The notes: generated by a model from the letters alone, not told the origin. Counted from the first letter of the stretch, positions 1 through 64,000 are shown. The stretch: 64,000 nucleotides of DNA from an uncultured Pseudomonadota bacterium (GCA_913061235.1 CAJXTB010000016.1:62001-126000), one strand, 5' to 3'. Numbers and translations: made by a program.

Positions 1-146
1 GTAAATGGCTGGTTTGCTGCGACCTCTGTGTCCGCCGTTGGGTACGAAATCGTGATCTCGGGAGCCTGATTGGGAAGCTCATTAATGGGCGTTTCGTTCT
101 TGCAAGCAAAGAGCGACAGGGCGAACAGAACGGAGATGGGGCGCAT
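1..146 (-). CDS. Putative lipoprotein, N-terminal fragment (cut by window edge)
   Basis: Reading the minus strand from an ATG at 144-146 gives 48 codons without a stop up to the window edge. The protein starts with Met-Arg-Pro, then a hydrophobic stretch ending in Leu-Phe-Ala-Cys at residues 12-15, a good lipobox, so it is probably an exported lipoprotein. After the cysteine comes a short polar linker and then the sequence NQAPEITISYP, which resembles the first strand of bacterial Ig-like or cadherin-like repeats; the Ig-like part of the neighbouring large lipoprotein (PTVSISAP) looks similar. The rest of the gene lies outside the window, so its function cannot be told. The next gene on the same strand ends at 476, 329 bases upstream. 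Confidence 0.6.
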   Translation of the reverse strand, partial: MRPISVLFALSLFACKNETPINELPNQAPEITISYPTADTEVAANQPF

Positions 147-475
147 GGAAATCCTCGACACCTGAGACAACAAATGTGGGTGAACTGTACCGCAAAAACG
201 AGCCGAATGACCACGTAGAATACATGCAACCATGCTCCAAGTAGGCACATTCCAGGCCCGACCTGCCGATAGTGTTTGACCGCCCTACATAGCCGTGAGG
301 GGTACTGCCTGGCATTACTCGCGCCGGCCGCTCACACTCCCACCCCAGTCACGTTCCAATGCAGGGCTACAGCGCAGCCCCGCATAAATCTGCAGAGGTA
401 CCGCTGTTGTGACCGAATGCAATCACGGGTCATCCACAGTGGTGAGCCACGCCGCCACGAGTCCCTAAGGACACG
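147..475. other. Intergenic region without recognised gene
   Basis: This 329-base gap separates two lipoprotein genes on the minus strand. The open frames in it have no ribosome binding site or recognisable protein features, and I see no tRNA, repeat or terminator-like hairpin with a T tract. It must hold the promoter or leader of the left-edge lipoprotein, but no clear -35/-10 pair can be assigned. Confidence 0.5.
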
Positions 476-3292
476 CTAGTTGCACGTGCTGGGAGGTGCC
501 GTTCCGTTGACGGTGCAGGTGCCGTTGACAACGAATGCGGTGCCGCCAAAATTCAGCGTGCCTGTGTTTTGTACCAGTAGGTCGCCTGCAATCGTGGTGT
601 CACGCTGCACAGTTGCGGTACTGTCAACGGTGAGGCTGCTCATCGCGATGTCTTGGCTGGATGACGTCAGGAATGTCTTGGTACCGGCTCCGCCCACAAA
701 GACGGCTGCCAGGGTAGCCGTGGTATCAAGCCCGTGACCGAGGTTTAGGGTCTGGTTGCCTGGGCCGTCAAAGTACACTGGGGCGCTACCGCTGTGGAAC
801 ACATTGACGGGGGTGTCTTGCACCGCGAGGTCGCCTCGGAAACGCAGCGTGCCGCTGGTGAGATTGCTCAACGAGATGAACCGAGTGCCGGTGAAGGTTG
901 CATCTCCGTTGAACGTAGCCACGTCACCCGACGATAGAATGAGCCCCTGTGCTGCGTCGCCAATGTGTTGGCTGTAGTTGCCATTGAGGGTGAAATCGTT
1001 GCCGTTGGTGCGTAGGGTTCCTCCGTCTTGTACGCGCAGCTCCGAGAGGGTGTGGTCCCAGTCCTCCTGAAGCGACACATTCCCAACAACGTCTACGTAG
1101 GTGACGTTGAAGGTTCCGGTTGGGATTGGAAGCCGGCTGTGTGCCTTGAGCGTGGTCAGGCTGACCGTCGCCGTGCTGCCCATGGTGAGGCCCTGGTACA
1201 TGTCGACCGTGCTTCCGGTGAGCTGACCGGTGCCCTGAATCGAGATGTCGCCGTTGAAGTCCGCACTGGGCACATGGAGGGTCGACCCATCTACAATTGT
1301 GGTGGTTCCTCCAATGTATAGGTCCGTACTTGCGTCCACAGAAACGACGCCTGCACTGGCAATAATGACGTCTCCAAGTCGATTTCCAACGCTGTTCGTG
1401 TCGCGCATTGTGATGGTCTGGTCGGACGGCCCGTCAAAGTAGATGGGTTGGGTGGTGGAAGGCAAGAAGACCGTGATTGCAATGTCTTGCACGGTGAGGT
1501 CGCCGCGGAAGTGCAGCGTGCCATTCGCTAGATTGCTGCTCGACATGAAGCGCGTGCCATTGAACGATGCCTCGCCATTGAACAGCCCAACCCCACCGGT
1601 TGCAAACCGAATGCCCGCCGCACCGTCCCCGATGTCCTGGTTGTAGGTGCTGTCCGCTTCAAAGGTACGACTGCCAACATTCAGGCTGGACAATCCAAGC
1701 ATAGACACAGCACCCGTGGCCTTGGTGTAGCCGGAGAGTGCGACATTTCCGCGGATATCCAGACCTGGGACCACGCCGCGTAGGGAGGTGTCATTGGGCA
1801 TGAGCAGGATGCCTGACCCGCCAATGATGCCGGCTACGACGTCTCCATTGCCGTACAGCGTGCGCCCATTGGTGTTCAAGGTCGCTGTTCCACTCATGGA
1901 GAGATTCCGAACATTCCCGTCGAAGGTGAGGGTTGGCTGAGGAACAACGGTGCCACAGATGAAGGCGTCGCTGGTGCCATTGGGCGCGACCGACGCAGAC
2001 CAATTGCCGCCGTCCGACCAGCTGCTGGAGACGTTGCCGGTCCACACATTGGGGGGTGTGATGTCCAGCGTGCAATCGTCGACAAACACCATGTCGCTAC
2101 CGATCTGGCCCGAGGTGTCCGTTGCTGTCACCCGAATTGTCTGGGTGTCGTCCGGTACCGTGATGGTCTGCGAAAACGAGCCATTGGAGAACGGTAAGCT
2201 AATTGCTATGCCGTCATTGAAGCGAATGGAGACGGATGCGACGCCTCGGTCATCGGTCGCGGTTCCAGCCAGTAGAATGCTGCCACTCGAGACATCGCTG
2301 CCAAATGTCGGAGCGGAGATGGAGACCGTTGGCGCAGAATCAACACCTCCGGCAATCGGTTCGATACGAGCACGACGCGGCAGGTAGACATCGCCAGTGA
2401 GGAGGTTGTTGGCGCCCACAAACACACGGGCGCCCATCACGGCGTCTGCCGGAATCGTCACACCGGCCTCAATGATGGTGTCGCGCCCCATGCGCGTTCC
2501 GCCACCAATTGTGGAGTCGTCGCCAATCACGGTTTGTTTGCGAATGCGCACCGACTCTCCAATCGACGCATTGGCACCGACCTGAGTCTCTGGGCCGATG
2601 ACGGTAAACGCACCGACCTCCGCACCACTCTCCACGACCACTCCGCGAGCCAGCACCACGCCTTCGTGCAGGGTGACTTCGGGGCCTACGCTGACGAGGT
2701 TGCCCAGCACGACATTGGGGCCTGTGACCATCGAATTCGAGCCAATCTCAGCGCCGTAGCCGAGCGTCAAGAAGCCTGGGCGGGCATCCACATCGTCTCC
2801 AATGCGTGACGACCGGCCAAGGATGCTCTCGGGTCCAAGGTCGGAGTTTGTACCCACTACGGCATAGCGCGACACGATGGAATCATCGCCAATGCTGGAC
2901 CCGTCGCCCACGGCCGCTCCGAGACCCACAAGGGCCCCGCTGCCAATCGTTGCATTCCCAACACTTGCGTGACTTGCGATGACCGCACCCAGGCCAATCG
3001 TGGCGCTTCCGTCTACGAGTGCCGTGGAGTGTACGCAGGTCTCGGCACCATTGGCGCCGTCGATGTCTAGGTCAATCCAGTCGCAGCCGCAGTACCCCTC
3101 TTCGGTCTTGTTGGGGTCGGATGGACACATGTCGTCCATGGTTGGAACGAGGTCTAGGCCGCTATCCCCAGTGTCTCCTGCCGTATCACCGAGCCCCTGC
3201 CGCGCGTGCCCTGGGGCGTCCCACGGGCTGCTCAGCGAGCTTCCCTCCTGAGAGGTGCAGCCCATAAGGACTACGAACCACAGACCACGCAT
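476..3292 (-). CDS. Large lipoprotein with hexapeptide-repeat beta-helix, Ig-like and repeated C-terminal modules
   Basis: A 938-residue exported lipoprotein. The ATG at 3290-3292 is preferred to an upstream GTG at 3307 because it directly starts the signal peptide MRGLWFVVLMGC with its lipobox. A Thr/Asp-rich linker and a Cys-containing segment with PSDPNKTEEG and YCGC (common in deltaproteobacterial surface proteins) follow. About 35 imperfect hexapeptides of the form [IV]GxxxxI (coding bases roughly 2370-3040) predict a left-handed beta-helix as in acyl- and acetyltransferases, though I see no obvious catalytic insertion. An Ig-like domain follows (PTVSISAP), and then a long Gly/Thr/Asn-rich region holding two copies of an approximately 80-residue module (bases about 1425-1665 and 755-1000), each ending in YFDGP. 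A hexapeptide helix on an exported lipoprotein is unusual, since most are cytosolic enzymes. A structural or adhesive role at the cell surface is my inference. Confidence 0.75.
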   Translation of the reverse strand: MRGLWFVVLMGCTSQEGSSLSSPWDAPGHARQGLGDTAGDTGDSGLDLVPTMDDMCPSDPNKTEEGYCGCDWIDLDIDGANGAETCVHSTALVDGSATIGLGAVIASHASVGNATIGSGALVGLGAAVGDGSSIGDDSIVSRYAVVGTNSDLGPESILGRSSRIGDDVDARPGFLTLGYGAEIGSNSMVTGPNVVLGNLVSVGPEVTLHEGVVLARGVVVESGAEVGAFTVIGPETQVGANASIGESVRIRKQTVIGDDSTIGGGTRMGRDTIIEAGVTIPADAVMGARVFVGANNLLTGDVYLPRRARIEPIAGGVDSAPTVSISAPTFGSDVSSGSILLAGTATDDRGVASVSIRFNDGIAISLPFSNGSFSQTITVPDDTQTIRVTATDTSGQIGSDMVFVDDCTLDITPPNVWTGNVSSSWSDGGNWSASVAPNGTSDAFICGTVVPQPTLTFDGNVRNLSMSGTATLNTNGRTLYGNGDVVAGIIGGSGILLMPNDTSLRGVVPGLDIRGNVALSGYTKATGAVSMLGLSSLNVGSRTFEADSTYNQDIGDGAAGIRFATGGVGLFNGEASFNGTRFMSSSNLANGTLHFRGDLTVQDIAITVFLPSTTQPIYFDGPSDQTITMRDTNSVGNRLGDVIIASAGVVSVDASTDLYIGGTTTIVDGSTLHVPSADFNGDISIQGTGQLTGSTVDMYQGLTMGSTATVSLTTLKAHSRLPIPTGTFNVTYVDVVGNVSLQEDWDHTLSELRVQDGGTLRTNGNDFTLNGNYSQHIGDAAQGLILSSGDVATFNGDATFTGTRFISLSNLTSGTLRFRGDLAVQDTPVNVFHSGSAPVYFDGPGNQTLNLGHGLDTTATLAAVFVGGAGTKTFLTSSSQDIAMSSLTVDSTATVQRDTTIAGDLLVQNTGTLNFGGTAFVVNGTCTVNGTAPPSTCN

Positions 3293-3464
3293 AAATACCC
3301 CCCCCACAGAGACGCAAACTTATATCAGTTGGAGCAGTTCTCCAACGATTGTTTGCGGGGTGTGGGGTAGTAGCCAACGCCTAGGCAAGACGCGGTGCAC
3401 TAGATGATCTGGCGAAAGACGGCGTCATCACTCCCCTGCAGAGCGATGACGGTCACTATCGACG

Positions 3465-4490
3465 CTACGCAGCCTTCGGCTTGGGTAGTGGCACCATTTC
3501 CTTGGCGCTCGGGTCCCACAACTTGAGCCGCAACGCTGCAATCATGCTGCTGGGACGCCAGTTCGTGCGAATCGGGTCTTGCAGCTCGGGAATTCCGTCC
3601 ATCGCTTCCGGAAGTCGGTAGAACGGGATGCGGTGGTTGAGATGGTGGACGTGGTGGTAGCCAATGTTTCCCGTAAAGTAGTGCAAGAAACCAGGCATAT
3701 CGAACATGGTCGAGCTTCTGAGTGCGGCGACGTCGTACTTCCAAGCGGTACGTGGCGCAAAGTAGATGCCCGGCGCATTGTGCTGCGCATAGAACAAGTA
3801 GCTACCCAGTGAATGGCTGACAATGAGCGGCAGGATGAGCGTGAACAGTGCACTCACCCAACCGAAGGTCAGACCCAGACCAATGAACAGTCCAAGGTGG
3901 ACGATGGGAGCCGCCAGGCTCTGCCAGTGGAGCTTCGGGTTCCGCATGAACGACTGCGCACACATCTGTCCAAGAAAGATGGTGAAGTAGCCGAACACCA
4001 TGGTGAACGGCGAACGCGCGAAACGGTAGGCCCGCTTGTCCTTCTCAGACATGCGACGCCACAAGCGCGTGGTGACAACCGGGTAGCTGCCGATGGATGT
4101 GCTCGGTAGGCGGCAGTTGTTCTTGTGGTGGTAGTCGTGAGATTCCTTCCAGATCGGTGCTGGTGACAAGATCAGGAAACCAAAGGCGTTCATAATCCAG
4201 TGAGCAGGACGCGACTTGGTGAACATGGCGCCATGTACGGTGTCATGGAAGATGATGAACGTGCGAATGTACATCAGACCCGCAAACACAACGGCGGGAA
4301 TCTTGGCCCACAAGGGAGCGAGCAAGCACACGCTCAGCAAAGCGCCAAGAATGGTCAAGGTCGACAGCAGCTCCCACCAAGAACGCGCTCGGTTCTCTTT
4401 GGTGTACGGCTTGGTCGCACGGACAAGTGCAGGCCCGGAACGCAACTCAATAGCGTCAGAAACTGCGGTTTCGGCGGGTGTGCTGGACAT
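3465..4490 (-). CDS. Membrane fatty acid desaturase
   Basis: A 341-residue integral membrane di-iron desaturase. The three histidine boxes are visible: HDTVHG at residues 82-87, HDYHH at 118-122 and HHVHH near the C-terminus, in the order and spacing of acyl-lipid (FAD2/DesA-like) desaturases. Hydrophobic segments lie between the boxes. The ATG at 4488-4490 is chosen over a GTG nine bases upstream because AGGTG sits six bases before it. The family inserts double bonds into acyl chains of membrane lipids using O2 and an electron donor; which position is oxidised cannot be read here. No ferredoxin or reductase gene adjoins it. It lies downstream of the MFS gene on the same strand with a 72-base gap. 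A role in adjusting membrane lipids fits the lipid-synthesis operon 2 kb away, but a functional link is inference. Confidence 0.9.
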   Translation of the reverse strand: MSSTPAETAVSDAIELRSGPALVRATKPYTKENRARSWWELLSTLTILGALLSVCLLAPLWAKIPAVVFAGLMYIRTFIIFHDTVHGAMFTKSRPAHWIMNAFGFLILSPAPIWKESHDYHHKNNCRLPSTSIGSYPVVTTRLWRRMSEKDKRAYRFARSPFTMVFGYFTIFLGQMCAQSFMRNPKLHWQSLAAPIVHLGLFIGLGLTFGWVSALFTLILPLIVSHSLGSYLFYAQHNAPGIYFAPRTAWKYDVAALRSSTMFDMPGFLHYFTGNIGYHHVHHLNHRIPFYRLPEAMDGIPELQDPIRTNWRPSSMIAALRLKLWDPSAKEMVPLPKPKAA

Positions 4491-4562
4491 CGGTGTCACC
4501 TGAGTTCAGATAAACGGGGGGGTTGATAACCTGCGACGGGCCGTTGTGAATCCCCCGCGTCG

Positions 4563-5708
4563 CTATGTGGCGCTTCGCTGCCGCCCCAATGCCAACAAAC
4601 CGACGGATGGTCCAAGGCAAAGCACCACAAGTGCGGTGGAAGTTGTGGCGAACTGTTGGGCTACCGTCACACTCACAACGGTCAGCGCGAAGCCAATGCT
4701 AGTGGTCATTGCAAGACCAGAACCGAGTAGTTCGGGAGGGGCTGACCGAGCGGTCAGCGTGGACAGCTGCGGGGAGTCCGCCGCTACGAACACCCCCCAA
4801 GCGCCAAGCCAAGCCAACCACATCGCCTGCGGAGCGTGCCACATCCACGGCGTGGCCATGCCACATAGCAGACCACCGAACAGGGCAATTCGTGCCACCC
4901 GAAGACTACTGATGCGCTGGGCAGCGAGTCCCCCAACAACACAGCCCACACTTCCTAGGGCAATGAACAGCCCCGCACCTAGGGAGACAGACGTGCCGCT
5001 AAATCGCGCCGCCACAATCAGCGGAGCCAGAGCCCACAGCGTGTACATCTCCCACATATGACCAAAGTACCCGAGAGCCGCACGTCGAAACCGCGCAATC
5101 TTCCACAGCTGTAGGAAGTCACCGGGTCGGAATGGACGCACCGAAACGGGCTTGGTCTCCGCCGGCAGCAGCGTCCACACCGCAACACCGCCAAGGACCG
5201 CCGCCCCGCTGGTCACGCCCAACACCACACTCGCTGAGACACCGTCGCCGAGCGCACGCAGCAGGTGACCCGACGCTGTCCCGAGCACGAGTGCCCCAAC
5301 AAGCCAGCCTAGAGCACTGCCTAGACGCTCCGGAATCAGGGTGGCCGCGAGCTTCATCCCGATGGGGTACACGCCGGCAAGAGCGAGTCCTACAAGCGCC
5401 CGTGACGCGAGCACCGTCATCCCACTGCCCGGTGCCAACAGCGGCAGGCCATTCGCGACCGCAACGCCCAGACACGCGAAGAGAAACAGCCAACGCGCCT
5501 GCACCCGGTCCGCCAGCCCAGTAGCCGCAATCAACAGAGTCCCAAGCACAAACCCAGCCTGCACCGCACTGGTCACGCCAGCCACCGTGACCGAATTATC
5601 GGCGATGAGCTGCGGAAGCACGGCGTTGGCAGCGAACCAAGGAGACGTGCCAGCGAACTGCGCTGCAACCAGGACAGCGAGGATGGGCATAGGGCGAGAC
5701 GTGGCCAT
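4563..5708 (-). CDS. MFS family transporter
   Basis: A 381-residue, strongly hydrophobic protein with about twelve predicted membrane spans and no signal peptide cleavage site. The charged loop between spans 2 and 3 (GLADRVQARW) and the central cytoplasmic loop before FRPGDFLQLW are typical of the major facilitator superfamily, which exchanges or expels small molecules using the proton gradient. The start at 5706-5708 is the most upstream reasonable ATG; its ribosome binding site (GAGG) is unusually close, and a second ATG at 5690 is possible. Nothing in the sequence indicates the substrate. The desaturase gene follows on the same strand. Confidence 0.8.
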   Translation of the reverse strand: MATSRPMPILAVLVAAQFAGTSPWFAANAVLPQLIADNSVTVAGVTSAVQAGFVLGTLLIAATGLADRVQARWLFLFACLGVAVANGLPLLAPGSGMTVLASRALVGLALAGVYPIGMKLAATLIPERLGSALGWLVGALVLGTASGHLLRALGDGVSASVVLGVTSGAAVLGGVAVWTLLPAETKPVSVRPFRPGDFLQLWKIARFRRAALGYFGHMWEMYTLWALAPLIVAARFSGTSVSLGAGLFIALGSVGCVVGGLAAQRISSLRVARIALFGGLLCGMATPWMWHAPQAMWLAWLGAWGVFVAADSPQLSTLTARSAPPELLGSGLAMTTSIGFALTVVSVTVAQQFATTSTALVVLCLGPSVGLLALGRQRSAT

Positions 5709-5828
5709 GCCTCAAGCTACAACGCCGCGGTACACACGGTTACTCAGTGCGGACCTTTGCCTCTATCTGTGCAGCGTCGTGCTCGACTGAATGCCCGCGG
5801 CGCGTGGATCTAGCGAAGTTCACCGCCG

Positions 5829-5909
5829 ATGTCTGTTGGAGCGCTGCACGCACAACGTGACGGCCCCGGAATGGGCACGTGTTTCACGCTGACTCTTCCG
5901 TGTCTCGAC
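5829..5909 (+). pseudogene. Possible remnant of a sensor histidine kinase C-terminus
   Basis: In the gap between the MFS gene and the next minus-strand gene, bases 5838-5900 read GALHAQRDGPGMGTCFTLTLP. This follows closely the end of the HATPase_c domain of histidine kinases (GG-x-[IVL]-x-[AV]-x-S-x-G-x-G-x-G-T-x-F-x-[LV]-x-LP), including the G3-type box. An in-frame TAG lies six codons before the ATG, and no other part of a kinase can be seen nearby. I read it as a decayed fragment of a lost gene rather than an active one. A chance match over 21 residues cannot be excluded. Confidence 0.4.
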
Positions 5910-5973
5910 CCGGAAGGTCTAGGCAAGAGCCACCGCGTCCGTGCATGCCCCCCACCTCAATCGCATCCACTCG

Positions 5974-6264
5974 CTACTGCCGGAGGCGGTTCGCTTTGGA
6001 CAACGCGGTCATCTCTCGGTCGGTCTTCACCCAAGCCAGAAGGGCCTGCGGGTCGTTCGCGTCGACCCATGGCGGCAAGGCCTGCGACTCACGCAGAGCC
6101 AATACAAGCTGCAGCTCTTCAACAGCGACCTCGCGCTCCCGTATCTTCAGCCAGCTGTTGGCGAGCCACGCCAATAATGGGGCGCAGACCACCAAGAACA
6201 CGGGCACTCCCAGCACTGTCGCTATGCCCGCGAATGTCGATAGAATAATGATTGCAACTTCCAA
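5974..6264 (-). CDS. Small membrane protein of unknown function
   Basis: The best start is a TTG at 6262-6264, because GGAGG lies six bases upstream; this gives 96 residues. The frame stays open for another 66 codons upstream, so a longer form cannot be excluded. The protein begins with a hydrophobic region of about 35 residues (roughly residues 3-40, with a Pro in the middle, so one long or two short membrane spans). A charged, probably helical cytoplasmic tail with Glu/Arg-rich sequence (KIREREVAVEEL) and a Trp-Val-Asp-Ala-Asn-Asp-Pro segment follows. I do not recognise the family. It is transcribed away from the lipid operon and shares the upstream region with it, so the palindrome at 6501 might also affect this gene. 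Confidence 0.55.
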   Translation of the reverse strand: MEVAIIILSTFAGIATVLGVPVFLVVCAPLLAWLANSWLKIREREVAVEELQLVLALRESQALPPWVDANDPQALLAWVKTDREMTALSKANRLRQ

Positions 6265-6500
6265 AGCACACCTCCGTATGGGGCGTACGTGAGTGGCCGG
6301 GTGGCTATTTCCGTCAGCAGGACCTTCAACAACGACGCTGCCCGATTCGACAGCCCCACTGACGGTCGCGGGCGACACGTTGACGCCCATCCGCATTGCG
6401 TCGTGGGGCAGCGCTGCAGCGCGAACGAACCCGATTGCGGCCCCCCTTCGCAGCGTCGCCAACCGATCTCCGTGAACTCCTCAGGCATTCCGCGACACTC

Positions 6501-6524
6501 ACTAGACTGACATGTCAGTCTAGT
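6501..6524. promoter_or_regulatory. 24-bp perfect palindrome, probable TetR-type operator
   Basis: The half-site ACTAGACTGACA is followed immediately by its exact reverse complement, giving a perfect 24-bp palindrome with no spacer. It ends 32 bases before the start codon of the first gene of the lipid operon. The arms (TAGAC...GTCTA) resemble operators of TetR-family repressors such as NemR. A CTGACA hexamer inside it and TATTCG 17 bases further on could be a -35/-10 pair, in which case a bound repressor would block RNA polymerase. No TetR gene is present in the window, so the regulator would be encoded elsewhere. The operator role is inferred from symmetry and position. Confidence 0.65.
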
Positions 6525-6556
6525 CAGGTTATTCGCGGCCCGAGATGGAGTTTAGT

Positions 6557-7204
6557 ATGCAACCAGCAGCGTTCTTCCGCGTTGAAGGCACCTTGCTTTC
6601 CAAGTCCAGCCTGATGGCAGCGGCATGGACGGCAGGCAATGGCCAGCAGATTCGTGGCCGTCTGGCCCGACTCGGAGCCGTTGCGTTGGCAGCTCCCCTA
6701 GCGTTGCGCTCCAAGGGCGCAGCAACACAGGCCAGCTGGTCGGCCCTGCGCGGAACCAGCGAAGACCGTCTGCGTGTACTCGGCGAAGAGTACTGGCACA
6801 GCGTGCTCAAGAAGAGCACCCTGCCCGTGGGTCTACGACTGCTCAAGCAAGCGCAAGATGCCGGTCAGCGCATCGTTCTCATCAGCGACCACCCGCACTG
6901 CATCGCCCAGCACATGACAGCCGCACTCGGTGCTCAATCGCTGCTGTGCAACCACCTGGAAGTCGTGGACGGCGAGACGACTGGAGCGCTGCTCAAGCCC
7001 ATCATCAGCGGTCCGCTCAGCGGCCAATGGACCCGTGACTGGGCCATCCAGCACGGAATCGACCTTCTCGCATCGGGCGGCTACGGCGCACGCGGAGACG
7101 ACGCGGTTCTGCTGTCCGCCGTCGGCCATCCGTGTGCCGTGCGACCCGACAATGCTCTTCGTCGCACAGCGACCGACCTCTCCTGGCCCGTGGTGGATGC
7201 CTAA
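6557..7204 (+). CDS. HAD-like protein with degenerate active site, first gene of lipid operon
   Basis: A 215-residue protein with the outline of HAD-IB (SerB-like) phosphatases. These have a start FFDxDGT, a Ser/Thr motif, a GxGK region, then a DxxxD region followed by VGHPxAVxPD. Here motif I reads FFRVEGT (Arg8 and Glu10 in place of both catalytic aspartates) and the motif III lysine seems to be replaced (SGQWTRDW). Motif IV keeps GDD, and the family ending VGHPCAVRPDNALRR is clear. Without the nucleophilic Asp it is unlikely to be a phosphatase; a structural or carrier role in the following pathway is more plausible. The ATG at 6557 is chosen because GGAG lies six bases before it; an ATG at 6545 is the alternative. 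The next gene starts directly after its TAA stop. Confidence 0.75.
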   Translation: MQPAAFFRVEGTLLSKSSLMAAAWTAGNGQQIRGRLARLGAVALAAPLALRSKGAATQASWSALRGTSEDRLRVLGEEYWHSVLKKSTLPVGLRLLKQAQDAGQRIVLISDHPHCIAQHMTAALGAQSLLCNHLEVVDGETTGALLKPIISGPLSGQWTRDWAIQHGIDLLASGGYGARGDDAVLLSAVGHPCAVRPDNALRRTATDLSWPVVDA

Positions 7205-8776
7205 ATGAAACTCGCAGACAACCCGCTCGACGTGCGCAAGACGCTCTCTGGCAAGCACATCCTGCTCACCGGCGTCACCGGCTTTCTCGGAAAAGTCTGG
7301 CTGTCCTGGCTGCTCACTGAGGTCCCCGAGATTGGACGGGTGACAGTCGTCATTCGACCCCGTCCCGCACAGACGCCCATTCAGCGATTCGCCCGCATTG
7401 CCGACACCAGCCCGTGCTTCCGTCCCCTGCGTGCTTCGCACCAGAAGGACTACGCCGACTTCCTGCGCGCCCGCGTGGATGTGGTCCGGGGAAACGTCGA
7501 AAAGCCCAATATGGGCATGGGTCCAGCGGTCGTCGAACGTCTCACCGGCCAAGTAGACGCCGTCATTCACTGCGCTGGCCTCACCGATTTTGAAGGTGTC
7601 CCCGGCAAGATGGTCGCCGTCAATACTTCCGGTGCGCTGCATGCCGCCCGGCTATCGGCTCGAATCGGCGCCAAGCACATCCACGTCAGCACTTGCTACG
7701 TTGCCGGCAACGTCAGCGGACACATGACCGAGACCCTCACAACGGGCATCTCCCCGAATGGCACCGTCCTAGACGTAGACGCAGAGCTGGCTGGCTTGGA
7801 CGCAGACACGGTCCTTCCACAGCTGACCGGACGGGAGCTGAAAGCCGAGCAGATTCGCGTTGCCGTCAAGCGCGCAGAGGCCCTTGGCTGGCCCAATGTC
7901 TACACCTACACCAAGGGGCTGGCAGAGCACCTGGTCATGGCTGAGCCCGGCAACAACGTCACTATCGTTCGGCCGGCCATCCTAGAGTGCGCCACTGACT
8001 ATCCCTTTGCCGGATGGAACGAAGGCATCAACACGTCAGGCCCACTGTCCTGGCTGATTGCCACCGCCTTCCGCCACCTTCCGGCGAACCCAGACTTCGT
8101 CTTCGACGTGGTGCCGATTGACGACGCCGCACGTGGACTGACCCTAGCGACCGTGGCCGCATTGGACGGAAACAGCCTAGGTGTCTATCAAATCGCGAGC
8201 TCCGACCACAACCCCATGACCTTCGGTCGGTGCATCGAGCTCAACGGTCTGGCCGTACGCAAGTACACGCGCATCCACGGCAGTGAGGGCTGGCAGGGCT
8301 TCTTGTTGCGCCACATGGACCCGGTCAGCGCCCCCGATGGCGGTCCCCTCTCGGTGCCTCGCGTTCGCCGCTTCGCTCGCTTCTTGAGCAAGGTTGCGCA
8401 CAACTTGGACGAAGACCCCATGCTCGGTCAGGCCGCACGCGCCGTCAAAGAACGCATGGACAGCGCCGAGCGCTCCCTGGGCCGTATCGAAGAGATGCTT
8501 CGCGTCTACACCCCGTTCATCCGGGACAATGACTACCGCTTCGCCACGGACAACCTGCGCGAGCTGACCGCGTCCCTACCCGACAGCGACCGCGAGCGCT
8601 TCGGCTATGACCTGTCGGACCTCGACTGGTGCTCGTACTGGGTAGACGTGGAATACCCGGGCCTAATGCACTGGAGCATTCCCCTGCTTCACGGCAACAA
8701 AGCGCCTGAAGACCCGGCAAGTGAGCCAGCCTTCACCATGGACCAGACCACAGCCGTCAAGGCGGTGAGCCTGTGA
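7205..8776 (+). CDS. NAD(P)-dependent fatty acyl / thioester reductase-like SDR
   Basis: A 523-residue extended short-chain dehydrogenase of the male-sterility / NAD_binding_4 type, related to fatty acyl-CoA reductases and the reductase domains of Lys2 and NRPS enzymes. The nucleotide-binding motif TGVTGFLGK is at residues 22-30, followed by a VIHCAG segment, a Ser-Thr pair (HVSTCYVAG) and the catalytic Y233-x3-K237. About 200 residues follow the Rossmann part, as in fatty acyl reductases. Such enzymes reduce an acyl-CoA or acyl-carrier thioester to the aldehyde or alcohol with NADPH. The presence of an acyl carrier protein and two AMP ligases in the same operon supports an acyl thioester substrate; the product is unknown. 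It begins directly at the stop of the HAD-like gene and overlaps the next gene by 4 bases. Confidence 0.85.
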   Translation: MKLADNPLDVRKTLSGKHILLTGVTGFLGKVWLSWLLTEVPEIGRVTVVIRPRPAQTPIQRFARIADTSPCFRPLRASHQKDYADFLRARVDVVRGNVEKPNMGMGPAVVERLTGQVDAVIHCAGLTDFEGVPGKMVAVNTSGALHAARLSARIGAKHIHVSTCYVAGNVSGHMTETLTTGISPNGTVLDVDAELAGLDADTVLPQLTGRELKAEQIRVAVKRAEALGWPNVYTYTKGLAEHLVMAEPGNNVTIVRPAILECATDYPFAGWNEGINTSGPLSWLIATAFRHLPANPDFVFDVVPIDDAARGLTLATVAALDGNSLGVYQIASSDHNPMTFGRCIELNGLAVRKYTRIHGSEGWQGFLLRHMDPVSAPDGGPLSVPRVRRFARFLSKVAHNLDEDPMLGQAARAVKERMDSAERSLGRIEEMLRVYTPFIRDNDYRFATDNLRELTASLPDSDRERFGYDLSDLDWCSYWVDVEYPGLMHWSIPLLHGNKAPEDPASEPAFTMDQTTAVKAVSL

Positions 8777-9903
8777 GCATTCTCATTACAGGTGCCAACG
8801 GGTACCTCGGTTCCTACGTGATCAATGAGCTGCTCGGACGCACGCGTCAGAAGCTGATTCTCATGGTTCGCGGCGCAGACCAAGAAGAACGCGTTGCCAA
8901 GCTGTGGAAGGGCATGCAGCTACACATGAACGCCGCGGAGTTCCAGGACGCTCTCAACCGCATGGAGCTGGTCCACGGAGACCTTCATGCCAAAGACCTA
9001 GGCTGGGACGACGCCACACGAAAGAGCCTGCTTCGCCGTGTGACCTCGGTCATTCATGCAGCGGCCTCGCTCAACCGCAAGTCCGCCAAGGCCTGCTTCA
9101 ACACCAACCTACGCGGCGGAATGTCGGTGTTGATGTTCGCTCGGGAGCTGGCCAATAAGGGCAAACTAAAGCGCTATTCCTTCGTATCTACCGTTGCCGT
9201 AGCCGGTCATCGGCAAGACGAAGACATTGAAGAGGACGCCGCTATCGAGTGGACCCGCAGCGACTACGACCCCTACGCCAGAACGAAGAAGTTCGGTGAG
9301 CACATGGTGCGTGAAGTGCTCGCTGGCGAGTCCTTCGTCATCTTCCGCCCGGGCATCTTGCTTGGCGACGGCGCCCATGAACGCACCACCCAGTTCGATA
9401 TGGTGCGCGCCTTGATTGGACTGGCCGACATGCCGATTGTCCCGCTGCGCCCCAACGACCGCATCGACATTGTCAACACCGCCTACGCCGGCGAGGCCAT
9501 CGCCCACATTCACCTGATGAAAGAGCCCAAGTACGACTGCTACCACCTCTCCAGCGGCGCCAAGTCGCCTACGGCCAAGGAAATCTTGGACTCGATGGAG
9601 CCCGTGGGCGTCACCGCGCGACTGCTGCCCAAGCTTGAGAGCCCGTTTAGCTGGGTCTTCCGCGCGATGAACCGAGCCCCACGAGGGTCAACCGTCGCTG
9701 GCGTTGGCGCGTTGATGAAGGTGTTCTGGCCCTACATCCGCTACAACACGGTGTTTCTCAATGACCGTGTAGTCGAAGAGCTCGGCCATGAACCAGTGCC
9801 GTTCGTTGAGTACTCAGCCGACCTGTACCGCTGGGTGAAGGCCAACCGCTACCGCTACCCGTTCACAGAGCTGACCTTGACCGACGAAGAGGGCGCAGCA
9901 TGA
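8773..9903 (+). CDS. Second male-sterility-type SDR oxidoreductase
   Basis: A 376-residue extended SDR. It starts at a GTG in the GTGA overlap with the previous gene. TGANGYLGS (residues 6-14) binds the nucleotide, VIHAAASL and SFVSTVAVAG are the central SDR motifs, and Y168-ARTK172 gives the catalytic Tyr and Lys. The sequence GDLHAKDLG and the Arg-Pro-Gly-Ile-Leu-Leu-Gly-Asp segment are as in thioester reductase and Lys2-type proteins. It differs clearly from the first reductase, so the two probably act on different intermediates, for instance acyl thioester and aldehyde or sugar, or form a pair. It overlaps the next gene by the sequence ATGA. Confidence 0.8.
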   Translation: MSILITGANGYLGSYVINELLGRTRQKLILMVRGADQEERVAKLWKGMQLHMNAAEFQDALNRMELVHGDLHAKDLGWDDATRKSLLRRVTSVIHAAASLNRKSAKACFNTNLRGGMSVLMFARELANKGKLKRYSFVSTVAVAGHRQDEDIEEDAAIEWTRSDYDPYARTKKFGEHMVREVLAGESFVIFRPGILLGDGAHERTTQFDMVRALIGLADMPIVPLRPNDRIDIVNTAYAGEAIAHIHLMKEPKYDCYHLSSGAKSPTAKEILDSMEPVGVTARLLPKLESPFSWVFRAMNRAPRGSTVAGVGALMKVFWPYIRYNTVFLNDRVVEELGHEPVPFVEYSADLYRWVKANRYRYPFTELTLTDEEGAA

Positions 9904-11396
9904 AGCGCAACCTTCAGGGCTTTCTCCGTAAGGTCGCCAACAAAGCGGTCGACCAGGTCAAAGAGATCGACACCGACAAGGGCTTGATGCTGGCCATGGC
10001 CGCCGGCATCGAGACCGCGCGGGCGCGTCAAAAGTGGGACCCCTCACCGACTTGGTCACCTGGCGAGCCACTTCGTCTTCTCTTGGCTGGGTACACCGGG
10101 TCGCGAAACACAGGCGCAGACGTTCGCGTAGAAGCCATGATTCGCCAGTTCCGCTTTCTGTTCGGAGACGACAACCTAGAGCTGTCCATCCTGACGAACG
10201 ACCCCCAGCTCACCCGCGGCTACTTCCGCACCGTTGAGCAGCTCGAGCTTCCGAAAATCTTTCCCAAGTTCATGGTCCAGACCATCCGCGAACAGCACGG
10301 TGTCATTGCCTGCGAAGGGTCGATGTTCAAGTCCAAGTTCGCCAATGCCCTGTCCACCATGATGGTCGGCGCGTTGGGAACAGCGGCGGCGGAAGACAAG
10401 CTGTCCATTGCCTACGGCGGCGAAGCGGGCGGCATGGACTCTGCCCTCGAGTCGTTGGTCTCCCGCTACTGCAAAGATGCGCAGGTCATCGCGCGCAATC
10501 AAAACTCGCTGGAAGTGCTTGGCGACCTGGGCATTACCGCAGAGCTCGGCACCGACACCGCGTGGACCTTTGAGCCCGCTCCGCCATCCGTAGGCGAAGC
10601 CATCCTCAAAGAACACGGCTGGAACGGTGTCAGCGATGTGCTGGTCGTCTGTCCCATCAATGCGTTCTGGTGGCCCGTCCGCCCCGACCTTCAGAAAGGC
10701 GCACTGCACGCGCTCACCGGTGCCCACGAACGCGACCACTACGCCTCTGTCTACTTCCACCACGGTGGCCCCGAGGTCGACCGCAAGCAAGCCCAGTACA
10801 TCGACGGACTGGCAGACGGCGCCGCTGCCTTCGCTGCCGGAAGAGACGTCTTCGTGGCCGCTGTGGGTATGGAACAGCTCGACAGAAGCGCCTGTCAGGC
10901 CTTGGTTGACCGTCTAGGAGGCGGCGCCGTCATCGTCTCCGACACCTACGACCAGTACGAGATGGTCAGCGTCATTCGCCTCGCCAAGTGGATGGTGTCG
11001 TCGCGCTACCACGCCCTCGTCACCTCCATGCCAGGCGGTGTGCTGTCCGTTGGCGTGACCATGGACGAGCGCATTCCCAACCTCATGGCAGACCGTGGAC
11101 AGCCGGAACTCGCACTCCGAGTAGACGACCCGAACCTCGCTGATGCCGTCACCCAGGCACTCAGACACGTAGACAGCCACGCCGCAGAGATACGCCTAGG
11201 CATTGAGCGCACCACCGTGGACTGCATTGAGACCATGGGCTGGATGGGTGCTCGCTTGGTCCAGATGGTCCGCGCGGCCCACCCCGAGTTCCCCTTCCGT
11301 GATGGCTTGGGCGACACCGAAAAGCCCTGGGCACACCTACCTCCCCTCTCCCCCGACCTGGCAGCCCTTGTGGACCGCCACCGGAAGACCGCATGA
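9900..11396 (+). CDS. Polysaccharide pyruvyl transferase family protein
   Basis: A 498-residue protein of the polysaccharide pyruvyl transferase family (CsaB-like fold). After about 50 residues of N-terminal extension, the typical LLLAGYTGSRNTGADVR motif marks the first half. Near the C-terminus SRYHALVTSMPGGVLSVGV, followed by DERIPNLMADRG, is the most conserved signature. Known members transfer pyruvate from phosphoenolpyruvate to sugars, but many are uncharacterised. In an operon with acyl carrier protein, acyl ligases and reductases, it may add pyruvate or another group to a lipid head group; this is inference. It is translationally coupled on both sides by ATGA overlaps. Confidence 0.8.
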   Translation: MKRNLQGFLRKVANKAVDQVKEIDTDKGLMLAMAAGIETARARQKWDPSPTWSPGEPLRLLLAGYTGSRNTGADVRVEAMIRQFRFLFGDDNLELSILTNDPQLTRGYFRTVEQLELPKIFPKFMVQTIREQHGVIACEGSMFKSKFANALSTMMVGALGTAAAEDKLSIAYGGEAGGMDSALESLVSRYCKDAQVIARNQNSLEVLGDLGITAELGTDTAWTFEPAPPSVGEAILKEHGWNGVSDVLVVCPINAFWWPVRPDLQKGALHALTGAHERDHYASVYFHHGGPEVDRKQAQYIDGLADGAAAFAAGRDVFVAAVGMEQLDRSACQALVDRLGGGAVIVSDTYDQYEMVSVIRLAKWMVSSRYHALVTSMPGGVLSVGVTMDERIPNLMADRGQPELALRVDDPNLADAVTQALRHVDSHAAEIRLGIERTTVDCIETMGWMGARLVQMVRAAHPEFPFRDGLGDTEKPWAHLPPLSPDLAALVDRHRKTA

Positions 11397-13024
11397 GCTT
11401 CATCGAGACCCTGTTTTCCAACCTGCACGCCAACCCAGAAGTCCCGTTCATTCGTGAGACCCACGGCACGGACATCCGTGACAACAATGGCTCTGGAATG
11501 GCTGCGAACATCGGGCGAATCCGTCATTCCCTGCGGGAAAAGGGCGTGAAAGCAGGCTCCCGTGTCGTGCTTGTGGCGCCAAATAGCGCACTCTGGGTCG
11601 CCACCGATCTGGCCATTCTCGCGGAAGGCGCCATCTCGGTTCCCATGTACGCCCGGCAAGACGCCAAAGAGCTCGTAGCCATGATGCGCGACTGCAAACC
11701 ACGTCGCGTCATCGTCGCCACACAGGCCCTCAAGACCGCCATCAAGGCCGAGTGGGCCCGCGCGCCACTCATGACATTTGACGAGGTTCTGGACACACAA
11801 GACATCGTCACTGACCCGCCCCAGCCGCGCTCGGACGAGGACGTCGCCACCATCATCTACACCTCGGGCACAAGCGGCGAGCCGAAGGGCGTCATGCTCA
11901 CCGTCGGCAACATCGACCACATGCTGCCCGTCACGAGAGACCATCTCGACACCATGATGGGTCCGCGAGAAGGCGACGACCGCGTCTTCCACTACCTGCC
12001 CTTCTGCTTTGCCGGAAGTCGGGTCGTTCTGTGGACCTGCTTGTTCCGCAGCAACCCGTTGTTTGTCAGCACCGACCTCGACAACCTGTCCACTGAGATG
12101 GGCGTGGCCAAGCCGAACTACTTCCTCAATGTGCCGGTTCTTCTTGAGCGAATCAAGAACGCGGTTGAAGAGGGTGTGCGCAAGAAGCCCAAGATGGTCC
12201 AGCGCCTGTACGACAGCGGCAAGAAGGCTTTTTCCAAGATTCAAGCAGGCGAAGACGGCGCCATTGACCGGCTCAAGTACGCCCTGGCCAAGCGCGTAGT
12301 CTACGAGGCGATTCGCACGAAGATTGGCCCGAACCTGCGCTGCCTCATCTGCGGCTCAGCCCCCCTTGGCGAAGACACCCAGCACTGGTTCATGATGCTG
12401 GGCATCCCCGTCTACCAAGTCTACGGACTGACCGAGACCACCGCGATTGCGACCATGGACCGACCACCGGAGACGACCGTACCGGGCTGGGTCGGCCTTC
12501 CTATTCCCGGTGTTGAGACCATGATCACCGACGAAGGCGAGCTTCTACTCAAGGGTCCGAACATCTTCTCCGGCTACTGGGGCAAGAAGGACATCACCGA
12601 GACCGCGTTCGTCGACGGCTGGTTCCGCACGGGCGACCAGGTCGAGCTGGACGACGACGGCCGCATTCGCGTGATTGGACGCGTCCGCAACCTGCTGGTC
12701 CCAAGCAGCGGCCACAACGTAGCGCCCGAGCCAATTGAGCAGCGCATGGTCGAGACCATTGAAGGCGCCGAGCATGTCGTCGTCATTGGCCACGGCAAGC
12801 CGTACTTGACGGCCATCATCACTGGAAACACGGATGCGTCCACGCTTCAAGCAAGCATCGATGCCGTCAATAGCGAGCTTCCTCACTATCGACGCGTTCG
12901 CAAGTTTCACCACAGCGAAGAGCTGTTGACGATTGAGAACGGGCTGCTGACGGCGACGAGCAAGCTCAAGCGAAGCGCGATTACGGTCCACTTTGCAGAT
13001 GCGATTGACGGGATGTACGCGTGA
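11393..13024 (+). CDS. AMP-dependent acyl-CoA synthetase / ligase
   Basis: A 543-residue adenylate-forming enzyme. The ATP-binding loop YTSGTSGEPKG is at residues 156-166, followed by YGLTET and GWFRTGD. The C-terminal lysine that completes adenylation is in TSKLKR. The long insertion with GVRKKPKM and the FAGSRV segment is typical of long-chain fatty acyl-CoA synthetases (FadD15/FAA type). It should activate a fatty acid to the acyl-AMP and then to a CoA or carrier thioester. It overlaps the genes before and after it by 4 bases (ATGA and GTGA). The operon has a second, different ligase, so this one may supply the CoA-bound and the other the carrier-bound acyl group. Confidence 0.9.
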   Translation: MSFIETLFSNLHANPEVPFIRETHGTDIRDNNGSGMAANIGRIRHSLREKGVKAGSRVVLVAPNSALWVATDLAILAEGAISVPMYARQDAKELVAMMRDCKPRRVIVATQALKTAIKAEWARAPLMTFDEVLDTQDIVTDPPQPRSDEDVATIIYTSGTSGEPKGVMLTVGNIDHMLPVTRDHLDTMMGPREGDDRVFHYLPFCFAGSRVVLWTCLFRSNPLFVSTDLDNLSTEMGVAKPNYFLNVPVLLERIKNAVEEGVRKKPKMVQRLYDSGKKAFSKIQAGEDGAIDRLKYALAKRVVYEAIRTKIGPNLRCLICGSAPLGEDTQHWFMMLGIPVYQVYGLTETTAIATMDRPPETTVPGWVGLPIPGVETMITDEGELLLKGPNIFSGYWGKKDITETAFVDGWFRTGDQVELDDDGRIRVIGRVRNLLVPSSGHNVAPEPIEQRMVETIEGAEHVVVIGHGKPYLTAIITGNTDASTLQASIDAVNSELPHYRRVRKFHHSEELLTIENGLLTATSKLKRSAITVHFADAIDGMYA

Positions 13025-13908
13025 CGGCCATTTCCGCAGAGTTTTCGGGCGAGGCGCTGTCGTGGGACATGCACGACGACATCCTAGAAGTCCGCCTTCA
13101 CCGCGAGCCCTGCAACGAGATTGGCACCGCCGCGCTCGACGAGCTGGACCGCTTAGCCAAGCTGCTTCACGACACCACAGCACGCGCCTGCATCTTGTAT
13201 TCAGACCGCGAACGTGGGTTTTGTGCGGGTGCGGACCTCAAGGAGCTGTACGACGGGCTTGTTGAGAGAGCCGAGAGCTCCCGAACGCGAAAAGCGCTGC
13301 GCAAGATTGCCGGACCAGAGCTAGGTGACCGTGCAGCACGACGCGTTGGTGCCCCCATTGTTCGCCGCCAAGTGCGTCAGTTCATCGACCGCATCCACCA
13401 CGTCTTCACCCGCATCGACACCGCGCCCATTCCCGTCATTGGCATGGTTCACGGTGTCGTCTTCGGCGGTGGGTTCGAGCTGATGCTCCTGTGCGACATC
13501 GTGGTTGCCGAGCAGAGCACACGCTTCGCCTTCCCCGAGCTTCGCCTAGGTCTCGTTCCAGGATTCGGTGGCTTGCCGCGCCTGTCGCGAGACGTCGGAA
13601 ACGCCGTCATTCGCGACCTCTTGCTCACTGGGCGCACGCTAGGAGCCAAGCGCGCCTATGACGTCGGACTGGTCAGCCAAGTGGTCCCTCGTGGCAAGGG
13701 TCTCAAGATTGCTCGCAAGGTCGCCGCCCAGACCGCCAAGTTCGACCCGCATGTGGTTGCCATGGCCAAGCCCTTCGCAAAGCCCGTGCCGAGAGCCCAG
13801 CTCGAACGCGAAAAAGACCTGTTCTGCCGCATGGTCACCGACCCCGTCGTCCTCAAAGCCCTTGAGCGCTTTGTGAACAGCGACGACGCCCGCCCCTACT
13901 TGCCCTAG
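13021..13908 (+). CDS. Enoyl-CoA hydratase/isomerase (crotonase) family protein
   Basis: A 295-residue crotonase-fold protein starting from a GTG that overlaps the ligase stop. GFCAGADLKEL forms the first half of the CoA-binding and oxyanion site. GVVFGGGFELMLLCDI and FPELRLGLVPGFGG hold the two glutamates that act in enoyl-CoA hydratases (equivalents of rat Glu144 and Glu164), so hydratase activity is plausible. An insertion of about 60 residues rich in Arg lies between the two halves (ERAESSRTRKALRK), longer than in the classic enzymes. In this operon it probably handles a 2-enoyl or 3-hydroxy acyl thioester. It ends 12 bases before the acyl carrier protein. Confidence 0.85.
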   Translation: MTAISAEFSGEALSWDMHDDILEVRLHREPCNEIGTAALDELDRLAKLLHDTTARACILYSDRERGFCAGADLKELYDGLVERAESSRTRKALRKIAGPELGDRAARRVGAPIVRRQVRQFIDRIHHVFTRIDTAPIPVIGMVHGVVFGGGFELMLLCDIVVAEQSTRFAFPELRLGLVPGFGGLPRLSRDVGNAVIRDLLLTGRTLGAKRAYDVGLVSQVVPRGKGLKIARKVAAQTAKFDPHVVAMAKPFAKPVPRAQLEREKDLFCRMVTDPVVLKALERFVNSDDARPYLP

Positions 13909-13920
13909 CAGGAAGCCTGA

Positions 13921-14157
13921 ATGTCCGACCCCATCCTCGACCGTCTCCTACAGCTCGCCTCAAAACGCTTTGGCGTTGACGTCAGCGCTCTGAACCCAGA
14001 CGACGACATCTTTGATGCCCTGTCCATCGACAGTCTGCAGGCGCTGGAGCTTGTGACCGACCTTGAGGGTGCCTTCGGCGTGGAAGTCCCTGACTACGAG
14101 CTTCAGGACGCGCGCACCTTCACAGACATTGCCGATGTCGTGCGAGACCGCGTGTGA
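13921..14157 (+). CDS. Acyl carrier protein
   Basis: A 78-residue acidic, helical protein with the phosphopantetheine attachment motif IDSLQALEL; Ser38 would carry the prosthetic group. The three preceding acidic residues (PDDDIF) and the conserved hydrophobic pattern agree with type II acyl carrier proteins. AGGAAG lies ahead of the ATG. It lies between a crotonase and an AMP ligase and overlaps the latter by 4 bases, so it is almost certainly a dedicated carrier of this pathway rather than the housekeeping fatty acid synthase ACP. No phosphopantetheinyl transferase is in the window. Confidence 0.92.
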   Translation: MSDPILDRLLQLASKRFGVDVSALNPDDDIFDALSIDSLQALELVTDLEGAFGVEVPDYELQDARTFTDIADVVRDRV

Positions 14158-15839
14158 TTCACCCCGACCCCTACGACCACCTCGGCGACCTGCTGGCTGA
14201 CGCACTCGTCCAGTTCAAGCGTGAGACCGCACTGGTCGAGCTGAACCGTGAGCGCATCAGCGAGACCCTCACCTACACGGACGTCAAGCAGCAGACGACG
14301 GCCCTCACCCACCGCATGGCGGAGGCCGGTATTGGCCCCGGAGACCGCGTCGCCATCATCATGAGCAACCAAGCGCGCTGGCTCATGACAGCGTGTGCCG
14401 TGTTCTTCCGCGGCGCTGTTCTGGTTCCCTTAGACTACAAGCTGAGCGCTGACGAACAAGCCACGTTGCTCCAGCACAGTCAGCCAACCCTTCTCGTGAC
14501 CGAGTGGGGATTTCTCAAGCGCTTCAAGACCCGTCCAGCCATGCCGGCTTGGGTCGTTGACGTTCCCAAGAGCGCCGACCTGGGTGATGCGGAACGGTGG
14601 GACGACCTTCCCACGGATGCGCCGCCTGTCGTCGTGCAGTCCCGTAGTCGCGAAGACGTGGCGACCATCGTGTACTCGTCAGGAACCGGCGGCGAGCCCA
14701 AAGGCTGTATGCTGCCGCATCGTGCGTATCTGTCGCAGCTCGGCGCGCTGCTCGGCGAGTTCACCATGGACCGTGGCGACCGCTACTTCTCCATCCTGCC
14801 AACCAACCACGCCATCGACTTCATGGTCGGGTTTGTCGGCCCATTCGTGTGCGGCGCGACCGTTGTTCACCAGCGCAGTCTGCGCCCCGAGTTCCTGCGC
14901 AGCACGCTCAAGACGCAGCAGATCACCCACATGGCCGTGGTTCCCATTCTGCTAGACGCCTTCAAGCGCAGCATCGATGACAAGCTCGATGCCCTGTCCC
15001 CATGGCGACGCACAGCGTTCAACGCGCTGGTCTCCACCAACAAGCGACTCACCCAGAAGCGGCCTAATCACGCCGTCTCAGCGAAGTTGCTCAAGCCCAT
15101 TCACGACGCCTTCGGCGGCACCCTCAAGCTGTTGTTCGCCGGCGGCGCGTTCGTGGACCCCGGCAAAGTCGGGTTCTTCTACGACTTGGGCCTGCCCGTT
15201 GTTGTTGGCTACGGCCTCACTGAAGCGTGCACCGTACTCACGGTCAATCGACTAGAACCCTTCCGTTCGGACAGTGTCGGACGGGCAGTGGACGGCGTTC
15301 AGCTACGTATTGCCAACGCGAACGCAGACGGTATCGGCGAAGTCCAAGCCAAGGGCCCAACGCTGATGCTCGGGTACTTGAACGACGATGAGCAGACCGC
15401 AGCCGCGTTCACGGAAGACGGCTGGCTGCGCACCGGAGATCTGGGCCGGTTTGACGCCAGCTTCCACCTGCATTTGCTAGGTCGTTCCAAGAACATGATT
15501 GTGACGGCCGGCGGAAAGAACGTGTACCCGGAAGACGTCGAAGCGTTGCTCGAAGACGTCCCCGCGGAAGAGTTGTGTGTGGTTGCCGCCAACTACGTCT
15601 GGCCCAAGCAGACGATGACCGACGAGCAGCTCATTGCCGTCATTCGCACCGACAAAGCCAGCGACACCCTCGCGGCTCTACGCTCGCAGAATCGCCGCCT
15701 ACCCGAACACAAGCGCATCAGCGGTGTTCTGTTGTGGGACGACGAGTTCCCGCGCACCGCATCGATGAAGCTGAAGCGCCCGGTTCTTGCATCTGCGATT
15801 CGCGACACCACAACCGCTGACGCTGTCTCCGCGCTGTAG
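14154..15839 (+). CDS. AMP-dependent acyl ligase, second in the operon
   Basis: A 561-residue adenylate-forming enzyme starting from a GTG overlapping the ACP stop. Motifs: YSSGTGGEPKG from residue 174, YGLTEA, GWLRTGDLG, and the C-terminal FPRTASMKLKR carrying the adenylation lysine. It has an N-terminal portion like fatty acyl-AMP ligases and lacks any fused carrier domain, and the free ACP directly before it is the obvious acceptor. I infer that it loads the ACP with an acyl group. It is the last gene of the operon; the next gene converges on it and starts its stop codon one base after this one ends. Confidence 0.88.
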   Translation: MIHPDPYDHLGDLLADALVQFKRETALVELNRERISETLTYTDVKQQTTALTHRMAEAGIGPGDRVAIIMSNQARWLMTACAVFFRGAVLVPLDYKLSADEQATLLQHSQPTLLVTEWGFLKRFKTRPAMPAWVVDVPKSADLGDAERWDDLPTDAPPVVVQSRSREDVATIVYSSGTGGEPKGCMLPHRAYLSQLGALLGEFTMDRGDRYFSILPTNHAIDFMVGFVGPFVCGATVVHQRSLRPEFLRSTLKTQQITHMAVVPILLDAFKRSIDDKLDALSPWRRTAFNALVSTNKRLTQKRPNHAVSAKLLKPIHDAFGGTLKLLFAGGAFVDPGKVGFFYDLGLPVVVGYGLTEACTVLTVNRLEPFRSDSVGRAVDGVQLRIANANADGIGEVQAKGPTLMLGYLNDDEQTAAAFTEDGWLRTGDLGRFDASFHLHLLGRSKNMIVTAGGKNVYPEDVEALLEDVPAEELCVVAANYVWPKQTMTDEQLIAVIRTDKASDTLAALRSQNRRLPEHKRISGVLLWDDEFPRTASMKLKRPVLASAIRDTTTADAVSAL

Positions 15840-16250
15840 TCACTGCGGAGGCATGTCAGTGTGAGATTCGGCTTGTGCGAAGGAGTCGTCCTCGTCTTCT
15901 TCGGGTCGTCGTAAACTGAAGACGGCGAACCCGGACGCAAACAGGACCAGACCGCCTAGGCCCACCGCGGAACCCGTCAACATCAGCCATCGGGTACTTC
16001 CCTGTTTACCGGCGTCGTCATGGGATTGACGTGCAATCGGCGGGAGGTGTTCGACTCCTACCCGGCGTACTTCGGGAGCGGGTGCCTCATGGGGTGTCGC
16101 GTGTCGGTCGGCTCGCATTTGCTCGATTGCCCTCTTGTTCATGCAAGCAAAAACCTGAATAGAGCCCAAGAAGCCGAACACCACCACGAACATCAAAATG
16201 CGGATTGGTCGTGGAATAATCCTACGCAATGTGCGGTTAACGTGGCTCAT
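15840..16250 (-). CDS. Small two-span membrane protein
   Basis: A 136-residue protein with one hydrophobic segment near the N-terminus (residues about 19-37, ending FACMNKR) and a second at about 88-112. A basic and Pro-rich region lies between them and an acidic tail (RRPEEDEDD) follows. The ATG at 16248-16250 is preferred, with a G-run as ribosome binding site; a TTG at 16262 is the alternative. Its stop directly abuts the stop of the last lipid-operon gene, so the two transcription units converge without a visible terminator. I do not recognise a family. Confidence 0.6.
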   Translation of the reverse strand: MSHVNRTLRRIIPRPIRILMFVVVFGFLGSIQVFACMNKRAIEQMRADRHATPHEAPAPEVRRVGVEHLPPIARQSHDDAGKQGSTRWLMLTGSAVGLGGLVLFASGFAVFSLRRPEEDEDDSFAQAESHTDMPPQ

Positions 16251-16567
16251 GATGCCCCCCAATTGACAAAAGTAGTTCGCAAAGGCGAATCGCTATCGCA
16301 GAGCATCTGGCTGACCCCAAAAACATGTACGGTCCAACATACAAACGTGGCTAGGCGCCAACTATTGCAATGGGCCGACGCTACACCGTCAGCGAGTCGT
16401 TATGGCCATAGACAGGTGCCAGGCGCATCCGTCGGGGAAGCTGCCCGAAGCGGACATGACGCGGAACCGACAGGCCGCAACGAATCTCGAAGCCATTCAT
16501 GTGCCGCCACTGGCGTCGTTCGCATCTAGCGCGAACTCTTCGCACCGAATCGACCGTGCACGGGGGC
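16251..16567. other. Intergenic region without recognised gene
   Basis: This 317-base stretch lies between two minus-strand genes. Open frames in it lack ribosome binding sites and family features. It should contain the promoter of the small membrane protein gene, but I cannot assign -35/-10 boxes, and I see no tRNA or clear hairpin. Confidence 0.4.
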
Positions 16568-16738
16568 TCAGCCCTTGGATTCCAGCGCGTCCAGCTCGGC
16601 CAGCAGCGCCTCCCCTTCCGCAATGAGGGCCGACTGCTTTACGCGGTCTCCAAGCTTCTCAGCGTCTTTCGCCTCTTTCATCTTCGCCGCATACTTCTTC
16701 TTCAGCGTCTTCTTCGGATCTGCCGTGAACCAACCCAT
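16568..16738 (-). CDS. DUF6435-like small protein
   Basis: A 56-residue protein that begins MGWFTADPKKTLKKKY and continues with alternating Lys, Ala and Glu residues, ending in the helical EALLAELDALESKG. AAGGAG lies five bases before the ATG, a perfect ribosome binding site. The layout (aromatic N-terminus, DPxKKLxKxY, then a long amphipathic helix with GDR and a Leu/Glu-rich end) matches my memory of the short DUF6435 family, found next to varied genes in proteobacteria and of unknown function. It lies downstream of the fibrinogen-like gene on the same strand, 82 bases away. Confidence 0.75.
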   Translation of the reverse strand: MGWFTADPKKTLKKKYAAKMKEAKDAEKLGDRVKQSALIAEGEALLAELDALESKG

Positions 16739-16820
16739 GACTACTCCTTGTCCGGTAAAGCTGTAGCCGTCCCTCGTCCGCTCCGTCCGTAGCCGCCACG
16801 ATTCGCGTCACCCCAGACGC

Positions 16821-18218
16821 TTAGCGCAAGTAGATCGCGTAGTCGTAGGCAATGCCGTTCGATGCCGCCCAGTTTGCCTGCGAGCAGCTCGTATTTTCCG
16901 CTGTCGGGTTCATGTTGTACTGCGAGTCTGTCCCGAACGTGCCGGTGTTGTGGCTGCCGCCGTAGGTGTCGAACCACCCGCCTTGTGCCTCGGAGGTGGT
17001 GCGAACGGTCTGGCCATTGCAGGCGTGACCAGCGACGGAACCCGAGCAGCAGTAGTTCATGTCCGCCCAGTTTCCGAGACCGCCCCCGTTGTTGTTGGAC
17101 GGCGCGGCCTCATTGGAGCCAATACGGTTTCCGTCCGGAGAGCCCCCTGTGTCCGTGACGCATGTGCCGTTCACACAGTGGTTGGCGTACAGGACGGTAG
17201 TGGTGCGAACCAAGAACTCGGCAGACGACAGTCCGGCGACGGTGGCGCTCAAGACCGACTCGCCGAGCACGGTGTTGTCAGCGCCCTGTATGACCGACAA
17301 GAGCGTGTTCGTGTTGGGCCGCCTCCAGCGTCGGGAGCCGAGCTCGACGCCCTGCTCATGCACCGCAATGCGAAGCTCTGTAGCGCCGGGCAAGGCCGAG
17401 TAGGCTGACGTCTTGAGGTCCCCGTCGAAGGGAAAGTCGTCGACCGTGCCGCGTGGAGAGGCGTTGGTCCACAGGCCATTGCCCCACCACATGACATGCC
17501 CGTCGCTTGTGTCCAGATTCAAGGCCAGGGTCCAGCCTCCACCTTCGCTCTCCATGTCACAGTAGACGGGAAACGCTGCCCCGGGTCCCTGTGCATCAGG
17601 GTCTATTCGGTAGGCGCCGCTGCCGGTGGAGCCCGAGTATAGGCGGCCTGGGGCGTTCGGCCGGAGGTACGTCTCGCAGGCTGTCGCAACGCTTCCATCC
17701 GCCCACGTTCGACCCGATGCCGTGTTGATGATGCTAGAGGTGCCGCCCATGGTGAGCGGCTGCCACACGTCGCCGGCACACACCCGCACCGCACCATCCC
17801 GGTAGATGAGACCCCCCTCAGTCTCCGTGGTGCACTGCTCATCCTCCGCAGCACCCAGGAGGAGGATGCCCCCCGTGCGCGGCACAACGTTTGAGACCGG
17901 CTGGCGGCTACCTAGCGACAGCCCCTCCACCTCGAAGCCGATGTACAGCTGTGGCGCGTCGAAGAAGCGGTGATCGAGCGTGCCACTCGCGCCAAGAAGC
18001 ACAGAGAAGTACCCGTCTTCCACGGGAACGGCATCGAACGTCTCCTCGTGGCACACCTCCCCACCGGTCGGTTGGGCGTTGGGACACAGACGCGCCGTAA
18101 GACTGGTGGTGCCAGACACCGCAGCCCCCGCAGCATCCAAGAGTCGTCCTTGCTGAGCCAGCTGTACGGGAGCGGCGACAGCCACCTGCCCGGCGATAAG
18201 CAACGCGATGAGCCCCAT
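16821..18218 (-). CDS. Secreted protein with fibrinogen-like C-terminal domain
   Basis: A 465-residue exported protein with a signal peptide ending near AVAAPVQLA. GGAGG lies five bases before the ATG. The first part (QGRLLDAAGAAVSG, then about 80 residues of beta-strands ending in YIGFEVEGLSLGSRQPV) is a module common at the N-terminus of secreted bacterial proteins and shared with the gene at 19762-20538. The second half starts at PVYCDMESEGGGWTLALN, the hallmark of fibrinogen-related domains. Many Gly, Asn and paired Cys follow (NYCCSG, CVNGTCV), and it ends in YDYAIYLR. Such domains bind carbohydrate or other ligands. A role in surface recognition is inference. Confidence 0.8.
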   Translation of the reverse strand: MGLIALLIAGQVAVAAPVQLAQQGRLLDAAGAAVSGTTSLTARLCPNAQPTGGEVCHEETFDAVPVEDGYFSVLLGASGTLDHRFFDAPQLYIGFEVEGLSLGSRQPVSNVVPRTGGILLLGAAEDEQCTTETEGGLIYRDGAVRVCAGDVWQPLTMGGTSSIINTASGRTWADGSVATACETYLRPNAPGRLYSGSTGSGAYRIDPDAQGPGAAFPVYCDMESEGGGWTLALNLDTSDGHVMWWGNGLWTNASPRGTVDDFPFDGDLKTSAYSALPGATELRIAVHEQGVELGSRRWRRPNTNTLLSVIQGADNTVLGESVLSATVAGLSSAEFLVRTTTVLYANHCVNGTCVTDTGGSPDGNRIGSNEAAPSNNNGGGLGNWADMNYCCSGSVAGHACNGQTVRTTSEAQGGWFDTYGGSHNTGTFGTDSQYNMNPTAENTSCSQANWAASNGIAYDYAIYLR

Positions 18219-18395
18219 TCGTCCCTCCAGACGAACATCCTACCGCCAATACGGTGCCGATGACACGGACCATTGCTCACCAATGTACGACGCATCCTCG
18301 GGCCATCCGGGTTCCTCGCTGGGGTCAGGTCCATCCAGACGGTGCATCGAATGCCTGCCCACGACGGGCAGGTCTCTGGGCGCGTCGACACGGGC

Positions 18396-19037
18396 TCACA
18401 ACCCCAGGGGAACATCGTCGGCTGACGGGCCCGCCGACAGGTCGACCGGAACACCGTTGACGGAGATGTAGACGGTGTAGGGCGAGTCGTTGGTGCAACT
18501 CGCATTGTCATCTCCACCCCACTGCCCAACGCCAATCGTCAGGTTTCCGTCGACCTCCGCCATGAAACCAGCGGCGGGACAGGCGAATTCGTTCCACGGT
18601 ACGTTGGTGCAGGCGTGCTCGTCGTCAAGCTCCGAGTAGTCGCTGGCCAGACCGTAGAACTGGTTGAGCTCGTCGAAGGCGTACGCCACCAAGTCGGCGG
18701 TACTCGAGATCGGACCCACATTGTCGGCCAGTACGTACACACAGTCTCCACCCGAGACAGCCACCGTGTACTGATCAAATTGAATCTCGCCAACGACCGT
18801 CGCACAGGTCACTTGCTCGTAGTGTCCAGAGTTGGTTGTGGTGTCGGGTGTGCAGGACTGAAGGCGGCCGTCGGTGAGGTCACCGTAGGTGTCCGGGTCG
18901 GAATCGCTATCGCTGTCCGAATCGGTATCCGTGTCGGGCTCGACCTCGGTGTGGCCGTCGGTGTCCGAATCGACCTCTGTGGAGCCCTTCGGGCATCCCC
19001 CGAGCAGTAGTGCAATTGCCAAAAATCGAAGTTGCAT
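18396..19037 (-). CDS. Lipoprotein with acidic Ser/Asp linker
   Basis: A 213-residue lipoprotein. The ATG at 19035-19037 is preceded by GGAGG at six bases and starts a signal peptide MQLRFLAIALLLGGC with a lipobox. After the cysteine follow about 40 residues of alternating Asp, Ser and Thr (DTDTDSDSDSDSDPDTYGD), a flexible linker seen in many lipoproteins of this region. The remaining 145 residues have two or more cysteine pairs and a probable beta-sandwich, with the conserved-looking end DSPYTVYISVNG. This resembles a secreted prepeptidase-like or CUB-like fold, but I cannot name the family. Confidence 0.7.
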   Translation of the reverse strand: MQLRFLAIALLLGGCPKGSTEVDSDTDGHTEVEPDTDTDSDSDSDSDPDTYGDLTDGRLQSCTPDTTTNSGHYEQVTCATVVGEIQFDQYTVAVSGGDCVYVLADNVGPISSTADLVAYAFDELNQFYGLASDYSELDDEHACTNVPWNEFACPAAGFMAEVDGNLTIGVGQWGGDDNASCTNDSPYTVYISVNGVPVDLSAGPSADDVPLGL

Positions 19038-19154
19038 GATCGACCTCCACCCAGGAGGCTCACACCCGTTCTCCTCTCGCAATGCAGCATTTCGCGACAG
19101 CCAGCCCGATAGAGACGACAACGCGGTCTGCGCGCTGTTGGCGTCTGCGTATGA

Positions 19155-19685
19155 CTACAGTGGAAAGTCGTACGCGACGATGAGCCGTACACTGTCACCA
19201 TCCACTTGGACTCGGACGTCGCACGTCGCATCGCCACACGGGAAGTAGCCCATGTCGTCTAGGCCATCGGCTGCCAAGAGGGCCCGCCGCACCGTGTCCT
19301 GACCATCCGCGAATACCAGGCGATTCATCTGACGTACCGCCTCAGCGAGCGGTGCCTCGGGCTCGGCAGCAAGGCCAACCGTGAACGTCTCGCCGAAATG
19401 AACGCAGCCCCCCTTTACGATGCGCACTGGCGTGCCGTCTGCGAACGTAAGCGACTCCACAGTGCGACCAATCTCCTGGTGGACGTCGACCAAGACGTCT
19501 TCCTGGCGAGGCTGTAGTGACGGGTCAATCGTGTCATCAATCATGCACGCCGCGTCACGGGGCCCGAGGTCCACTAACGGGGGCAGCGAGGCGATCTCAG
19601 CCGTAGGGATGCTGCCGCCACAGGCCAGTCCCACCGCGACCACAAAACTTCCACCAATGGTCCAATACACTACGTTGTACGCCAT
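19155..19685 (-). CDS. Putative lipoprotein of unknown function
   Basis: A 176-residue protein with an N-terminal hydrophobic segment MAYNVVYWTIGGSFVVAVGL ending in Ala-Cys-Gly, a plausible lipobox at residue 22. The mature part has four further cysteines (AACM, KGGCV, FPCGDATCDV), probably two disulfide bonds, and no family that I recognise. It lies between two other exported protein genes on the same strand, about 76 and 117 bases away. Confidence 0.6.
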   Translation of the reverse strand: MAYNVVYWTIGGSFVVAVGLACGGSIPTAEIASLPPLVDLGPRDAACMIDDTIDPSLQPRQEDVLVDVHQEIGRTVESLTFADGTPVRIVKGGCVHFGETFTVGLAAEPEAPLAEAVRQMNRLVFADGQDTVRRALLAADGLDDMGYFPCGDATCDVRVQVDGDSVRLIVAYDFPL

Positions 19686-19761
19686 CGAAGCTCCACCGGT
19701 ACGTCTCTGCGGAACACTACCACGCCACGCGGAGGAGCTTTGGGACGAACACCTGCGACGA

Positions 19762-20538
19762 CTAGTCGCTCACTGCTGTGTAGTAGAAGAACGACCCACT
19801 GATGGTCCCCGGCGTGTAGTCGTCGCGGAAGCGAATCTTCTGTCCGGCCTCCACAAACACACTGCCAGAGAAAGTGTAGCCGGTGGTACTGCCCTCATGA
19901 GTGGTGTCGTAGGCGAGCTGCTCGACCAATCCACCTGACGAATTGTAAAGGTCGACAGCACTATAGGCGTGGCTGGTGTTGCCGCGAACGCTCGCGCTGA
20001 AGTTAAACCAGCAGTCCTGAAGGACCTCAAACTCGTTGCCGAGCCCCGAGTTGCTGAGGTGGTTGGCTTGAATCAGACCCGAACCACGAGTGCGCCCCTG
20101 GCTGGGGAGGTTGTAGAACCCTCCGCTACTGCTGCCATTGCCGTCATACCGGGCGAACTGCCGGGTAATCGCCGCACCGCCGGACAGAGAGCCCAAGCGC
20201 TGGATAGTTTGTAGGTTTTGCCCCTCAATCGAGACCCCCACCCACAGGTTGTCCCCGGTTCCGATGACCGCGTCAACGAGGCGTGGTGTTGGCGTAGCGT
20301 CGTCGAGTCCTGTGACTGGGACGTTGTAATAGCCATCCTGAAAAGAAACGTCTGTCCATGTCTTTTGCCACACATCCGTCGTACCGCCCGAGTCGCTGTA
20401 CAGCGTCAGCGTGACAGTAAGCTCGCCGCTGATACCCGCTCCCAAGGTGTCCAAGAGACGGCCCTGGTGAGTGAAGTAGGTGTCGGCCGCAATGGCTGGC
20501 GTGGACACCAGCAGACCGAGAAGGATTGAGCGATACAT
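19762..20538 (-). CDS. Secreted QGRLLD-type protein
   Basis: A 258-residue exported protein; the ATG at 20536-20538 opens a signal peptide (MYRSILLGLLVSTPAIA). The next 115 residues (FTHQGRLLDTLGAGISGELTV ... WVGVSIEGQ) match the first module of the gene at 16821-18218, so the two are paralogues over this part. The C-terminal part, rich in Gly, Ser and aromatic residues (SYTFSGSVFVEAGQKIRFRDD), looks like a beta-sandwich and lacks cysteines except one in ECLQDCWF-like context. Its role is unknown; surface or matrix localisation is inferred from the signal peptide. Confidence 0.7.
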   Translation of the reverse strand: MYRSILLGLLVSTPAIAADTYFTHQGRLLDTLGAGISGELTVTLTLYSDSGGTTDVWQKTWTDVSFQDGYYNVPVTGLDDATPTPRLVDAVIGTGDNLWVGVSIEGQNLQTIQRLGSLSGGAAITRQFARYDGNGSSSGGFYNLPSQGRTRGSGLIQANHLSNSGLGNEFEVLQDCWFNFSASVRGNTSHAYSAVDLYNSSGGLVEQLAYDTTHEGSTTGYTFSGSVFVEAGQKIRFRDDYTPGTISGSFFYYTAVSD

Positions 20539-20759
20539 GGCTTCCCCTAGGTAGACGTTTCGTCGTCGAACGACCCACACTATAGAGTTGGCCTAAGAAA
20601 CCGGCAATACCGGATATGCGACGCAGTGAGAGGCGAGTTGGGGCGCCAATCGAGCAGCCTGAGGCCTGTATGTTCCGACATCACAGCGCCTCTTCAAGCG
20701 GCGCGTCGAAGTCCCCCCACCGCACAACACTCCCATAGGACCACGACGAGAGTGTTTAC

Positions 20760-22256
20760 CTATCGACGCAGGCTAATGATGGTCTTCAATACCTTCGCGG
20801 CTGTGTCAGACAACCGAGTTCTGTTGAAGGCATCTCCCGTACGCTTGATGAGCTCGCTCTCTGTCGGGTAGGCGAACACTTGCTCGGCAATCGACGACAG
20901 CCCAACGCCCTGCGTCATTGCCAGCGCGACCGTGTTGATCAGCTCCCCTGCCCGCTCGCCTACAGCGGTGGCGCCCAGAATTGTCCCGCTGCCGTCCGCC
21001 ACCACCTCCAAGAACCCGTCCGTATTGCCGTCCAAGACGGCGCGGTCGAGGTCTGCCGCATTGGCCCGGAAGACCTGGTGGTCCGGGCCCGCTTCTGTCT
21101 GGCCGACGGTGGCAATCTCGGGCTCGGTGAAGGTGCAGCTCGGGACCACAAGTGCCGAGTGGCGCTTTCGTCCGAAGAACAGCGCGTTTCGTACGACCAT
21201 CCGGGCCATCGCGTCAGCGGCGTGGGTGAACTGGTACTTGCTGGCAACGTCGCCAATCGCAAACACCCGGCGATTGGACGTGCGCATGAAGTCGTCTACT
21301 TCGATGCCTCGCTTATGCGTCTGAACACCGGCCGCATCTAGGCCCAGACCGTTCATGTTTGGAACGCGCCCGATGCTCACCAACACAGCATCTGCGGCAA
21401 CTCGGCGCTCGTCCCCATCCACTGTCGCCACAACAATGCTGTCTTCACCTACGCGCTCAAAGCCCGTCACGTTCGCGTTGTGCATGAGAGTCACACCATC
21501 CGAGCGCAGCGCCGCTTCCAGCGCACGGCTCGCGTCTGCCGCAACCCGAGGAAGCACGCGGTCACCGAGCTCTATCAGGGTGACCTCGGACCCGAATGCC
21601 GCGAACGCCTGGGCCATCTCGCAGCCAATCACGCCACCGCCCACCACAACAAGCCGCTTTGGAAGCTCGGTGAGCGCGAACAAGGACTCGTTGGTCAGGA
21701 CGTTTGCGTCATCTACACCCGGCAGAACCGGACGTCTGGCATGGGCGCCTGTCGCAATGACAGCACGCTTGAAGGTCAGTCGGCGGCCGTTGACCTCAAT
21801 GGCGTCTCGTCCCACAAAGGTGCCGTGGCCCAGGTAGATGTCGATGCCCTCTTTCTGGAAGCGCTCGGCGGCGTCATGGTGTGAGATGCCTGCACGCAAT
21901 GACCGCATTCGCTCCATGACAGCAGCAAAATCGACGCGCACCTCACCCGTGTGTACGCCAAACGCCGCAGCCTTACGAGCCGAGCGCGCCACCTTGGCGG
22001 ACTTCAGCAGAGCCTTGGACGGCACACAGCCCGAGATGAGGCAGTCCCCACCCAGCAGGCCTTTCTCGATGAGCGCCACCCGAGCGCCAACGCCATTGGC
22101 CCCCATCGCGGTGACCAGGCCCCCCGGTCCACCGCCCACCACGACTACGTCGTAGCGGTCTTCTCCCGCGTGAACCGGCCAGTCCTCGGGGTGCGTACGC
22201 TTTACGAGTGCGCGGTTGTGGACATCATCTGGGGCGATAAACGGCGTGGTGGACAT
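20760..22256 (-). CDS. FAD-dependent pyridine nucleotide-disulfide oxidoreductase (MerA/Lpd-like)
   Basis: A 498-residue class I flavoprotein disulfide reductase. The FAD motif VVVGGGPGGL is at residues 38-47, the redox-active pair is C72/C77 in GGDCLISGCVPSK, the NAD motif is VVVGGGVIGCE and the second FAD motif is VFAIGDVA. The C-terminal motif that carries the catalytic His in lipoamide dehydrogenase (HPTxxE) reads YPTESE, so the His is replaced by Tyr, as in mercuric reductases; the N-terminal metal-binding domain and the C-terminal cysteine pair of true MerA are missing. It therefore belongs to the poorly defined MerA-like group. The first 30 residues (HPEDWP) are typical of it. It does not adjoin pyruvate dehydrogenase genes. 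It is divergent from the lipid kinase gene. Confidence 0.85.
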   Translation of the reverse strand: MSTTPFIAPDDVHNRALVKRTHPEDWPVHAGEDRYDVVVVGGGPGGLVTAMGANGVGARVALIEKGLLGGDCLISGCVPSKALLKSAKVARSARKAAAFGVHTGEVRVDFAAVMERMRSLRAGISHHDAAERFQKEGIDIYLGHGTFVGRDAIEVNGRRLTFKRAVIATGAHARRPVLPGVDDANVLTNESLFALTELPKRLVVVGGGVIGCEMAQAFAAFGSEVTLIELGDRVLPRVAADASRALEAALRSDGVTLMHNANVTGFERVGEDSIVVATVDGDERRVAADAVLVSIGRVPNMNGLGLDAAGVQTHKRGIEVDDFMRTSNRRVFAIGDVASKYQFTHAADAMARMVVRNALFFGRKRHSALVVPSCTFTEPEIATVGQTEAGPDHQVFRANAADLDRAVLDGNTDGFLEVVADGSGTILGATAVGERAGELINTVALAMTQGVGLSSIAEQVFAYPTESELIKRTGDAFNRTRLSDTAAKVLKTIISLRR

Positions 22257-22320
22257 AGCACCTCCGTGCGTGCTCTAGCCCGCTGCGAATGGGATACGAC
22301 GCCATCCATTGGGAGAAGGT

Positions 22321-23211
22321 TTGCGTACGCTGTTTGTAGTCAATCCAGCCGCGGGCGGCGGACGGTGTGGACGTCAGATCCCGCGCGTCATCGCACGCTT
22401 ACAGGCCGAGGGTCTCACGTGCGAGACCGCCGAGACCAACGGCCCTGGCCACGCCACCGACCTTGTCCGCGCCGCTCGAGCGAACGGACTGCATCGCTTC
22501 GTCATTGTGGGCGGCGACGGCACAGGGTTCGAGGTGCTGAACGGGCTGTTCGACACTGCGACAGACCCCACGCCGACCCTAGGCTACCTGCCTCTCGGCA
22601 CGGGCAACTCGTTCATCCGCGACCTCGGCATCACTGACGAAGACAGCGCTGTCTCCGCACTGCTCCGCAACACGCCCCAGTCGGTCGATGTATTGAAGGC
22701 GACCACCACAGACGGTGCGTTCTACAGCATCAACCTAATCAGTGCCGGATTCACTGCGGATGCGGGCGAGCTGATGAACCGGCGGTTCAAGTCACTCGGT
22801 GCTCTGGGCTACGTCGCCGGAGTCGTGGGCCGCCTCGCAACACTGTCTGCACCCAGCCTGCCGATTGCTCTGGACGGAGGCCCGATGGACGCACGTCCGG
22901 CCACCCTTCTGTCGTTCTGCAACAGCCGCTGTACCGGCGGCACCATGCAGATGGCCCCAGACGCCCGGCTGTCGGATGGTCTAGTCGACATCATTCGCGT
23001 CGGACAGATGAGCCGAACGCGCCTACTCACAGCCTTTCCACGCATTTTTCGCGGGACTCACATCACCATGCCCGAGGTGGATTGTACGACGGCCAAGCAG
23101 ATAGCCATCGACATTGGACATGCCGTGGACTGGATGGTCGACGGTGAGATTCTCCGCCGAGAACTCACACAGATTGAGGTCCTTGCTGGCCATGTGCAGG
23201 TACTGGCATGA
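22321..23211 (+). CDS. Diacylglycerol/lipid kinase family protein
   Basis: A 296-residue cytosolic lipid kinase of the DAGK/YegS type. FVVNPAAGGGRCG at the N-terminus and FVIVGGDGTGFEVLNGL are the nucleotide-binding elements, followed by LGYLPLGTGNSFIRDLG, which carries the catalytic loop. The start is a TTG; 22321 is preferred since the family begins with the strand RTLFVVNPAAG and GGAGAAGG lies ahead; a TTG at 22309 is the alternative. The family phosphorylates diacylglycerol, ceramide or other lipids with ATP. It overlaps the acyltransferase gene by the sequence ATGA, so the two lipid enzymes form an operon. Confidence 0.85.
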   Translation: MRTLFVVNPAAGGGRCGRQIPRVIARLQAEGLTCETAETNGPGHATDLVRAARANGLHRFVIVGGDGTGFEVLNGLFDTATDPTPTLGYLPLGTGNSFIRDLGITDEDSAVSALLRNTPQSVDVLKATTTDGAFYSINLISAGFTADAGELMNRRFKSLGALGYVAGVVGRLATLSAPSLPIALDGGPMDARPATLLSFCNSRCTGGTMQMAPDARLSDGLVDIIRVGQMSRTRLLTAFPRIFRGTHITMPEVDCTTAKQIAIDIGHAVDWMVDGEILRRELTQIEVLAGHVQVLA

Positions 23212-23975
23212 CTCCGCCAAATCGACGCTGGTGGGCCACGCCTCTTGCCATCTTCTTGTGGTGGATTGGGGCCTTGTGGATGGTGCCCATGATGCTCAGC
23301 ATGATGGTGCTGAGCGCTGTGTTGGGTGCGCGCCGCATTGAGCCCATCTCACGTCTGTATTGTCGCGGGCAGATCTGGCTCACCGGCTCCCGCTACAAAG
23401 CCGTCGTCCACCCAGACGTAGACCTGGCAACGAGCTTTCTGTTCGCCCAGAACCACACAAACATCTTCGACCACGTGGTCCTGTACCCAGCAACACCGCA
23501 CTTCAAGCAGGGACTCGAGCTGGCCGAGCACTTCAAGATTCCAGTCTACGGCTGGTTCATGAAGGCCCGCGGCACCATTCCGGTGAAGAAAGGCTCAGCT
23601 GGCCAGACGCCGGAAATCTTGGCCCATATGCGCTCCGAGATAGCGAAGAACGGCAGTATCCTGGCTTTTCCCGAAGGCCACCGCACGTTGGACGGCTGTA
23701 TTCGGCCACTGCGAAAGGGCGTCTTCTTCATTGCCCGAGACCTCGGCCTACCCGTCGTCCCCGTCACTGTGTGCGGCATGTGGGCCGTTCAGCGCAAAGG
23801 CGACTGGCGTATTCATCCAGGTTGGACCGTCACAGTGTACTGCGACGAACCCATTCCTACCGAAGGTCTAGAAGATGACGACATCCCTGCCCTCGCGGCC
23901 AAGGTGCAAGCTGTGATGGAAGACCGCGTGAATGCGTGGGCCGCTGAACACGGGCTCCCGCTTCACAGCAGCTAG
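23208..23975 (+). CDS. 1-acyl-sn-glycerol-3-phosphate acyltransferase family (PlsC)
   Basis: A 255-residue membrane-associated acyltransferase. Two hydrophobic stretches form the N-terminus (residues about 12-38). The catalytic HX4D motif is H83-TNIF-D88 in QNHTNIFD, and FPEGHRT is the glycerol-phosphate-binding motif. It transfers an acyl chain to lysophosphatidic acid or a similar acceptor. It is translationally coupled to the lipid kinase before it; the pair could first phosphorylate a lipid and then acylate it. Its stop TAG overlaps the stop of the convergent methyltransferase in the sequence CTAG. Confidence 0.88.
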   Translation: MTPPNRRWWATPLAIFLWWIGALWMVPMMLSMMVLSAVLGARRIEPISRLYCRGQIWLTGSRYKAVVHPDVDLATSFLFAQNHTNIFDHVVLYPATPHFKQGLELAEHFKIPVYGWFMKARGTIPVKKGSAGQTPEILAHMRSEIAKNGSILAFPEGHRTLDGCIRPLRKGVFFIARDLGLPVVPVTVCGMWAVQRKGDWRIHPGWTVTVYCDEPIPTEGLEDDDIPALAAKVQAVMEDRVNAWAAEHGLPLHSS

Positions 23976-25522
23976 CCGACCAAGAAGCTCTGCTCTTCGA
24001 CCGTCTCTACAATCTCGTCGTACACCTGTCCGAATACCTCCCGAAGGGCATCCTCATCTGTGATGGGGACATCGTCTTGAGAGACGGTCAAGCGGTCTGC
24101 GCGGGCGTCTTCAGACAGGCCCTCAATGATCTCAGCCCGTGTGCGCGTGCCGTCCATCAAGGACAAGGTCCGACGAATCACCGGGGCGACATCTGCCGTC
24201 TGGTGCCGAAGCGTAGTGAGACGCTCAATGCCTGCGTCCAGCTGGAACCGCGTGTACGACCAGCACTCCGGACGCTCGGAAGCGGCACGAGCAAAGGGCG
24301 CTTCGGTCCAGTATTCTACCACGCCACCGGCGATACAGCGCAGCAAGTTGGACCCAAGGGTCATGCGGGCATCAGCGCGGTCTTCAGGATTCAACGTATT
24401 GAGTACGCGCTCGCTAATCTCTTCAAACGGTAGCGCTTCCGGCCAGATGCGACGCATCTCGCCAATCGCCACCTTCACCAATGGCTGCTCGCTCACAATC
24501 GTCTGCTCGCCGGTGTCGAAGGTCACCTCGCTGACATCGTCCAGCACGGCATCATCGGGGGCTTTCGCACGGCACGCCATGGAGAAGGAGGTCACGCTCT
24601 CCCAATCCAAAGTGCGGTCCAACTCCACTTCCTTGTGGACCACGAGAGACTGACGGAAGGTCCGGTTGCGGACGAAGTCCATATACTGCTCCATGCGAGC
24701 AATATCACCGGTAATCTGCCCCAAGACCTCGCGAACTTCCGGCGGAAACTGCTCTGGAAGCATGGTGGTCAACGTGGCTTCGCCAAGGAACTGCAGGTCT
24801 GCAGACTCCGCGCGCTTGAGGAACTGGTGGAAGTACAGCGGCTCGTTGTCCGGAGACAGGTGCTCGTGGAACAAGTAGTAGTCGCTCATCTTGCGCAGGA
24901 ACTCGGCTTCGCTCTTCAACAAAACGCTGTACGGGTCTTCACCCGCCGGCATGGTCGATGCCAAGAAGTCGAGCAGTGCTCGGGCCTGACTAATCTTGTC
25001 TTCGGGGCTCTCAAACGACGAGGAATGGTAGAACATCATGTCGCGGATGACCCCGCGCATATGCCAGCCTGGAAAGCAGTTGTAGCTGACGTAGGCGACG
25101 CCCTGCGGGTTGAGCAAGGTCCGAATCAAGCGAAGAATTTCGTCCTGTACCGGGCGCGGAACCCACGAGTACACGCCGTGGGTCGTAATGTAGTCGAAGG
25201 TGCCGTAGCGGTCCTTGACGTCCATGATGTCACGGGTCTCCAAAATCACATTGCCCAGGCCAAGGGCCTTGATGTTGCCAATGCCTTCGTCAATCTCAAC
25301 GCGCGACAGGTCAATGCCCACAAATTCCGAGTTCGGGTAGACCGTGGCCATGGGCAACAGATTGCCTCCAGCAGCGCATCCCAGCTCCAAAACTCGGCAA
25401 GAAGACGGCAAAGCCGGTTTCATTCCGAACAACCTCGCCATGCCAGACAAGCCCTCCGGGTGCGTGCCTGGATAGGCATGGCTCGCGTACGGAACTTCGT
25501 CGTAGGGGGTGGGCTTGGTCAT
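23972..25522 (-). CDS. SAM-dependent methyltransferase with regulatory C-terminal domain
   Basis: A 516-residue protein. AGGAGG lies five bases before the ATG. VLELGCAAGGN (motif I) and EFVGIDLS give the AdoMet-binding fold of class I methyltransferases in the first 210 residues, with FDYITTHGVYSWV and VSYNCFPGW typical of the group whose C-terminal part is called the methyltransferase regulatory domain. The remaining 300 residues have a helical predominance. The substrate is unknown. The gene converges with plsC and is divergent from the TPR gene, with only about 90 bases of shared promoter region. Confidence 0.8.
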   Translation of the reverse strand: MTKPTPYDEVPYASHAYPGTHPEGLSGMARLFGMKPALPSSCRVLELGCAAGGNLLPMATVYPNSEFVGIDLSRVEIDEGIGNIKALGLGNVILETRDIMDVKDRYGTFDYITTHGVYSWVPRPVQDEILRLIRTLLNPQGVAYVSYNCFPGWHMRGVIRDMMFYHSSSFESPEDKISQARALLDFLASTMPAGEDPYSVLLKSEAEFLRKMSDYYLFHEHLSPDNEPLYFHQFLKRAESADLQFLGEATLTTMLPEQFPPEVREVLGQITGDIARMEQYMDFVRNRTFRQSLVVHKEVELDRTLDWESVTSFSMACRAKAPDDAVLDDVSEVTFDTGEQTIVSEQPLVKVAIGEMRRIWPEALPFEEISERVLNTLNPEDRADARMTLGSNLLRCIAGGVVEYWTEAPFARAASERPECWSYTRFQLDAGIERLTTLRHQTADVAPVIRRTLSLMDGTRTRAEIIEGLSEDARADRLTVSQDDVPITDEDALREVFGQVYDEIVETVEEQSFLVG

Positions 25523-25610
25523 CGGGTCCTCCTGGGCGCCCGCAGCCTATGGCATTCCATGCGAGACGTCCGAATCATGGCGCCACTTCGTCCACCCCAT
25601 TCGAGAAGAA

Positions 25611-27026
25611 ATGCGTAGACTTCTGCCAGCACTGGTCGTTCTCCCTGCCTTCTTGGCCAGGTCAGTACCGCCAGCCCCCATCCCCATTGTTGCCGAAGCG
25701 GTCGCTGTGGAGTTGCCGGTTTTGCGCGTCGATATTGGTCTGCCCATACTCAGTGGTGGATTCCGCTGGGAACCGGAGGCCATGGGCAGCGTGCTCGCAG
25801 AACTCGAAGCACAGCTTGTTCTGATTGAAGGACTCGTACCGAGCATCGGTACTGCCGGCCCCCCAGTGAGTCTTAGCGAAGCGCCAGGAGCGGTAGACGA
25901 TGCCTGGCTAGGCGCAATGGAGAGCACGGGTTCTGCCTTCGACTGGCAGGTTCAACTCACCCTGTGCCAACCCTACTCCCCCTGCGAGCCGCTGACCGTC
26001 ACCGGTCGCACCGATGCTACGTGGGAGGTCGCATCCGCACTCGCGGACCATGTCGCGGCCGCCATCTCACGGCCACGCACCCCAGTCGAGCGACTGCGCG
26101 TACCCAACGACCGCTACGGCGCACTTGTTGCTGGCCGTGGGGCCGCCGAATTCTACGGTGTGCTTCCAGGACCCGGCCCAAGCGGTATCGGCAACCGACG
26201 ACGAGACTCCGTCGAACGGGCCGTCTTCATGGACGCCAAGATCCCGCTCTCCTGGTGGATTCTCGGGCGTCATCGCCTCAAGCATGACCGGATAGATGGG
26301 GCCATCATCGCCTTGCGTCAAGCCGGTGATGTGGGAACCGCACGAAGCGACCTGGCGATGGCGCTTGCAGCGGCTGGGCGTTGGCACGACGCCCGAGACG
26401 CCTGGGGTGAGGGCGTCGCAGAGCCACGATTTGCGTTGGCCGCAGCAGCGGTGGCCATTCAGGCCGAAGACACAGTGAGCGCGGAAGCCTGGCTCGCCTT
26501 GCTTCCGAATCGGGACAAGCGAGACCCCGCCCTGCTCCGCCTCTTGGTCAAACAAGCCGGTGACACCGTAGACGAAGCGCTGCTCATCGAGTGGACCGAG
26601 GCGGCGCCACAAGACCCCAACCCCATCGAAGCGTACATTCGCTGGCTGGTACACCGGGGGCAGTACCAACGCGCGCTCGAGCTCACCGCCGAGCTGTCCC
26701 GTCGTGGGGCAACGCATACCGCCGAACAACTCGAATACGCCTTGTCCGTAGAGCTCGGAGACCAGGTTCCGGACACCATGTCTCTGGCACCCGGCGCACA
26801 GGACCCGCTTCAGATAGCAACCCTCGCCGCCGCCCAAGCGGACACCCGACTCGCGCTTCAGACCGTGCGCGCGATTCTCAGGCGAGACCCCTACAACACA
26901 CGCGCTCTCGCACTACTCGTCGACCTCTCCCTTGTCGCCGGCGACAATGTGGAAGCACGCAGAGCCCACGACACGCTGATGTTCGCAGACCCCACCTGGG
27001 GTCGGGAGAGCTTGCCATGGCGATGA
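25611..27026 (+). CDS. Exported TPR-like protein
   Basis: A 471-residue protein. The ATG at 25611 is chosen because GAGAAG lies just ahead and the sequence MRRLLPALVVLPAFLARSV looks like a short signal or anchor segment; the frame is open upstream to 25509. The first 200 residues are mixed alpha/beta (TonB- or FlgO-like in general outline) and the last 250 are helical with repeated Ala and pairs like QYQRALELTAELSRRG, resembling tetratricopeptide repeats. It overlaps the next gene by 10 bases and leads an operon with a penicillin-binding protein, so it might act in cell-wall assembly; this is inference. Confidence 0.65.
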   Translation: MRRLLPALVVLPAFLARSVPPAPIPIVAEAVAVELPVLRVDIGLPILSGGFRWEPEAMGSVLAELEAQLVLIEGLVPSIGTAGPPVSLSEAPGAVDDAWLGAMESTGSAFDWQVQLTLCQPYSPCEPLTVTGRTDATWEVASALADHVAAAISRPRTPVERLRVPNDRYGALVAGRGAAEFYGVLPGPGPSGIGNRRRDSVERAVFMDAKIPLSWWILGRHRLKHDRIDGAIIALRQAGDVGTARSDLAMALAAAGRWHDARDAWGEGVAEPRFALAAAAVAIQAEDTVSAEAWLALLPNRDKRDPALLRLLVKQAGDTVDEALLIEWTEAAPQDPNPIEAYIRWLVHRGQYQRALELTAELSRRGATHTAEQLEYALSVELGDQVPDTMSLAPGAQDPLQIATLAAAQADTRLALQTVRAILRRDPYNTRALALLVDLSLVAGDNVEARRAHDTLMFADPTWGRESLPWR

Positions 27027-27706
27027 ACGCTGCACAGCGACTGCTCGTAGGTGTCGGCATCCTGTGCGCATCTCCGGCCTGGGCAACGCCCTCGCTCTCA
27101 GATCTCACCGCCGCTCAAGACCGTCAGCAAGTGCTGCTCGATGACGCGCGAGACCTTCGAATGGCTACCTCTCGGGTTGAGAACGACATGGGCCAGAAGC
27201 TGCGACGAGGCATACGCGAATGCGCGGAGCACTCTGGGCATCTGGCGCGCGTTGGCCAGCTCGGACCCAGCTGGCGTGACGCGCTTCAGTCCGCCCGCGT
27301 CCAGCAACGTCGCATTCAAGAACTGAGCGTAGCACCGTCCGTCGCCCCTCTCATCGACGAGCGATTCACCGCGCGAACCGACGTGTTTGGCGAGCGTCTG
27401 GCAGAAGAAGTCCAGCTGTACCAGGTCTCGGTTCGCTGGATGGAGACCGATATTCGGCCGCGCATTGCGCGGTGCCAGCCCGAGCTCACAGTCAGCGCCG
27501 CCCCCCCAGGTGACGAGTCTGTTGCCTGGGTGGTCGCCTGGATGGGTACTATCTGTGCCGCCGATGGCGCTGGTGGAACGCGCGCCATCAACGTCACCGA
27601 AGCACGTGTTGTACGTGTGTCTCCTCCCATCGCTTGCTGGTCATCCGGCCAGTGTGACTGTGTTCCGGGACCCATCACCACCGGCTCGGCCCTGGGGCCC
27701 ACATGA
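27017..27706 (+). CDS. Exported protein of unknown function, coupled to PBP gene
   Basis: A 229-residue protein with a signal peptide MAMNAAQRLLVGVGILCASPAWA. The mature part contains a predominantly helical and Arg/Gln-rich region (residues about 30-160), perhaps coiled coil, then a C-terminal part with paired cysteines (CAADGAGG, ACWSSGQCDC). GGGAGAG lies ahead of the ATG at 27017. It lies between the TPR gene and the penicillin-binding protein, and overlaps both by short sequences, so the three should be made together in the envelope. I do not recognise a family. Confidence 0.65.
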   Translation: MAMNAAQRLLVGVGILCASPAWATPSLSDLTAAQDRQQVLLDDARDLRMATSRVENDMGQKLRRGIRECAEHSGHLARVGQLGPSWRDALQSARVQQRRIQELSVAPSVAPLIDERFTARTDVFGERLAEEVQLYQVSVRWMETDIRPRIARCQPELTVSAAPPGDESVAWVVAWMGTICAADGAGGTRAINVTEARVVRVSPPIACWSSGQCDCVPGPITTGSALGPT

Positions 27707-29985
27707 AGCGTCCCAAGCGCATCTTGGCATGGTCGGGCCTACTGGTCGTAGCCATTGCAGGCAGTAGCTACCTCACGCTGCGCGACTACGAACAGTCCAT
27801 AATCCGCGAGGTGGACGACACCCTCAGCAGCGTTCAGGAGTGGCGGCCGAAGACCACCTGCAACGTCTACGACCGCCACGGCGAGACCATGGACTCGTTC
27901 TACGTTGAGCGACGCGAGTGGGTGTCCATCGACACAATGCCGAACATCCTGTGGAAGACGGTCGTGGCCACAGAAGACCGGCGATTCATGAGCCACAGTG
28001 GCATCGACCCCATGGGCATCGCCCGAGCCATGGTGAGCAACTACCAGGCGGGGGGTGTCACTCAAGGTGGCAGCACGCTGACCCAGCAGTTGGTCAAGAA
28101 CCTCTTCCTCAGCAGCGCCAGGACCTACGAACGCAAGGCGCGCGAGGCTGTGATTGCCTGGCACTTGGAGAAGCGGCTCTCCAAGATGGAAATCATGGAG
28201 TTGTACCTCAACTTTATCTACTTAGGCAGTGGCAACTACGGCGTAGAAGCGGCATCACAAGACTACTTCGGCATTCCGGTCAGCGAGATCAACACCGCCC
28301 AAGCAGCACTGCTGGCAGCCCTGATTCCCGCTCCCTCCGCCATCAATCCACACGCGCACCCGGAACTTGCGCTGGAAAAGCGGGCCACTGCACTCGATGA
28401 CCTCGTGGAAGTCGGCATCCTCACCCAGAGTCAGGCGGACACCTGGAAAGAAGAGCCGATTGTGACACCGCGCACCCAGAGCGTGGAGACCGTAGAACAT
28501 CCGGCCTACGTGACTTCCGTGCGGCGTGAGGTTCGGCGAGTCTTGGGCAAGGAGCTTCCCTTCTCGCTAGGTCTACACGTCTATACCCCCTTCGACCCCG
28601 CTATTCAGCAGGTCGTAGACGATGCGATAGACAGCGCATTGGCCGAACATGTTGGCCGTCAAGGTCCGCTGGGAGTGCGACGACACATTCTCGAGGACAA
28701 CCGCTCAGCATTCGTCGCTGCCGGAACCACAGACCCCATCTCGTCTGGCGAGTGCACCGAGGCGATGGTCAACGACGACGGCTTGTTCGTTGCCGGAGCG
28801 AACGAGTGGGAGTGGCCACGCTGGAAGTGGCGGACCCGGGTTGCGGCATACAGCGATTCCTGGGTGACGCTTGGTCAAGTCGCGGACGCCGGTGACGTCG
28901 TGTCCCTGTGCATGGACGACGACGGTGTCATGCAGCTGGACGACCACCCGTGGGCACAAGGGGCTGCGGTGGTCATGGACAACAGCACAGGCGAAATCTT
29001 GGCGCTGTCCGGTGGTCAGAATGTCCAGCTGGAGGGGTTCATTCGCGCCACTCAAGCGAGACGGCAGCCGGGGAGTACCTTCAAGCCGTTCGTCTACGCA
29101 ACCGCCATGTCCCAGGGCAAGAGTCAGCTCTCGACCGTCATGGACACCCCGCTATATTTCCCAGGTTCCACCTGGTCTCCAGACAATCCGAGCGGATTCC
29201 ATGGCAAGGTGACACTGCGGCGCGCACTGGCCGGTAGCTACAACGCCCCCGCTGTCCGCTTGGCGCTGGAGCATGACGTCGAAAAGGTTGCGGAGCTCGC
29301 TCAGGATCTCGGCATACAGAGCCCGCTTCGGGACGACCTGACACTGGCTCTCGGAAGCAGCGAGGTCACTACCCTCGACCAAGCGACAGCCTTCGCGACC
29401 ATTGCGCGCGGAGGCGAGCACATTGAACCGGTCTTCATACGCGAGCTTGTGGATGTGAATGGCGACTCGGTCGCGGTCGCTGGCGGTCCCGTGTTGGTGG
29501 CCGGCGAGACCCTGGCGAACTTGCCCGGTGCACGCACTCGCGTCTTGAATGCAGACGTCGCCGCCGAGCTCGCGGACATGCTGCACCACGTCGTCGAAGC
29601 CGGGACTGGCCGGAGAACCCGCATGGACGGGCGCTGGATTGCCGGAAAGACGGGGACCACGAACCGAGCCACTGACACGTGGTTCGTAGGGTTCAGCCCC
29701 GACTACACCATTGCAGTGTGGGTAGGTACAGACGACTTCACGCCACTCGGCAGGAGGGGCGAAGCGGGCTCCCGGACAGCCCTTCCTGTGTTCCGCGACA
29801 TCATGGCCACACTGCCCGCATCCGAAGAGGCTCCGCGGGTGCCGGACACTGGATTTGACGTGCCAACGGCTTGGGGCTGGATGACCATGAGTCGTGCACA
29901 CACGCCGAACTCAGTGATTCCGTACGGCATTCCTGGAAACGCCCCCCTTCAGCCCTACCCGGTGCACCAGGACGGCTGGCGTTGA
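27703..29985 (+). CDS. Class A penicillin-binding protein (glycosyltransferase/transpeptidase)
   Basis: A 760-residue bifunctional peptidoglycan synthase. A membrane anchor at residues about 7-26 is followed by the GT51 domain: EDRRF at 91-95 with the catalytic Glu, GGSTLTQQLVKN at 122-133, and KRLSKMEIMELYLN. The transpeptidase domain has STFK (Ser458 and Lys461), SYN at 512-514 and KTG at 649-651, all intact. It polymerises lipid II into glycan strands and cross-links the peptides in the periplasm. Its organisation is like PBP1A/PBP1B, with an intervening region of about 100 residues (residues 310-420) that varies in the family. It is the third gene of the operon starting at 25611. Confidence 0.93.
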   Translation: MKRPKRILAWSGLLVVAIAGSSYLTLRDYEQSIIREVDDTLSSVQEWRPKTTCNVYDRHGETMDSFYVERREWVSIDTMPNILWKTVVATEDRRFMSHSGIDPMGIARAMVSNYQAGGVTQGGSTLTQQLVKNLFLSSARTYERKAREAVIAWHLEKRLSKMEIMELYLNFIYLGSGNYGVEAASQDYFGIPVSEINTAQAALLAALIPAPSAINPHAHPELALEKRATALDDLVEVGILTQSQADTWKEEPIVTPRTQSVETVEHPAYVTSVRREVRRVLGKELPFSLGLHVYTPFDPAIQQVVDDAIDSALAEHVGRQGPLGVRRHILEDNRSAFVAAGTTDPISSGECTEAMVNDDGLFVAGANEWEWPRWKWRTRVAAYSDSWVTLGQVADAGDVVSLCMDDDGVMQLDDHPWAQGAAVVMDNSTGEILALSGGQNVQLEGFIRATQARRQPGSTFKPFVYATAMSQGKSQLSTVMDTPLYFPGSTWSPDNPSGFHGKVTLRRALAGSYNAPAVRLALEHDVEKVAELAQDLGIQSPLRDDLTLALGSSEVTTLDQATAFATIARGGEHIEPVFIRELVDVNGDSVAVAGGPVLVAGETLANLPGARTRVLNADVAAELADMLHHVVEAGTGRRTRMDGRWIAGKTGTTNRATDTWFVGFSPDYTIAVWVGTDDFTPLGRRGEAGSRTALPVFRDIMATLPASEEAPRVPDTGFDVPTAWGWMTMSRAHTPNSVIPYGIPGNAPLQPYPVHQDGWR

Positions 29986-30049
29986 ATCCCTAGGCCAACA
30001 ATCGCGGACCTGAACGCAGGAAGTGTTACCCGCGCGACGGAGGATACCC

Positions 30050-30286
30050 ATGCTCGGCGCCGCTCGTGGACTCACCGAAGTCAAGACACCCGACCTCATC
30101 AAGCTGCTCCGCCTGGTGATTCGCGACGACATCCCAGTCCCGATCGACGTGTTGGGACTTGCACGCACCGGTCTTCAGCACACGGCTGAGGAACTCATGA
30201 ACACACTTCGCGGGTTGGATGAACCTGCAGTCCGCGCCGTCCTCATCTGCGTCATTGCTGAACGTAGACCCAAGAAACGAGTCTGA
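30050..30286 (+). CDS. Small hypothetical protein
   Basis: A 78-residue protein with a strong GGAGG six bases before the ATG. It is mostly helical: MLGAARGLTEVKTPDLIKLLRLVIRDD, then LARTGLQHTAEELMNTLRGLDEPAVRAVLICVIAERR. Short proteins of this outline are familiar from other deltaproteobacteria but I cannot name a family or function. It stands 64 bases after the PBP gene and 65 bases before the lipoprotein pair. Confidence 0.65.
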   Translation: MLGAARGLTEVKTPDLIKLLRLVIRDDIPVPIDVLGLARTGLQHTAEELMNTLRGLDEPAVRAVLICVIAERRPKKRV

Positions 30287-30351
30287 TTGGGCTCTCCGGG
30301 CAGCGACACAGGCCGTTCCGTGCCATGCTGAGCCCCGTTTTAGGAGACATT

Positions 30352-32208
30352 GTGCTTCGTCGCACCCTTGCACTTTCCGCCGTTCTTGCCCTGGTTGGTT
30401 GTCCCGCAGATGACACCGACACTTGGCCCGATGCCAACACGAGCGGAGACTCCGATACGGACTCCGAGGTTGATACCGATGAAGATACCGACATCGGCTT
30501 CGACACGGACGTCCAGGAAACCGACCATTGCGGTACGATCTCCGGTATCGAAGTGTGGACTGCCGAAGACAACCCGCATGTGATTTCGTGCACGGTTGCC
30601 CTCGAAGACGCGGACCTGACCATCGAAGCTGGCGCCGAGGTGTTCTTCACGCCGAACACGCTCATGCGTGTCTCTACCGCCGGCCAACAGTCGGACTTGC
30701 GGGTGCTTGGCACCGAAGCGGACCCCGTCTACTTCGGCCCAACGAGCGGTCCGGGGCCAGGCAAATGGGGTGGTATCTACATCAGTGAGTTCGCCGGTGA
30801 AGTCCGCTTTGAGCACGCCACTATCAACGGTGGAGGCGCGGGAGTAGACCCGTCCAACACCGGAAATCTCTGGGTAGATGACGCCATCATCACGGCGCGC
30901 AACCTGACCATTGAAGACTCCGGCACCATTGGCCTCAACCTCGTAGACAACGCGCGACTGACCGCTGTCTCCGAGAACATCGTCGTCAATGGCAGTGGGC
31001 TGTACGGGGTTGCCGTTGACTGCACGCAAGCCCATACATTGCCCGCCGGTGACTCCGACTACACCGGCAATGGCATCGACAAGGTCTTGGTCGACTCGGG
31101 CGTCGTAAGCACCGCAGTGGAGTGGGAGAATCTGGGTGTGCCGTACGCCCTGGAATCGTTCGTGGCCATGGAGGGAATCGTTCCTGCACCCGCCATCCTC
31201 ACCATTGGCCCTGGCGTGGAAGTCCAAGCCGGTTTCGGTGGCGTGCTGTCCATTGCCGCCAGCGGTGGAGCGGCCGGGCTTGTGGTCAACGGGACCGAGG
31301 CCGAACCCGTCCGCTTCACCTCCGAAGCCGCCGGTGTTGACGCACAGTGGCAAGGTATTGAGATTGGCGCGGCAGCCGTGGACAACCAAGTCGTCTTCCG
31401 GCACACCACAATCGAATGGGGCGGCGGCGACCCCATCTCCCAAACGAACCTGCTCATCATCGACACTCCCGTCCTCGCGGACCACCTCACCATCCAACAC
31501 GGACTGCGCTACGGCATCCGAATGAATGGGTACAACGGTCGATTCCGTAGTGGCTCGCAGGCCCTGGTCATCACGGACACCTTCTTGCCCATCCAGGTCA
31601 GCGCTTCCGAGACCGACACCATTCCCACAGACTCGGAGACGGTCTTCGAAGACAACGTCATTCAGCGGGTGGAGCTGATTGGAAACCGCATCTTCTTTGA
31701 CACCACATGGCCCGTTCGAGACCTTCCGTACCAGGTGCTCGGCAACACCATCATTGCCGCTCCAGCCGGACAGGACGCGACCTTGACGCTGCCTGCAGCC
31801 TCTCGCCTGATGATGGGCTGGAACGCGACCCTGATTCTGGGCGGCGTCCTCCGCGAAGGCCGCGGAAACGTCGTGGCCGTTGGAACCAGCGCCGAGCCGG
31901 TGACATTCACCTCAGCCAACAGCTACACGCCAGGCGCCTGGGGCAGCATCATCCTGGCGAACTGCAACGCAGACATCAGCGTGTTTGACGGGTTCGACCT
32001 TGGCTTCGCCACCAACGGGTTCTCGTACTCGCCGCTCAATCCGAGTGAAGGCCAGATCTGCGAGCCGACCGTCATCCAGAATGGCTTCATCCACGACATC
32101 GACAAGACCGCATACACGCTGATTCCGGCCAGTTTCGCAGAAGGCAATGGCATGACCTATGAAAACCTTCGAGAGGGTACCGGGCTTCCCGAAGAGGAGA
32201 CGAACTGA
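30352..32208 (+). CDS. Three-module beta-helix-like lipoprotein, copy 1
   Basis: A 618-residue lipoprotein. A GTG start at 30352 preceded by AGGAG is chosen; an ATG at 30325 is less well placed. The signal peptide ends in LVGC and a linker follows (DDTDTWPDANTSGDSDTD). Three modules of about 190 residues follow, each with a pattern LTI-x-PG-x-E-V, then an SGQ or GGAAGL segment, then GT-x-A-x-P-x-x-F and W-x-G-I. They look like right-handed beta-helix turns (PTSGPGPGKWGGIYI and similar). The next gene is a paralogue and overlaps by one base (TGATG). Cell-surface display is inferred from the lipobox. Confidence 0.8.
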   Translation: MLRRTLALSAVLALVGCPADDTDTWPDANTSGDSDTDSEVDTDEDTDIGFDTDVQETDHCGTISGIEVWTAEDNPHVISCTVALEDADLTIEAGAEVFFTPNTLMRVSTAGQQSDLRVLGTEADPVYFGPTSGPGPGKWGGIYISEFAGEVRFEHATINGGGAGVDPSNTGNLWVDDAIITARNLTIEDSGTIGLNLVDNARLTAVSENIVVNGSGLYGVAVDCTQAHTLPAGDSDYTGNGIDKVLVDSGVVSTAVEWENLGVPYALESFVAMEGIVPAPAILTIGPGVEVQAGFGGVLSIAASGGAAGLVVNGTEAEPVRFTSEAAGVDAQWQGIEIGAAAVDNQVVFRHTTIEWGGGDPISQTNLLIIDTPVLADHLTIQHGLRYGIRMNGYNGRFRSGSQALVITDTFLPIQVSASETDTIPTDSETVFEDNVIQRVELIGNRIFFDTTWPVRDLPYQVLGNTIIAAPAGQDATLTLPAASRLMMGWNATLILGGVLREGRGNVVAVGTSAEPVTFTSANSYTPGAWGSIILANCNADISVFDGFDLGFATNGFSYSPLNPSEGQICEPTVIQNGFIHDIDKTAYTLIPASFAEGNGMTYENLREGTGLPEEETN

Positions 32209-34034
32209 TGCGCTGGTCATCCCTTTTTGCGCTTGCACTACTCGTTGGCTGTCCCGCCGATGACACCGACACCTGGCCTGACGCGAACACAGACGCGAAC
32301 ACAGACGACGTTGGCACAGACGACGACTCTGACACGGACAGCGATACCGCTACCACAGGCTTTACTGCGCACTGTGGCGAGATTGTCGCAGACGAAGTGT
32401 GGCGTCAATCCGGCAACCCTCACCTGTTGGGCTGCGATATTGACCTTCTCGAAGGCACCATTACCATTGAGCCGGGCGTCGAAGTCTTGGCCTTGGGAAC
32501 CTCTGCCATCAACATCAGCGAGACCGGCCAACGCGCCAGTCTGCGGGCAAACGGAACCGCCGCAAATCCAATCGTGTTCCGCCCACAAGAAGTGGAAGGC
32601 GAAGACGACCGCTGGGGCGGCATCAACGTATTTACAGACGCGGACGGCGTTGAGCTGAACTTCGTCGAGTTCATTGGCTCCGGGGGTGGGTTCAACGCGA
32701 ACTCGCTCACCGTCTACAACAACGAGCTGACCATCAACAACCTCACCATCAACGATGCCCTCGGCACCGCGGTGAACTTGGTGGGAACCGGTCGGCTGTC
32801 GGCCGACAGTACGGGTCTCGTTGTCAGCGGAGTCACCGGCTACCCGGCGACCGTGTCGGCAGAGTACGCACATACACTCCCCGCACAAGACAGTAGCTAC
32901 ACCGGTAATGGCGAGGACGGTCCAGAGGTCCGCGCAGGTAGTATTGGCGAGTCGGTCGTCTGGGAAGACTTAGGCGCGCCATACATCGCTACGGGAAGTA
33001 TCGTTGTCGAAGGCTTCATCGACGACGCCGCTATTCTCACCTTGGAGGCTGGAACGCGGGTTCTGTTCGACGTTGGCGAAGGCGTCTACATTGCGCCCTT
33101 CGGAGGCGAAGCGGGTCTCATCACGAACGGCACTGCTGCCAATCCCGTCACCTTGTCTGCGCTCGGCGCCGACACCGGCGGTTTCTGGCGAGGAATCCTT
33201 GCGAACCAGGGCACAACCACCCTTGAGTTCAACAACACCGTGGTGTCTTCGGGCGGTCGCGGCCTGACCACCATCGGCTCCATCGACATCATCAACTCTG
33301 ATGTCACAGTCTCGAATCTCACCATCCGAGACTCGCTCCAGATGGGTATTGCCTTGCTAGGCACCGCACAGTTCACGCCAGACAGCACCGGTCTGACCAT
33401 CAATGGCAGTACCTTCCCAGGTGTCGCGCCATCCATGACGGTCTCCACCATTCCAGACGGCGCCTTCACCGGCAACACGGTGGACGCCTTCCAGGTAGAG
33501 GGCAACATCATCCGCCCCACAGTCTGGCCAAAGCTCGATGTGCCGTATTGGGTAGACGCACCCATCTTTATCGACGGGTACTCCGACGTCCCCGCTACCT
33601 TGACCATCGACCCCGGCACGCAGGTGTGGTTCGCCAACAACACCCGACTTGAGTTCAGTGCACAAGGTGGCGCTGCAGGCCTCATTGCCGAAGGTACCGA
33701 GAGTGAGCCGATTCTGTTCACCGCTGCCCAGTTCGCTGAGCGCGGTGCTTGGGACGGTGTGTGGTTCCGCGACATGTGTTCAGAGGCGGACATTCGCATG
33801 GACCACTTCACGATTGAATACGGCGGCGGCGCACCACAAGCACCGTACAACCTATTCTTCGACGCGTGCACTCCAGAGTCCGTGAGCAACGGCGACCTGC
33901 GGTTCTCAAACAGCCGCGGCATTGGCTACATTCGAGGCGCATCCCCCGAGACCTCGTCCAACATCACCTTCTCGGGCAACTTCGTAGACTTCTTCTGCGA
34001 CGCTGAGTCCTGCCCGGTCGAACCCGGCGAATAG
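32208..34034 (+). CDS. Three-module beta-helix-like lipoprotein, copy 2
   Basis: A 608-residue paralogue of the preceding gene. It has the same N-terminus after the lipobox (VGCPADDTDTWPDANTDAN), the same Asp/Thr-rich linker, and the same three modules with GTAANPI, GTAANPV and GTESEPI at the corresponding sites, plus W-x-GI in each (DRWGGINVF, GFWRGIL, GAWDGVWF). It has clearly diverged from copy 1, so the duplication is not recent. Its start codon overlaps the stop of copy 1, so the two are made together. Its stop lies six bases from that of the convergent helicase. Confidence 0.8.
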   Translation: MRWSSLFALALLVGCPADDTDTWPDANTDANTDDVGTDDDSDTDSDTATTGFTAHCGEIVADEVWRQSGNPHLLGCDIDLLEGTITIEPGVEVLALGTSAINISETGQRASLRANGTAANPIVFRPQEVEGEDDRWGGINVFTDADGVELNFVEFIGSGGGFNANSLTVYNNELTINNLTINDALGTAVNLVGTGRLSADSTGLVVSGVTGYPATVSAEYAHTLPAQDSSYTGNGEDGPEVRAGSIGESVVWEDLGAPYIATGSIVVEGFIDDAAILTLEAGTRVLFDVGEGVYIAPFGGEAGLITNGTAANPVTLSALGADTGGFWRGILANQGTTTLEFNNTVVSSGGRGLTTIGSIDIINSDVTVSNLTIRDSLQMGIALLGTAQFTPDSTGLTINGSTFPGVAPSMTVSTIPDGAFTGNTVDAFQVEGNIIRPTVWPKLDVPYWVDAPIFIDGYSDVPATLTIDPGTQVWFANNTRLEFSAQGGAAGLIAEGTESEPILFTAAQFAERGAWDGVWFRDMCSEADIRMDHFTIEYGGGAPQAPYNLFFDACTPESVSNGDLRFSNSRGIGYIRGASPETSSNITFSGNFVDFFCDAESCPVEPGE

Positions 34035-34043
34035 TCACGACTA
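34032..34043. repeat. Short inverted repeat holding both convergent stop codons
   Basis: TAGTC-AC-GACTA: the left arm begins with the TAG stop of the lipoprotein and the right arm ends with the complement of the TAG stop of the helicase. With only five base pairs it is at best a weak hairpin and has no T tract. It may be simple stop-codon symmetry. Confidence 0.35.
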
Positions 34044-37000
34044 GCCGTTGATGACCTTGAGCATTCCTTTGTAGTCATCCGCAAATCCCGCCGCGCGCAG
34101 CACTACCGCCGCGGGATGCTCGCGTGAGGGCTGGCCGTCGATCTTGTTCACCCGAACAGTGCGGTACTTGCCTACACACAACGCATCGATGGCACGCCGG
34201 GCACGTACGGGGTCCGAGAACCCATCAAGGGTGGTCCAACCGCGGCCTCCCGCCTGAACGTACAAGATGGGAATGCCGTTGATCAGCACGACCTTTGCAC
34301 CCGTGCGCCGCTGTGGCGCCTTCTGCGTCTCGGCAACTGGCCACGGCAGCATGGCTCCGTAAGGATTGGCGGGATCGGTCGCCGCTAAGACATGCACGTC
34401 GTCGGCGTCATCTCGGTTTGCACGCAGCCGGTCTACAACCCCGGGCTGAGCGAACTGCGCACCGCTCAAGCCATCCACAAACCAGCCACGACGCACCTTT
34501 CCAGCGTCTTCCATCGCTCGTAGCACAGGGTAGACCGCACTGAATCCGCCTTCCATCGCCTCTGCCTGCGATGCCTCTCGACTGACCACGCCGTAGCGCT
34601 CCAATAGTTGGTTGGCGCGTGCATGCGCTCTCTCGGTTGCTGACGGCGCTCCCGCTCGCAAGTCCTCGACCAGCGACCACCGCCCCCCAACCGCCGACGA
34701 CATGCCCGACTTCTTGCGCTTGGAGAGGCTGCGCAGAGGCAAGAAGGTGTCGTTGGTGACCAGTCCTTGCCAGACCAAGTCCCACAGCGCAGCCGTGAGC
34801 TCGGAGTCCTTTGGATTGCCAAGGGCGATGGACAGTCCAACATAAAAGTTGGCCCCACGCTCACCAAGCAAGGTGAGGATACCCGTGTGCAGCTCGGACA
34901 GGCCTTCGGGCTGTTTCGGTGGGTCGAGCAACATGGGCACCCGCTCGCGGCGATACAGAGCCACGCGCCCGTCTTTGGACCCAAGCGCACCACAGCCAAT
35001 CCACACCACCATGCCCATAGCGCCGAGTTCATCCAGCATACGTGGCCGGAAATCACGCACCCGGGCCGGAAGCAGCTCCTTCTCCAATGCGCTGAATGGC
35101 AGAGGACGGCCCTCGATCTGAGCGAGCACCTCTTGCAGTCGAATGCTGCCTGAACGCTTGCTGTCGAGGCCATGCCAGCTGATGAGAAAGCGGGCGTAGG
35201 TCGACGAATCGACCGGCTCAATCGCCTGGCGCTGAACGGCAAGGGACCGGCGACGAAGACGACGGAGGACGTCTACCTCGCACCACTCACGCCCCACTCC
35301 ACCGGGTCGAAGCTCTCCACGGACCATGGAGCCGTCGTGCTCAAGGGCACGAAGTACGGGGTCCACCTGCGCATCACGAAGCCCATACCGACTCGCAAGC
35401 GAGCTGGTATGGAACGGACCATGCGTACGTGCCCACCGCAGCAGCAACGACTCCAGGGGGTGCTCTGGCGCCTGCAGAAAGACAGACGGAATGCCCGACG
35501 GAATCACGACACCAAGAGCTTCCAGGTATCGCCCAGCGTCTTCCACAGCGATGAGCCGCGGCTCGCCGGCAATGCGAACACGAAGTACCCGACGCGCCAG
35601 CACCAGCTCCTCAACCCAGTCATTCGGCTGCTCCCGGCTTCGAGCCGCGAGCTCATCCACCGACAAGTCCCCCAAGCGACGCAGCAGGTCATGCACAGCG
35701 TCTGCATGCTTCACCTTGCGGTCGTCCGTCAGGTACTGAAGCTCCAGCTCCACCTCAGCGACAGCGTCTCCGTCCAGCAGGTCGCGAAGCTCTTCCTGGC
35801 CCAACAACTCTCGCAGCAATTCCCGGTCCAACGACAAGGCCATCGCCTTTCGCTCAGCGAGAGGCGCATCTCCGTTGTACAGGTACTCCGCGACATACGC
35901 GAAGACTAACGACCGAGCAAATGGCGAGGCGCTCTTGGTCTCCACCTCTTCAACACGCACGTCGCGCGAACGAACCTTCCGCAGCAAGTCCACTAGAGAC
36001 GGGACATCGAACACGTCCTGTAGACACTCCCGGTAAGTCTCCAAGACCATGGGAAACGCCGGATAGGAGCTGGTGGCCGCGAGTAGATTCTGTGCCTTTA
36101 GACGCTGCTGCCACAAGGGCCGCCGCTGCTTGGGCGACCGGCGAGGAAGCAGAAGCGCGCGCCCAGCATTCTCACGAAACCGGCTCGCAAAGATGGCGCT
36201 GTGCCGTAGCTGTTCAACGATCTGGTCTTCAACGAGGTCTGGGTCTGGGAACAGAAGGTCGACCGACGGCAGCTCATCTACGTCTGCAAAGCGAAGCACA
36301 ATCCCGTCATCTGTGGCCATCGTCTGAACATCGAAGCCCGCACGAGACGACAGTTCCGCTTCGAGCGCCAACGCCCAGGGCTGATGAACCCGCGCCCCAA
36401 ACGGCGACAGGATGCACACGCGCCAGTCTCCAAGCTCATCTCGGAAGCGCTGAACAACAAGTGTCTGGTCCGTTGGCAGAGTGTCCGTTGCTTCGACTTC
36501 CGAGCGAATGTAGCGAACCAGATTCTTGGCCGCGAGCGGGTCCAACGGTGCCACGCCGCGCACGAACTCAACCGCAGCATCATCCGTCTTGAACGCACCC
36601 ACCTCTCGCACAAACGCACCCAGAGCACGCCCGAGGTCTACCGGTCGCCCTACCTGGTCCCCCTTCCAGAACGGCAGACGTCCAGGCTCACCGGGAGCGG
36701 GCGTCACCATGACGCGGTCGCGCGTAATCTCCTGAATACGCCAGCTGCTCGCCCCGAGAATGACCACATCTCCCCGGCGGGATTCGAACACCATCTCTTC
36801 GTCCAGCTCACCGACTTTTGGCCCGCCGTCTCCCAGATAGACCGCGAAGGAGCCACGGTCTGGAATGGTGCCGGCATTGACAAGAGCCAGCATTCCAGCC
36901 CCTTTGCGAGCCGTCAGGGTGTCGGCGTCTCGGTCCCAAGTGATGCGGGGGCGCAGATCCGCAAAGGCGTCGGATGGGTAGCGCCCGGACAACATGTCCA

Positions 37001-38372
37001 GCACCGAGATGAGCGCACCACGAGTGAGCGTACTGTACGGATAGGCGCGGGTGAAGACGCTCTCAAGCTCGTCAATCGTCCAGGTGTCCACCGCCACAGC
37101 CGACACAATGTGCTGGGCCAAGACATCCAGGCAGTTGCGCGGCACCCGGGTGGTCTCAATCTGCGCGTCTAGCATGTGGCGAGCGACCACTGCGGTCTCG
37201 AGCAGGTCTCCCTTAAACTTCGGAAAGACTCGACCTTTACTCACCTGCCCTACGCCATGGCCAGCCCGACCAATTCGCTGAAGCCCCCGCGCCACACTAC
37301 CTGGGGACGCAATCTGAATGACGAGGTCCACGGCCCCCATGTCAATGCCAAGCTCAAGCGAGCTTGTGGCCACAAGAGCCGGCAGCTGACCGTGCTTCAG
37401 CATGTCTTCAATCTGCTCACGCTGTGCACGAGCAATGCTGCCATGGTGAGCGCGAACAAGCTCCTCACCTGCCAGTTCGTTGAGGGACTGAGCCAATCGC
37501 TCACAGACCAACCGGCTGTTGACGAACAAAATCGTGGTGCGGTGCGCGCGAATCAGTTCCAGCAGCTTTGGATGCAGCGTGGGCCAGATGGACGGCGAGA
37601 GCTGGCGTTGACCGCCGCCGCTGGTGGTCGCCGGCTGAATCGGTGTGTCCATGTCCGCGACGGGAACCACAATCTCCAGGTCCAGCTTGGGCGGCTCCGA
37701 CGTATCGATAATGGTGACGGGCCGTCCCCCGCCTAAGAAGCGCGCAATCTCCTCTAGCGGACGCTGGGTCGCGGACAGGCCGATGCGCTGGGGCTCATGG
37801 TCTAAGAACGCCGACAACCTCTCCATGGACAGAGCCAAGTGCACGCCGCGCTTGGTGGACGCAACGGCATGAATCTCGTCAATAATGACGGTCTCAAGGG
37901 TACGTAGAATGTCTCGCTGACCGCTTCCCAAGAACAGAAACAACGACTCGGGGGTGGTGACCAGAACATCCGGCGGGTGCTTGAGCATCTGACGCCGTGC
38001 TTTTTGCGACGTATCTCCGGTACGCACCCCTACGGTGATGGGCTGAACAGCGACACCTTCGCGCTCACCGGCGCGCTGAATGCCAACAAGTGGCGCACGA
38101 AGATTGCGCTCAATGTCGTACGCAAGCGCCTTGAGCGGCGACAGATACAGCACACGCACGCCCGGCTCGCTGTTCGCCGGTCGATGCGCGAGAGAGTCTA
38201 GACAGGCCAGGAAGGCCGCTAGAGTCTTGCCAGAGCCGGTTGGCGCCAACAGCAGTGAGTGTTCACCATTGGCAATCGCAGGCCAACCACGCTCTTGCAC
38301 CGGAGTGGGTGCTTCGAAGGAGTTGGAGAACCACGCCCGTGTGGCGGGTCCAAAGTGTTTGAGGACCGACAT
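34041..38372 (-). CDS. lhr: Lhr-like ATP-dependent DNA helicase
   Basis: A 1443-residue superfamily 2 helicase, near the length of long bacterial Lhr proteins. Q-like motif PTPVQERGWPAI precedes the Walker A box APTGSGKT at residues 43-50. Walker B is IIDEIHAV, motif III is GLSATQRP, and motifs V/VI (TSSLELGIDMG, QRIGRAGHG) complete the two RecA folds in the first 430 residues. The winged helix and the long C-terminal region typical of Lhr follow. Lhr is a DNA/RNA-DNA translocating helicase implicated in DNA repair. The ATG at 38370-38372 is used; a TTG at 38402 would add ten residues, and neither has a good ribosome binding site. The gene lies on the same strand as the WecA-like gene, 58 bases downstream. 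Confidence 0.9.
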   Translation of the reverse strand: MSVLKHFGPATRAWFSNSFEAPTPVQERGWPAIANGEHSLLLAPTGSGKTLAAFLACLDSLAHRPANSEPGVRVLYLSPLKALAYDIERNLRAPLVGIQRAGEREGVAVQPITVGVRTGDTSQKARRQMLKHPPDVLVTTPESLFLFLGSGQRDILRTLETVIIDEIHAVASTKRGVHLALSMERLSAFLDHEPQRIGLSATQRPLEEIARFLGGGRPVTIIDTSEPPKLDLEIVVPVADMDTPIQPATTSGGGQRQLSPSIWPTLHPKLLELIRAHRTTILFVNSRLVCERLAQSLNELAGEELVRAHHGSIARAQREQIEDMLKHGQLPALVATSSLELGIDMGAVDLVIQIASPGSVARGLQRIGRAGHGVGQVSKGRVFPKFKGDLLETAVVARHMLDAQIETTRVPRNCLDVLAQHIVSAVAVDTWTIDELESVFTRAYPYSTLTRGALISVLDMLSGRYPSDAFADLRPRITWDRDADTLTARKGAGMLALVNAGTIPDRGSFAVYLGDGGPKVGELDEEMVFESRRGDVVILGASSWRIQEITRDRVMVTPAPGEPGRLPFWKGDQVGRPVDLGRALGAFVREVGAFKTDDAAVEFVRGVAPLDPLAAKNLVRYIRSEVEATDTLPTDQTLVVQRFRDELGDWRVCILSPFGARVHQPWALALEAELSSRAGFDVQTMATDDGIVLRFADVDELPSVDLLFPDPDLVEDQIVEQLRHSAIFASRFRENAGRALLLPRRSPKQRRPLWQQRLKAQNLLAATSSYPAFPMVLETYRECLQDVFDVPSLVDLLRKVRSRDVRVEEVETKSASPFARSLVFAYVAEYLYNGDAPLAERKAMALSLDRELLRELLGQEELRDLLDGDAVAEVELELQYLTDDRKVKHADAVHDLLRRLGDLSVDELAARSREQPNDWVEELVLARRVLRVRIAGEPRLIAVEDAGRYLEALGVVIPSGIPSVFLQAPEHPLESLLLRWARTHGPFHTSSLASRYGLRDAQVDPVLRALEHDGSMVRGELRPGGVGREWCEVDVLRRLRRRSLAVQRQAIEPVDSSTYARFLISWHGLDSKRSGSIRLQEVLAQIEGRPLPFSALEKELLPARVRDFRPRMLDELGAMGMVVWIGCGALGSKDGRVALYRRERVPMLLDPPKQPEGLSELHTGILTLLGERGANFYVGLSIALGNPKDSELTAALWDLVWQGLVTNDTFLPLRSLSKRKKSGMSSAVGGRWSLVEDLRAGAPSATERAHARANQLLERYGVVSREASQAEAMEGGFSAVYPVLRAMEDAGKVRRGWFVDGLSGAQFAQPGVVDRLRANRDDADDVHVLAATDPANPYGAMLPWPVAETQKAPQRRTGAKVVLINGIPILYVQAGGRGWTTLDGFSDPVRARRAIDALCVGKYRTVRVNKIDGQPSREHPAAVVLRAAGFADDYKGMLKVING

Positions 38373-38430
38373 GTGCCAGGACGTATCGAGGCCCTGGACC
38401 AAAAGCTGTCCGGGTCCGTCAATGTCCGCT

Positions 38431-39954
38431 TCAGCCCGGCGGAAGGGTCTCGGCTGCCAGGCGAGGACGCAGTGGCAAGGCGGCGCTCGCTGCCTCTAGC
38501 TCCAGCACGCGGTCGCGCAGAACCATGGCCAGCCAGTCGTACGACCCGGCTTCAGGGACTTGAACCATCTCATCTGGAGCGTCCCAAGACACGCGAAGTT
38601 CACCGGTAATCTCAATGCCACCCAGTTCGCCGTCGAGCGGGAAGCTAAGCATATACCGACCAAAGTGTGCGTTCTCGTCGGCACCTGATGGATGGCGAAT
38701 GGCGTACCGCTGCAGACCGGAAGACCGCGTCACGGCCAATCGGCACTCCATCCGGTCCATACCCACTGCCTTGGCCATCTCAACGAGGGCCTCCAGGACA
38801 GCATCAATGTCGTCTGAGCCGCGAATCTCATCGACCGTACCCTGAATGCGCTGCAGGTTGTCGCGTAGCCGTTGTTGGCGACGTAAGCCGTACTTAAACG
38901 AGACCCGTGCTTCTTCAACGCTGAACACACCGGTGATGCGCGTGAAGACGATGGTGGCAACGCCGATGGCGCACAGAATGACTGCAGCCTGAGCCGTCGT
39001 CGCCCAGACCAACCCCAGTGCGCCCAGCGCCAACACCGTGCAGCCTGCGTACAGCACGAGCACAGCCTGACGATGGGTCATGCCGCTATCGAGCAGCCGA
39101 TGATGCACGTGGCCGCGGTCCGCGCTGAAGATGTGCTTGCCCGAGATGAGGCGGCGCAGGACAGCCAGCGTTGTATCGAACACCGGCACGCCGAGCGCCA
39201 ATACGGGGATGAGCAATGAGACCGCAGTCTGCGACTTGGCGGACCCGCTGATCGCAGTGACTGCCAGCACATAGCCCAAGAACAGGCTTCCAGAGTCCCC
39301 CATAAAGATGGACGCTGGATTGAAGTTGTACCGCAGGAATCCAAGCAATGAGCCGGCCAAGGCAATCGCAGTCAGGGCCACAATGACGTTGTTGCCGGTG
39401 ACGCCTAGGATGAACAGAACGAACACCGTGAACAGGCTGATACCTGACGCGAGACCGTCCAGACCGTCAATGAGGTTGATGGCGTTGACAATGCCAACAA
39501 TCCACAAGATGGTCAGGGGAAGAGCCACCCAGCCAAGAGTCACCATACCGAAGGGCGTATTGACCGAATCGATGTGGTAGCCGGCGGCGAACGCCCCCAA
39601 TGCCACCAGAATCTGAACCGCTAGCTTGACCTTGGCAGACAGTCCGCGAACGTCATCTACAAGGCCCATGCCGACCATCACTGCGGCGCCGCCAGCCAGG
39701 GCAGCAAAGCGAGTCATGTCCGCGAGATAGCTCTCGGATACGCGGTTATCGTAGAAAAACAGCGCAATGACGGGTACAAAAAACCCAACGGCAATGGCAA
39801 GGCCACCCACACGTGGCATGGGCACTTCGTGCACCTTGCGTTCATCTTCGCCGGAGTCCACTGCACCCTGGCGAATCGCAGCATCTCGGACCAATGGCGT
39901 GAGCACGAAGGTCACGCAAGCGGAGATGAGGAAAGCGACGAGGTATGTCAGCAT
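38431..39954 (-). CDS. Polyprenyl-phosphate glycosylphosphotransferase (WecA/TagO-like) with extra C-terminal domain
   Basis: A 507-residue membrane protein. The first 340 residues contain about eleven hydrophobic segments and the family motifs: [10 protein letters not shown] (Asp pair), [24 protein letters not shown] and HVHHRLLD. Such enzymes transfer a sugar-1-phosphate, usually GlcNAc-1-P, from UDP-sugar to undecaprenyl phosphate, starting synthesis of a surface polysaccharide. The ATG at 39952-39954 begins the first membrane span; a GTG at 39981 would add nine residues. The last 160 residues (from about [16 protein letters not shown]) are a soluble, partly helical domain not found in E. 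coli Wec[14 protein letters not shown] resembles a GAF-like sensor but this is uncertain. Confidence 0.85.
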
Positions 39955-40105
39955 TCGGAATTGGCCTCTAACATCGGTCACCCTCGGTCAGCAGGGCAGC
40001 GACTGTGCCCATATTCCTTGTGTGAGTCGGACCTGCAATCCTTCACGGTAAATTCCGAGCAGATCCACCGGATACACCGCCCAAAACTATGGAGGTTTGC
40101 TCGCT

Positions 40106-41470
40106 GTGACCGCGCCGCGACACAACATTGCTGCTCTCGCGGCCGTTCAGATCATCCGCTTTACAGCGGCATTTGCGGTCAGCATTGCGCTAGCTCGTGG
40201 ACTTGGCCTGGCAAACTACGGGGTGTACGCGACCATTGCGACCGTCGCCCACCTGCTGGCATTTTCCTCAAACCTTGGAATTCACCAGCTACTGCCACGA
40301 GCCATCGCACGGTCACCGGCAGCCGAACACTCGGGTTGGGTGCGAACCGCGTGGTGGAGCACACTGGGTGGATCGGCGGTCGCCACCGTAGCAATCGGAT
40401 CGTGGGCTGCTCTATACAATCCGGCATGGTTGGTGCCAGCACTCGTCGCCGGAGTCAGCCTGGGTCTGATGTCCTTGGTCAACGTGTACATGGCTGCCTT
40501 TGAGGGCATTCGGACCATGGCTCTGCAGCTGCGAGGCGTCGTGGCTGGGCGCACCGTCGTAGTGATTGCGACCGCCATTGCGCTGGGTGTCGGCGGAGGC
40601 CTGACCGGGGTGTTTGCCGCACAAGGGGTTGCGTGGCTGGTCACGCTTGTTGTGTTTGGTTGGACGTGGCGACGCACCGTTCAAGCCAGCGACCACCGCA
40701 TCAACACCAGCAGCATGGTGCGCGCATCCCTCCCCTTCGCCGGGTTCGTCGCCTTCGCAGCTCTTCAAGAGCGCGTGGACATCTTGGTTCTGGACGCGGT
40801 TCGCGGCCCAGAAGAAGTCGGTATCTACCGAGGGGCTACCCTCTTCCTCATCAACATCCCGGTCCTCGCCCGCATTGTGAGCACCGCCGCCTACCCGAGC
40901 TTGGCCACCAATCGCGGGCCCAGTGAGCTCGCACACATCCTCCGGTTGTTGCTCGCGGTGGGTAGCGCCTTCGCCGTTGGCGGATGGTTGGTCGGCCCGG
41001 CACTGGTTCAAGCCGTTCTGGGTGACGAATACGCGGAATCGGGTCCGCTGTTGGCCTTAGGAGCCTTGGCACTACCGCTGGTCTTCCTACGCATTGGCTG
41101 TTCGCTTGGATTGCTCACCAACGACGCCGAACGCACACGATTCGTTGGCATGGCAGCCGCGGCCGGTGCGAACGTAGGCCTCAACTTGCTCATCATTCCA
41201 ACCTACGGAGCCACCGGCGCTATGGCGACCACCATCGCCTGTGAGGGCCTGCTCTTGGTCCTGTACATGTGGCCGGTACGACGGTCGATAGTCGACGTCG
41301 CACAGTCTTCTTGGCGAGCCATCCTCCCCGCAGGTGTGCTGGCTGGCGTATTGATGGCGCCCGTACCGCTCGCGGTCGCTACGGCTCTCGGCATCGTCGC
41401 CTGGGGTGCCGCCGCATGGAGTGTTGGCGGCGTGACCCCAGCAGACTTGAGACGCCTGCGTCAGCTGTAG
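40106..41470 (+). CDS. Polysaccharide flippase / oligosaccharide exporter (MATE/MOP superfamily)
   Basis: A 454-residue membrane protein with about twelve hydrophobic segments. It has the N-terminal pattern ALARGLGLANYGVYATI that opens Wzx-type flippases of the MOP superfamily, with a conserved Arg and Glu in RVDILVLDAVRGPEEVGIY. The family moves undecaprenyl-linked oligosaccharides across the inner membrane. The start is a GTG at 40106 with GGAGG ten bases ahead, or a TTG at 40097. It is divergent from the WecA-like gene, and its end faces the wecB gene. In a polysaccharide cluster it is the likely exporter of the lipid-linked unit. Confidence 0.85.
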   Translation: MTAPRHNIAALAAVQIIRFTAAFAVSIALARGLGLANYGVYATIATVAHLLAFSSNLGIHQLLPRAIARSPAAEHSGWVRTAWWSTLGGSAVATVAIGSWAALYNPAWLVPALVAGVSLGLMSLVNVYMAAFEGIRTMALQLRGVVAGRTVVVIATAIALGVGGGLTGVFAAQGVAWLVTLVVFGWTWRRTVQASDHRINTSSMVRASLPFAGFVAFAALQERVDILVLDAVRGPEEVGIYRGATLFLINIPVLARIVSTAAYPSLATNRGPSELAHILRLLLAVGSAFAVGGWLVGPALVQAVLGDEYAESGPLLALGALALPLVFLRIGCSLGLLTNDAERTRFVGMAAAAGANVGLNLLIIPTYGATGAMATTIACEGLLLVLYMWPVRRSIVDVAQSSWRAILPAGVLAGVLMAPVPLAVATALGIVAWGAAAWSVGGVTPADLRRLRQL

Positions 41471-41476
41471 GCGTCT
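41450..41476. terminator. Possible bidirectional hairpin between convergent genes
   Basis: AGACGCCT at 41450-41457 pairs with AGGCGTCT at 41469-41476, leaving an 11-base loop. It covers the last codons and the stop of the flippase gene, in the 23-base gap before wecB ends. There is no T tract, so it is not a classic rho-independent terminator. Its right arm is repeated at 41488-41495. Confidence 0.35.
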
Positions 41477-41498
41477 ACGTCAGCTGTAGGCGTCTACG
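41461..41498. repeat. 19-bp perfect tandem duplication at convergent gene ends
   Basis: The unit TCAGCTGTAGGCGTCTACG occupies 41461-41479 and again 41480-41498, followed by TCAG. It contains the TAG stop of the flippase gene in copy 1, and the complement of the TAG stop of wecB in copy 2. Having no mismatches, it looks recent. Duplication has only lengthened the intergenic space and left both reading frames intact. Confidence 0.9.
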
Positions 41499-42627
41499 TC
41501 AGGTCGCGTGCCAGAACGTCGGCAATACGCACGGCTGCTTGGCCATCACCATACGGATTGTGGGCATGACGCATGGCTTCGTATGCCGCGCGGTCATCCA
41601 AAAGCAGAGAAGCTTCGCGAACAATCTTCTCAACATTCGTGCCGACCAGCTTGACCGTTCCAGCATCCACACCCTCTGGACGCTCGGTGGTGTCCCGCAG
41701 GACCAACACTGGCTTTCCGAGGCTGGGCGCTTCCTCTTGGATGCCGCCGGAGTCCGTCAGCAACAGCGTGCAGCGGTCCATGAGACGCACGAAGGGAAGA
41801 TAGTTCAGCGGGCCCAACAAGTGAACATTGTCCAGTCCGGACAAGTGCTCATGCACAGGTGCTTGAACGTTGGGATTGAGGTGAACCGGGTAGACAAAGG
41901 ACACGTCTGGGTAGCGCTCTGCAAGCTGGCGAAGCGCCTGACAGATGCGCTCAAACCCACCCCCAAAGCTCTCGCGACGATGCCCAGTGATGAGCACCAA
42001 GCGGCCGCCACCCGCGATGGCTGGGTACGCCGAGCCGTAGTCTTCCTTAAAGCCATCGATCGGGGTGACACGGACACGGTCGCGCACCCACAACAGTGCG
42101 TCAATGACCGTGTTTCCAGTGACGTGAACGCCGGACTGTGGAAAGTGCTCATGGCGCAGAGAGGCCGCACTGCGCTCGGTCGGGGCAAAGTGCCAGCGAC
42201 AGAGTTGGTCCGCGAGCACGCGATTGGCTTCTTCGGGCCACGGGCTCTGTAGGTTGCCCGTGCGCAGTCCAGCTTCGACATGACCGACCGGAATCCGGGC
42301 GTAGAACGCCGCCAAGGTGGCCGCGAAGGTCGTAGTGGTGTCACCGTGGACCAAGACAACATCTGGCTTTTCCTGGGCCAGCACGTCGCGCATGCCAAGC
42401 AACACGCGGCTGGTCACATCAAACAGGTCCTGCCCTGGCTTCATGATGTGCAGGTCGTGGTGCGGCGTAATCTGGAACAGCTCCAACACCTGGTCGAGCA
42501 TGCCGCGGTGCTGAGCGGTCACACAGACGCGGCTCTCCAAGCCTTCCCGTGCTTCAATCGCACGAACAACGGGAGCCATCTTGATGGCTTCAGGACGGGT
42601 TCCAAAGACCGAAAGTACGCGCGCCAT
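41494..42627 (-). CDS. wecB: UDP-N-acetylglucosamine 2-epimerase (non-hydrolysing)
   Basis: A 377-residue enzyme. The family N-terminus [18 protein letters not shown] is followed by [28 protein letters not shown], and [12 protein letters not shown], all active-site or UDP-binding motifs. It interconverts UDP-GlcNAc and UDP-ManNAc in the cytoplasm. The ATG at 42625-42627 overlaps the TGA stop of the dehydrogenase gene by one base (TGATG), so the two are translationally coupled. Together with the next gene it makes the ManNAcA donor for a surface polysaccharide. Confidence 0.93.
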
Positions 42628-43832
42628 CAGCGAAACACTCCACAAGCATCAATAAGCACCTTGGCCTGCAACAACGCACGGTCCACTCGCTTGAACTCGC
42701 GGTGGGACACCAAGGCGACCACAATATCCGCTCGCTCAAGAGCGTCATGGAGGTCGGTGATTTCCAGGCCTTCGTAGGCGGTAATGTTGGGCTCTACAGC
42801 CAGAACCGTGCCGTCCACCTTAGCGGTGAGCGCCTTGGCAATCTCGAGCGCCGGCGACTCGCGAAGGTCGTCAATATCGGGCTTGTAGGCCAAGCCCAGA
42901 CACACCACGACCGGGTCACGGAAGCGACTGGCCTTCTCGACCACCCGGTCCACGACCCAGTGGGCTTTACCGTCGTTGACTTCGCGGGCCGTGCGGATGA
43001 GCCGAGCGGTGTCCGGCGCAGAGTGCACAATGAACCAGGGGTCCACGGCAAGACAGTGCCCACCAACACCGGCACCCGGATTGAGGATGTCTACGCGTGG
43101 ATGACGGTTCGCAAGTCGAATCAGCTCCCACACGTTCATGCCCAGCTCGTGGCACAGCATCGACAGCTCGTTGGCGAACGCAATGTTGGTGTCGCGGTAG
43201 CTATTCTCGGTGAGCTTACACATCTCGGCCGTGCGGGCGTTCGTGGCAATCACCTCACCACTGACGAAGGTCTCATAAAAACGCACAGCGGCGTCTGTGG
43301 AGGGACCGTCTACGCCGCCAACAATACGGTCATTCTCAATCAACTCACGCAGAATATGACCGGGAAGAACGCGCTCAGGACAATGGGCGACGAAGACACG
43401 GTCCGCTTCAGTGAGCTCGGGCCGCTTCTGTGCAATGCGGGCCGCAACGCGCTCGGTGGTGCCGACTGGAGACGTGGACTCCAGGATGACCAAATCGCCG
43501 GGGCTAAGGTGGGGACACAGCGCATCGGTCGCACTGTCTACGTAGGCGAGTTCAGGTTCATGGTCCCCCTTGAACGGCGTTGGAACCGCAATCACGAAGA
43601 CATCTGCCGGCTCTGGCGTGAGCGAGGCGCGCAGGTTTCCCGAGCCCACCGCAGACCGAACCAGGATGTCCAACTCGGGCTCCACAATGTGGATGTCTCC
43701 CGCGTTGATCGTTTCCACAACACTCGGAGCCACATCGACACCTAGAACGCTGTAGCCCTTGGTCGCAAGCAAGCTCGCTGTGGGCAGGCCGATGTAGCCG
43801 AGTCCAATCACACAAATAGTTTTGGGGCGCAT
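42627..43832 (-). CDS. wecC: UDP-N-acetyl-D-mannosamine dehydrogenase
   Basis: A 401-residue NAD-dependent nucleotide-sugar dehydrogenase. [17 protein letters not shown] at the N-terminus is the NAD fold, [16 protein letters not shown] the middle part, and [18 protein letters not shown] and [15 protein letters not shown] (with the catalytic Cys) the active site. The third domain begins at [24 protein letters not shown]. It oxidises UDP-ManNAc twice to UDP-ManNAcA. It is the first gene of the pair with wecB and lies opposite the beta-propeller lipoprotein, with 135 bases between them. Confidence 0.93.
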
Positions 43833-43967
43833 TCGCAGGGGTCTCCGTCACAGCCAAACTCCGGGCTGCATATCGCAGTGTCGGCACCAGGACGTTTCCT
43901 TGAACACAATCCTCAGACCACGCACATTTCACCGGCGGTGATAGTGTCCGCGCGCCCCGGAGCCCCC

Positions 43968-45137
43968 ATGCGCTTGCTCGCCTTGGCACTCATCCTCGCC
44001 GGATGCGCCAAGAAGACGACTCCCCCACCCGAACCCGTCGTTGAACCAAACACTGAACAGGACACCGAGCCGGACACCGAAGCACCGGTGTGCTGGACGG
44101 CGCCGAGTCATCCGGACCGTGTGCGGTATGCGGTGATCTCCCACCCGTTCGCCGGGCCGGGCGAGAATGCGAATGCGTTCGAGGTACTCAGTCTCAGCGC
44201 CGACGGAACGCTTGAACCCACCGGTACACACTTCGAAATGGGCCGAAACACAGACGGTTCCATCGTCTTCTCCCCAGACGGCCACTTGGGCGTTGCGGTG
44301 CAGGCGGACGGCTCTTTGGGCCTGTTCACCTTGGACGACGATGGCACGGTCACCGTGATTGCCGACCACCTAGGGCTCGGCCAGTTCTACGCCAAGCACG
44401 TCTCTATTGACCCGGTGGACGGCACCTTGTGGGTGGTTGACGGGAACTGGCCGAACAACGGCGGCGGTGTGTACCGACTGCCGTTGAACTGCCACACACT
44501 GGAAACGGGTCGGCCCGAACGCGTACTCCAGAGCAAGCTGGCGGTATCCCTCATCCTAGACGGCTCCGGCCCAGACATTTTGGTCGCATCGGCCATCGCT
44601 GGCAGCATTCCAGGCGATGACATCCACCTGTTGGAACTCGGTCCTATACAGCACTATGGATCCGGCCAAAACCTAGATGACAAGGCGATTCGAAGCGGCG
44701 TTGCACGCGCCGGCCACTGGCTGCTTGTCGCCGACAACAGCGCCTTCTCAGGCATTCCTCACCGAGTGGCAATCTCCGAGCTGCACGACGACCATGTGAG
44801 CCTCCACGCAACCTTCGAGATTGAAGACCCTTTCGACATCACCATCTCGCCCTTCGGCAATGCCGCACTCGTCACTTCCGGCATCCGAAACGCGGTGATC
44901 CGGCTTGCTTTCGATGGAACGGAGTGGACCAAAGAAGAGCGCGTCTCACGCCCGCGCCTACCCGGAAGGCTCGTGACCATCAGCCACCCTCCCTTGACCG
45001 GACGGGTATTCGTGGCCGAGAACCTGGGCGTCCGACAGCTCCAGTTTGACCCCGATGGAAGCGTCAGCGAGGTGGGCTACCTGGACTTCGGCAACAGCGA
45101 ATCGCACGTAGTCGGCGGTATCGGCGTTCAACCATGA
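43968..45137 (+). CDS. Beta-propeller lipoprotein
   Basis: A 389-residue lipoprotein. The ATG at 43968 (GGAG five bases ahead) opens MRLLALALILAGC with a lipobox. A linker EPNTEQDTEPDTEAP follows. The main part has about six repeats of the kind FSPDGHLGVAVQADGSLGLF and VTSGIRNAVIRLAFDGTEWTKE, typical of seven-bladed propellers in the lactonase or YncE group. No catalytic residues are evident. Its stop overlaps the start of the SprT/DUF2786 gene by the sequence ATGA, so the two are made from the same transcript although one is exported and the other probably cytosolic. Confidence 0.75.
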   Translation: MRLLALALILAGCAKKTTPPPEPVVEPNTEQDTEPDTEAPVCWTAPSHPDRVRYAVISHPFAGPGENANAFEVLSLSADGTLEPTGTHFEMGRNTDGSIVFSPDGHLGVAVQADGSLGLFTLDDDGTVTVIADHLGLGQFYAKHVSIDPVDGTLWVVDGNWPNNGGGVYRLPLNCHTLETGRPERVLQSKLAVSLILDGSGPDILVASAIAGSIPGDDIHLLELGPIQHYGSGQNLDDKAIRSGVARAGHWLLVADNSAFSGIPHRVAISELHDDHVSLHATFEIEDPFDITISPFGNAALVTSGIRNAVIRLAFDGTEWTKEERVSRPRLPGRLVTISHPPLTGRVFVAENLGVRQLQFDPDGSVSEVGYLDFGNSESHVVGGIGVQP

Positions 45138-46189
45138 CCATCACGGAGCGCGAACGAACCCTCTTGCGCGCAGCCGCGCAGTCCTGGCGTCAACTCAACC
45201 GTGACCAGTTCCGCTCTGCGATGCAGGCACCCAATCTAGAGATGAGTCGTGGAAAGACCCGTCTTGGCGGCTGGATTGGCGGCACACGAACCCTGCAGCT
45301 GTCACAGAGACTGCTCAGCGAGTACGACTGGCTGCAGGTCTTAGAGGTGCTGCGCCACGAGATGGCCCACCAGTACGTCAGCGAAGTACTTCAGGTCCAC
45401 GACGAGTCGGCCCACGGTGAAGCCTTTAAGCGTGTGTGCACCGAGTTTGGCATTGACCAGCGCGCAGTGGGCGAGCCTCTCGCCGGTGAGCCCCCCATCG
45501 AGTCACGGGTTCTCACACGAATTCGCGGCCTTCTCGCCCTTGCAGATAGCCCAAACGAGCACGAAGCCCGCGCTGCTGCTCGCAAGGCCTACACGCTGAT
45601 GCACAGACACAATGTAGAGCGCGTAGACGTGGACATTGCGCACTACACCGCGCGTCGAATCGGCCCCATCAAGAGCCGGTTCATGCTGCATGAAAAGGCG
45701 CTAGCTGGCTTGCTTGGCCAACACTTCTTCGTGCGACCCGTGTACATCCCGATCATGGACATGCGCACCGCCAAGCCGTCGAAGACGCTGGAGGTCAGCG
45801 GCCGTCCAGACAATGTGGCCATGGCCGAGCACGTCTACGCCTGGCTGTTGAGAACGGGAGAGCGACTGTTTACCGACTACAAACGTGAACACGGACTGCG
45901 TGGAAACACGGAGCGCCGGCGTTTTCTACTCGGCCTTGTCCGCGGCTTCACCGAACAGCTCAACCAACAACGGCAGACGGTTGAAGAGACCGGACTGGTG
46001 TGGGTCGGAGACGCCGGGCTGGACAGCTTTGTCGGCAAGCGACACCCCCGACTTCGCACGAGCCGCCCCAGCACGTTTAAGCGCACGGATGCCTACAACC
46101 AGGGCGTCTCACAAGGCAAACGCCTCGACCTGAAGCGCCCGGTCTCGCAGAAAGCGAGCGCACGCGGGCGACAGATCACCAAGAAGTGA
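45134..46189 (+). CDS. SprT-like metalloprotease fold protein with DUF2786 region
   Basis: A 351-residue protein. The N-terminal 115 residues end in a zinc-type motif RHEMAHQY (His75 and His79, Glu76) followed by HGEAFKRVC, the typical third-ligand region of SprT/Spartan-like proteins. RVLTRIRGLLALADSPNEHEARAAARKAYTLMHRHNV is the characteristic DUF2786 helix pair, and the following 170 residues continue that family. SprT-like proteases are linked to DNA-protein crosslink repair, but this combined protein is uncharacterised to my knowledge. The C-terminus is basic (KRPVSQKASARGRQITKK), which could bind nucleic acid. It is coupled to the upstream lipoprotein by an ATGA overlap. Confidence 0.8.
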   Translation: MTITERERTLLRAAAQSWRQLNRDQFRSAMQAPNLEMSRGKTRLGGWIGGTRTLQLSQRLLSEYDWLQVLEVLRHEMAHQYVSEVLQVHDESAHGEAFKRVCTEFGIDQRAVGEPLAGEPPIESRVLTRIRGLLALADSPNEHEARAAARKAYTLMHRHNVERVDVDIAHYTARRIGPIKSRFMLHEKALAGLLGQHFFVRPVYIPIMDMRTAKPSKTLEVSGRPDNVAMAEHVYAWLLRTGERLFTDYKREHGLRGNTERRRFLLGLVRGFTEQLNQQRQTVEETGLVWVGDAGLDSFVGKRHPRLRTSRPSTFKRTDAYNQGVSQGKRLDLKRPVSQKASARGRQITKK

Positions 46190-46247
46190 GACGGGCCGCA
46201 CCCACGTGTTGCCCTAGCCAAGGGCCACACGACGTTAGCTCTTCGGC

Positions 46248-46910
46248 ATGCGAACACTGATTCTTGGAAGCTCTGGCGGCATTGGCTCAGCCCTGGTCCG
46301 CGCTTGTTCTGCCTCGGGAGATGAGGTCTTCACCCTGTCTCGCTCCGAGAATGGCCTCGACGTCACCCGCGAAGACAGCGTGATTGACTGCGTCTCAGCA
46401 ATTCCGGACGGCCTAGACCGGGTCATCAATACCGTTGGTATTCTCACAACCGACGGCCAGGACCCGGAGCGACGCATGGCGTCCATCGACCCACAAGTGA
46501 TGGCCCGGGTGTTCGCCGTCAATGCCCTTGGTTCGGCTCTCGTCCTCAAGCACGTCAGCCCAAAGCTGACCCCGAGCGGACGCAGTGTCTTCGCCACCCT
46601 GTCCGCTCGTTTGGCATCCATCGGCGACAACGGACTCGGCGGATGGACAAGCTACCGCGCGTCCAAAGCGGCCCTCAATCAGATCATCCGCTGCGCAGCC
46701 ATCGAGCTGTCCCGCAAGCGCAAGCAGTCGGTGGTGGTGGGGCTACATCCGGGCACCGTTGAGACAGACATGACACGCAAGTTCGCACGCGGCCGGTACA
46801 CAGCTTCCGCGGACGAAGCGGCAGCACAGTTGTTGGCCGTGCTGGACGGGCTCGGACCCGCGGACTCTGGCGGCTTCTTCGACTACGACGGGAAGACGAT
46901 TCCGTTCTAG
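46248..46910 (+). CDS. Short-chain dehydrogenase (C-factor/CsgA-like)
   Basis: A 220-residue SDR. The nucleotide motif is GSSGGIGSALV near residues 7-17, NAVG/NTVG and NALG give the central motifs, and Y136-RASK-140 has the catalytic Tyr and Lys. The end LHPGTVETDMT matches the group containing Myxococcus CsgA (C-factor) and related short SDRs with no large substrate domain. The reaction is unknown. It stands 58 bases after the SprT-like gene and 51 bases before the amine oxidase on the same strand. Confidence 0.8.
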   Translation: MRTLILGSSGGIGSALVRACSASGDEVFTLSRSENGLDVTREDSVIDCVSAIPDGLDRVINTVGILTTDGQDPERRMASIDPQVMARVFAVNALGSALVLKHVSPKLTPSGRSVFATLSARLASIGDNGLGGWTSYRASKAALNQIIRCAAIELSRKRKQSVVVGLHPGTVETDMTRKFARGRYTASADEAAAQLLAVLDGLGPADSGGFFDYDGKTIPF

Positions 46911-46961
46911 AGGAACGGCCCTGCGGACCGCTTGCTGTAGCGTGGCACTACGGAGCCAAGC

Positions 46962-48353
46962 ATGGGTAAGAAGCGTAAGTGGAAAGTCCCCAAGGTCGCT
47001 CTTGTACAAGCCCCAACTCGCGTGATTGTGGTCGGTGCGGGTCTCGCTGGGTTGACCGCGGCGAGGGCCCTCCATGACGCCGGGATTGAGGTTGTGGTCC
47101 TAGAGGCCTCCGACCACGTTGGAGGACGCGCGGCCACCATAAAGCTGTCCGGAATACCCGTAGACCTGGGTGCAGCCTGGGTCCACGGCATCAAAGGCAG
47201 CCCAACAGCCGACGCCTTCAAGGCCGTCGGCAGTGAGCTTGTGTACGACGACTGGCTTGGAATGGTCGCCCACGACCGGCACGGGCGCGTCCCAGATGAC
47301 CTGTTGAACCCAGCGATTGAGTGGGCAGACGAGCTCGTAGACGACAGCGCCGACTTGGCCCAGGCCATTGGCGGTGACCCGCCAGTCATTGACGGCGTAG
47401 AGCGGTGGCTGAACGACCGAGGTCTGACCGGTCGGGAACGCGAGGCATTCGCGGTGCTGCTGCGCTTTGGTTTCGAGCACGACATCGGCGGGCCGGCAGA
47501 GGTCGGCTCGCTGTCGCACTGGGACTCTGGCACCCTGCCAAAGGGTGGAGATTATGTCCCGATTGGCGGCTACGAACCGCTCACAAACGCACTCTCAGCA
47601 GGGCTTGACGTACGGCTGAACCAGCCGGTCCACCAAGTCTCATGGACAGCGACCGGGGTCGAGGTGAGCACGACGCACCACACACTGTCGGCGTCTCACG
47701 TGGTGGTCACGGCACCCCTGGGAGTCCTGAAAGCCAACGCCATCCGATTCACGCCAGACCTCCCCGCTGCCCACCACGACGCTTGGGGACGGCTTGAGAT
47801 GGGAGCGCTGGAGAAGGTCATCCTGGTGTTCGATGAGGCACTGGACGCTGCAGGACGAGACACAGTGCTCCACGTCGACCCGTCAAATCCCTCTGCTCTG
47901 CCGGTGGTCAACGACATCTCCCGCTTTACCGGAGGCTCGGTATGGGTCGCCTACTCCAGTGGAGATTGGTCCGCCTTGGAGCGCCCCAAGATGTCTGACG
48001 ACGCCCTCGTAGCCCTCACGCTAGAGCGCTTGGCCACCGGGCTCGGAACCGACATCCCCGCCCCTGTCGCCACATGGGTCACCCGCTGGGCGGACAATCC
48101 ATTTACCCGAGGCTCGTACAGCTTCCTGCCCGTCGGCAGCTCCCCAGCAGATTTCGACGCCTGTGCCGAGCCGGTCGGGGGACGCGTTCTGTTCGCCGGA
48201 GAACACACCGATGCCGACTGGTATCAGACGACACACGGTGCCATTCGCAGCGGCCTGCGCGAAGCTCGACGCCTTGGCGTTCGACCTGTGTGGCCGCCAG
48301 CTTGTCTGGTTCCCGTGGCCGAAGACCCGCTAGCGAGTGACACGGCGACATGA
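46962..48353 (+). CDS. Flavin-containing amine oxidase family protein
   Basis: A 463-residue FAD protein. GGAG lies six bases before the ATG. A basic leader of about 20 residues (KKRKWKVPK) precedes the dinucleotide motif VIVVGAGLAGLTAARAL, then EASDHVGGRAAT and DLGAAWVHG, the hallmark of polyamine and monoamine oxidases. The C-terminal motif GRVLFAGEHTDADWYQTTHGAIRSGLREA closes the FAD site. Members oxidise amines or act as desaturases on other substrates. The leader might be a nuclear-type basic tail or mere spacer. It overlaps the next flavoprotein gene by the sequence ATGA. Confidence 0.85.
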   Translation: MGKKRKWKVPKVALVQAPTRVIVVGAGLAGLTAARALHDAGIEVVVLEASDHVGGRAATIKLSGIPVDLGAAWVHGIKGSPTADAFKAVGSELVYDDWLGMVAHDRHGRVPDDLLNPAIEWADELVDDSADLAQAIGGDPPVIDGVERWLNDRGLTGREREAFAVLLRFGFEHDIGGPAEVGSLSHWDSGTLPKGGDYVPIGGYEPLTNALSAGLDVRLNQPVHQVSWTATGVEVSTTHHTLSASHVVVTAPLGVLKANAIRFTPDLPAAHHDAWGRLEMGALEKVILVFDEALDAAGRDTVLHVDPSNPSALPVVNDISRFTGGSVWVAYSSGDWSALERPKMSDDALVALTLERLATGLGTDIPAPVATWVTRWADNPFTRGSYSFLPVGSSPADFDACAEPVGGRVLFAGEHTDADWYQTTHGAIRSGLREARRLGVRPVWPPACLVPVAEDPLASDTAT

Positions 48354-49570
48354 AGACCGACGCCGATATTGTCATTGTAGGAGCAGGTGCCGCTGGTTTG
48401 TGGGCAGCAGCACGCTGTGCAGAGGCAGGTCGTAGCGTGCTCATTCTCGAAAAGACCCCACGGGCGGGCACCAAGATCTTGGCCAGTGGCGGCACACGCT
48501 GCAACCTCACCACGACGCTTGGCGCACGAGCCGCAGCCCAGCTGTTCGGCCCCGAAGGCGCACGGTTCTTGAGCCCCGCATTCGCCGCACTGCCTCCACA
48601 CGCGGTCCGCGAGCTCTTCGCCACCATTGGTGTGCCAACCAAGACCGAGCCAGAGCTCGAGAAAGTCTTTCCAGCGAGTGACTCGGCACGGGATGTTCGC
48701 AATGCGCTACGCGGCTGGGCAACGTCAAAAGGTGCTGTCCTACAGACGGATAGCGAGGTCACAGGAGTGGAGCCGAGCGATGATGGCTGGCGCATTCACA
48801 TGGGCGACAAGACCCTCACAACTGCGATTGTCATGCTGTGTGCAGGTGGTCAGAGCTACCCAAAGACCGGCACAACCGGCGATGCTTACCCGTGGCTACG
48901 CAGCCTAGGTCTCAAGGTTGTCCATCCGGTTCCAGCCCTAGTTCCCTTGATCAGCCCAGCCGAGTGGGTTCGCGCGTTGACAGGCATCTCCGCAGATGTT
49001 GAGGTCAGCATTGGCAAGTACAAGCGGCGCCGTCCCCTGCTGTTCACCCACCAGGGACTGTCAGGCCCTGGCCCCATGGATGCGTCGGTGCATGTCGCCC
49101 GCGCTGCTGGGACCGTAGACCTGCACGTCGACCTGCTTCCCGACAAGAGCTGGGAGTGGGTACGCGACGCCTTGATGACCGCCGCACACCAGCCTGGTGC
49201 TCCGTCCATCAGCTCAATCCTGCCACTACAGCGGCGTGTTCTTCAGATGGTCTCCACCCAAGCCAAGCTCCGTCAGCTCAATCCGCGAGCGCGGGACTTG
49301 AACAAGGCCGAGCGCCACCGACTGGTCGAGACCGTCAAGCGACTGGCCATTCCCATCTCAGGCACAGCAGGCTTTGCCAAGGCCGAGGTGACTGCCGGTG
49401 GTCTGGCGCTGGCAGAGGTCGACCGCAAGAGCATGCAGGTCAAGAAGCATCCCGGTCTGTACGTCTTTGGCGAGCTGTTGGACGTGACTGGGCCAATCGG
49501 CGGACTGAACTTTCAGGCCGCTTTTTCGACGGCCGAGCTGGCTGCGAGGCACGCGACAGCGGCGCCTTAG
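48350..49570 (+). CDS. HI0933/BaiN-family FAD flavoprotein
   Basis: A 406-residue NAD(P)/FAD-dependent protein. DIVIVGAGAAGLWAAARCAEAG is the FAD motif, followed by EKTPRAGTKILASGGTRCNLTT, the signature of the HI0933-like (BaiN/YhiN) group, and LCAGGQSYPKTGTTGDAYPWL. The C-terminus VFGELLDVTGPIGGLNFQAAFSTA closes the FAD site. The group has a few known members, such as BaiN in bile acid dehydroxylation, but most are uncharacterised. It is coupled to the amine oxidase gene by ATGA, so both flavoproteins may act on one pathway. Confidence 0.88.
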   Translation: MKTDADIVIVGAGAAGLWAAARCAEAGRSVLILEKTPRAGTKILASGGTRCNLTTTLGARAAAQLFGPEGARFLSPAFAALPPHAVRELFATIGVPTKTEPELEKVFPASDSARDVRNALRGWATSKGAVLQTDSEVTGVEPSDDGWRIHMGDKTLTTAIVMLCAGGQSYPKTGTTGDAYPWLRSLGLKVVHPVPALVPLISPAEWVRALTGISADVEVSIGKYKRRRPLLFTHQGLSGPGPMDASVHVARAAGTVDLHVDLLPDKSWEWVRDALMTAAHQPGAPSISSILPLQRRVLQMVSTQAKLRQLNPRARDLNKAERHRLVETVKRLAIPISGTAGFAKAEVTAGGLALAEVDRKSMQVKKHPGLYVFGELLDVTGPIGGLNFQAAFSTAELAARHATAAP

Positions 49571-49580
49571 GGAAGGGCCC

Positions 49581-50063
49581 TTACGTCTCCCGGTCAGCCA
49601 GGACACGCAGCGCTCCATACGCCATCACGCACAGCATGGGACCGAGGGAGCCCACGGCAATGATGCGAGCGCTCTCTTGGACCGAACCCGTAACTCCAGC
49701 CTGCCAGACCGCGAGCGGCAGGACCGCACAGACGGCGTACACGGCAAAAGCCAGAAGCGACCTCAAGGCAATTCCGCGAAAGAACACCACTAGGACGGCA
49801 CAGCCAGCTGCCGCGAAGGCCACCGAACCCAATGCCGCAGCCGATGCCGTTCCAGCCAGGAACACATCCTGTGGGACGGCGTCTTCGGTGGCTCCATACA
49901 CGAAACCAAACACCCCCAGAGCGCCAGCCGTTCCGAGCAATCCACCGTAAGCGAGCACCCCAAGCGCCGCGACAACTCGTGCAGCCAAGTAGGTCCAAGA
50001 CCCCGGTGTCGACTCAGGGGGCTCTTGCGGGGGCTGAAACGGGCTGTTGGGGACGGGGTGCAT
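49581..50063 (-). CDS. Membrane protein, downstream of recN
   Basis: A 160-residue protein with four hydrophobic segments. It begins with a proline-rich cytoplasmic or N-terminal segment (MHPVPNSPFQPPQEPP), followed by about 130 residues of Ala, Gly, Val and Leu rich membrane spans. The start at 50061-50063 is the first ATG after the stop of the previous gene, with no clear ribosome binding site; longer forms reach back into that gene. It has similar layout to the gene directly upstream (four spans, similar size). Function unknown. Confidence 0.6.
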   Translation of the reverse strand: MHPVPNSPFQPPQEPPESTPGSWTYLAARVVAALGVLAYGGLLGTAGALGVFGFVYGATEDAVPQDVFLAGTASAAALGSVAFAAAGCAVLVVFFRGIALRSLLAFAVYAVCAVLPLAVWQAGVTGSVQESARIIAVGSLGPMLCVMAYGALRVLADRET

Positions 50064-50094
50064 GTACACAGAGCATGCCACAGTCGCAGCACCC

Positions 50095-50613
50095 CTAGAC
50101 TGCATCATCCGCAGTGGGCGCGACAGCCTGCTCTCGCTCCTCAATACCGCTCAACACAGCAACGCCGCCGAGCATCCCTCCAGGGATGACACTCGCGATA
50201 ATCAGCACCCACAGAATAGGAAGACCGGAGCTTGACCCCATTGCTTCCATCAGCAAGACAAGGGCAACAGATCCCCAGAAATACCCGCCGGCAATCGCAA
50301 AACTCTGGACCGCCCAGCGCTTGACGACCAGCGCAGCCCCAGCCGAGAACCCGCCCACAACGACGGCCGGAACCACTAGCGAAACTGTGACCACGATCTG
50401 GGTAGCAGGCTCAGCATTGCCGCCAATCGACTCGCTCGCCGCAGTCAAGCCCACCATGGCGAGGATTGCCACAAAGCTCAACACAGCACCGTACGCGACG
50501 GCCACAACCGACAACACCAACCGGACCCCGAGATGTCGACGTCCTAGGCGCACCGCCAAGGCAGTACGCCCGACACCGTCATCTACTGGAGCATCAAACG
50601 GCTCGGTGCTCAC
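50095..50613 (-). CDS. Membrane protein, translationally coupled to recN
   Basis: A 172-residue protein that starts from a GTG overlapping the last codon of recN by 4 bases. It has an N-terminal cytosolic segment of about 28 residues with many Arg (RLGRRHLGVR) and four hydrophobic segments, ending in a polar acidic tail. The layout agrees with the following membrane protein. I know no such family linked to recN, and a function cannot be read. Confidence 0.65.
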   Translation of the reverse strand: MSTEPFDAPVDDGVGRTALAVRLGRRHLGVRLVLSVVAVAYGAVLSFVAILAMVGLTAASESIGGNAEPATQIVVTVSLVVPAVVVGGFSAGAALVVKRWAVQSFAIAGGYFWGSVALVLLMEAMGSSSGLPILWVLIIASVIPGGMLGGVAVLSGIEEREQAVAPTADDAV

Positions 50614-52310
50614 ACCGAAGCCTGTGCCGTGTCCATCAGCTCAGCCGCAACTTTTCGCTGGGTCGCTGTAACTTCAACACCGCCCAACATACGCGCGAGC
50701 TCTTCGCGACGCTCGGCATCTGTCAGCGCCACGACCTCGCTGTGGGTCCGTTCATCGCGGACAGTCTTGCGCACCAACAGATGACGCTCCCCGTACGCCG
50801 CGACCTGCGGCAGGTGGGTGATGCACAGCACCTGGTGATGCTTACCAACATCTGCCAATTTCCGGCCAATGACCTCTGCAATAGCGCCGCCAACACCACT
50901 GTCGACCTCGTCAAAGACATAGGTGCCGACGGGTCCGCGCTGAGCGAGCACCCGCTTGACGCCAAGCAATGAGCGCGAGAGCTCACCGCCACTTGCAATG
51001 TCACGCAGCGGGCGTGGGTCTTCGCCGGGATTCGGTGCAATCAAGAACTCAACGTGGTCCAGACCTGCCGCGGACAGTCGCGCACCGTCTACCTCAAAGC
51101 CGTCCGCTCCGGTGAGTGCAGCCACGTCCACCTCAACGCGCGCGTTCCCCATTCCCAACGACTGGAGCTCGGCGGTAATCGCTTCCCCAAGCTGGGCTGC
51201 GGCGGCGCGACGCTTCTTGGACAGCCCCGCAGCGAGCACAGAGACCTCGGCCAATACGGCATCGTAGCGTTTACGAACCTCTGCCATTCGAGACTCAATC
51301 CCCTCAAGCTGCTCCAGTTCTTCGCGGGCTGACGTGGCTCGCTCCAACACATCGGACAGGTCCCGGCCGTGCTTGCGGACCAGTCGACTCACTTCATGCA
51401 GACGCTCTTCGAGCTCTGAGAGTGCCTGTGGATCGGCCTCAACCGAGCGTGCGTAGGACCCCAAGAAGCGCGCAGCCTCTTCGAGTTCGCTCCGAGCCGT
51501 GTGCACCGACTCCACAACGCTCGCTAAGGAAGGGTCCTTCTCTGCGGCATCTTCAAGGTCAGAAATCACGGTACCGAGCTGATCACACAGGGAGCCATCA
51601 TCTGCGTACAGGTGCTCTTCTGCCCGGCTCGCCACTCGCACCAGGGAATCGGCATGACGAAGCCGCGTGGCCTCATTCTCCCAGTCCGCAACCGTGTCTG
51701 TTCCCAGACCAATCGCATCAATCTCGTTGAGCTGGAATCGAAGCAGGTCTTCACGTTCTGCACGCTGCCGGGTGGCATTCTCAAGCTCGCGCTGCTCTGC
51801 GTCCACCTTCTTGAGCGCGCCATGGCCTTGACCGACCTGTCCGCGAAGCTCGCCTAAGTGTGCGAAGGCATCCAAAAAACCAAGATGGGTGCTGGCATCT
51901 ACAAGCGTGTGGTGCGCGTGCTGTGAGCTGATGTCGACGGTACCAGCCGCCAAGCGTGACAGCTGGGCAAGTGTGGTCAGCTGGCCATTGATGTAGGCAC
52001 GGGTGCGACCGGATGCGTAGACAACGCGGCGGACGACCACCTCACCGTCACACTCAATGCCGTCTTCAGCAAGGCGGGCCAACACGCCGGGCGACCCTGA
52101 CAGGTCAAACAAGGCTTCAACCTGGGCGGAGTCCTCACCAGTACGCACAACCCCAGACGGGGCACGAGCACCGAGGACCAAGCGCAGGGCCAAGACCAGG
52201 ATGGACTTGCCAGCCCCGGTCTCCCCTGTCAGCACATTGAGACCCGGGCCGAGTTCGACCTCTAAGTCCTCAATAATCGCCAGATTCCGTACTCTTAGCA
52301 GTGCAAGCAC
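50610..52310 (-). CDS. recN: DNA repair protein RecN
   Basis: A 566-residue SMC-like ATPase. The N-terminal motif VLTGETGAGKS has the Walker A lysine at residue 35 and opens as MLALLRVRNLAIIEDLEVELG, exactly the RecN pattern. Long charged heptad-like regions (residues about 160-370) form the coiled coil. C-terminal IASGGELSRSLLGVKR is the ABC signature, and VFDEVDSGVGG is Walker B. RecN acts in double-strand break repair. The GTG start has GGAGG ahead. Two small membrane protein genes follow in the same transcription unit. Confidence 0.96.
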   Translation of the reverse strand: MLALLRVRNLAIIEDLEVELGPGLNVLTGETGAGKSILVLALRLVLGARAPSGVVRTGEDSAQVEALFDLSGSPGVLARLAEDGIECDGEVVVRRVVYASGRTRAYINGQLTTLAQLSRLAAGTVDISSQHAHHTLVDASTHLGFLDAFAHLGELRGQVGQGHGALKKVDAEQRELENATRQRAEREDLLRFQLNEIDAIGLGTDTVADWENEATRLRHADSLVRVASRAEEHLYADDGSLCDQLGTVISDLEDAAEKDPSLASVVESVHTARSELEEAARFLGSYARSVEADPQALSELEERLHEVSRLVRKHGRDLSDVLERATSAREELEQLEGIESRMAEVRKRYDAVLAEVSVLAAGLSKKRRAAAAQLGEAITAELQSLGMGNARVEVDVAALTGADGFEVDGARLSAAGLDHVEFLIAPNPGEDPRPLRDIASGGELSRSLLGVKRVLAQRGPVGTYVFDEVDSGVGGAIAEVIGRKLADVGKHHQVLCITHLPQVAAYGERHLLVRKTVRDERTHSEVVALTDAERREELARMLGGVEVTATQRKVAAELMDTAQASV

Positions 52311-52365
52311 AGTACCTCCGCGCCGGCCCTATCCGCGTTTGTGCGGATTGCGATGCTTCACGAAA

Positions 52366-53538
52366 TTAGGCGGACAATTTTTGGTCGCGACGACGACGCA
52401 GGCCCAGAGCGGCCAGTCCAAGCAGCCAAGCGGCCGATGCTGGAGACGAGGAACTGCTGCAGCTCAGCCCCAAGAATCCGCCGCCCTCAATCACTTCGAC
52501 TTCGACCACCGCAATGTCGGTGCCGAGAGGAAAGCCGGAGGTATCGGTCACGAGAACCGCGAAGGTGTCGAGACCTAGGTAGCCGTCGTCCGGGGTGTAC
52601 GTGACCTCGCCCTCGTCATCAATGCTGATGGTTCCGCTGGAAGGGGCCTGTGCGACGGTGAACTCGAAAGCATCGCTGTCGCCGTCGGTCACGTCGATCT
52701 GGACCCGCTTGGACTTGCCCTGACGAACGGTCAGCTCGGCGTCCGCGGCAACCGGAAATTCGGTGCAGGTAGGCTCGGGAATATCGATGTTCATCTCGTC
52801 TTCAATCCACTCAATGAAGGCATCTGGCCGCACCCAGATTCCACCGAGACCGCAGGGCGGATTGACGTCATTAAAGGCACGAGAGGTGACGCCCACGAGG
52901 AAGTCTCCACGGTCCGTCAACAAGTACAGCGGACCGCCCGAGTCGCCAAAGCAAGCATCGACACCGTCTCCACCGGCACCAATCTCGCCGCCCGGTGAGA
53001 TGTCCGACTGGCATCCGCGGGAGGTGGCACTACAGTCGTGGTCCGTCACGACCGTGTAGCCTTCCATCAGCTGTGTAGTGTTCTGGCGACCGTAGCCGTC
53101 TGTGGCGCCGTACCCAACCACCGCTACCGGGGCGCCGTCTTCCAAGAAGTCGTCCACCACGCATCCAAAACCCACTGCGCGCGGCTTGAACTCCGACTCC
53201 CGCTCAAGCTTGAGCACGGCAATATCGGCGTCGCGGCTGACCGCAATGTCCACGACATCCAGAATCTCACCGTCGTCCCCCAGCCAGTTGGTCGTGCCGA
53301 TGACTACGCCGGACACCTGGTTGCTGATGCAGTGAGCCGCCGTGACCACCACATCTGCAGCGATGAGCGTGCCGGTGCAGCCGACGTACTGGTTGTTGAA
53401 GACAATACCGACGGTGTCGTTCCACAGACCCTCTGGGGCCTCGGTTCCACCTGTGACGCGAAAGGCGCCGCCTTCTTCCTGCGCCGAGGCAACAGGCAGA
53501 ACGAGCACGGAAGCAATGAGGGCAGTGACAAAACGCAT
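52366..53538 (-). CDS. Secreted trypsin-like serine protease with MYXO-CTERM-like tail
   Basis: A 390-residue secreted protease. The signal peptide ends near VASAQ. Catalytic residues are His69 (TAAHC), Asp105 (DADIAVL) and Ser200 (GDSGGP), and cysteines pair as in chymotrypsin-like enzymes. After the protease domain comes a cadherin-like repeat (residues about 275-355, VTYTPDDGYLGLDTFAVLV). The C-terminus is SCSSSSSPASAAWLLGLAALGLRRRR, with cysteine, a hydrophobic span and a basic end, as in the MYXO-CTERM anchor. Thus it should be exported and anchored or released by a sorting enzyme. GGAG lies five bases before the ATG. Confidence 0.9.
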   Translation of the reverse strand: MRFVTALIASVLVLPVASAQEEGGAFRVTGGTEAPEGLWNDTVGIVFNNQYVGCTGTLIAADVVVTAAHCISNQVSGVVIGTTNWLGDDGEILDVVDIAVSRDADIAVLKLERESEFKPRAVGFGCVVDDFLEDGAPVAVVGYGATDGYGRQNTTQLMEGYTVVTDHDCSATSRGCQSDISPGGEIGAGGDGVDACFGDSGGPLYLLTDRGDFLVGVTSRAFNDVNPPCGLGGIWVRPDAFIEWIEDEMNIDIPEPTCTEFPVAADAELTVRQGKSKRVQIDVTDGDSDAFEFTVAQAPSSGTISIDDEGEVTYTPDDGYLGLDTFAVLVTDTSGFPLGTDIAVVEVEVIEGGGFLGLSCSSSSSPASAAWLLGLAALGLRRRRDQKLSA

Positions 53539-53673
53539 GGAGTCTCCGAATCAGACCAAATCTGTAGCGGACCCGGACCAACCCGCAGACAATTTTGTGT
53601 GACGGACAGGTCAGTAGTGTGTGGGCGATTGCAGCAGTGGGGCCCGAACGTGAGCCTGTAGTACCGTAGAACC

Positions 53674-54522
53674 ATGCCCGAACGCCCCGATCTTGAGTAC
53701 GTCGTCCCCCGCCTCAATGAAGCCCTCGCCGGGAGGCGCATCACTGCGGTGCACCCGGGAGACCCCGTCGTACAGCGGCTGCTTGTCGCTGGCGGGCTGG
53801 ACGTGCTTGTGGGACGCACGATTCTCACCGTGACCCGTCGCAGCAATGTGGTGAACGTGCACCTGGACAGCGAGGTGGACCTGGTGCTCGCCCCCATGCT
53901 CGCGGGCCGCTTCGCACTCAAAGAGCCACGTCACAGGCGCACCAAAGACACGGTCCTGGCGCTCGATCTGGACAACAACACCACACTGTGGTTCCGCGAC
54001 AAGGTCCGCATGGGACGCGTTGTCACCCTCCCCAAAGGACAATGGGAGAAGACGCCCGGACTGCCCAAGGTCGGTATTGATGTGTTGTCAGACGCCTTCA
54101 CCCTCGACGCACTGCGCACCCTCGCCAAGAAACGACGCGAACAGGTCAAGCTGTTCCTCTTGGACAAGGCCGCCTTCGACAGCTTCGGAAACGCCTACGC
54201 CGACGAGACCCTGCACGCGGCTGGAATCCATCCAAAGACTCGGGTCAACGAGCTGTCAGACGACGACATGCAGCGCCTGCACTCCGCAATCATTCGCGTC
54301 CTCACACACGCCCGAGACCACATTGAAGCCGCAAAGCCCCCTCTGGACACGAAGCTGCGCGACTTTTTGAAGGTACGCAATCGCAAAGGCGAGCTGTGTC
54401 CGGTGTGCGAGACACCGATTCGAACCGCGGGTGTGCGCGGATATGACGCTTTCTTCTGTCCGCAGTGCCAGCCGGACAAGAAGGGACGCGGATTCGTGGA
54501 TTGGCGCAACGCACGACGCTAA
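53674..54522 (+). CDS. Divergent formamidopyrimidine-DNA glycosylase (Fpg/Nei) family protein
   Basis: A 282-residue protein with the Fpg/Nei fold. The N-terminus MPERPDLEY keeps Pro2 and Glu3, the catalytic pair, and the C-terminus has the zinc finger CPVC-x16-CPQC. The segment that carries the conserved Lys57 of E. coli Fpg (RRGK) reads RRSN here, and HLGM(S/T)G is replaced by APMLAG. The finger arginine seems shifted as well (VRGYDAFFC). It therefore belongs to a divergent subgroup that could have a different lesion preference. Such enzymes remove oxidised bases from DNA. It is divergent from the protease gene. Confidence 0.85.
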   Translation: MPERPDLEYVVPRLNEALAGRRITAVHPGDPVVQRLLVAGGLDVLVGRTILTVTRRSNVVNVHLDSEVDLVLAPMLAGRFALKEPRHRRTKDTVLALDLDNNTTLWFRDKVRMGRVVTLPKGQWEKTPGLPKVGIDVLSDAFTLDALRTLAKKRREQVKLFLLDKAAFDSFGNAYADETLHAAGIHPKTRVNELSDDDMQRLHSAIIRVLTHARDHIEAAKPPLDTKLRDFLKVRNRKGELCPVCETPIRTAGVRGYDAFFCPQCQPDKKGRGFVDWRNARR

Positions 54523-54546
54523 CCCTAGGCCAGTTGAGGAGACGTC

Positions 54547-55719
54547 ATGCCCATTCCCCCATCCCTAAACACGCCGCGACGCCTTTTGATGGGACCCGGT
54601 CCGTCCGAGGTCCCTGACTCGGTGCTGCGCGCACTGGCGCAACCCACACTCGGGCACCTAGACCCCGCGTTCGTCGAGGTCATGAACCAAGTCCAGGGCA
54701 TGCTGCGCACGGTCTGGGGCACACGCAACGACGCTACCTTCGCGCTCTCAGCGACGGGCTCCAGCGGCATGGAAGCGTGCCTAACGAACCTACTCGAGCC
54801 CGGTGACCGCGCACTCATTGGCGTCAATGGCGTGTTTGGCTCACGCATGGTCGAGGTTGCAGAGCGCGCCGGCGCCGAGGTCACCCGCGTAGACCAGACC
54901 TGGGGCAAGCCCCTCGACCCCAGTGCCTTTCGGTTGGCGGCAAAGGGTCGCAGGCACAAGGTCGTGGCCATGGTTCACGCAGAGACGAGCACTGGCGTTC
55001 GCAATGACCTGGGCCCCATCCGTGCCGTTGCCAACGAGTACGGTGCGTTGTTTGTGGCCGACTGCGTCACGTCGCTCGGTGGCATGCCCGTAGACCTAGA
55101 TGCCAGCGGTGTGGACGCCGCGTATTCAGCGTCGCAAAAGTGCCTATCAGCGCCCTCAGGAACCGCCCCCATCAGTCTGTCCGAGCGGGCGTTGGCGGTC
55201 ATGGCCAAGCGCACTACGCCGATTCGAAGCTGGTATCTGGACCTGAACCTGCTGCGCAACTACTGGGGCGGTGAGCGGAAATACCACCATACAGCGCCGT
55301 CAAACCTCTTCTATGCGCTTCATGAGGCGCTCCGATTGTCGCTGGAAGAGGGGCTGTCCAACCGCTACAAACGACACCAGCGCAACGGCCTGGCACTGTG
55401 CGCGGGACTGACTGCCATGGGCCTGCAACTACCCGTCGCGACCAATGTCCGACTGCCGCAGCTGACCCTGGTTGCCGTACCTGAAGGCGTAGATGCCAGC
55501 GCGGTTCTAGCGGACCTTCGGGACATCTACGGTATCGAAATCGGCGGCGGTCTAGGCCCGTTCGCTGGCAAAGCATGGCGCATTGGTCTGATGGGCGGCG
55601 CCAGCCAACGCGCACACGTCATTCGCCTGCTTGCGGCTCTGCACTCAACACTCCTGCGGCATGGCTACTCTCCGCCAGACCACGGTGTTGCCGCAGCCGA
55701 AGGCGTGTACGACGCATGA
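54547..55719 (+). CDS. Alanine-glyoxylate / serine-pyruvate aminotransferase family (class V)
   Basis: A 390-residue PLP enzyme. GPGPSEVPDSVLRAL and LGHLDPAFVE are typical openings of the AGXT/serine-glyoxylate group. The PLP lysine is Lys198 in SASQKCLSAPSG, and ADCVTSLGGMPVD is the substrate-binding region with the cofactor Asp. It exchanges amino groups between alanine or serine and glyoxylate or pyruvate. GGAG lies five bases before the ATG. It overlaps the following lipoprotein gene by the sequence ATGA, an association with no evident metabolic reason. Confidence 0.92.
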   Translation: MPIPPSLNTPRRLLMGPGPSEVPDSVLRALAQPTLGHLDPAFVEVMNQVQGMLRTVWGTRNDATFALSATGSSGMEACLTNLLEPGDRALIGVNGVFGSRMVEVAERAGAEVTRVDQTWGKPLDPSAFRLAAKGRRHKVVAMVHAETSTGVRNDLGPIRAVANEYGALFVADCVTSLGGMPVDLDASGVDAAYSASQKCLSAPSGTAPISLSERALAVMAKRTTPIRSWYLDLNLLRNYWGGERKYHHTAPSNLFYALHEALRLSLEEGLSNRYKRHQRNGLALCAGLTAMGLQLPVATNVRLPQLTLVAVPEGVDASAVLADLRDIYGIEIGGGLGPFAGKAWRIGLMGGASQRAHVIRLLAALHSTLLRHGYSPPDHGVAAAEGVYDA

Positions 55720-57539
55720 ACGGTCGCACAGCAACCACTGTCCTACTCCTCAGCATCACCATGGTGGGCTGTGACGACGAGTGTCCGGGCCCCGCCACCG
55801 TCACAACCAGCGGCACGGCGACCTGGTGCGAGACCGCTCAGGGCGTGCGCTCGGGTGCCTACTCAGTGGTCGACGAAGGCGTGCTGCGCATTGAGGGCAA
55901 CTACGAGGCAGGCGAAGAAGACGGTGACTGGGCCTGGTTCTGGCCAGACGGCTCTCTTCATGAGAGCGGCACGATTCGACGCGGAGAGCGCGTTGGCGAC
56001 TGGGAACGTCATGCTGAAGACGGCACAGTCCTTCCCCTCACCCGCTACGGACGCGCGACAGCGGACACCGAAGGGGTCGTGCTCACCGGCGCCCACCCAG
56101 ACCCGTCGGTGTTCAGCACAACATGGCTTGGAGCGCCCGTGTGGCAGCCGTCCAAGATTGCTGGCCTTATCTTGGCCCCACAAGCGACCGGAATCGTTGC
56201 TGTTGACCCCGTCAGCGGCGAGGTCATCTGGCAGATCGACAGCCCGTCTCGCCTGACGGAGCGACCCCTAGGGTCCGGTCTACGAACCGCCGTTGCCTTC
56301 ACCGAGCGAGGCGGCGTGCTCGTCGCACGTCTGGGCGACGAGCTGCCAGCCTTCCAGGTCTATGAGCTGGGCGCGGCAGACACTCCTGCCCCCGTCGCAA
56401 ACGACTTTGGCGTGGTGTACGTGGACGGCGATGGACAGCTGCATGACCACGCCTTTGAAGATGCCCTTCGACCCGTGCCAGGCCTGTCCCCAACCGCGTT
56501 GGCTCTCGCCGGAGACCGCCTGATTATCGGCACCGCAGGGGGCACCGTCGCACAGTGGGACCGCGTGGCTGGCGTACAGACGTGGTCTACATCACTAGAC
56601 GCACCCATCACCAGAATCATGGCTCCAGACTGGGGAACCGTCTTGGTGGAGTCGAACCGCACGTGGTTCGCCCTCGACTTCACAACGGGTGTTCAACGAT
56701 GGGAACAAGCTCTCGTCAATCCAGAGGATGACCCCACACGGGTCGACACCGTGGACATCAACGACACCCGGATTGCGATCACCAGACAGAACGGCAGCAG
56801 CGTCAGCGCGCGCCTCGACCATGCGAGCCCCGCTCTGGTGCTAGCGGACGGCGCTTGGGTCGGCACACGCGCGGGACTGCTCGTCCACCTGCTCGACCTG
56901 CCCCTCGGCTCGCCAGAACAAGGCCCATGGACGGGTCGCGTACTGACGTCCCTCACCGTCGGCGGCCAGGCCTCGACCAACGCCGCTTGGGAGAGCTGGC
57001 AAGTTCCCGCAGCAGGCGTCGTCAGAACCGCGCTGCCTCTCGGAGACCAGCGAGGTGCCGAGACACGCCTAACGACCGAGTGGTTTGACCTTCCCCCAGA
57101 CGGTGGCTCACGGCAAAACACCTGGGCGGATGGCTGGGAACACACGACTCAGCGCGCATGGCAGCTCACCATTGGTGACGTAGACATCTGGACCCAACAG
57201 ACCCCGCCGCCGTCCGAACCTCGCTCGGGAGAGTGGGTCATTGACGGATGGGTCGCGCACGCCGACAGCTGGGTACACAACCCGCACATTGTGGTGTCCT
57301 CGGAGCCAGAAGCCATCACGATTGCCGCCGGAGACTGGTCGCACACAGCCGCGAACACACGTGCAACGCCCTGGCGTGCGACGACCCAGACCAGCGCTAC
57401 ATGGACCGGTGTCCCGGTTGCTCCATGGATTGTTGCCTGGACAGCGGCGCCCACCGGATGGGGAGGTTGGCAGCATCACGCCGGGTACACCACCGCACCG
57501 GCACCCGAGCCCACCGTGATGGAGACCGCACTCCCATGA
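55716..57539 (+). CDS. Lipoprotein with MORN-like and PQQ-like propeller regions
   Basis: A 607-residue lipoprotein. The ATG at 55716 overlaps the aminotransferase stop and starts a signal peptide MNGRTATTVLLLSITMVGC. Residues about 45-100 contain two MORN_2/YwqK-type repeats (GNYEAGEEDGDWAWFWPDGSLHESG, GERVGDWERHAEDGTV). From about residue 130 on there are repeats like GIVAVDPVSGEVIWQIDSPSRL and VAQWDRVAGVQTWSTSLDA, which are PQQ-like beta-propeller blades. The last 150 residues are Trp-rich. PQQ binding itself is not shown. It is followed by a small membrane protein gene with an ATGA overlap. Confidence 0.8.
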   Translation: MNGRTATTVLLLSITMVGCDDECPGPATVTTSGTATWCETAQGVRSGAYSVVDEGVLRIEGNYEAGEEDGDWAWFWPDGSLHESGTIRRGERVGDWERHAEDGTVLPLTRYGRATADTEGVVLTGAHPDPSVFSTTWLGAPVWQPSKIAGLILAPQATGIVAVDPVSGEVIWQIDSPSRLTERPLGSGLRTAVAFTERGGVLVARLGDELPAFQVYELGAADTPAPVANDFGVVYVDGDGQLHDHAFEDALRPVPGLSPTALALAGDRLIIGTAGGTVAQWDRVAGVQTWSTSLDAPITRIMAPDWGTVLVESNRTWFALDFTTGVQRWEQALVNPEDDPTRVDTVDINDTRIAITRQNGSSVSARLDHASPALVLADGAWVGTRAGLLVHLLDLPLGSPEQGPWTGRVLTSLTVGGQASTNAAWESWQVPAAGVVRTALPLGDQRGAETRLTTEWFDLPPDGGSRQNTWADGWEHTTQRAWQLTIGDVDIWTQQTPPPSEPRSGEWVIDGWVAHADSWVHNPHIVVSSEPEAITIAAGDWSHTAANTRATPWRATTQTSATWTGVPVAPWIVAWTAAPTGWGGWQHHAGYTTAPAPEPTVMETALP

Positions 57540-57835
57540 CCGCCGATGCCCTACGAGCCCTCGGTGTCGCACTCGCCAGCTTTGCAATCCTTGCCATTGG
57601 CGTTGGGCTCAGCGCGTGGTTCGGTCGCCCCCAACCCATGGGCGTGGCACTCGTGGGAGCCACAGTTGTGGGGGCCGTGGGTGCCCTAGACGGAGTCGCT
57701 ACGGTAGTTCGCGGGTGGCCATCCAAGCCCCCTGTGGCAATCGCGGCGCTAGCGGTTGTCCTAGGGCTCATTGGCTCGAGTGGAGGCCTTGTGGCAGCGG
57801 CCATCCTGCTTGTGCGCGGTCTGCGGGTCGTCTAG
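57536..57835 (+). CDS. Small membrane protein
   Basis: A 99-residue protein of three hydrophobic segments rich in Ala, Gly, Val and Leu, with a short polar part (GRPQPMG, RGWPSKPPV) between them. The ATG overlaps the stop of the PQQ-like lipoprotein, so they are coupled. The stop TAG overlaps the stop of the convergent hydrolase in CTAG. Family not recognised. Confidence 0.6.
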   Translation: MTADALRALGVALASFAILAIGVGLSAWFGRPQPMGVALVGATVVGAVGALDGVATVVRGWPSKPPVAIAALAVVLGLIGSSGGLVAAAILLVRGLRVV

Positions 57836-58701
57836 GCGTCTGGTGCCATCTCACCGGCCCATGACTGCAACTGCGCAGCACACTCCGGCCACAGCTCCGC
57901 TCGTCCGAGCGAGCGAAAGAAGCCGACGTGACCGACCTTGCTCTGCCCAACCTCGGCCGGCATGCGGGTCTGAACGGTCAGACGGTCCGGGGAGTAGCAG
58001 CTGGCCAGCATGGCGACCGCATCCGGGGGCGCGAAGTCGTCATCTGTGAAGCCGACCATCTGAATCTTGCCCGGCCAGCTCGCAAATCGCTCATGAGCGC
58101 CCGCGACGTGGTCAAGCAAGTACCCTGGACTTCGCAGCCACTTGGCCCACTCCAGCAACGCGTTCGGGGGCACGTCTTCGCCAAGGCCTGCCCACCGCGG
58201 CAAGTAGCCAAACACCCTAATCATAGCGGGCATCAGCACGGTGAAGATCACGCGCATCTTGTGGCGATTCAGACCTTCGAAATGCCCCCAGTAGCCGAGC
58301 TGTGAGCCCACTGTGTACAAGCCGTCAATGCACGTTGCCTGGTCCGTAATGCCAGGAACTTGGCCTCCGAAGGAGTGCCCCACCGCCAGGTGCGGGCCCG
58401 GCTGTTCAGCAAGCCAGGTCAAGGCGGCGCCGTGGTCCAGGCACGCCCAGTCCGTCGTCGTCGCCAGCTCATCACGGACGCTTCCCTGAAGCGACTCACC
58501 AATGCCGCGAACGTCGAACGTCAGAATGCGAAAGCCGCGCTCGCACAGCCAAGTGGCAAAGCGACGATAGAATCGCTGCGGAACAGCCCAGGCGCCGAGC
58601 AGCACAACATTGGCGACGACCGGCCCTGCAGGCTCGAACAGCGTTGCGGACAGCGTGCGACCATCAGAGGCGGTCAGGGCAAAAGGGGTGATGTCGGACA
58701 T
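57832..58701 (-). CDS. Alpha/beta hydrolase
   Basis: A 289-residue cytosolic hydrolase. The nucleophile elbow is VGHSFGGQ, DVRGIGES precedes it, and GHVGFFR at the C-terminal side carries the probable catalytic His. The acid is probably one of the aspartates in FTDDDF. The start is the ATG at 58699-58701; a GGGAGG run lies only one base ahead, so a further upstream start is possible. Its substrate is unknown. It resembles the YheT/estB-type group of serine hydrolases in outline. Confidence 0.8.
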   Translation of the reverse strand: MSDITPFALTASDGRTLSATLFEPAGPVVANVVLLGAWAVPQRFYRRFATWLCERGFRILTFDVRGIGESLQGSVRDELATTTDWACLDHGAALTWLAEQPGPHLAVGHSFGGQVPGITDQATCIDGLYTVGSQLGYWGHFEGLNRHKMRVIFTVLMPAMIRVFGYLPRWAGLGEDVPPNALLEWAKWLRSPGYLLDHVAGAHERFASWPGKIQMVGFTDDDFAPPDAVAMLASCYSPDRLTVQTRMPAEVGQSKVGHVGFFRSLGRAELWPECAAQLQSWAGEMAPDA

Positions 58702-58905
58702 GCCTCCCTGTTGCGCATCCGACGCGACGAAGCCACCCCATCTGCCATCCGGGGGCATGAAGGCGCAACCGCCGCGGCTCGTGACCCACAAAGACGTGCC
58801 GCGAATTCCCCGTGTAGGCGGGCTGTTGCACGCCATTGCACCCGGTCCGTTGCGACGGTGTGACGGTTGACAACAGCCACCTCGGTGTCGACCCGATACA
58901 CTCCC

Positions 58906-58919
58906 GTACTCTGGAGTAC
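58906..58919. promoter_or_regulatory. Inverted repeat overlapping ribosome binding site of Fe-S carrier gene
   Basis: GTACTC-TG-GAGTAC lies just before the A-type Fe-S carrier gene and contains its GGAG ribosome binding site. It could act as an operator for a dimeric repressor or as a small RNA hairpin hiding the ribosome binding site. Both are inference. Confidence 0.4.
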
Positions 58920-58922
58920 ACC

Positions 58923-59252
58923 ATGGCTATCGATCTCACAGACGCCGCCAAGCAGCGCGTCATCGCCCTCAATGCCAAGGAAGAAGCCCCTGAGCGCTGG
59001 CTCAAGCTCGGCATTCGCGGTGGCGGATGCAGTGGTTTCATGTACTCAATGGACTTTGTCGACGCCCCCGGCGACCGGGACAAGCAGTTCGAGTTCGACG
59101 AAGACGTCAAGGTGTGCGTGGACCGCAAGTCCTACCTGTTCTTGAACGGTATTACCCTGGACTTTGAGCAATCGCTGATGAAGACTGGGTTCGTGTTCGT
59201 CAACCCACAGGCCAAGAAGAGCTGCTCGTGTGGAGAGAGCTTCACGCTGTAA
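58923..59252 (+). CDS. A-type iron-sulfur cluster carrier (IscA/ErpA family)
   Basis: A 109-residue protein of the HesB/IscA family. LTDAAKQRVIAL and LKLGIRGGGCSGFMYSMDFVD have the first conserved cysteine; NPQAKKSCSCGESF has the C-terminal pair CSC. All three cluster ligands are intact. Such proteins accept Fe-S clusters from scaffolds and insert them into targets. GGAG lies six bases before the ATG, within the inverted repeat described separately. It is not near other isc or suf genes in the window, so the subgroup (IscA, ErpA or SufA) cannot be fixed. Confidence 0.92.
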   Translation: MAIDLTDAAKQRVIALNAKEEAPERWLKLGIRGGGCSGFMYSMDFVDAPGDRDKQFEFDEDVKVCVDRKSYLFLNGITLDFEQSLMKTGFVFVNPQAKKSCSCGESFTL

Positions 59253-59396
59253 TGGCGTAGGAAGATTCGGTGGACGGTCCAGCCGACAAGACCCTGACTT
59301 ACGCGGAATCCCTCCAGCGGGAGTGGTAGCCGAGGTCAACCGGTGTCCACAAAGGCCCGTGGCAGGACGTTCGACGTCTACGCCACTGTCCAAGCG

Positions 59397-59933
59397 CTAC
59401 GACACCACGTCGTGTTGACTACGTGAGACGGCGACCACGGCAAGTGACCCTGTCGCCATACACAGAACGCTGCCACCGATTCCCACAACAGTCGCGACCG
59501 CACCGTAGACGGGGTCCACGGCCACAGACAGGGACAGGATGGCGACCGCAAAGAGGGGTCCGGCCATCGAGACCATAGACGCCACAATCACCGAGAGTCT
59601 ACGCCCGCCGCGCCAGAGCCGAAGGGCAACGTAGGCCGCTGAGAGCCCGCTCGCGAGCGGTATCAGAGAGCTCAAAAACACCACAGCGGCGGCAATGACA
59701 GTAAAGGTCGCCTCTTGGACGGTGGTCGTCCCTCCACCGCCGTAGGACAGCGCCAAGTAGCTCGCACCGCCGAGAGCAAGCATGCTCGCCAACGTGCCCA
59801 GAGCCGTGGACAGCAGCTGGCCCAGTGCGCTCACGACCATGCCTGCCAGTGCCGCGGCACCCAGAGGCGTTCCGAGCACCGACGGGAACGAGCCCGGACC
59901 ATCCTCCTCTTCAGCCTGCCAGCTCTCGGTCAT
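59397..59933 (-). CDS. Membrane protein
   Basis: A 178-residue protein starting MTESWQAEEEDGPGSFPS, with an acidic N-terminal tail, and four hydrophobic segments of Ala, Leu, Gly and Val. GGAG lies seven bases before the ATG at 59931-59933. The upstream gene ends only 22 bases away, so they form a unit with the esterase. It resembles in outline the two four-span proteins after recN, but I cannot show homology. Family unknown. Confidence 0.6.
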   Translation of the reverse strand: MTESWQAEEEDGPGSFPSVLGTPLGAAALAGMVVSALGQLLSTALGTLASMLALGGASYLALSYGGGGTTTVQEATFTVIAAAVVFLSSLIPLASGLSAAYVALRLWRGGRRLSVIVASMVSMAGPLFAVAILSLSVAVDPVYGAVATVVGIGGSVLCMATGSLAVVAVSRSQHDVVS

Positions 59934-59955
59934 CGCACGACTCCGTAGAACATGG

Positions 59956-61233
59956 CTACTCGGCGTCGACTGCCAGGAAGTGTTCGAGCGGACGGAACAC
60001 CCGGGCCGCCCACGCAGCTTCACTGTGTTCCGCTCCCGGCTCGTGCCAATGAAACAGAGTCTCGTCCCAGACGAACCCGTCAGCGCCCATGGCGTCCGCG
60101 AACTTGCGGTTGACGCAGAAGTTGTCCGAGTCGTCAGGGTCGTCTTCAAAGAAGCCGTCATTGTTCACGTCAACGCACCCGTCCCCACCAGCATTTCCAC
60201 CGCTATCTACGAAAACGGTCAGGCCGCCGAGATCTGTGCGGCTGGTGTACAGCTCTTCCATGACCGGACCGGTCCCTGTAAACCGACCCCAGCCAAGAGT
60301 GCCGGACATGCTGCCGGCAAAGTCCCATTCGGCGGGGTCACGCTGGGCGATGTACAGACTGACCAGGCCACCTAGAGAGGAGCCGAGCACGCCATCTGTC
60401 CCGCTGCTTCCCCACAGCGCCTCCACCCGTGGACGCACATGGTCCAGCACCAAGTCCGCATACGCGTCCGCTTTCGGGTCACTGGATGCGCGTCCAATGT
60501 CGTCTGCGGCATGTGTGTACTCGTCGAAACGGTCGTTTGTGCTATCGATTCCAACCAGTAGAATGTCGTTCGATGGCTCGGCATCTTCAAGGTGCCAGCT
60601 GCCGAAAGCGCCACCCGCCTCAAACAGATTCTGACCATCTTGCATGTACAACACGGGCCACGGGCCAGCGTTCTGCGGCACACGAATGCGGACCTGTCGC
60701 GGCGCCAAAGTGCCGTCGGTCACGCCGTGAAAGCGGGCGTAGTACGTGCCGGTCGCGGGGGGTTGAACGGTTGACAGCTCGCCAAACTCATCGAAGCCAT
60801 AGGTACGCGACCATGGGTCTGGGGCAAAGACATCCGCGTTGTCGGTGAACTTGTACGCTGAGCCTTGCGGCGCATCGATGGCAACTTCGGCGTAGTAGAA
60901 GCCATCCGCGTCCGTCATGGCTGCCGGTTCCCAGTCGTTGTGCGCCCCAGTCAGGAACACCGGGTAGCCAGGATCGGCCGCGACGAACAAGAACGTGTCT
61001 TCGGCTGTGAGCACCGGCCATCCGCCGCTGTCCGACACCTCAGCGAACACCGCCTGAAGTTCTGCCGTGCCGGCGATGAGCGCGCGCACAGCATCTGCAT
61101 CCGACGACGTCACATCCGTGTCCGCCTCAGTATCTACACCCGAGTCAATTTCCCCTTCTGTGCCAAGGTCTGAGTCGTCCGTAGACTCCCCTGCACAGCC
61201 CATCCCCAATGCTGCCAATACTAGCCAACGCAT
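59956..61233 (-). CDS. Esterase-family lipoprotein with CBM48-like N-terminal domain
   Basis: A 425-residue lipoprotein. The signal peptide [13 protein letters not shown] ends in a lipobox, followed by an acidic linker ([22 protein letters not shown]). Residues about 80-150 ([34 protein letters not shown]) resemble the E-set/CBM48 domain at the N-terminus of enterochelin esterases. Then comes the alpha/beta hydrolase domain with [11 protein letters not shown] and the nucleophile [13 protein letters not shown]. The catalytic His may be in [11 protein letters not shown]. It could cleave a carbohydrate or siderophore ester outside the cell. It is divergent from rpmG. Confidence 0.82.
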
Positions 61234-61367
61234 CCGATCCTCCGTGCGAGCTTTGTACTCCGAACCGAACCGTCTCGGCGAAACCTTTGCGAACCAGCCA
61301 CGTAGCTATTACAAGCGCGGGCTTTCCGGGATCCAGTGGTCCCGTAGCCACCCTTGTTGGAGGCCAC

Positions 61368-61556
61368 ATGGCCAAGAAGAAGAACGCAGCGCGCCAGACG
61401 ATTCACCTCGAGTGTACCGAACAGCGTGACTCTGGTGTTGCCGGCATGAGCCGGTACGCCACCCAGAAGAACAAAAAGAACAGCCCGAAGCGCCTAGAGC
61501 TTCGCAAGTTCAACCCGTTCCTTCGCCGTTACACGCTTCATCGTGAAGTCAAGTAG
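61368..61556 (+). CDS. rpmG: 50S ribosomal protein L33
   Basis: A 62-residue basic protein with the bL33 pattern [37 protein letters not shown] lies four bases before the ATG. It has only one of the four cysteines that bind zinc in the C+ form (LEC at the first position), so it is a C- type. It is followed by rpsD after 80 bases, with the strong terminator only after rpsD, so they likely form an operon. L33 contacts the large subunit E site. Confidence 0.93.
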
Positions 61557-61636
61557 CGAAACCCCCGTGATGTTCACCCATGATCACTCCGATCGAGCCC
61601 TGAACATCGCACTATTTGCACCAAAGGAGGCGTGAA

Positions 61637-62254
61637 ATGGCACGCTATCGTGGACCGCGTCTGAAAAAATGTCGCGCAGTGGGCACGGTGCTTCCCGGAC
61701 TTACGACGGTCGCTACACTCGACCGTCCGTACCCGCCCGGAGAGCACGGAACTCGTCGTCGGCCAAAGCCGAGTGACTACAAGATCCGCTTGATCGAAAA
61801 GCAGAAGGCTCGTTGGCACTTCGGCGTACTGGAAAAGCAATTCCAGAACTACGTCAAGAAGGCTTCGAAGTTGAAGGGACCATCGGGTGCAAACCTGATC
61901 ACGCTCCTTCAGAGCCGTCTGGACAACATCGTCTGGCGTCTGGGCTTGGCCCGCACAATCCCAGCTGCTCGTCAGTTGATTGTGCACGGTCACATCGAGA
62001 TCAACGGCAAGCGCGTTGACCGTCCCAGCTACCAGGTTGCCCCAGGAATGGAGATTGGCGTTCGCGAGAAGTCGCGCAACAAGACCTTCATCCAGGAAGC
62101 AATGGGCTACGCAGCCACCCAGACCCGCCCAGCTTGGCTCGATTTCGATCCTAGCAAGGCACTTGGCAAGATGAACTCTACGCCAGAGCGTGCCGATGTG
62201 CCGTTCGAGCTACAAGAGAGCGCCATCATCGAGTTCTACTCGCAAAAGCTCTAA
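61637..62254 (+). CDS. rpsD: 30S ribosomal protein S4
   Basis: A 205-residue primary rRNA-binding protein. It starts [16 protein letters not shown] and has [53 protein letters not shown] (S4 RNA-binding domain), and VREKSRN. AAAGGAGG six bases before the ATG is a near-perfect ribosome binding site. It lacks the zinc knuckle cysteines of the C+ form. It lies away from the usual alpha operon (no rpoA, rplQ, rpsK or rpsM nearby). S4 starts assembly of the small subunit. Confidence 0.97.
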
Positions 62255-62274
62255 GCTAAGCGACAGAACGAAAG

Positions 62275-62307
62275 AACCCCGGAAGCCTTGTGCTTCCGGG
62301 GTTTTTT
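62275..62307 (+). terminator. Rho-independent terminator after rpsD
   Basis: A perfect 12-bp stem, AACCCCGGAAGC paired with GCTTCCGGGGTT, with a 5-base loop (CTTGT) and a run of T at the end. It begins 20 bases after the rpsD stop and should end the rpmG-rpsD transcript. Confidence 0.95.
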
Positions 62308-62375
62308 GTGTCTTGGGATTTGCGAGAGACGAAGTAATTAGCCGGCCCCCCTCAAACACAGTCGCCGTCCAGTCC

Positions 62376-63377
62376 CTAGGGCACGCCCACACTCAAGTCC
62401 GCGGGAACTCCGACCACAATCGGGGCCCCTGCCTCTGGCCGCTCGTGCATCGTCGGACGAACCCCCAGGTCACGCTCCAACAGCGCTGCGACGTAGACCG
62501 CCAGTTCTTCATGGTCAGGTCGGTAGGCGACCGTCAGTGCAGCGCCGGCTGTCGCGTCGTCGGGGACTACTGGCACGCGACTCCCGAACCTCGAATCCGT
62601 TGCCAACGCACGTCCGACACTGTCTCGGGCGGTGGGCGGACCAACTACGTGAACCCAGACACCATCGCCGCCCATCGCGCACGCCAAGTAGCGGTCTTCG
62701 CACAGCCAGCCCTTGCGCGAGCCCTGCGTCCACAACCGTGCTGCCGTGCACTCAAAGCTACGAGTCAGCTCCGGAACCGGCGTTGTTTCCCCTTCGTCTA
62801 CCCACTGACTGTTCACCCGCAAGGTGCCGCCACTGTAGTCCCACGTGCCAACATTTCTCATGGCAAATGGCGGCCCGGATAGGCCGGAAATGGCGCCGCC
62901 GGGGAGCAGCGAGAGCTCGTCCATGTCGTCACAGAATCCAGAAGCGACAATCGCGTCAGGAAACTCGATGACCTGCCCACTCTCCCACACCGGTTCACTG
63001 TTCAAGGGCACCGGTTGCGGCTCGGCGAGACGAATAGCCAGCTGCGACAGGTCGCCTGGAACGTCGTCGACGTCAATCCCAACCCCGCCACAGTCGAAGA
63101 AACCGAGCGTCTTTCGTGCGTTGCTGTCGGTGAAGTGACCAACGTCCAAGTGTCGACACTCCTGCGCTTCCAGCTCGCCACGAAGTGCTCGCCAGTCTTC
63201 CGACGTCAGCTCTGACGCCGAAGACGTTCCGACGCGCCACTCTTCACCGTTGTGGGACAACTCCCACGTACCGGTCAGCTCGACTGGAGCGGAGGGAGCG
63301 AACAGGCCGCTGCATCCCAAAAGGCTAATGAACACAACCGGAGCAACACCGATTGCGACGCCGAAGGACCGCGTCAT
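62376..63377 (-). CDS. Lipoprotein of unknown function
   Basis: A 333-residue lipoprotein. The ATG at 63375-63377 overlaps the TGA of the preceding gene by one base; the signal peptide ends LLGCS. The mature part starts VELTGTWELSHNGEEWRVG, a strand-rich beginning as in lipocalin-like or META-type domains, and has several cysteines (CRHLD, DCGG, GFCDD, LACAMG). The last 90 residues are a second part (ARDSVGRALATDSRFG) with probable alternating strands and helices. No family is recognised. Confidence 0.65.
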   Translation of the reverse strand: MTRSFGVAIGVAPVVFISLLGCSGLFAPSAPVELTGTWELSHNGEEWRVGTSSASELTSEDWRALRGELEAQECRHLDVGHFTDSNARKTLGFFDCGGVGIDVDDVPGDLSQLAIRLAEPQPVPLNSEPVWESGQVIEFPDAIVASGFCDDMDELSLLPGGAISGLSGPPFAMRNVGTWDYSGGTLRVNSQWVDEGETTPVPELTRSFECTAARLWTQGSRKGWLCEDRYLACAMGGDGVWVHVVGPPTARDSVGRALATDSRFGSRVPVVPDDATAGAALTVAYRPDHEELAVYVAALLERDLGVRPTMHERPEAGAPIVVGVPADLSVGVP

Positions 63378-64000
63378 CACTCCGGACCCGCCTTAGGCGA
63401 CGGTGTTGTGACGCCAGCAGCATCACCCAGTTGACGCGCCTTACGACCGGCCCAGCTGGACCATCCTTCCTCCTGCGACACGGGCTCCAATTCGGTCTGT
63501 GGTACTGGCATATCGAGTCGCACCCCTTCCTCCACAGAGGTCACCGTTGGCGACCAGCCAAACCACGCACTGTTGTTGGGACGTCCGTAGAACTCCAGCG
63601 CCTTGTCACCAACATCGTGCCCCTCATTCGTGAAGATGCCGTGTCCGCCGTCTTCTGCCTCGTCTCGGTTGTAGTCGGCTCCCCCCCGGGAGTGTGCTCC
63701 CAACTGGCGAACATGCACGACACGATGCGACCCAACTAGGTCCGGCTGGGTGTTTTGGTCCATCGAGAATGGGCCGTCTTGCCACTGCCCGTCCGCGCTC
63801 ACAAATCCTGCTTCGTCCACCTTAGCGACGCCATGTCCCAGGACGACGTGCACAACCGTGGAATGCCCACCACCGGTGCCCTTCCAGTGTTGACATGTAT
63901 CTCCCGGTTTGGCATCTGCTGGATTGACCTCTTCGCCTAAGCCCGAGTGACGAAGTGCCGCGCCGGCTCCCGCCAGTCGCTCATCCCGTTGGTCGCTACT
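63377..64000 (-). CDS. Hypothetical protein, cut by right edge (CHAP/NlpC-like stretch)
   Basis: From the stop at 63377 the minus-strand frame is open to the window edge, 207 codons, so the start is outside. A GTG at 63853 would be an internal start, but the frame continues with plausible sequence: VNPADAKPGDTCQHWKG, then GGHSTVVHVV. This A-x-PGD-x2-x-x-W-x-G and GHS-x-VV pattern resembles the active-site regions of CHAP/NlpC-type cell-wall amidases, but the catalytic cysteine is uncertain (TCQHW is a candidate). The C-terminal part is low-complexity polar. It is coupled to the lipoprotein gene by a TGATG overlap. Confidence 0.5.
   Translation of the reverse strand, partial: SSDQRDERLAGAGAALRHSGLGEEVNPADAKPGDTCQHWKGTGGGHSTVVHVVLGHGVAKVDEAGFVSADGQWQDGPFSMDQNTQPDLVGSHRVVHVRQLGAHSRGGADYNRDEAEDGGHGIFTNEGHDVGDKALEFYGRPNNSAWFGWSPTVTSVEEGVRLDMPVPQTELEPVSQEEGWSSWAGRKARQLGDAAGVTTPSPKAGPE

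Follow-up and report, generated by a model that had tools for sequence, protein, structure and literature searches.

The closest described system to the locus considered here is the elb operon (MIBiG BGC0000871), which is needed for ether lipids in M. xanthus and encodes ElbA (SDR), ElbB (HAD), ElbC, ElbD (FAR, ACS, ACP and acyltransferase) and ElbE (SDR), ElbC being listed there as a protein of unknown function (PMC9131029). Some soil Acidobacteriota make climate-proxy ether lipids without ElbD (PMC10087280). Two further groups of enzymes bear on individual genes of the locus: the ketal-pyruvyltransferases CsaB and Pvg1p (TIGR03609, PF04230), for which R148, H308 and K328 of CsaB are critical for PEP, R306 is predicted to bind it and a K328R variant stays active (PMC10435577), and the terminal thioester reductases of NRPS and PKS systems, such as the MxaA R domain, together with carboxylic acid reductases.

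Within the 64,000-nucleotide stretch of DNA analysed here (the window), the plus strand carries between positions 6545 and 15839 eight intact ORFs packed with 4-base overlaps or 0-12-base gaps, which we assigned to gene families by Pfam and NCBIfam profiles. The features of the locus and its partner genes are as follows.

6501-6524, unstranded: very likely TetR-type operator ACTAGACTGACATGTCAGTCTAGT, a perfect 24-bp palindrome with conserved core ACTGACNNGTCAGT and concordance with TetR
6545-7204, plus strand: HAD, HAD-IB-like pseudo-phosphatase and ElbB paralogue (PF12710), FRVEG replacing DVDGT
7205-8776, plus strand: FAR1, fatty acyl reductase, homologue of the ElbD N-terminal domain (PF07993 and PF03015, NAD_binding_4 and Sterile)
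8773-9903, plus strand: SDR2, SDR of thioester-reductase (R-domain) type (PF07993/TIGR01746, NAD_binding_4)
9900-11396, plus strand: PPT, CsaB-like protein of the pyruvyltransferase family with GT-B fold (PF04230/TIGR03609, PS_pyruv_trans)
11393-13024, plus strand: LIG1, AMP-forming ligase of long-chain acyl-CoA-ligase type (PF00501 and PF23562)
13021-13908, plus strand: ECH, crotonase (PF00378), catalytic E153 and E173 present by alignment
13921-14157, plus strand: ACP (PF00550, PP-binding), DSL phosphopantetheine serine by alignment
14154-15839, plus strand: LIG2, ElbD-ACS-like ligase, probable acyl-ACP ligase (PF00501)
22309-23211, plus strand: lipid kinase of YegS/DAGK type (PF00781/PF19279), in relatives the next gene after LIG2
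23208-23975, plus strand: PlsC-type acyltransferase, conserved partner (PF01553), HX4D motif intact

The HAD stop at 7204 is followed directly by the FAR start at 7205 (spacing 0), 4-base overlaps join FAR to SDR2, SDR2 to PPT, PPT to LIG1 and LIG1 to ECH, a 12-base gap separates the end of ECH (13908) from the start of ACP (13921), and ACP and LIG2 again overlap by 4 bases, all as described in the initial annotation of eight coupled same-strand genes. Matching the starts found in relatives, the HAD gene probably begins at 6557 rather than 6545. Both FAR1 and SDR2 carry the nucleotide-binding motif (TGxxGFLG in FAR1) and YxxxK, and the active-site residues are present in LIG1 and LIG2. The assigned families fit the earlier description of an acyl-lipid operon supplying carrier, activation, reduction and transferase functions, and the absence of a ketosynthase holds for the eight genes. 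Its two Lys2-type reductases reduce to one, SDR2 being of the Lys2/NRPS thioester-reductase type while FAR1 is a FAR-family reductase; its possible head-group transferase, PPT, is present, but the lipid kinase and the PlsC acyltransferase also belong to the gene set.

Relatives of this locus are widespread and orderly. Of the 379 Myxococcota genomes sampled, 50 hold a strong PPT relative (51 listed, one match marginal), whose gene is flanked in almost every case by FAR-SDR2 and LIG1/ECH/ACP/LIG2, and a scan of named genomes returned 291 PPT relatives, the best 80 of which include Nannocystis, Paraliomyxa, Sandaracinus-type bins and many Acidobacteriota. Gene order is identical in Acidobacteriota (operon in 13 of 396 genomes) and other named-genome relatives, making the operon colinear across two phyla; LIG1 is absent from some lineages, and complete loci show little variation in which of the remaining genes they hold. 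The comparison of gene order across Myxococcota and related genomes that had been proposed as a check thus finds it conserved, and a scattered set of genes with separate roles is ruled out by an order kept in dozens of genomes. Among 79 loci, LIG2 is followed by a YegS/DAGK lipid kinase in 47, by a PlsC-type acyltransferase in 36 and by a TetR regulator in 25, many of these loci ending early at contig ends, and a CDP-alcohol phosphatidyltransferase lies nearby on the opposite strand in 8 acidobacterial loci. The window has its kinase and acyltransferase genes (22309-23975) 6.5 kb downstream, on the same strand as the operon; with ortholog scores of 390 bits (127 for the genome's runner-up) and 338 bits (128), respectively, they are by this measure clear orthologs and part of the operon gene set. 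A search of plasmids for a PPT homologue found none. Inserts between operon genes in some relatives comprised only low-value ORFs, with the exception of one acidobacterial operon (L152:14228-15250), where an ORF between ECH and ACP resembles, by eye, a FabH-type ketosynthase. One genome of the same phylum as locus L134 holds a second, more distant PPT paralogue (G444:C148:28487-29851, E 4.6e-122), and two operon-bearing records (L125, L136) are titled as Klebsiella pneumoniae metagenome bins, names that are almost surely wrong.

For comparison with elb we used operons identified by gene content in the sampled genomes, the M. xanthus operon itself being taken only from its published description (PMC9131029). 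Both systems bring FAR, acyl ligase, ACP, HAD-IB, SDR and acyltransferase activities together in one locus. The FAR profile of the operon family matches ElbD along the full length of the FAR (446-510 bits, E about 1e-134 to 1e-153); ElbD, first put forward as a broad functional precedent, is therefore relevant but closer than an analogy, namely a true homologue. In the window genome, ElbD scores 448 bits with the FAR1 profile, some 400 bits more than the next non-operon protein at about 40. The LIG2 profile scores 339-394 bits against the ElbD ACS (in the window genome, 340 bits for ElbD versus 207 for the next ligase), the HAD profile of the operon family matches ElbB, and a tree joins LIG2 to the ElbD ACS as its sister, the support being moderate (79). 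On these profile scores FAR1 and HAD share descent with parts of ElbD and ElbB and, with the tree added, LIG2 probably does so with the ElbD ACS; we do not retain LIG2 as a clear sister of the latter, as support is only 79 and a larger, 56-row tree did not settle its placement. LIG1 groups with the long-chain acyl-CoA ligases of the window genome. PlsC as a detached ElbD acyltransferase domain is not supported, with 46-69 bits and a score below other PlsC proteins of the genome, and PPT was rejected as the equivalent of ElbC, a Lar_N protein that the PPT profile does not match. ElbC (L162:7750-9354 and L163:8455-10134) belongs to the Lar_N (lactate racemase N-terminal) family, and a profile search of the eight window genes for a Lar_N match returned none.

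The differences from elb are equally marked. Where elb has a single multidomain ElbD chain, the window operon has separate genes; ElbB keeps DxDGT whereas the window HAD is catalytically dead; ElbC is missing; PlsC comes from another PlsC branch and is paired with a lipid kinase; and a thioester reductase, a crotonase, a second ligase, a pyruvyltransferase and TetR are added. Because it is without a fused ElbD, an active ElbB and ElbC, we do not file the operon as an elb member: judged from its sequence, it is an unbundled, paralogous relative of elb. As to whether homologous operons already have an assigned product, which the initial annotation had named as a refuting finding, the related elb has one, but the split architecture has none in the literature searched, namely the open literature outside subscription journals, where we found no description of this gene set.

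The two architectures are distributed in a nearly complementary fashion. Across the 379 Myxococcota genomes the split type occurs in 51, the fused ElbD type in 111 and both in 1, with an expected overlap of about 15 (Fisher p 1.2e-7, uncorrected for kinship). Split types were recognized by reading frames mostly of 500-900 aa with E below 1e-155 in nearly all (FAR profile) and ElbD types by long frames, mostly of 1400 aa or more, and both were hand-counted from score, frame length and the list of PPT genomes, with 13 weak matches left out. Exclusion is also seen within the window's own family (16 genomes with the split type, one with ElbD only) and within a second family, f32 (7 split, 4 ElbD). 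This near mutual exclusion supports related functions for the split and fused systems, and it is partly confounded by phylogeny. The sole sampled genome with both is that of the window, where a canonical elb operon is found elsewhere (G000 contig C2:210000-229900, locus L162) and consists of the following genes.

9358-10044, minus strand: ElbB
7750-9354, minus strand: ElbC
3152-7765, minus strand: ElbD
2204-3148, minus strand: SDR

The ElbD of this genome is a 1538-aa chain encoded away from the operon. Unless its bin is mixed (contamination 2%), the window genome shows that the two systems can coexist and that here neither simply replaces the other.

The HAD protein matches the profile of HAD-IB phosphatases (ElbB, SerB; TIGR01490) along most of its length, but differs from them in the replacement of both the catalytic Asp nucleophile and the acid Asp. 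Among the 58 distinct Myxococcota members, Arg (once Lys) takes the place of the nucleophile and Glu that of the second Asp without exception, and the HADs of Acidobacteriota carry the equivalent loss (RVEG); nine canonical ElbB proteins keep DVDGT, with the other HAD motifs intact. In five Acidobacteriota loci (L130, L135, L141, L151 and L156, near 6.2-8.8 kb) a shortened pseudo-HAD and FAR share a single fused frame some 800 aa long. Given the loss of the catalytic Asp in all members and this HAD-FAR fusion, the simplest inference is that the pseudo-HAD serves as a non-catalytic partner of the reductase.

PPT shares with CsaB and Pvg1p the GT-B fold (predicted model, pLDDT 93) and the Arg, Arg, His and Arg/Lys positions for PEP: when PPT is profile-aligned to a CsaB-family protein, its R199, R369, H371 and R391 fall on CsaB R148, R306, H308 and K328, and none of these four PPT residues varies among 25 sequences. 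With these positions conserved and K328R active in CsaB, PPT probably uses PEP. It differs from the characterized enzymes by an N-terminal extension, by a score of 75.7 bits that lies below the curated CsaB cut-off of 213.1, and by its place in a lipid operon rather than a cell-wall polysaccharide locus. Its best structural matches (Z about 22) are UDP-GlcNAc 2-epimerases and glycosyltransferases; the best 50 structural matches listed are filled by such and other GT-B proteins, Pvg1p and CsaB being absent from among them, and a sequence search of the PDB with the PPT profile gave no match. SDR2 matches R domains, the nearest solved structure to its profile being the MxaA R domain (E 1e-32), and plausibly acts on a carrier-bound thioester; unlike the R domains of NRPS and PKS systems it is free-standing, and it scores below the TIGR01746 cut-off.

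Taken together, these features suggest that the operon probably makes an unusual membrane lipid. We favour, with modest confidence, a TetR-repressed, elb-like variant operon whose predicted product would be an aldehyde- or alcohol-derived, probably ether-type and possibly pyruvylated lipid. LIG2 would load a long-chain fatty acid onto the operon ACP and LIG1 would form a CoA thioester, after which FAR1 with its pseudo-HAD subunit, and SDR2, may reduce the thioester to aldehyde or alcohol, as their families imply. ECH, with both catalytic residues in place, could set or remove a 3-hydroxyl on a chain yet to be assigned; the linked lipid kinase and PlsC might build a glycerol or alkyl-lipid backbone, or something similar, in an order that is putative; and PPT, in keeping with its PEP residues, would add a pyruvyl group from PEP to a putative acceptor. 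The product would be expected to replace the alkyl and alkenyl ether lipids made by ElbD. This elb-variant reading draws on the colinear order in two phyla, the homology of FAR, LIG2 and HAD to ElbD and ElbB, the near mutual exclusion with ElbD and the HAD-FAR fusion in Acidobacteriota, as well as on the proximity of SDR2 to NRPS R domains, the PEP residues of PPT, the linkage of kinase and PlsC, the concordance of TetR and operator, and the gene roles described for M. xanthus elb (PMC9131029). Against it count the distance of PlsC from the ElbD acyltransferase domain and the support of only 79 for LIG2, and, since ECH, PPT and SDR2 are without an elb counterpart, the product could differ in kind. 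An extended version, which we advance only tentatively, would be that of a new membrane-lipid class bearing a pyruvyl ketal, in which ACP-bound acyl groups are reduced to aldehyde or alcohol by a split, elb-related pathway, common to Myxococcota and Acidobacteriota, that has repeatedly replaced ElbD in the former, the dead HAD serving as a reductase subunit.

The strongest competitor, although we consider it unlikely, is that an ether-lipid operon has merely been split, its product being the same as that of M. xanthus elb and the extra genes accessory. The matching core parts and the complementary distribution would both follow from such a history, which fits poorly with the missing ElbC, the catalytically dead ElbB-like protein and a window genome that holds both systems; moreover PPT, SDR2 and ECH are retained in nearly all complete members and so do not behave as accessory genes. 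Less probable still is a product unlike that of elb, a long-chain 1,3-diol derived from a 3-hydroxyacyl thioester by ECH and the reductases, to which PPT would add a cyclic pyruvyl ketal and whose kinase and PlsC would act on the ketal-diol or on a glycerol carrier. The 4,6-ketals of hexoses are 1,3-diol ketals, and a ketal placed on hexose O4 and O6 could likewise form on a 1,3-diol; a crotonase with both Glu residues, two reductases, conserved PEP residues in PPT and an operon-linked kinase and PlsC all suit this scheme, whereas no operon enzyme supplies a 2-enoyl or 3-keto precursor and the exclusion with ElbD suggests an elb-like product. A fatty-acid catabolic or scavenging operon, its reductases storing carbon as wax alcohols, is very improbable: fatty acid degradation often features TetR control and AMP ligases with a crotonase, a habit that the two acyl ligases, crotonase and TetR here fit, but the conserved genes include no acyl-CoA dehydrogenase, hydroxyacyl dehydrogenase, thiolase or wax synthase and do include ACP, lipid kinase, PlsC and PPT.

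The TetR-repressed, elb-like variant would be controlled through the operator at 6501-6524, for which phylogenetic footprinting provides support. Of 58 distinct operons, 38 carry the core ACTGACNNGTCAGT in the 200 bp preceding the HAD gene, where about 0.0004 would be expected per region as estimated from the remainder of that DNA, and this conservation is far beyond chance. Among the 37 distinct operons with enough flanking DNA, the site is present in all 29 with a linked TetR gene and absent from all 8 without one (p 2.6e-8, uncorrected for kinship). This concordance and the position of the core upstream of HAD make the palindrome very likely a TetR operator. A search of the 7.18-Mb genome found no second exact copy of the 14-bp core, and the single palindromic operator of the initial annotation is borne out as a 24-bp palindrome unique in the genome, conserved upstream of HAD and concordant with TetR. 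The best TetR match in the window genome lies on another contig (C1:11502-12059, 3e-29, 36% identity), and the window retains the site with its own TetR gene relocated or replaced, the protein on that other contig being the probable regulator.

As every step of the split system is a separate, expressible protein, its predicted pathway to ether- or aldehyde-derived lipids becomes testable stepwise. Its occurrence in Acidobacteriota may bear on how members of that phylum without ElbD form their proxy ether lipids, and a pyruvylated lipid, if true, would represent new head-group chemistry. Elsewhere in the window, all on the minus strand, a fatty acid desaturase (3465-4499) and an MFS transporter (4563-5708) lie just upstream of the operon, a 943-aa protein (476-3307) combines hexapeptide repeats with a Big_7 domain, and a 465-aa protein (16821-18218) matches a fibrinogen C-terminal domain over a short stretch.
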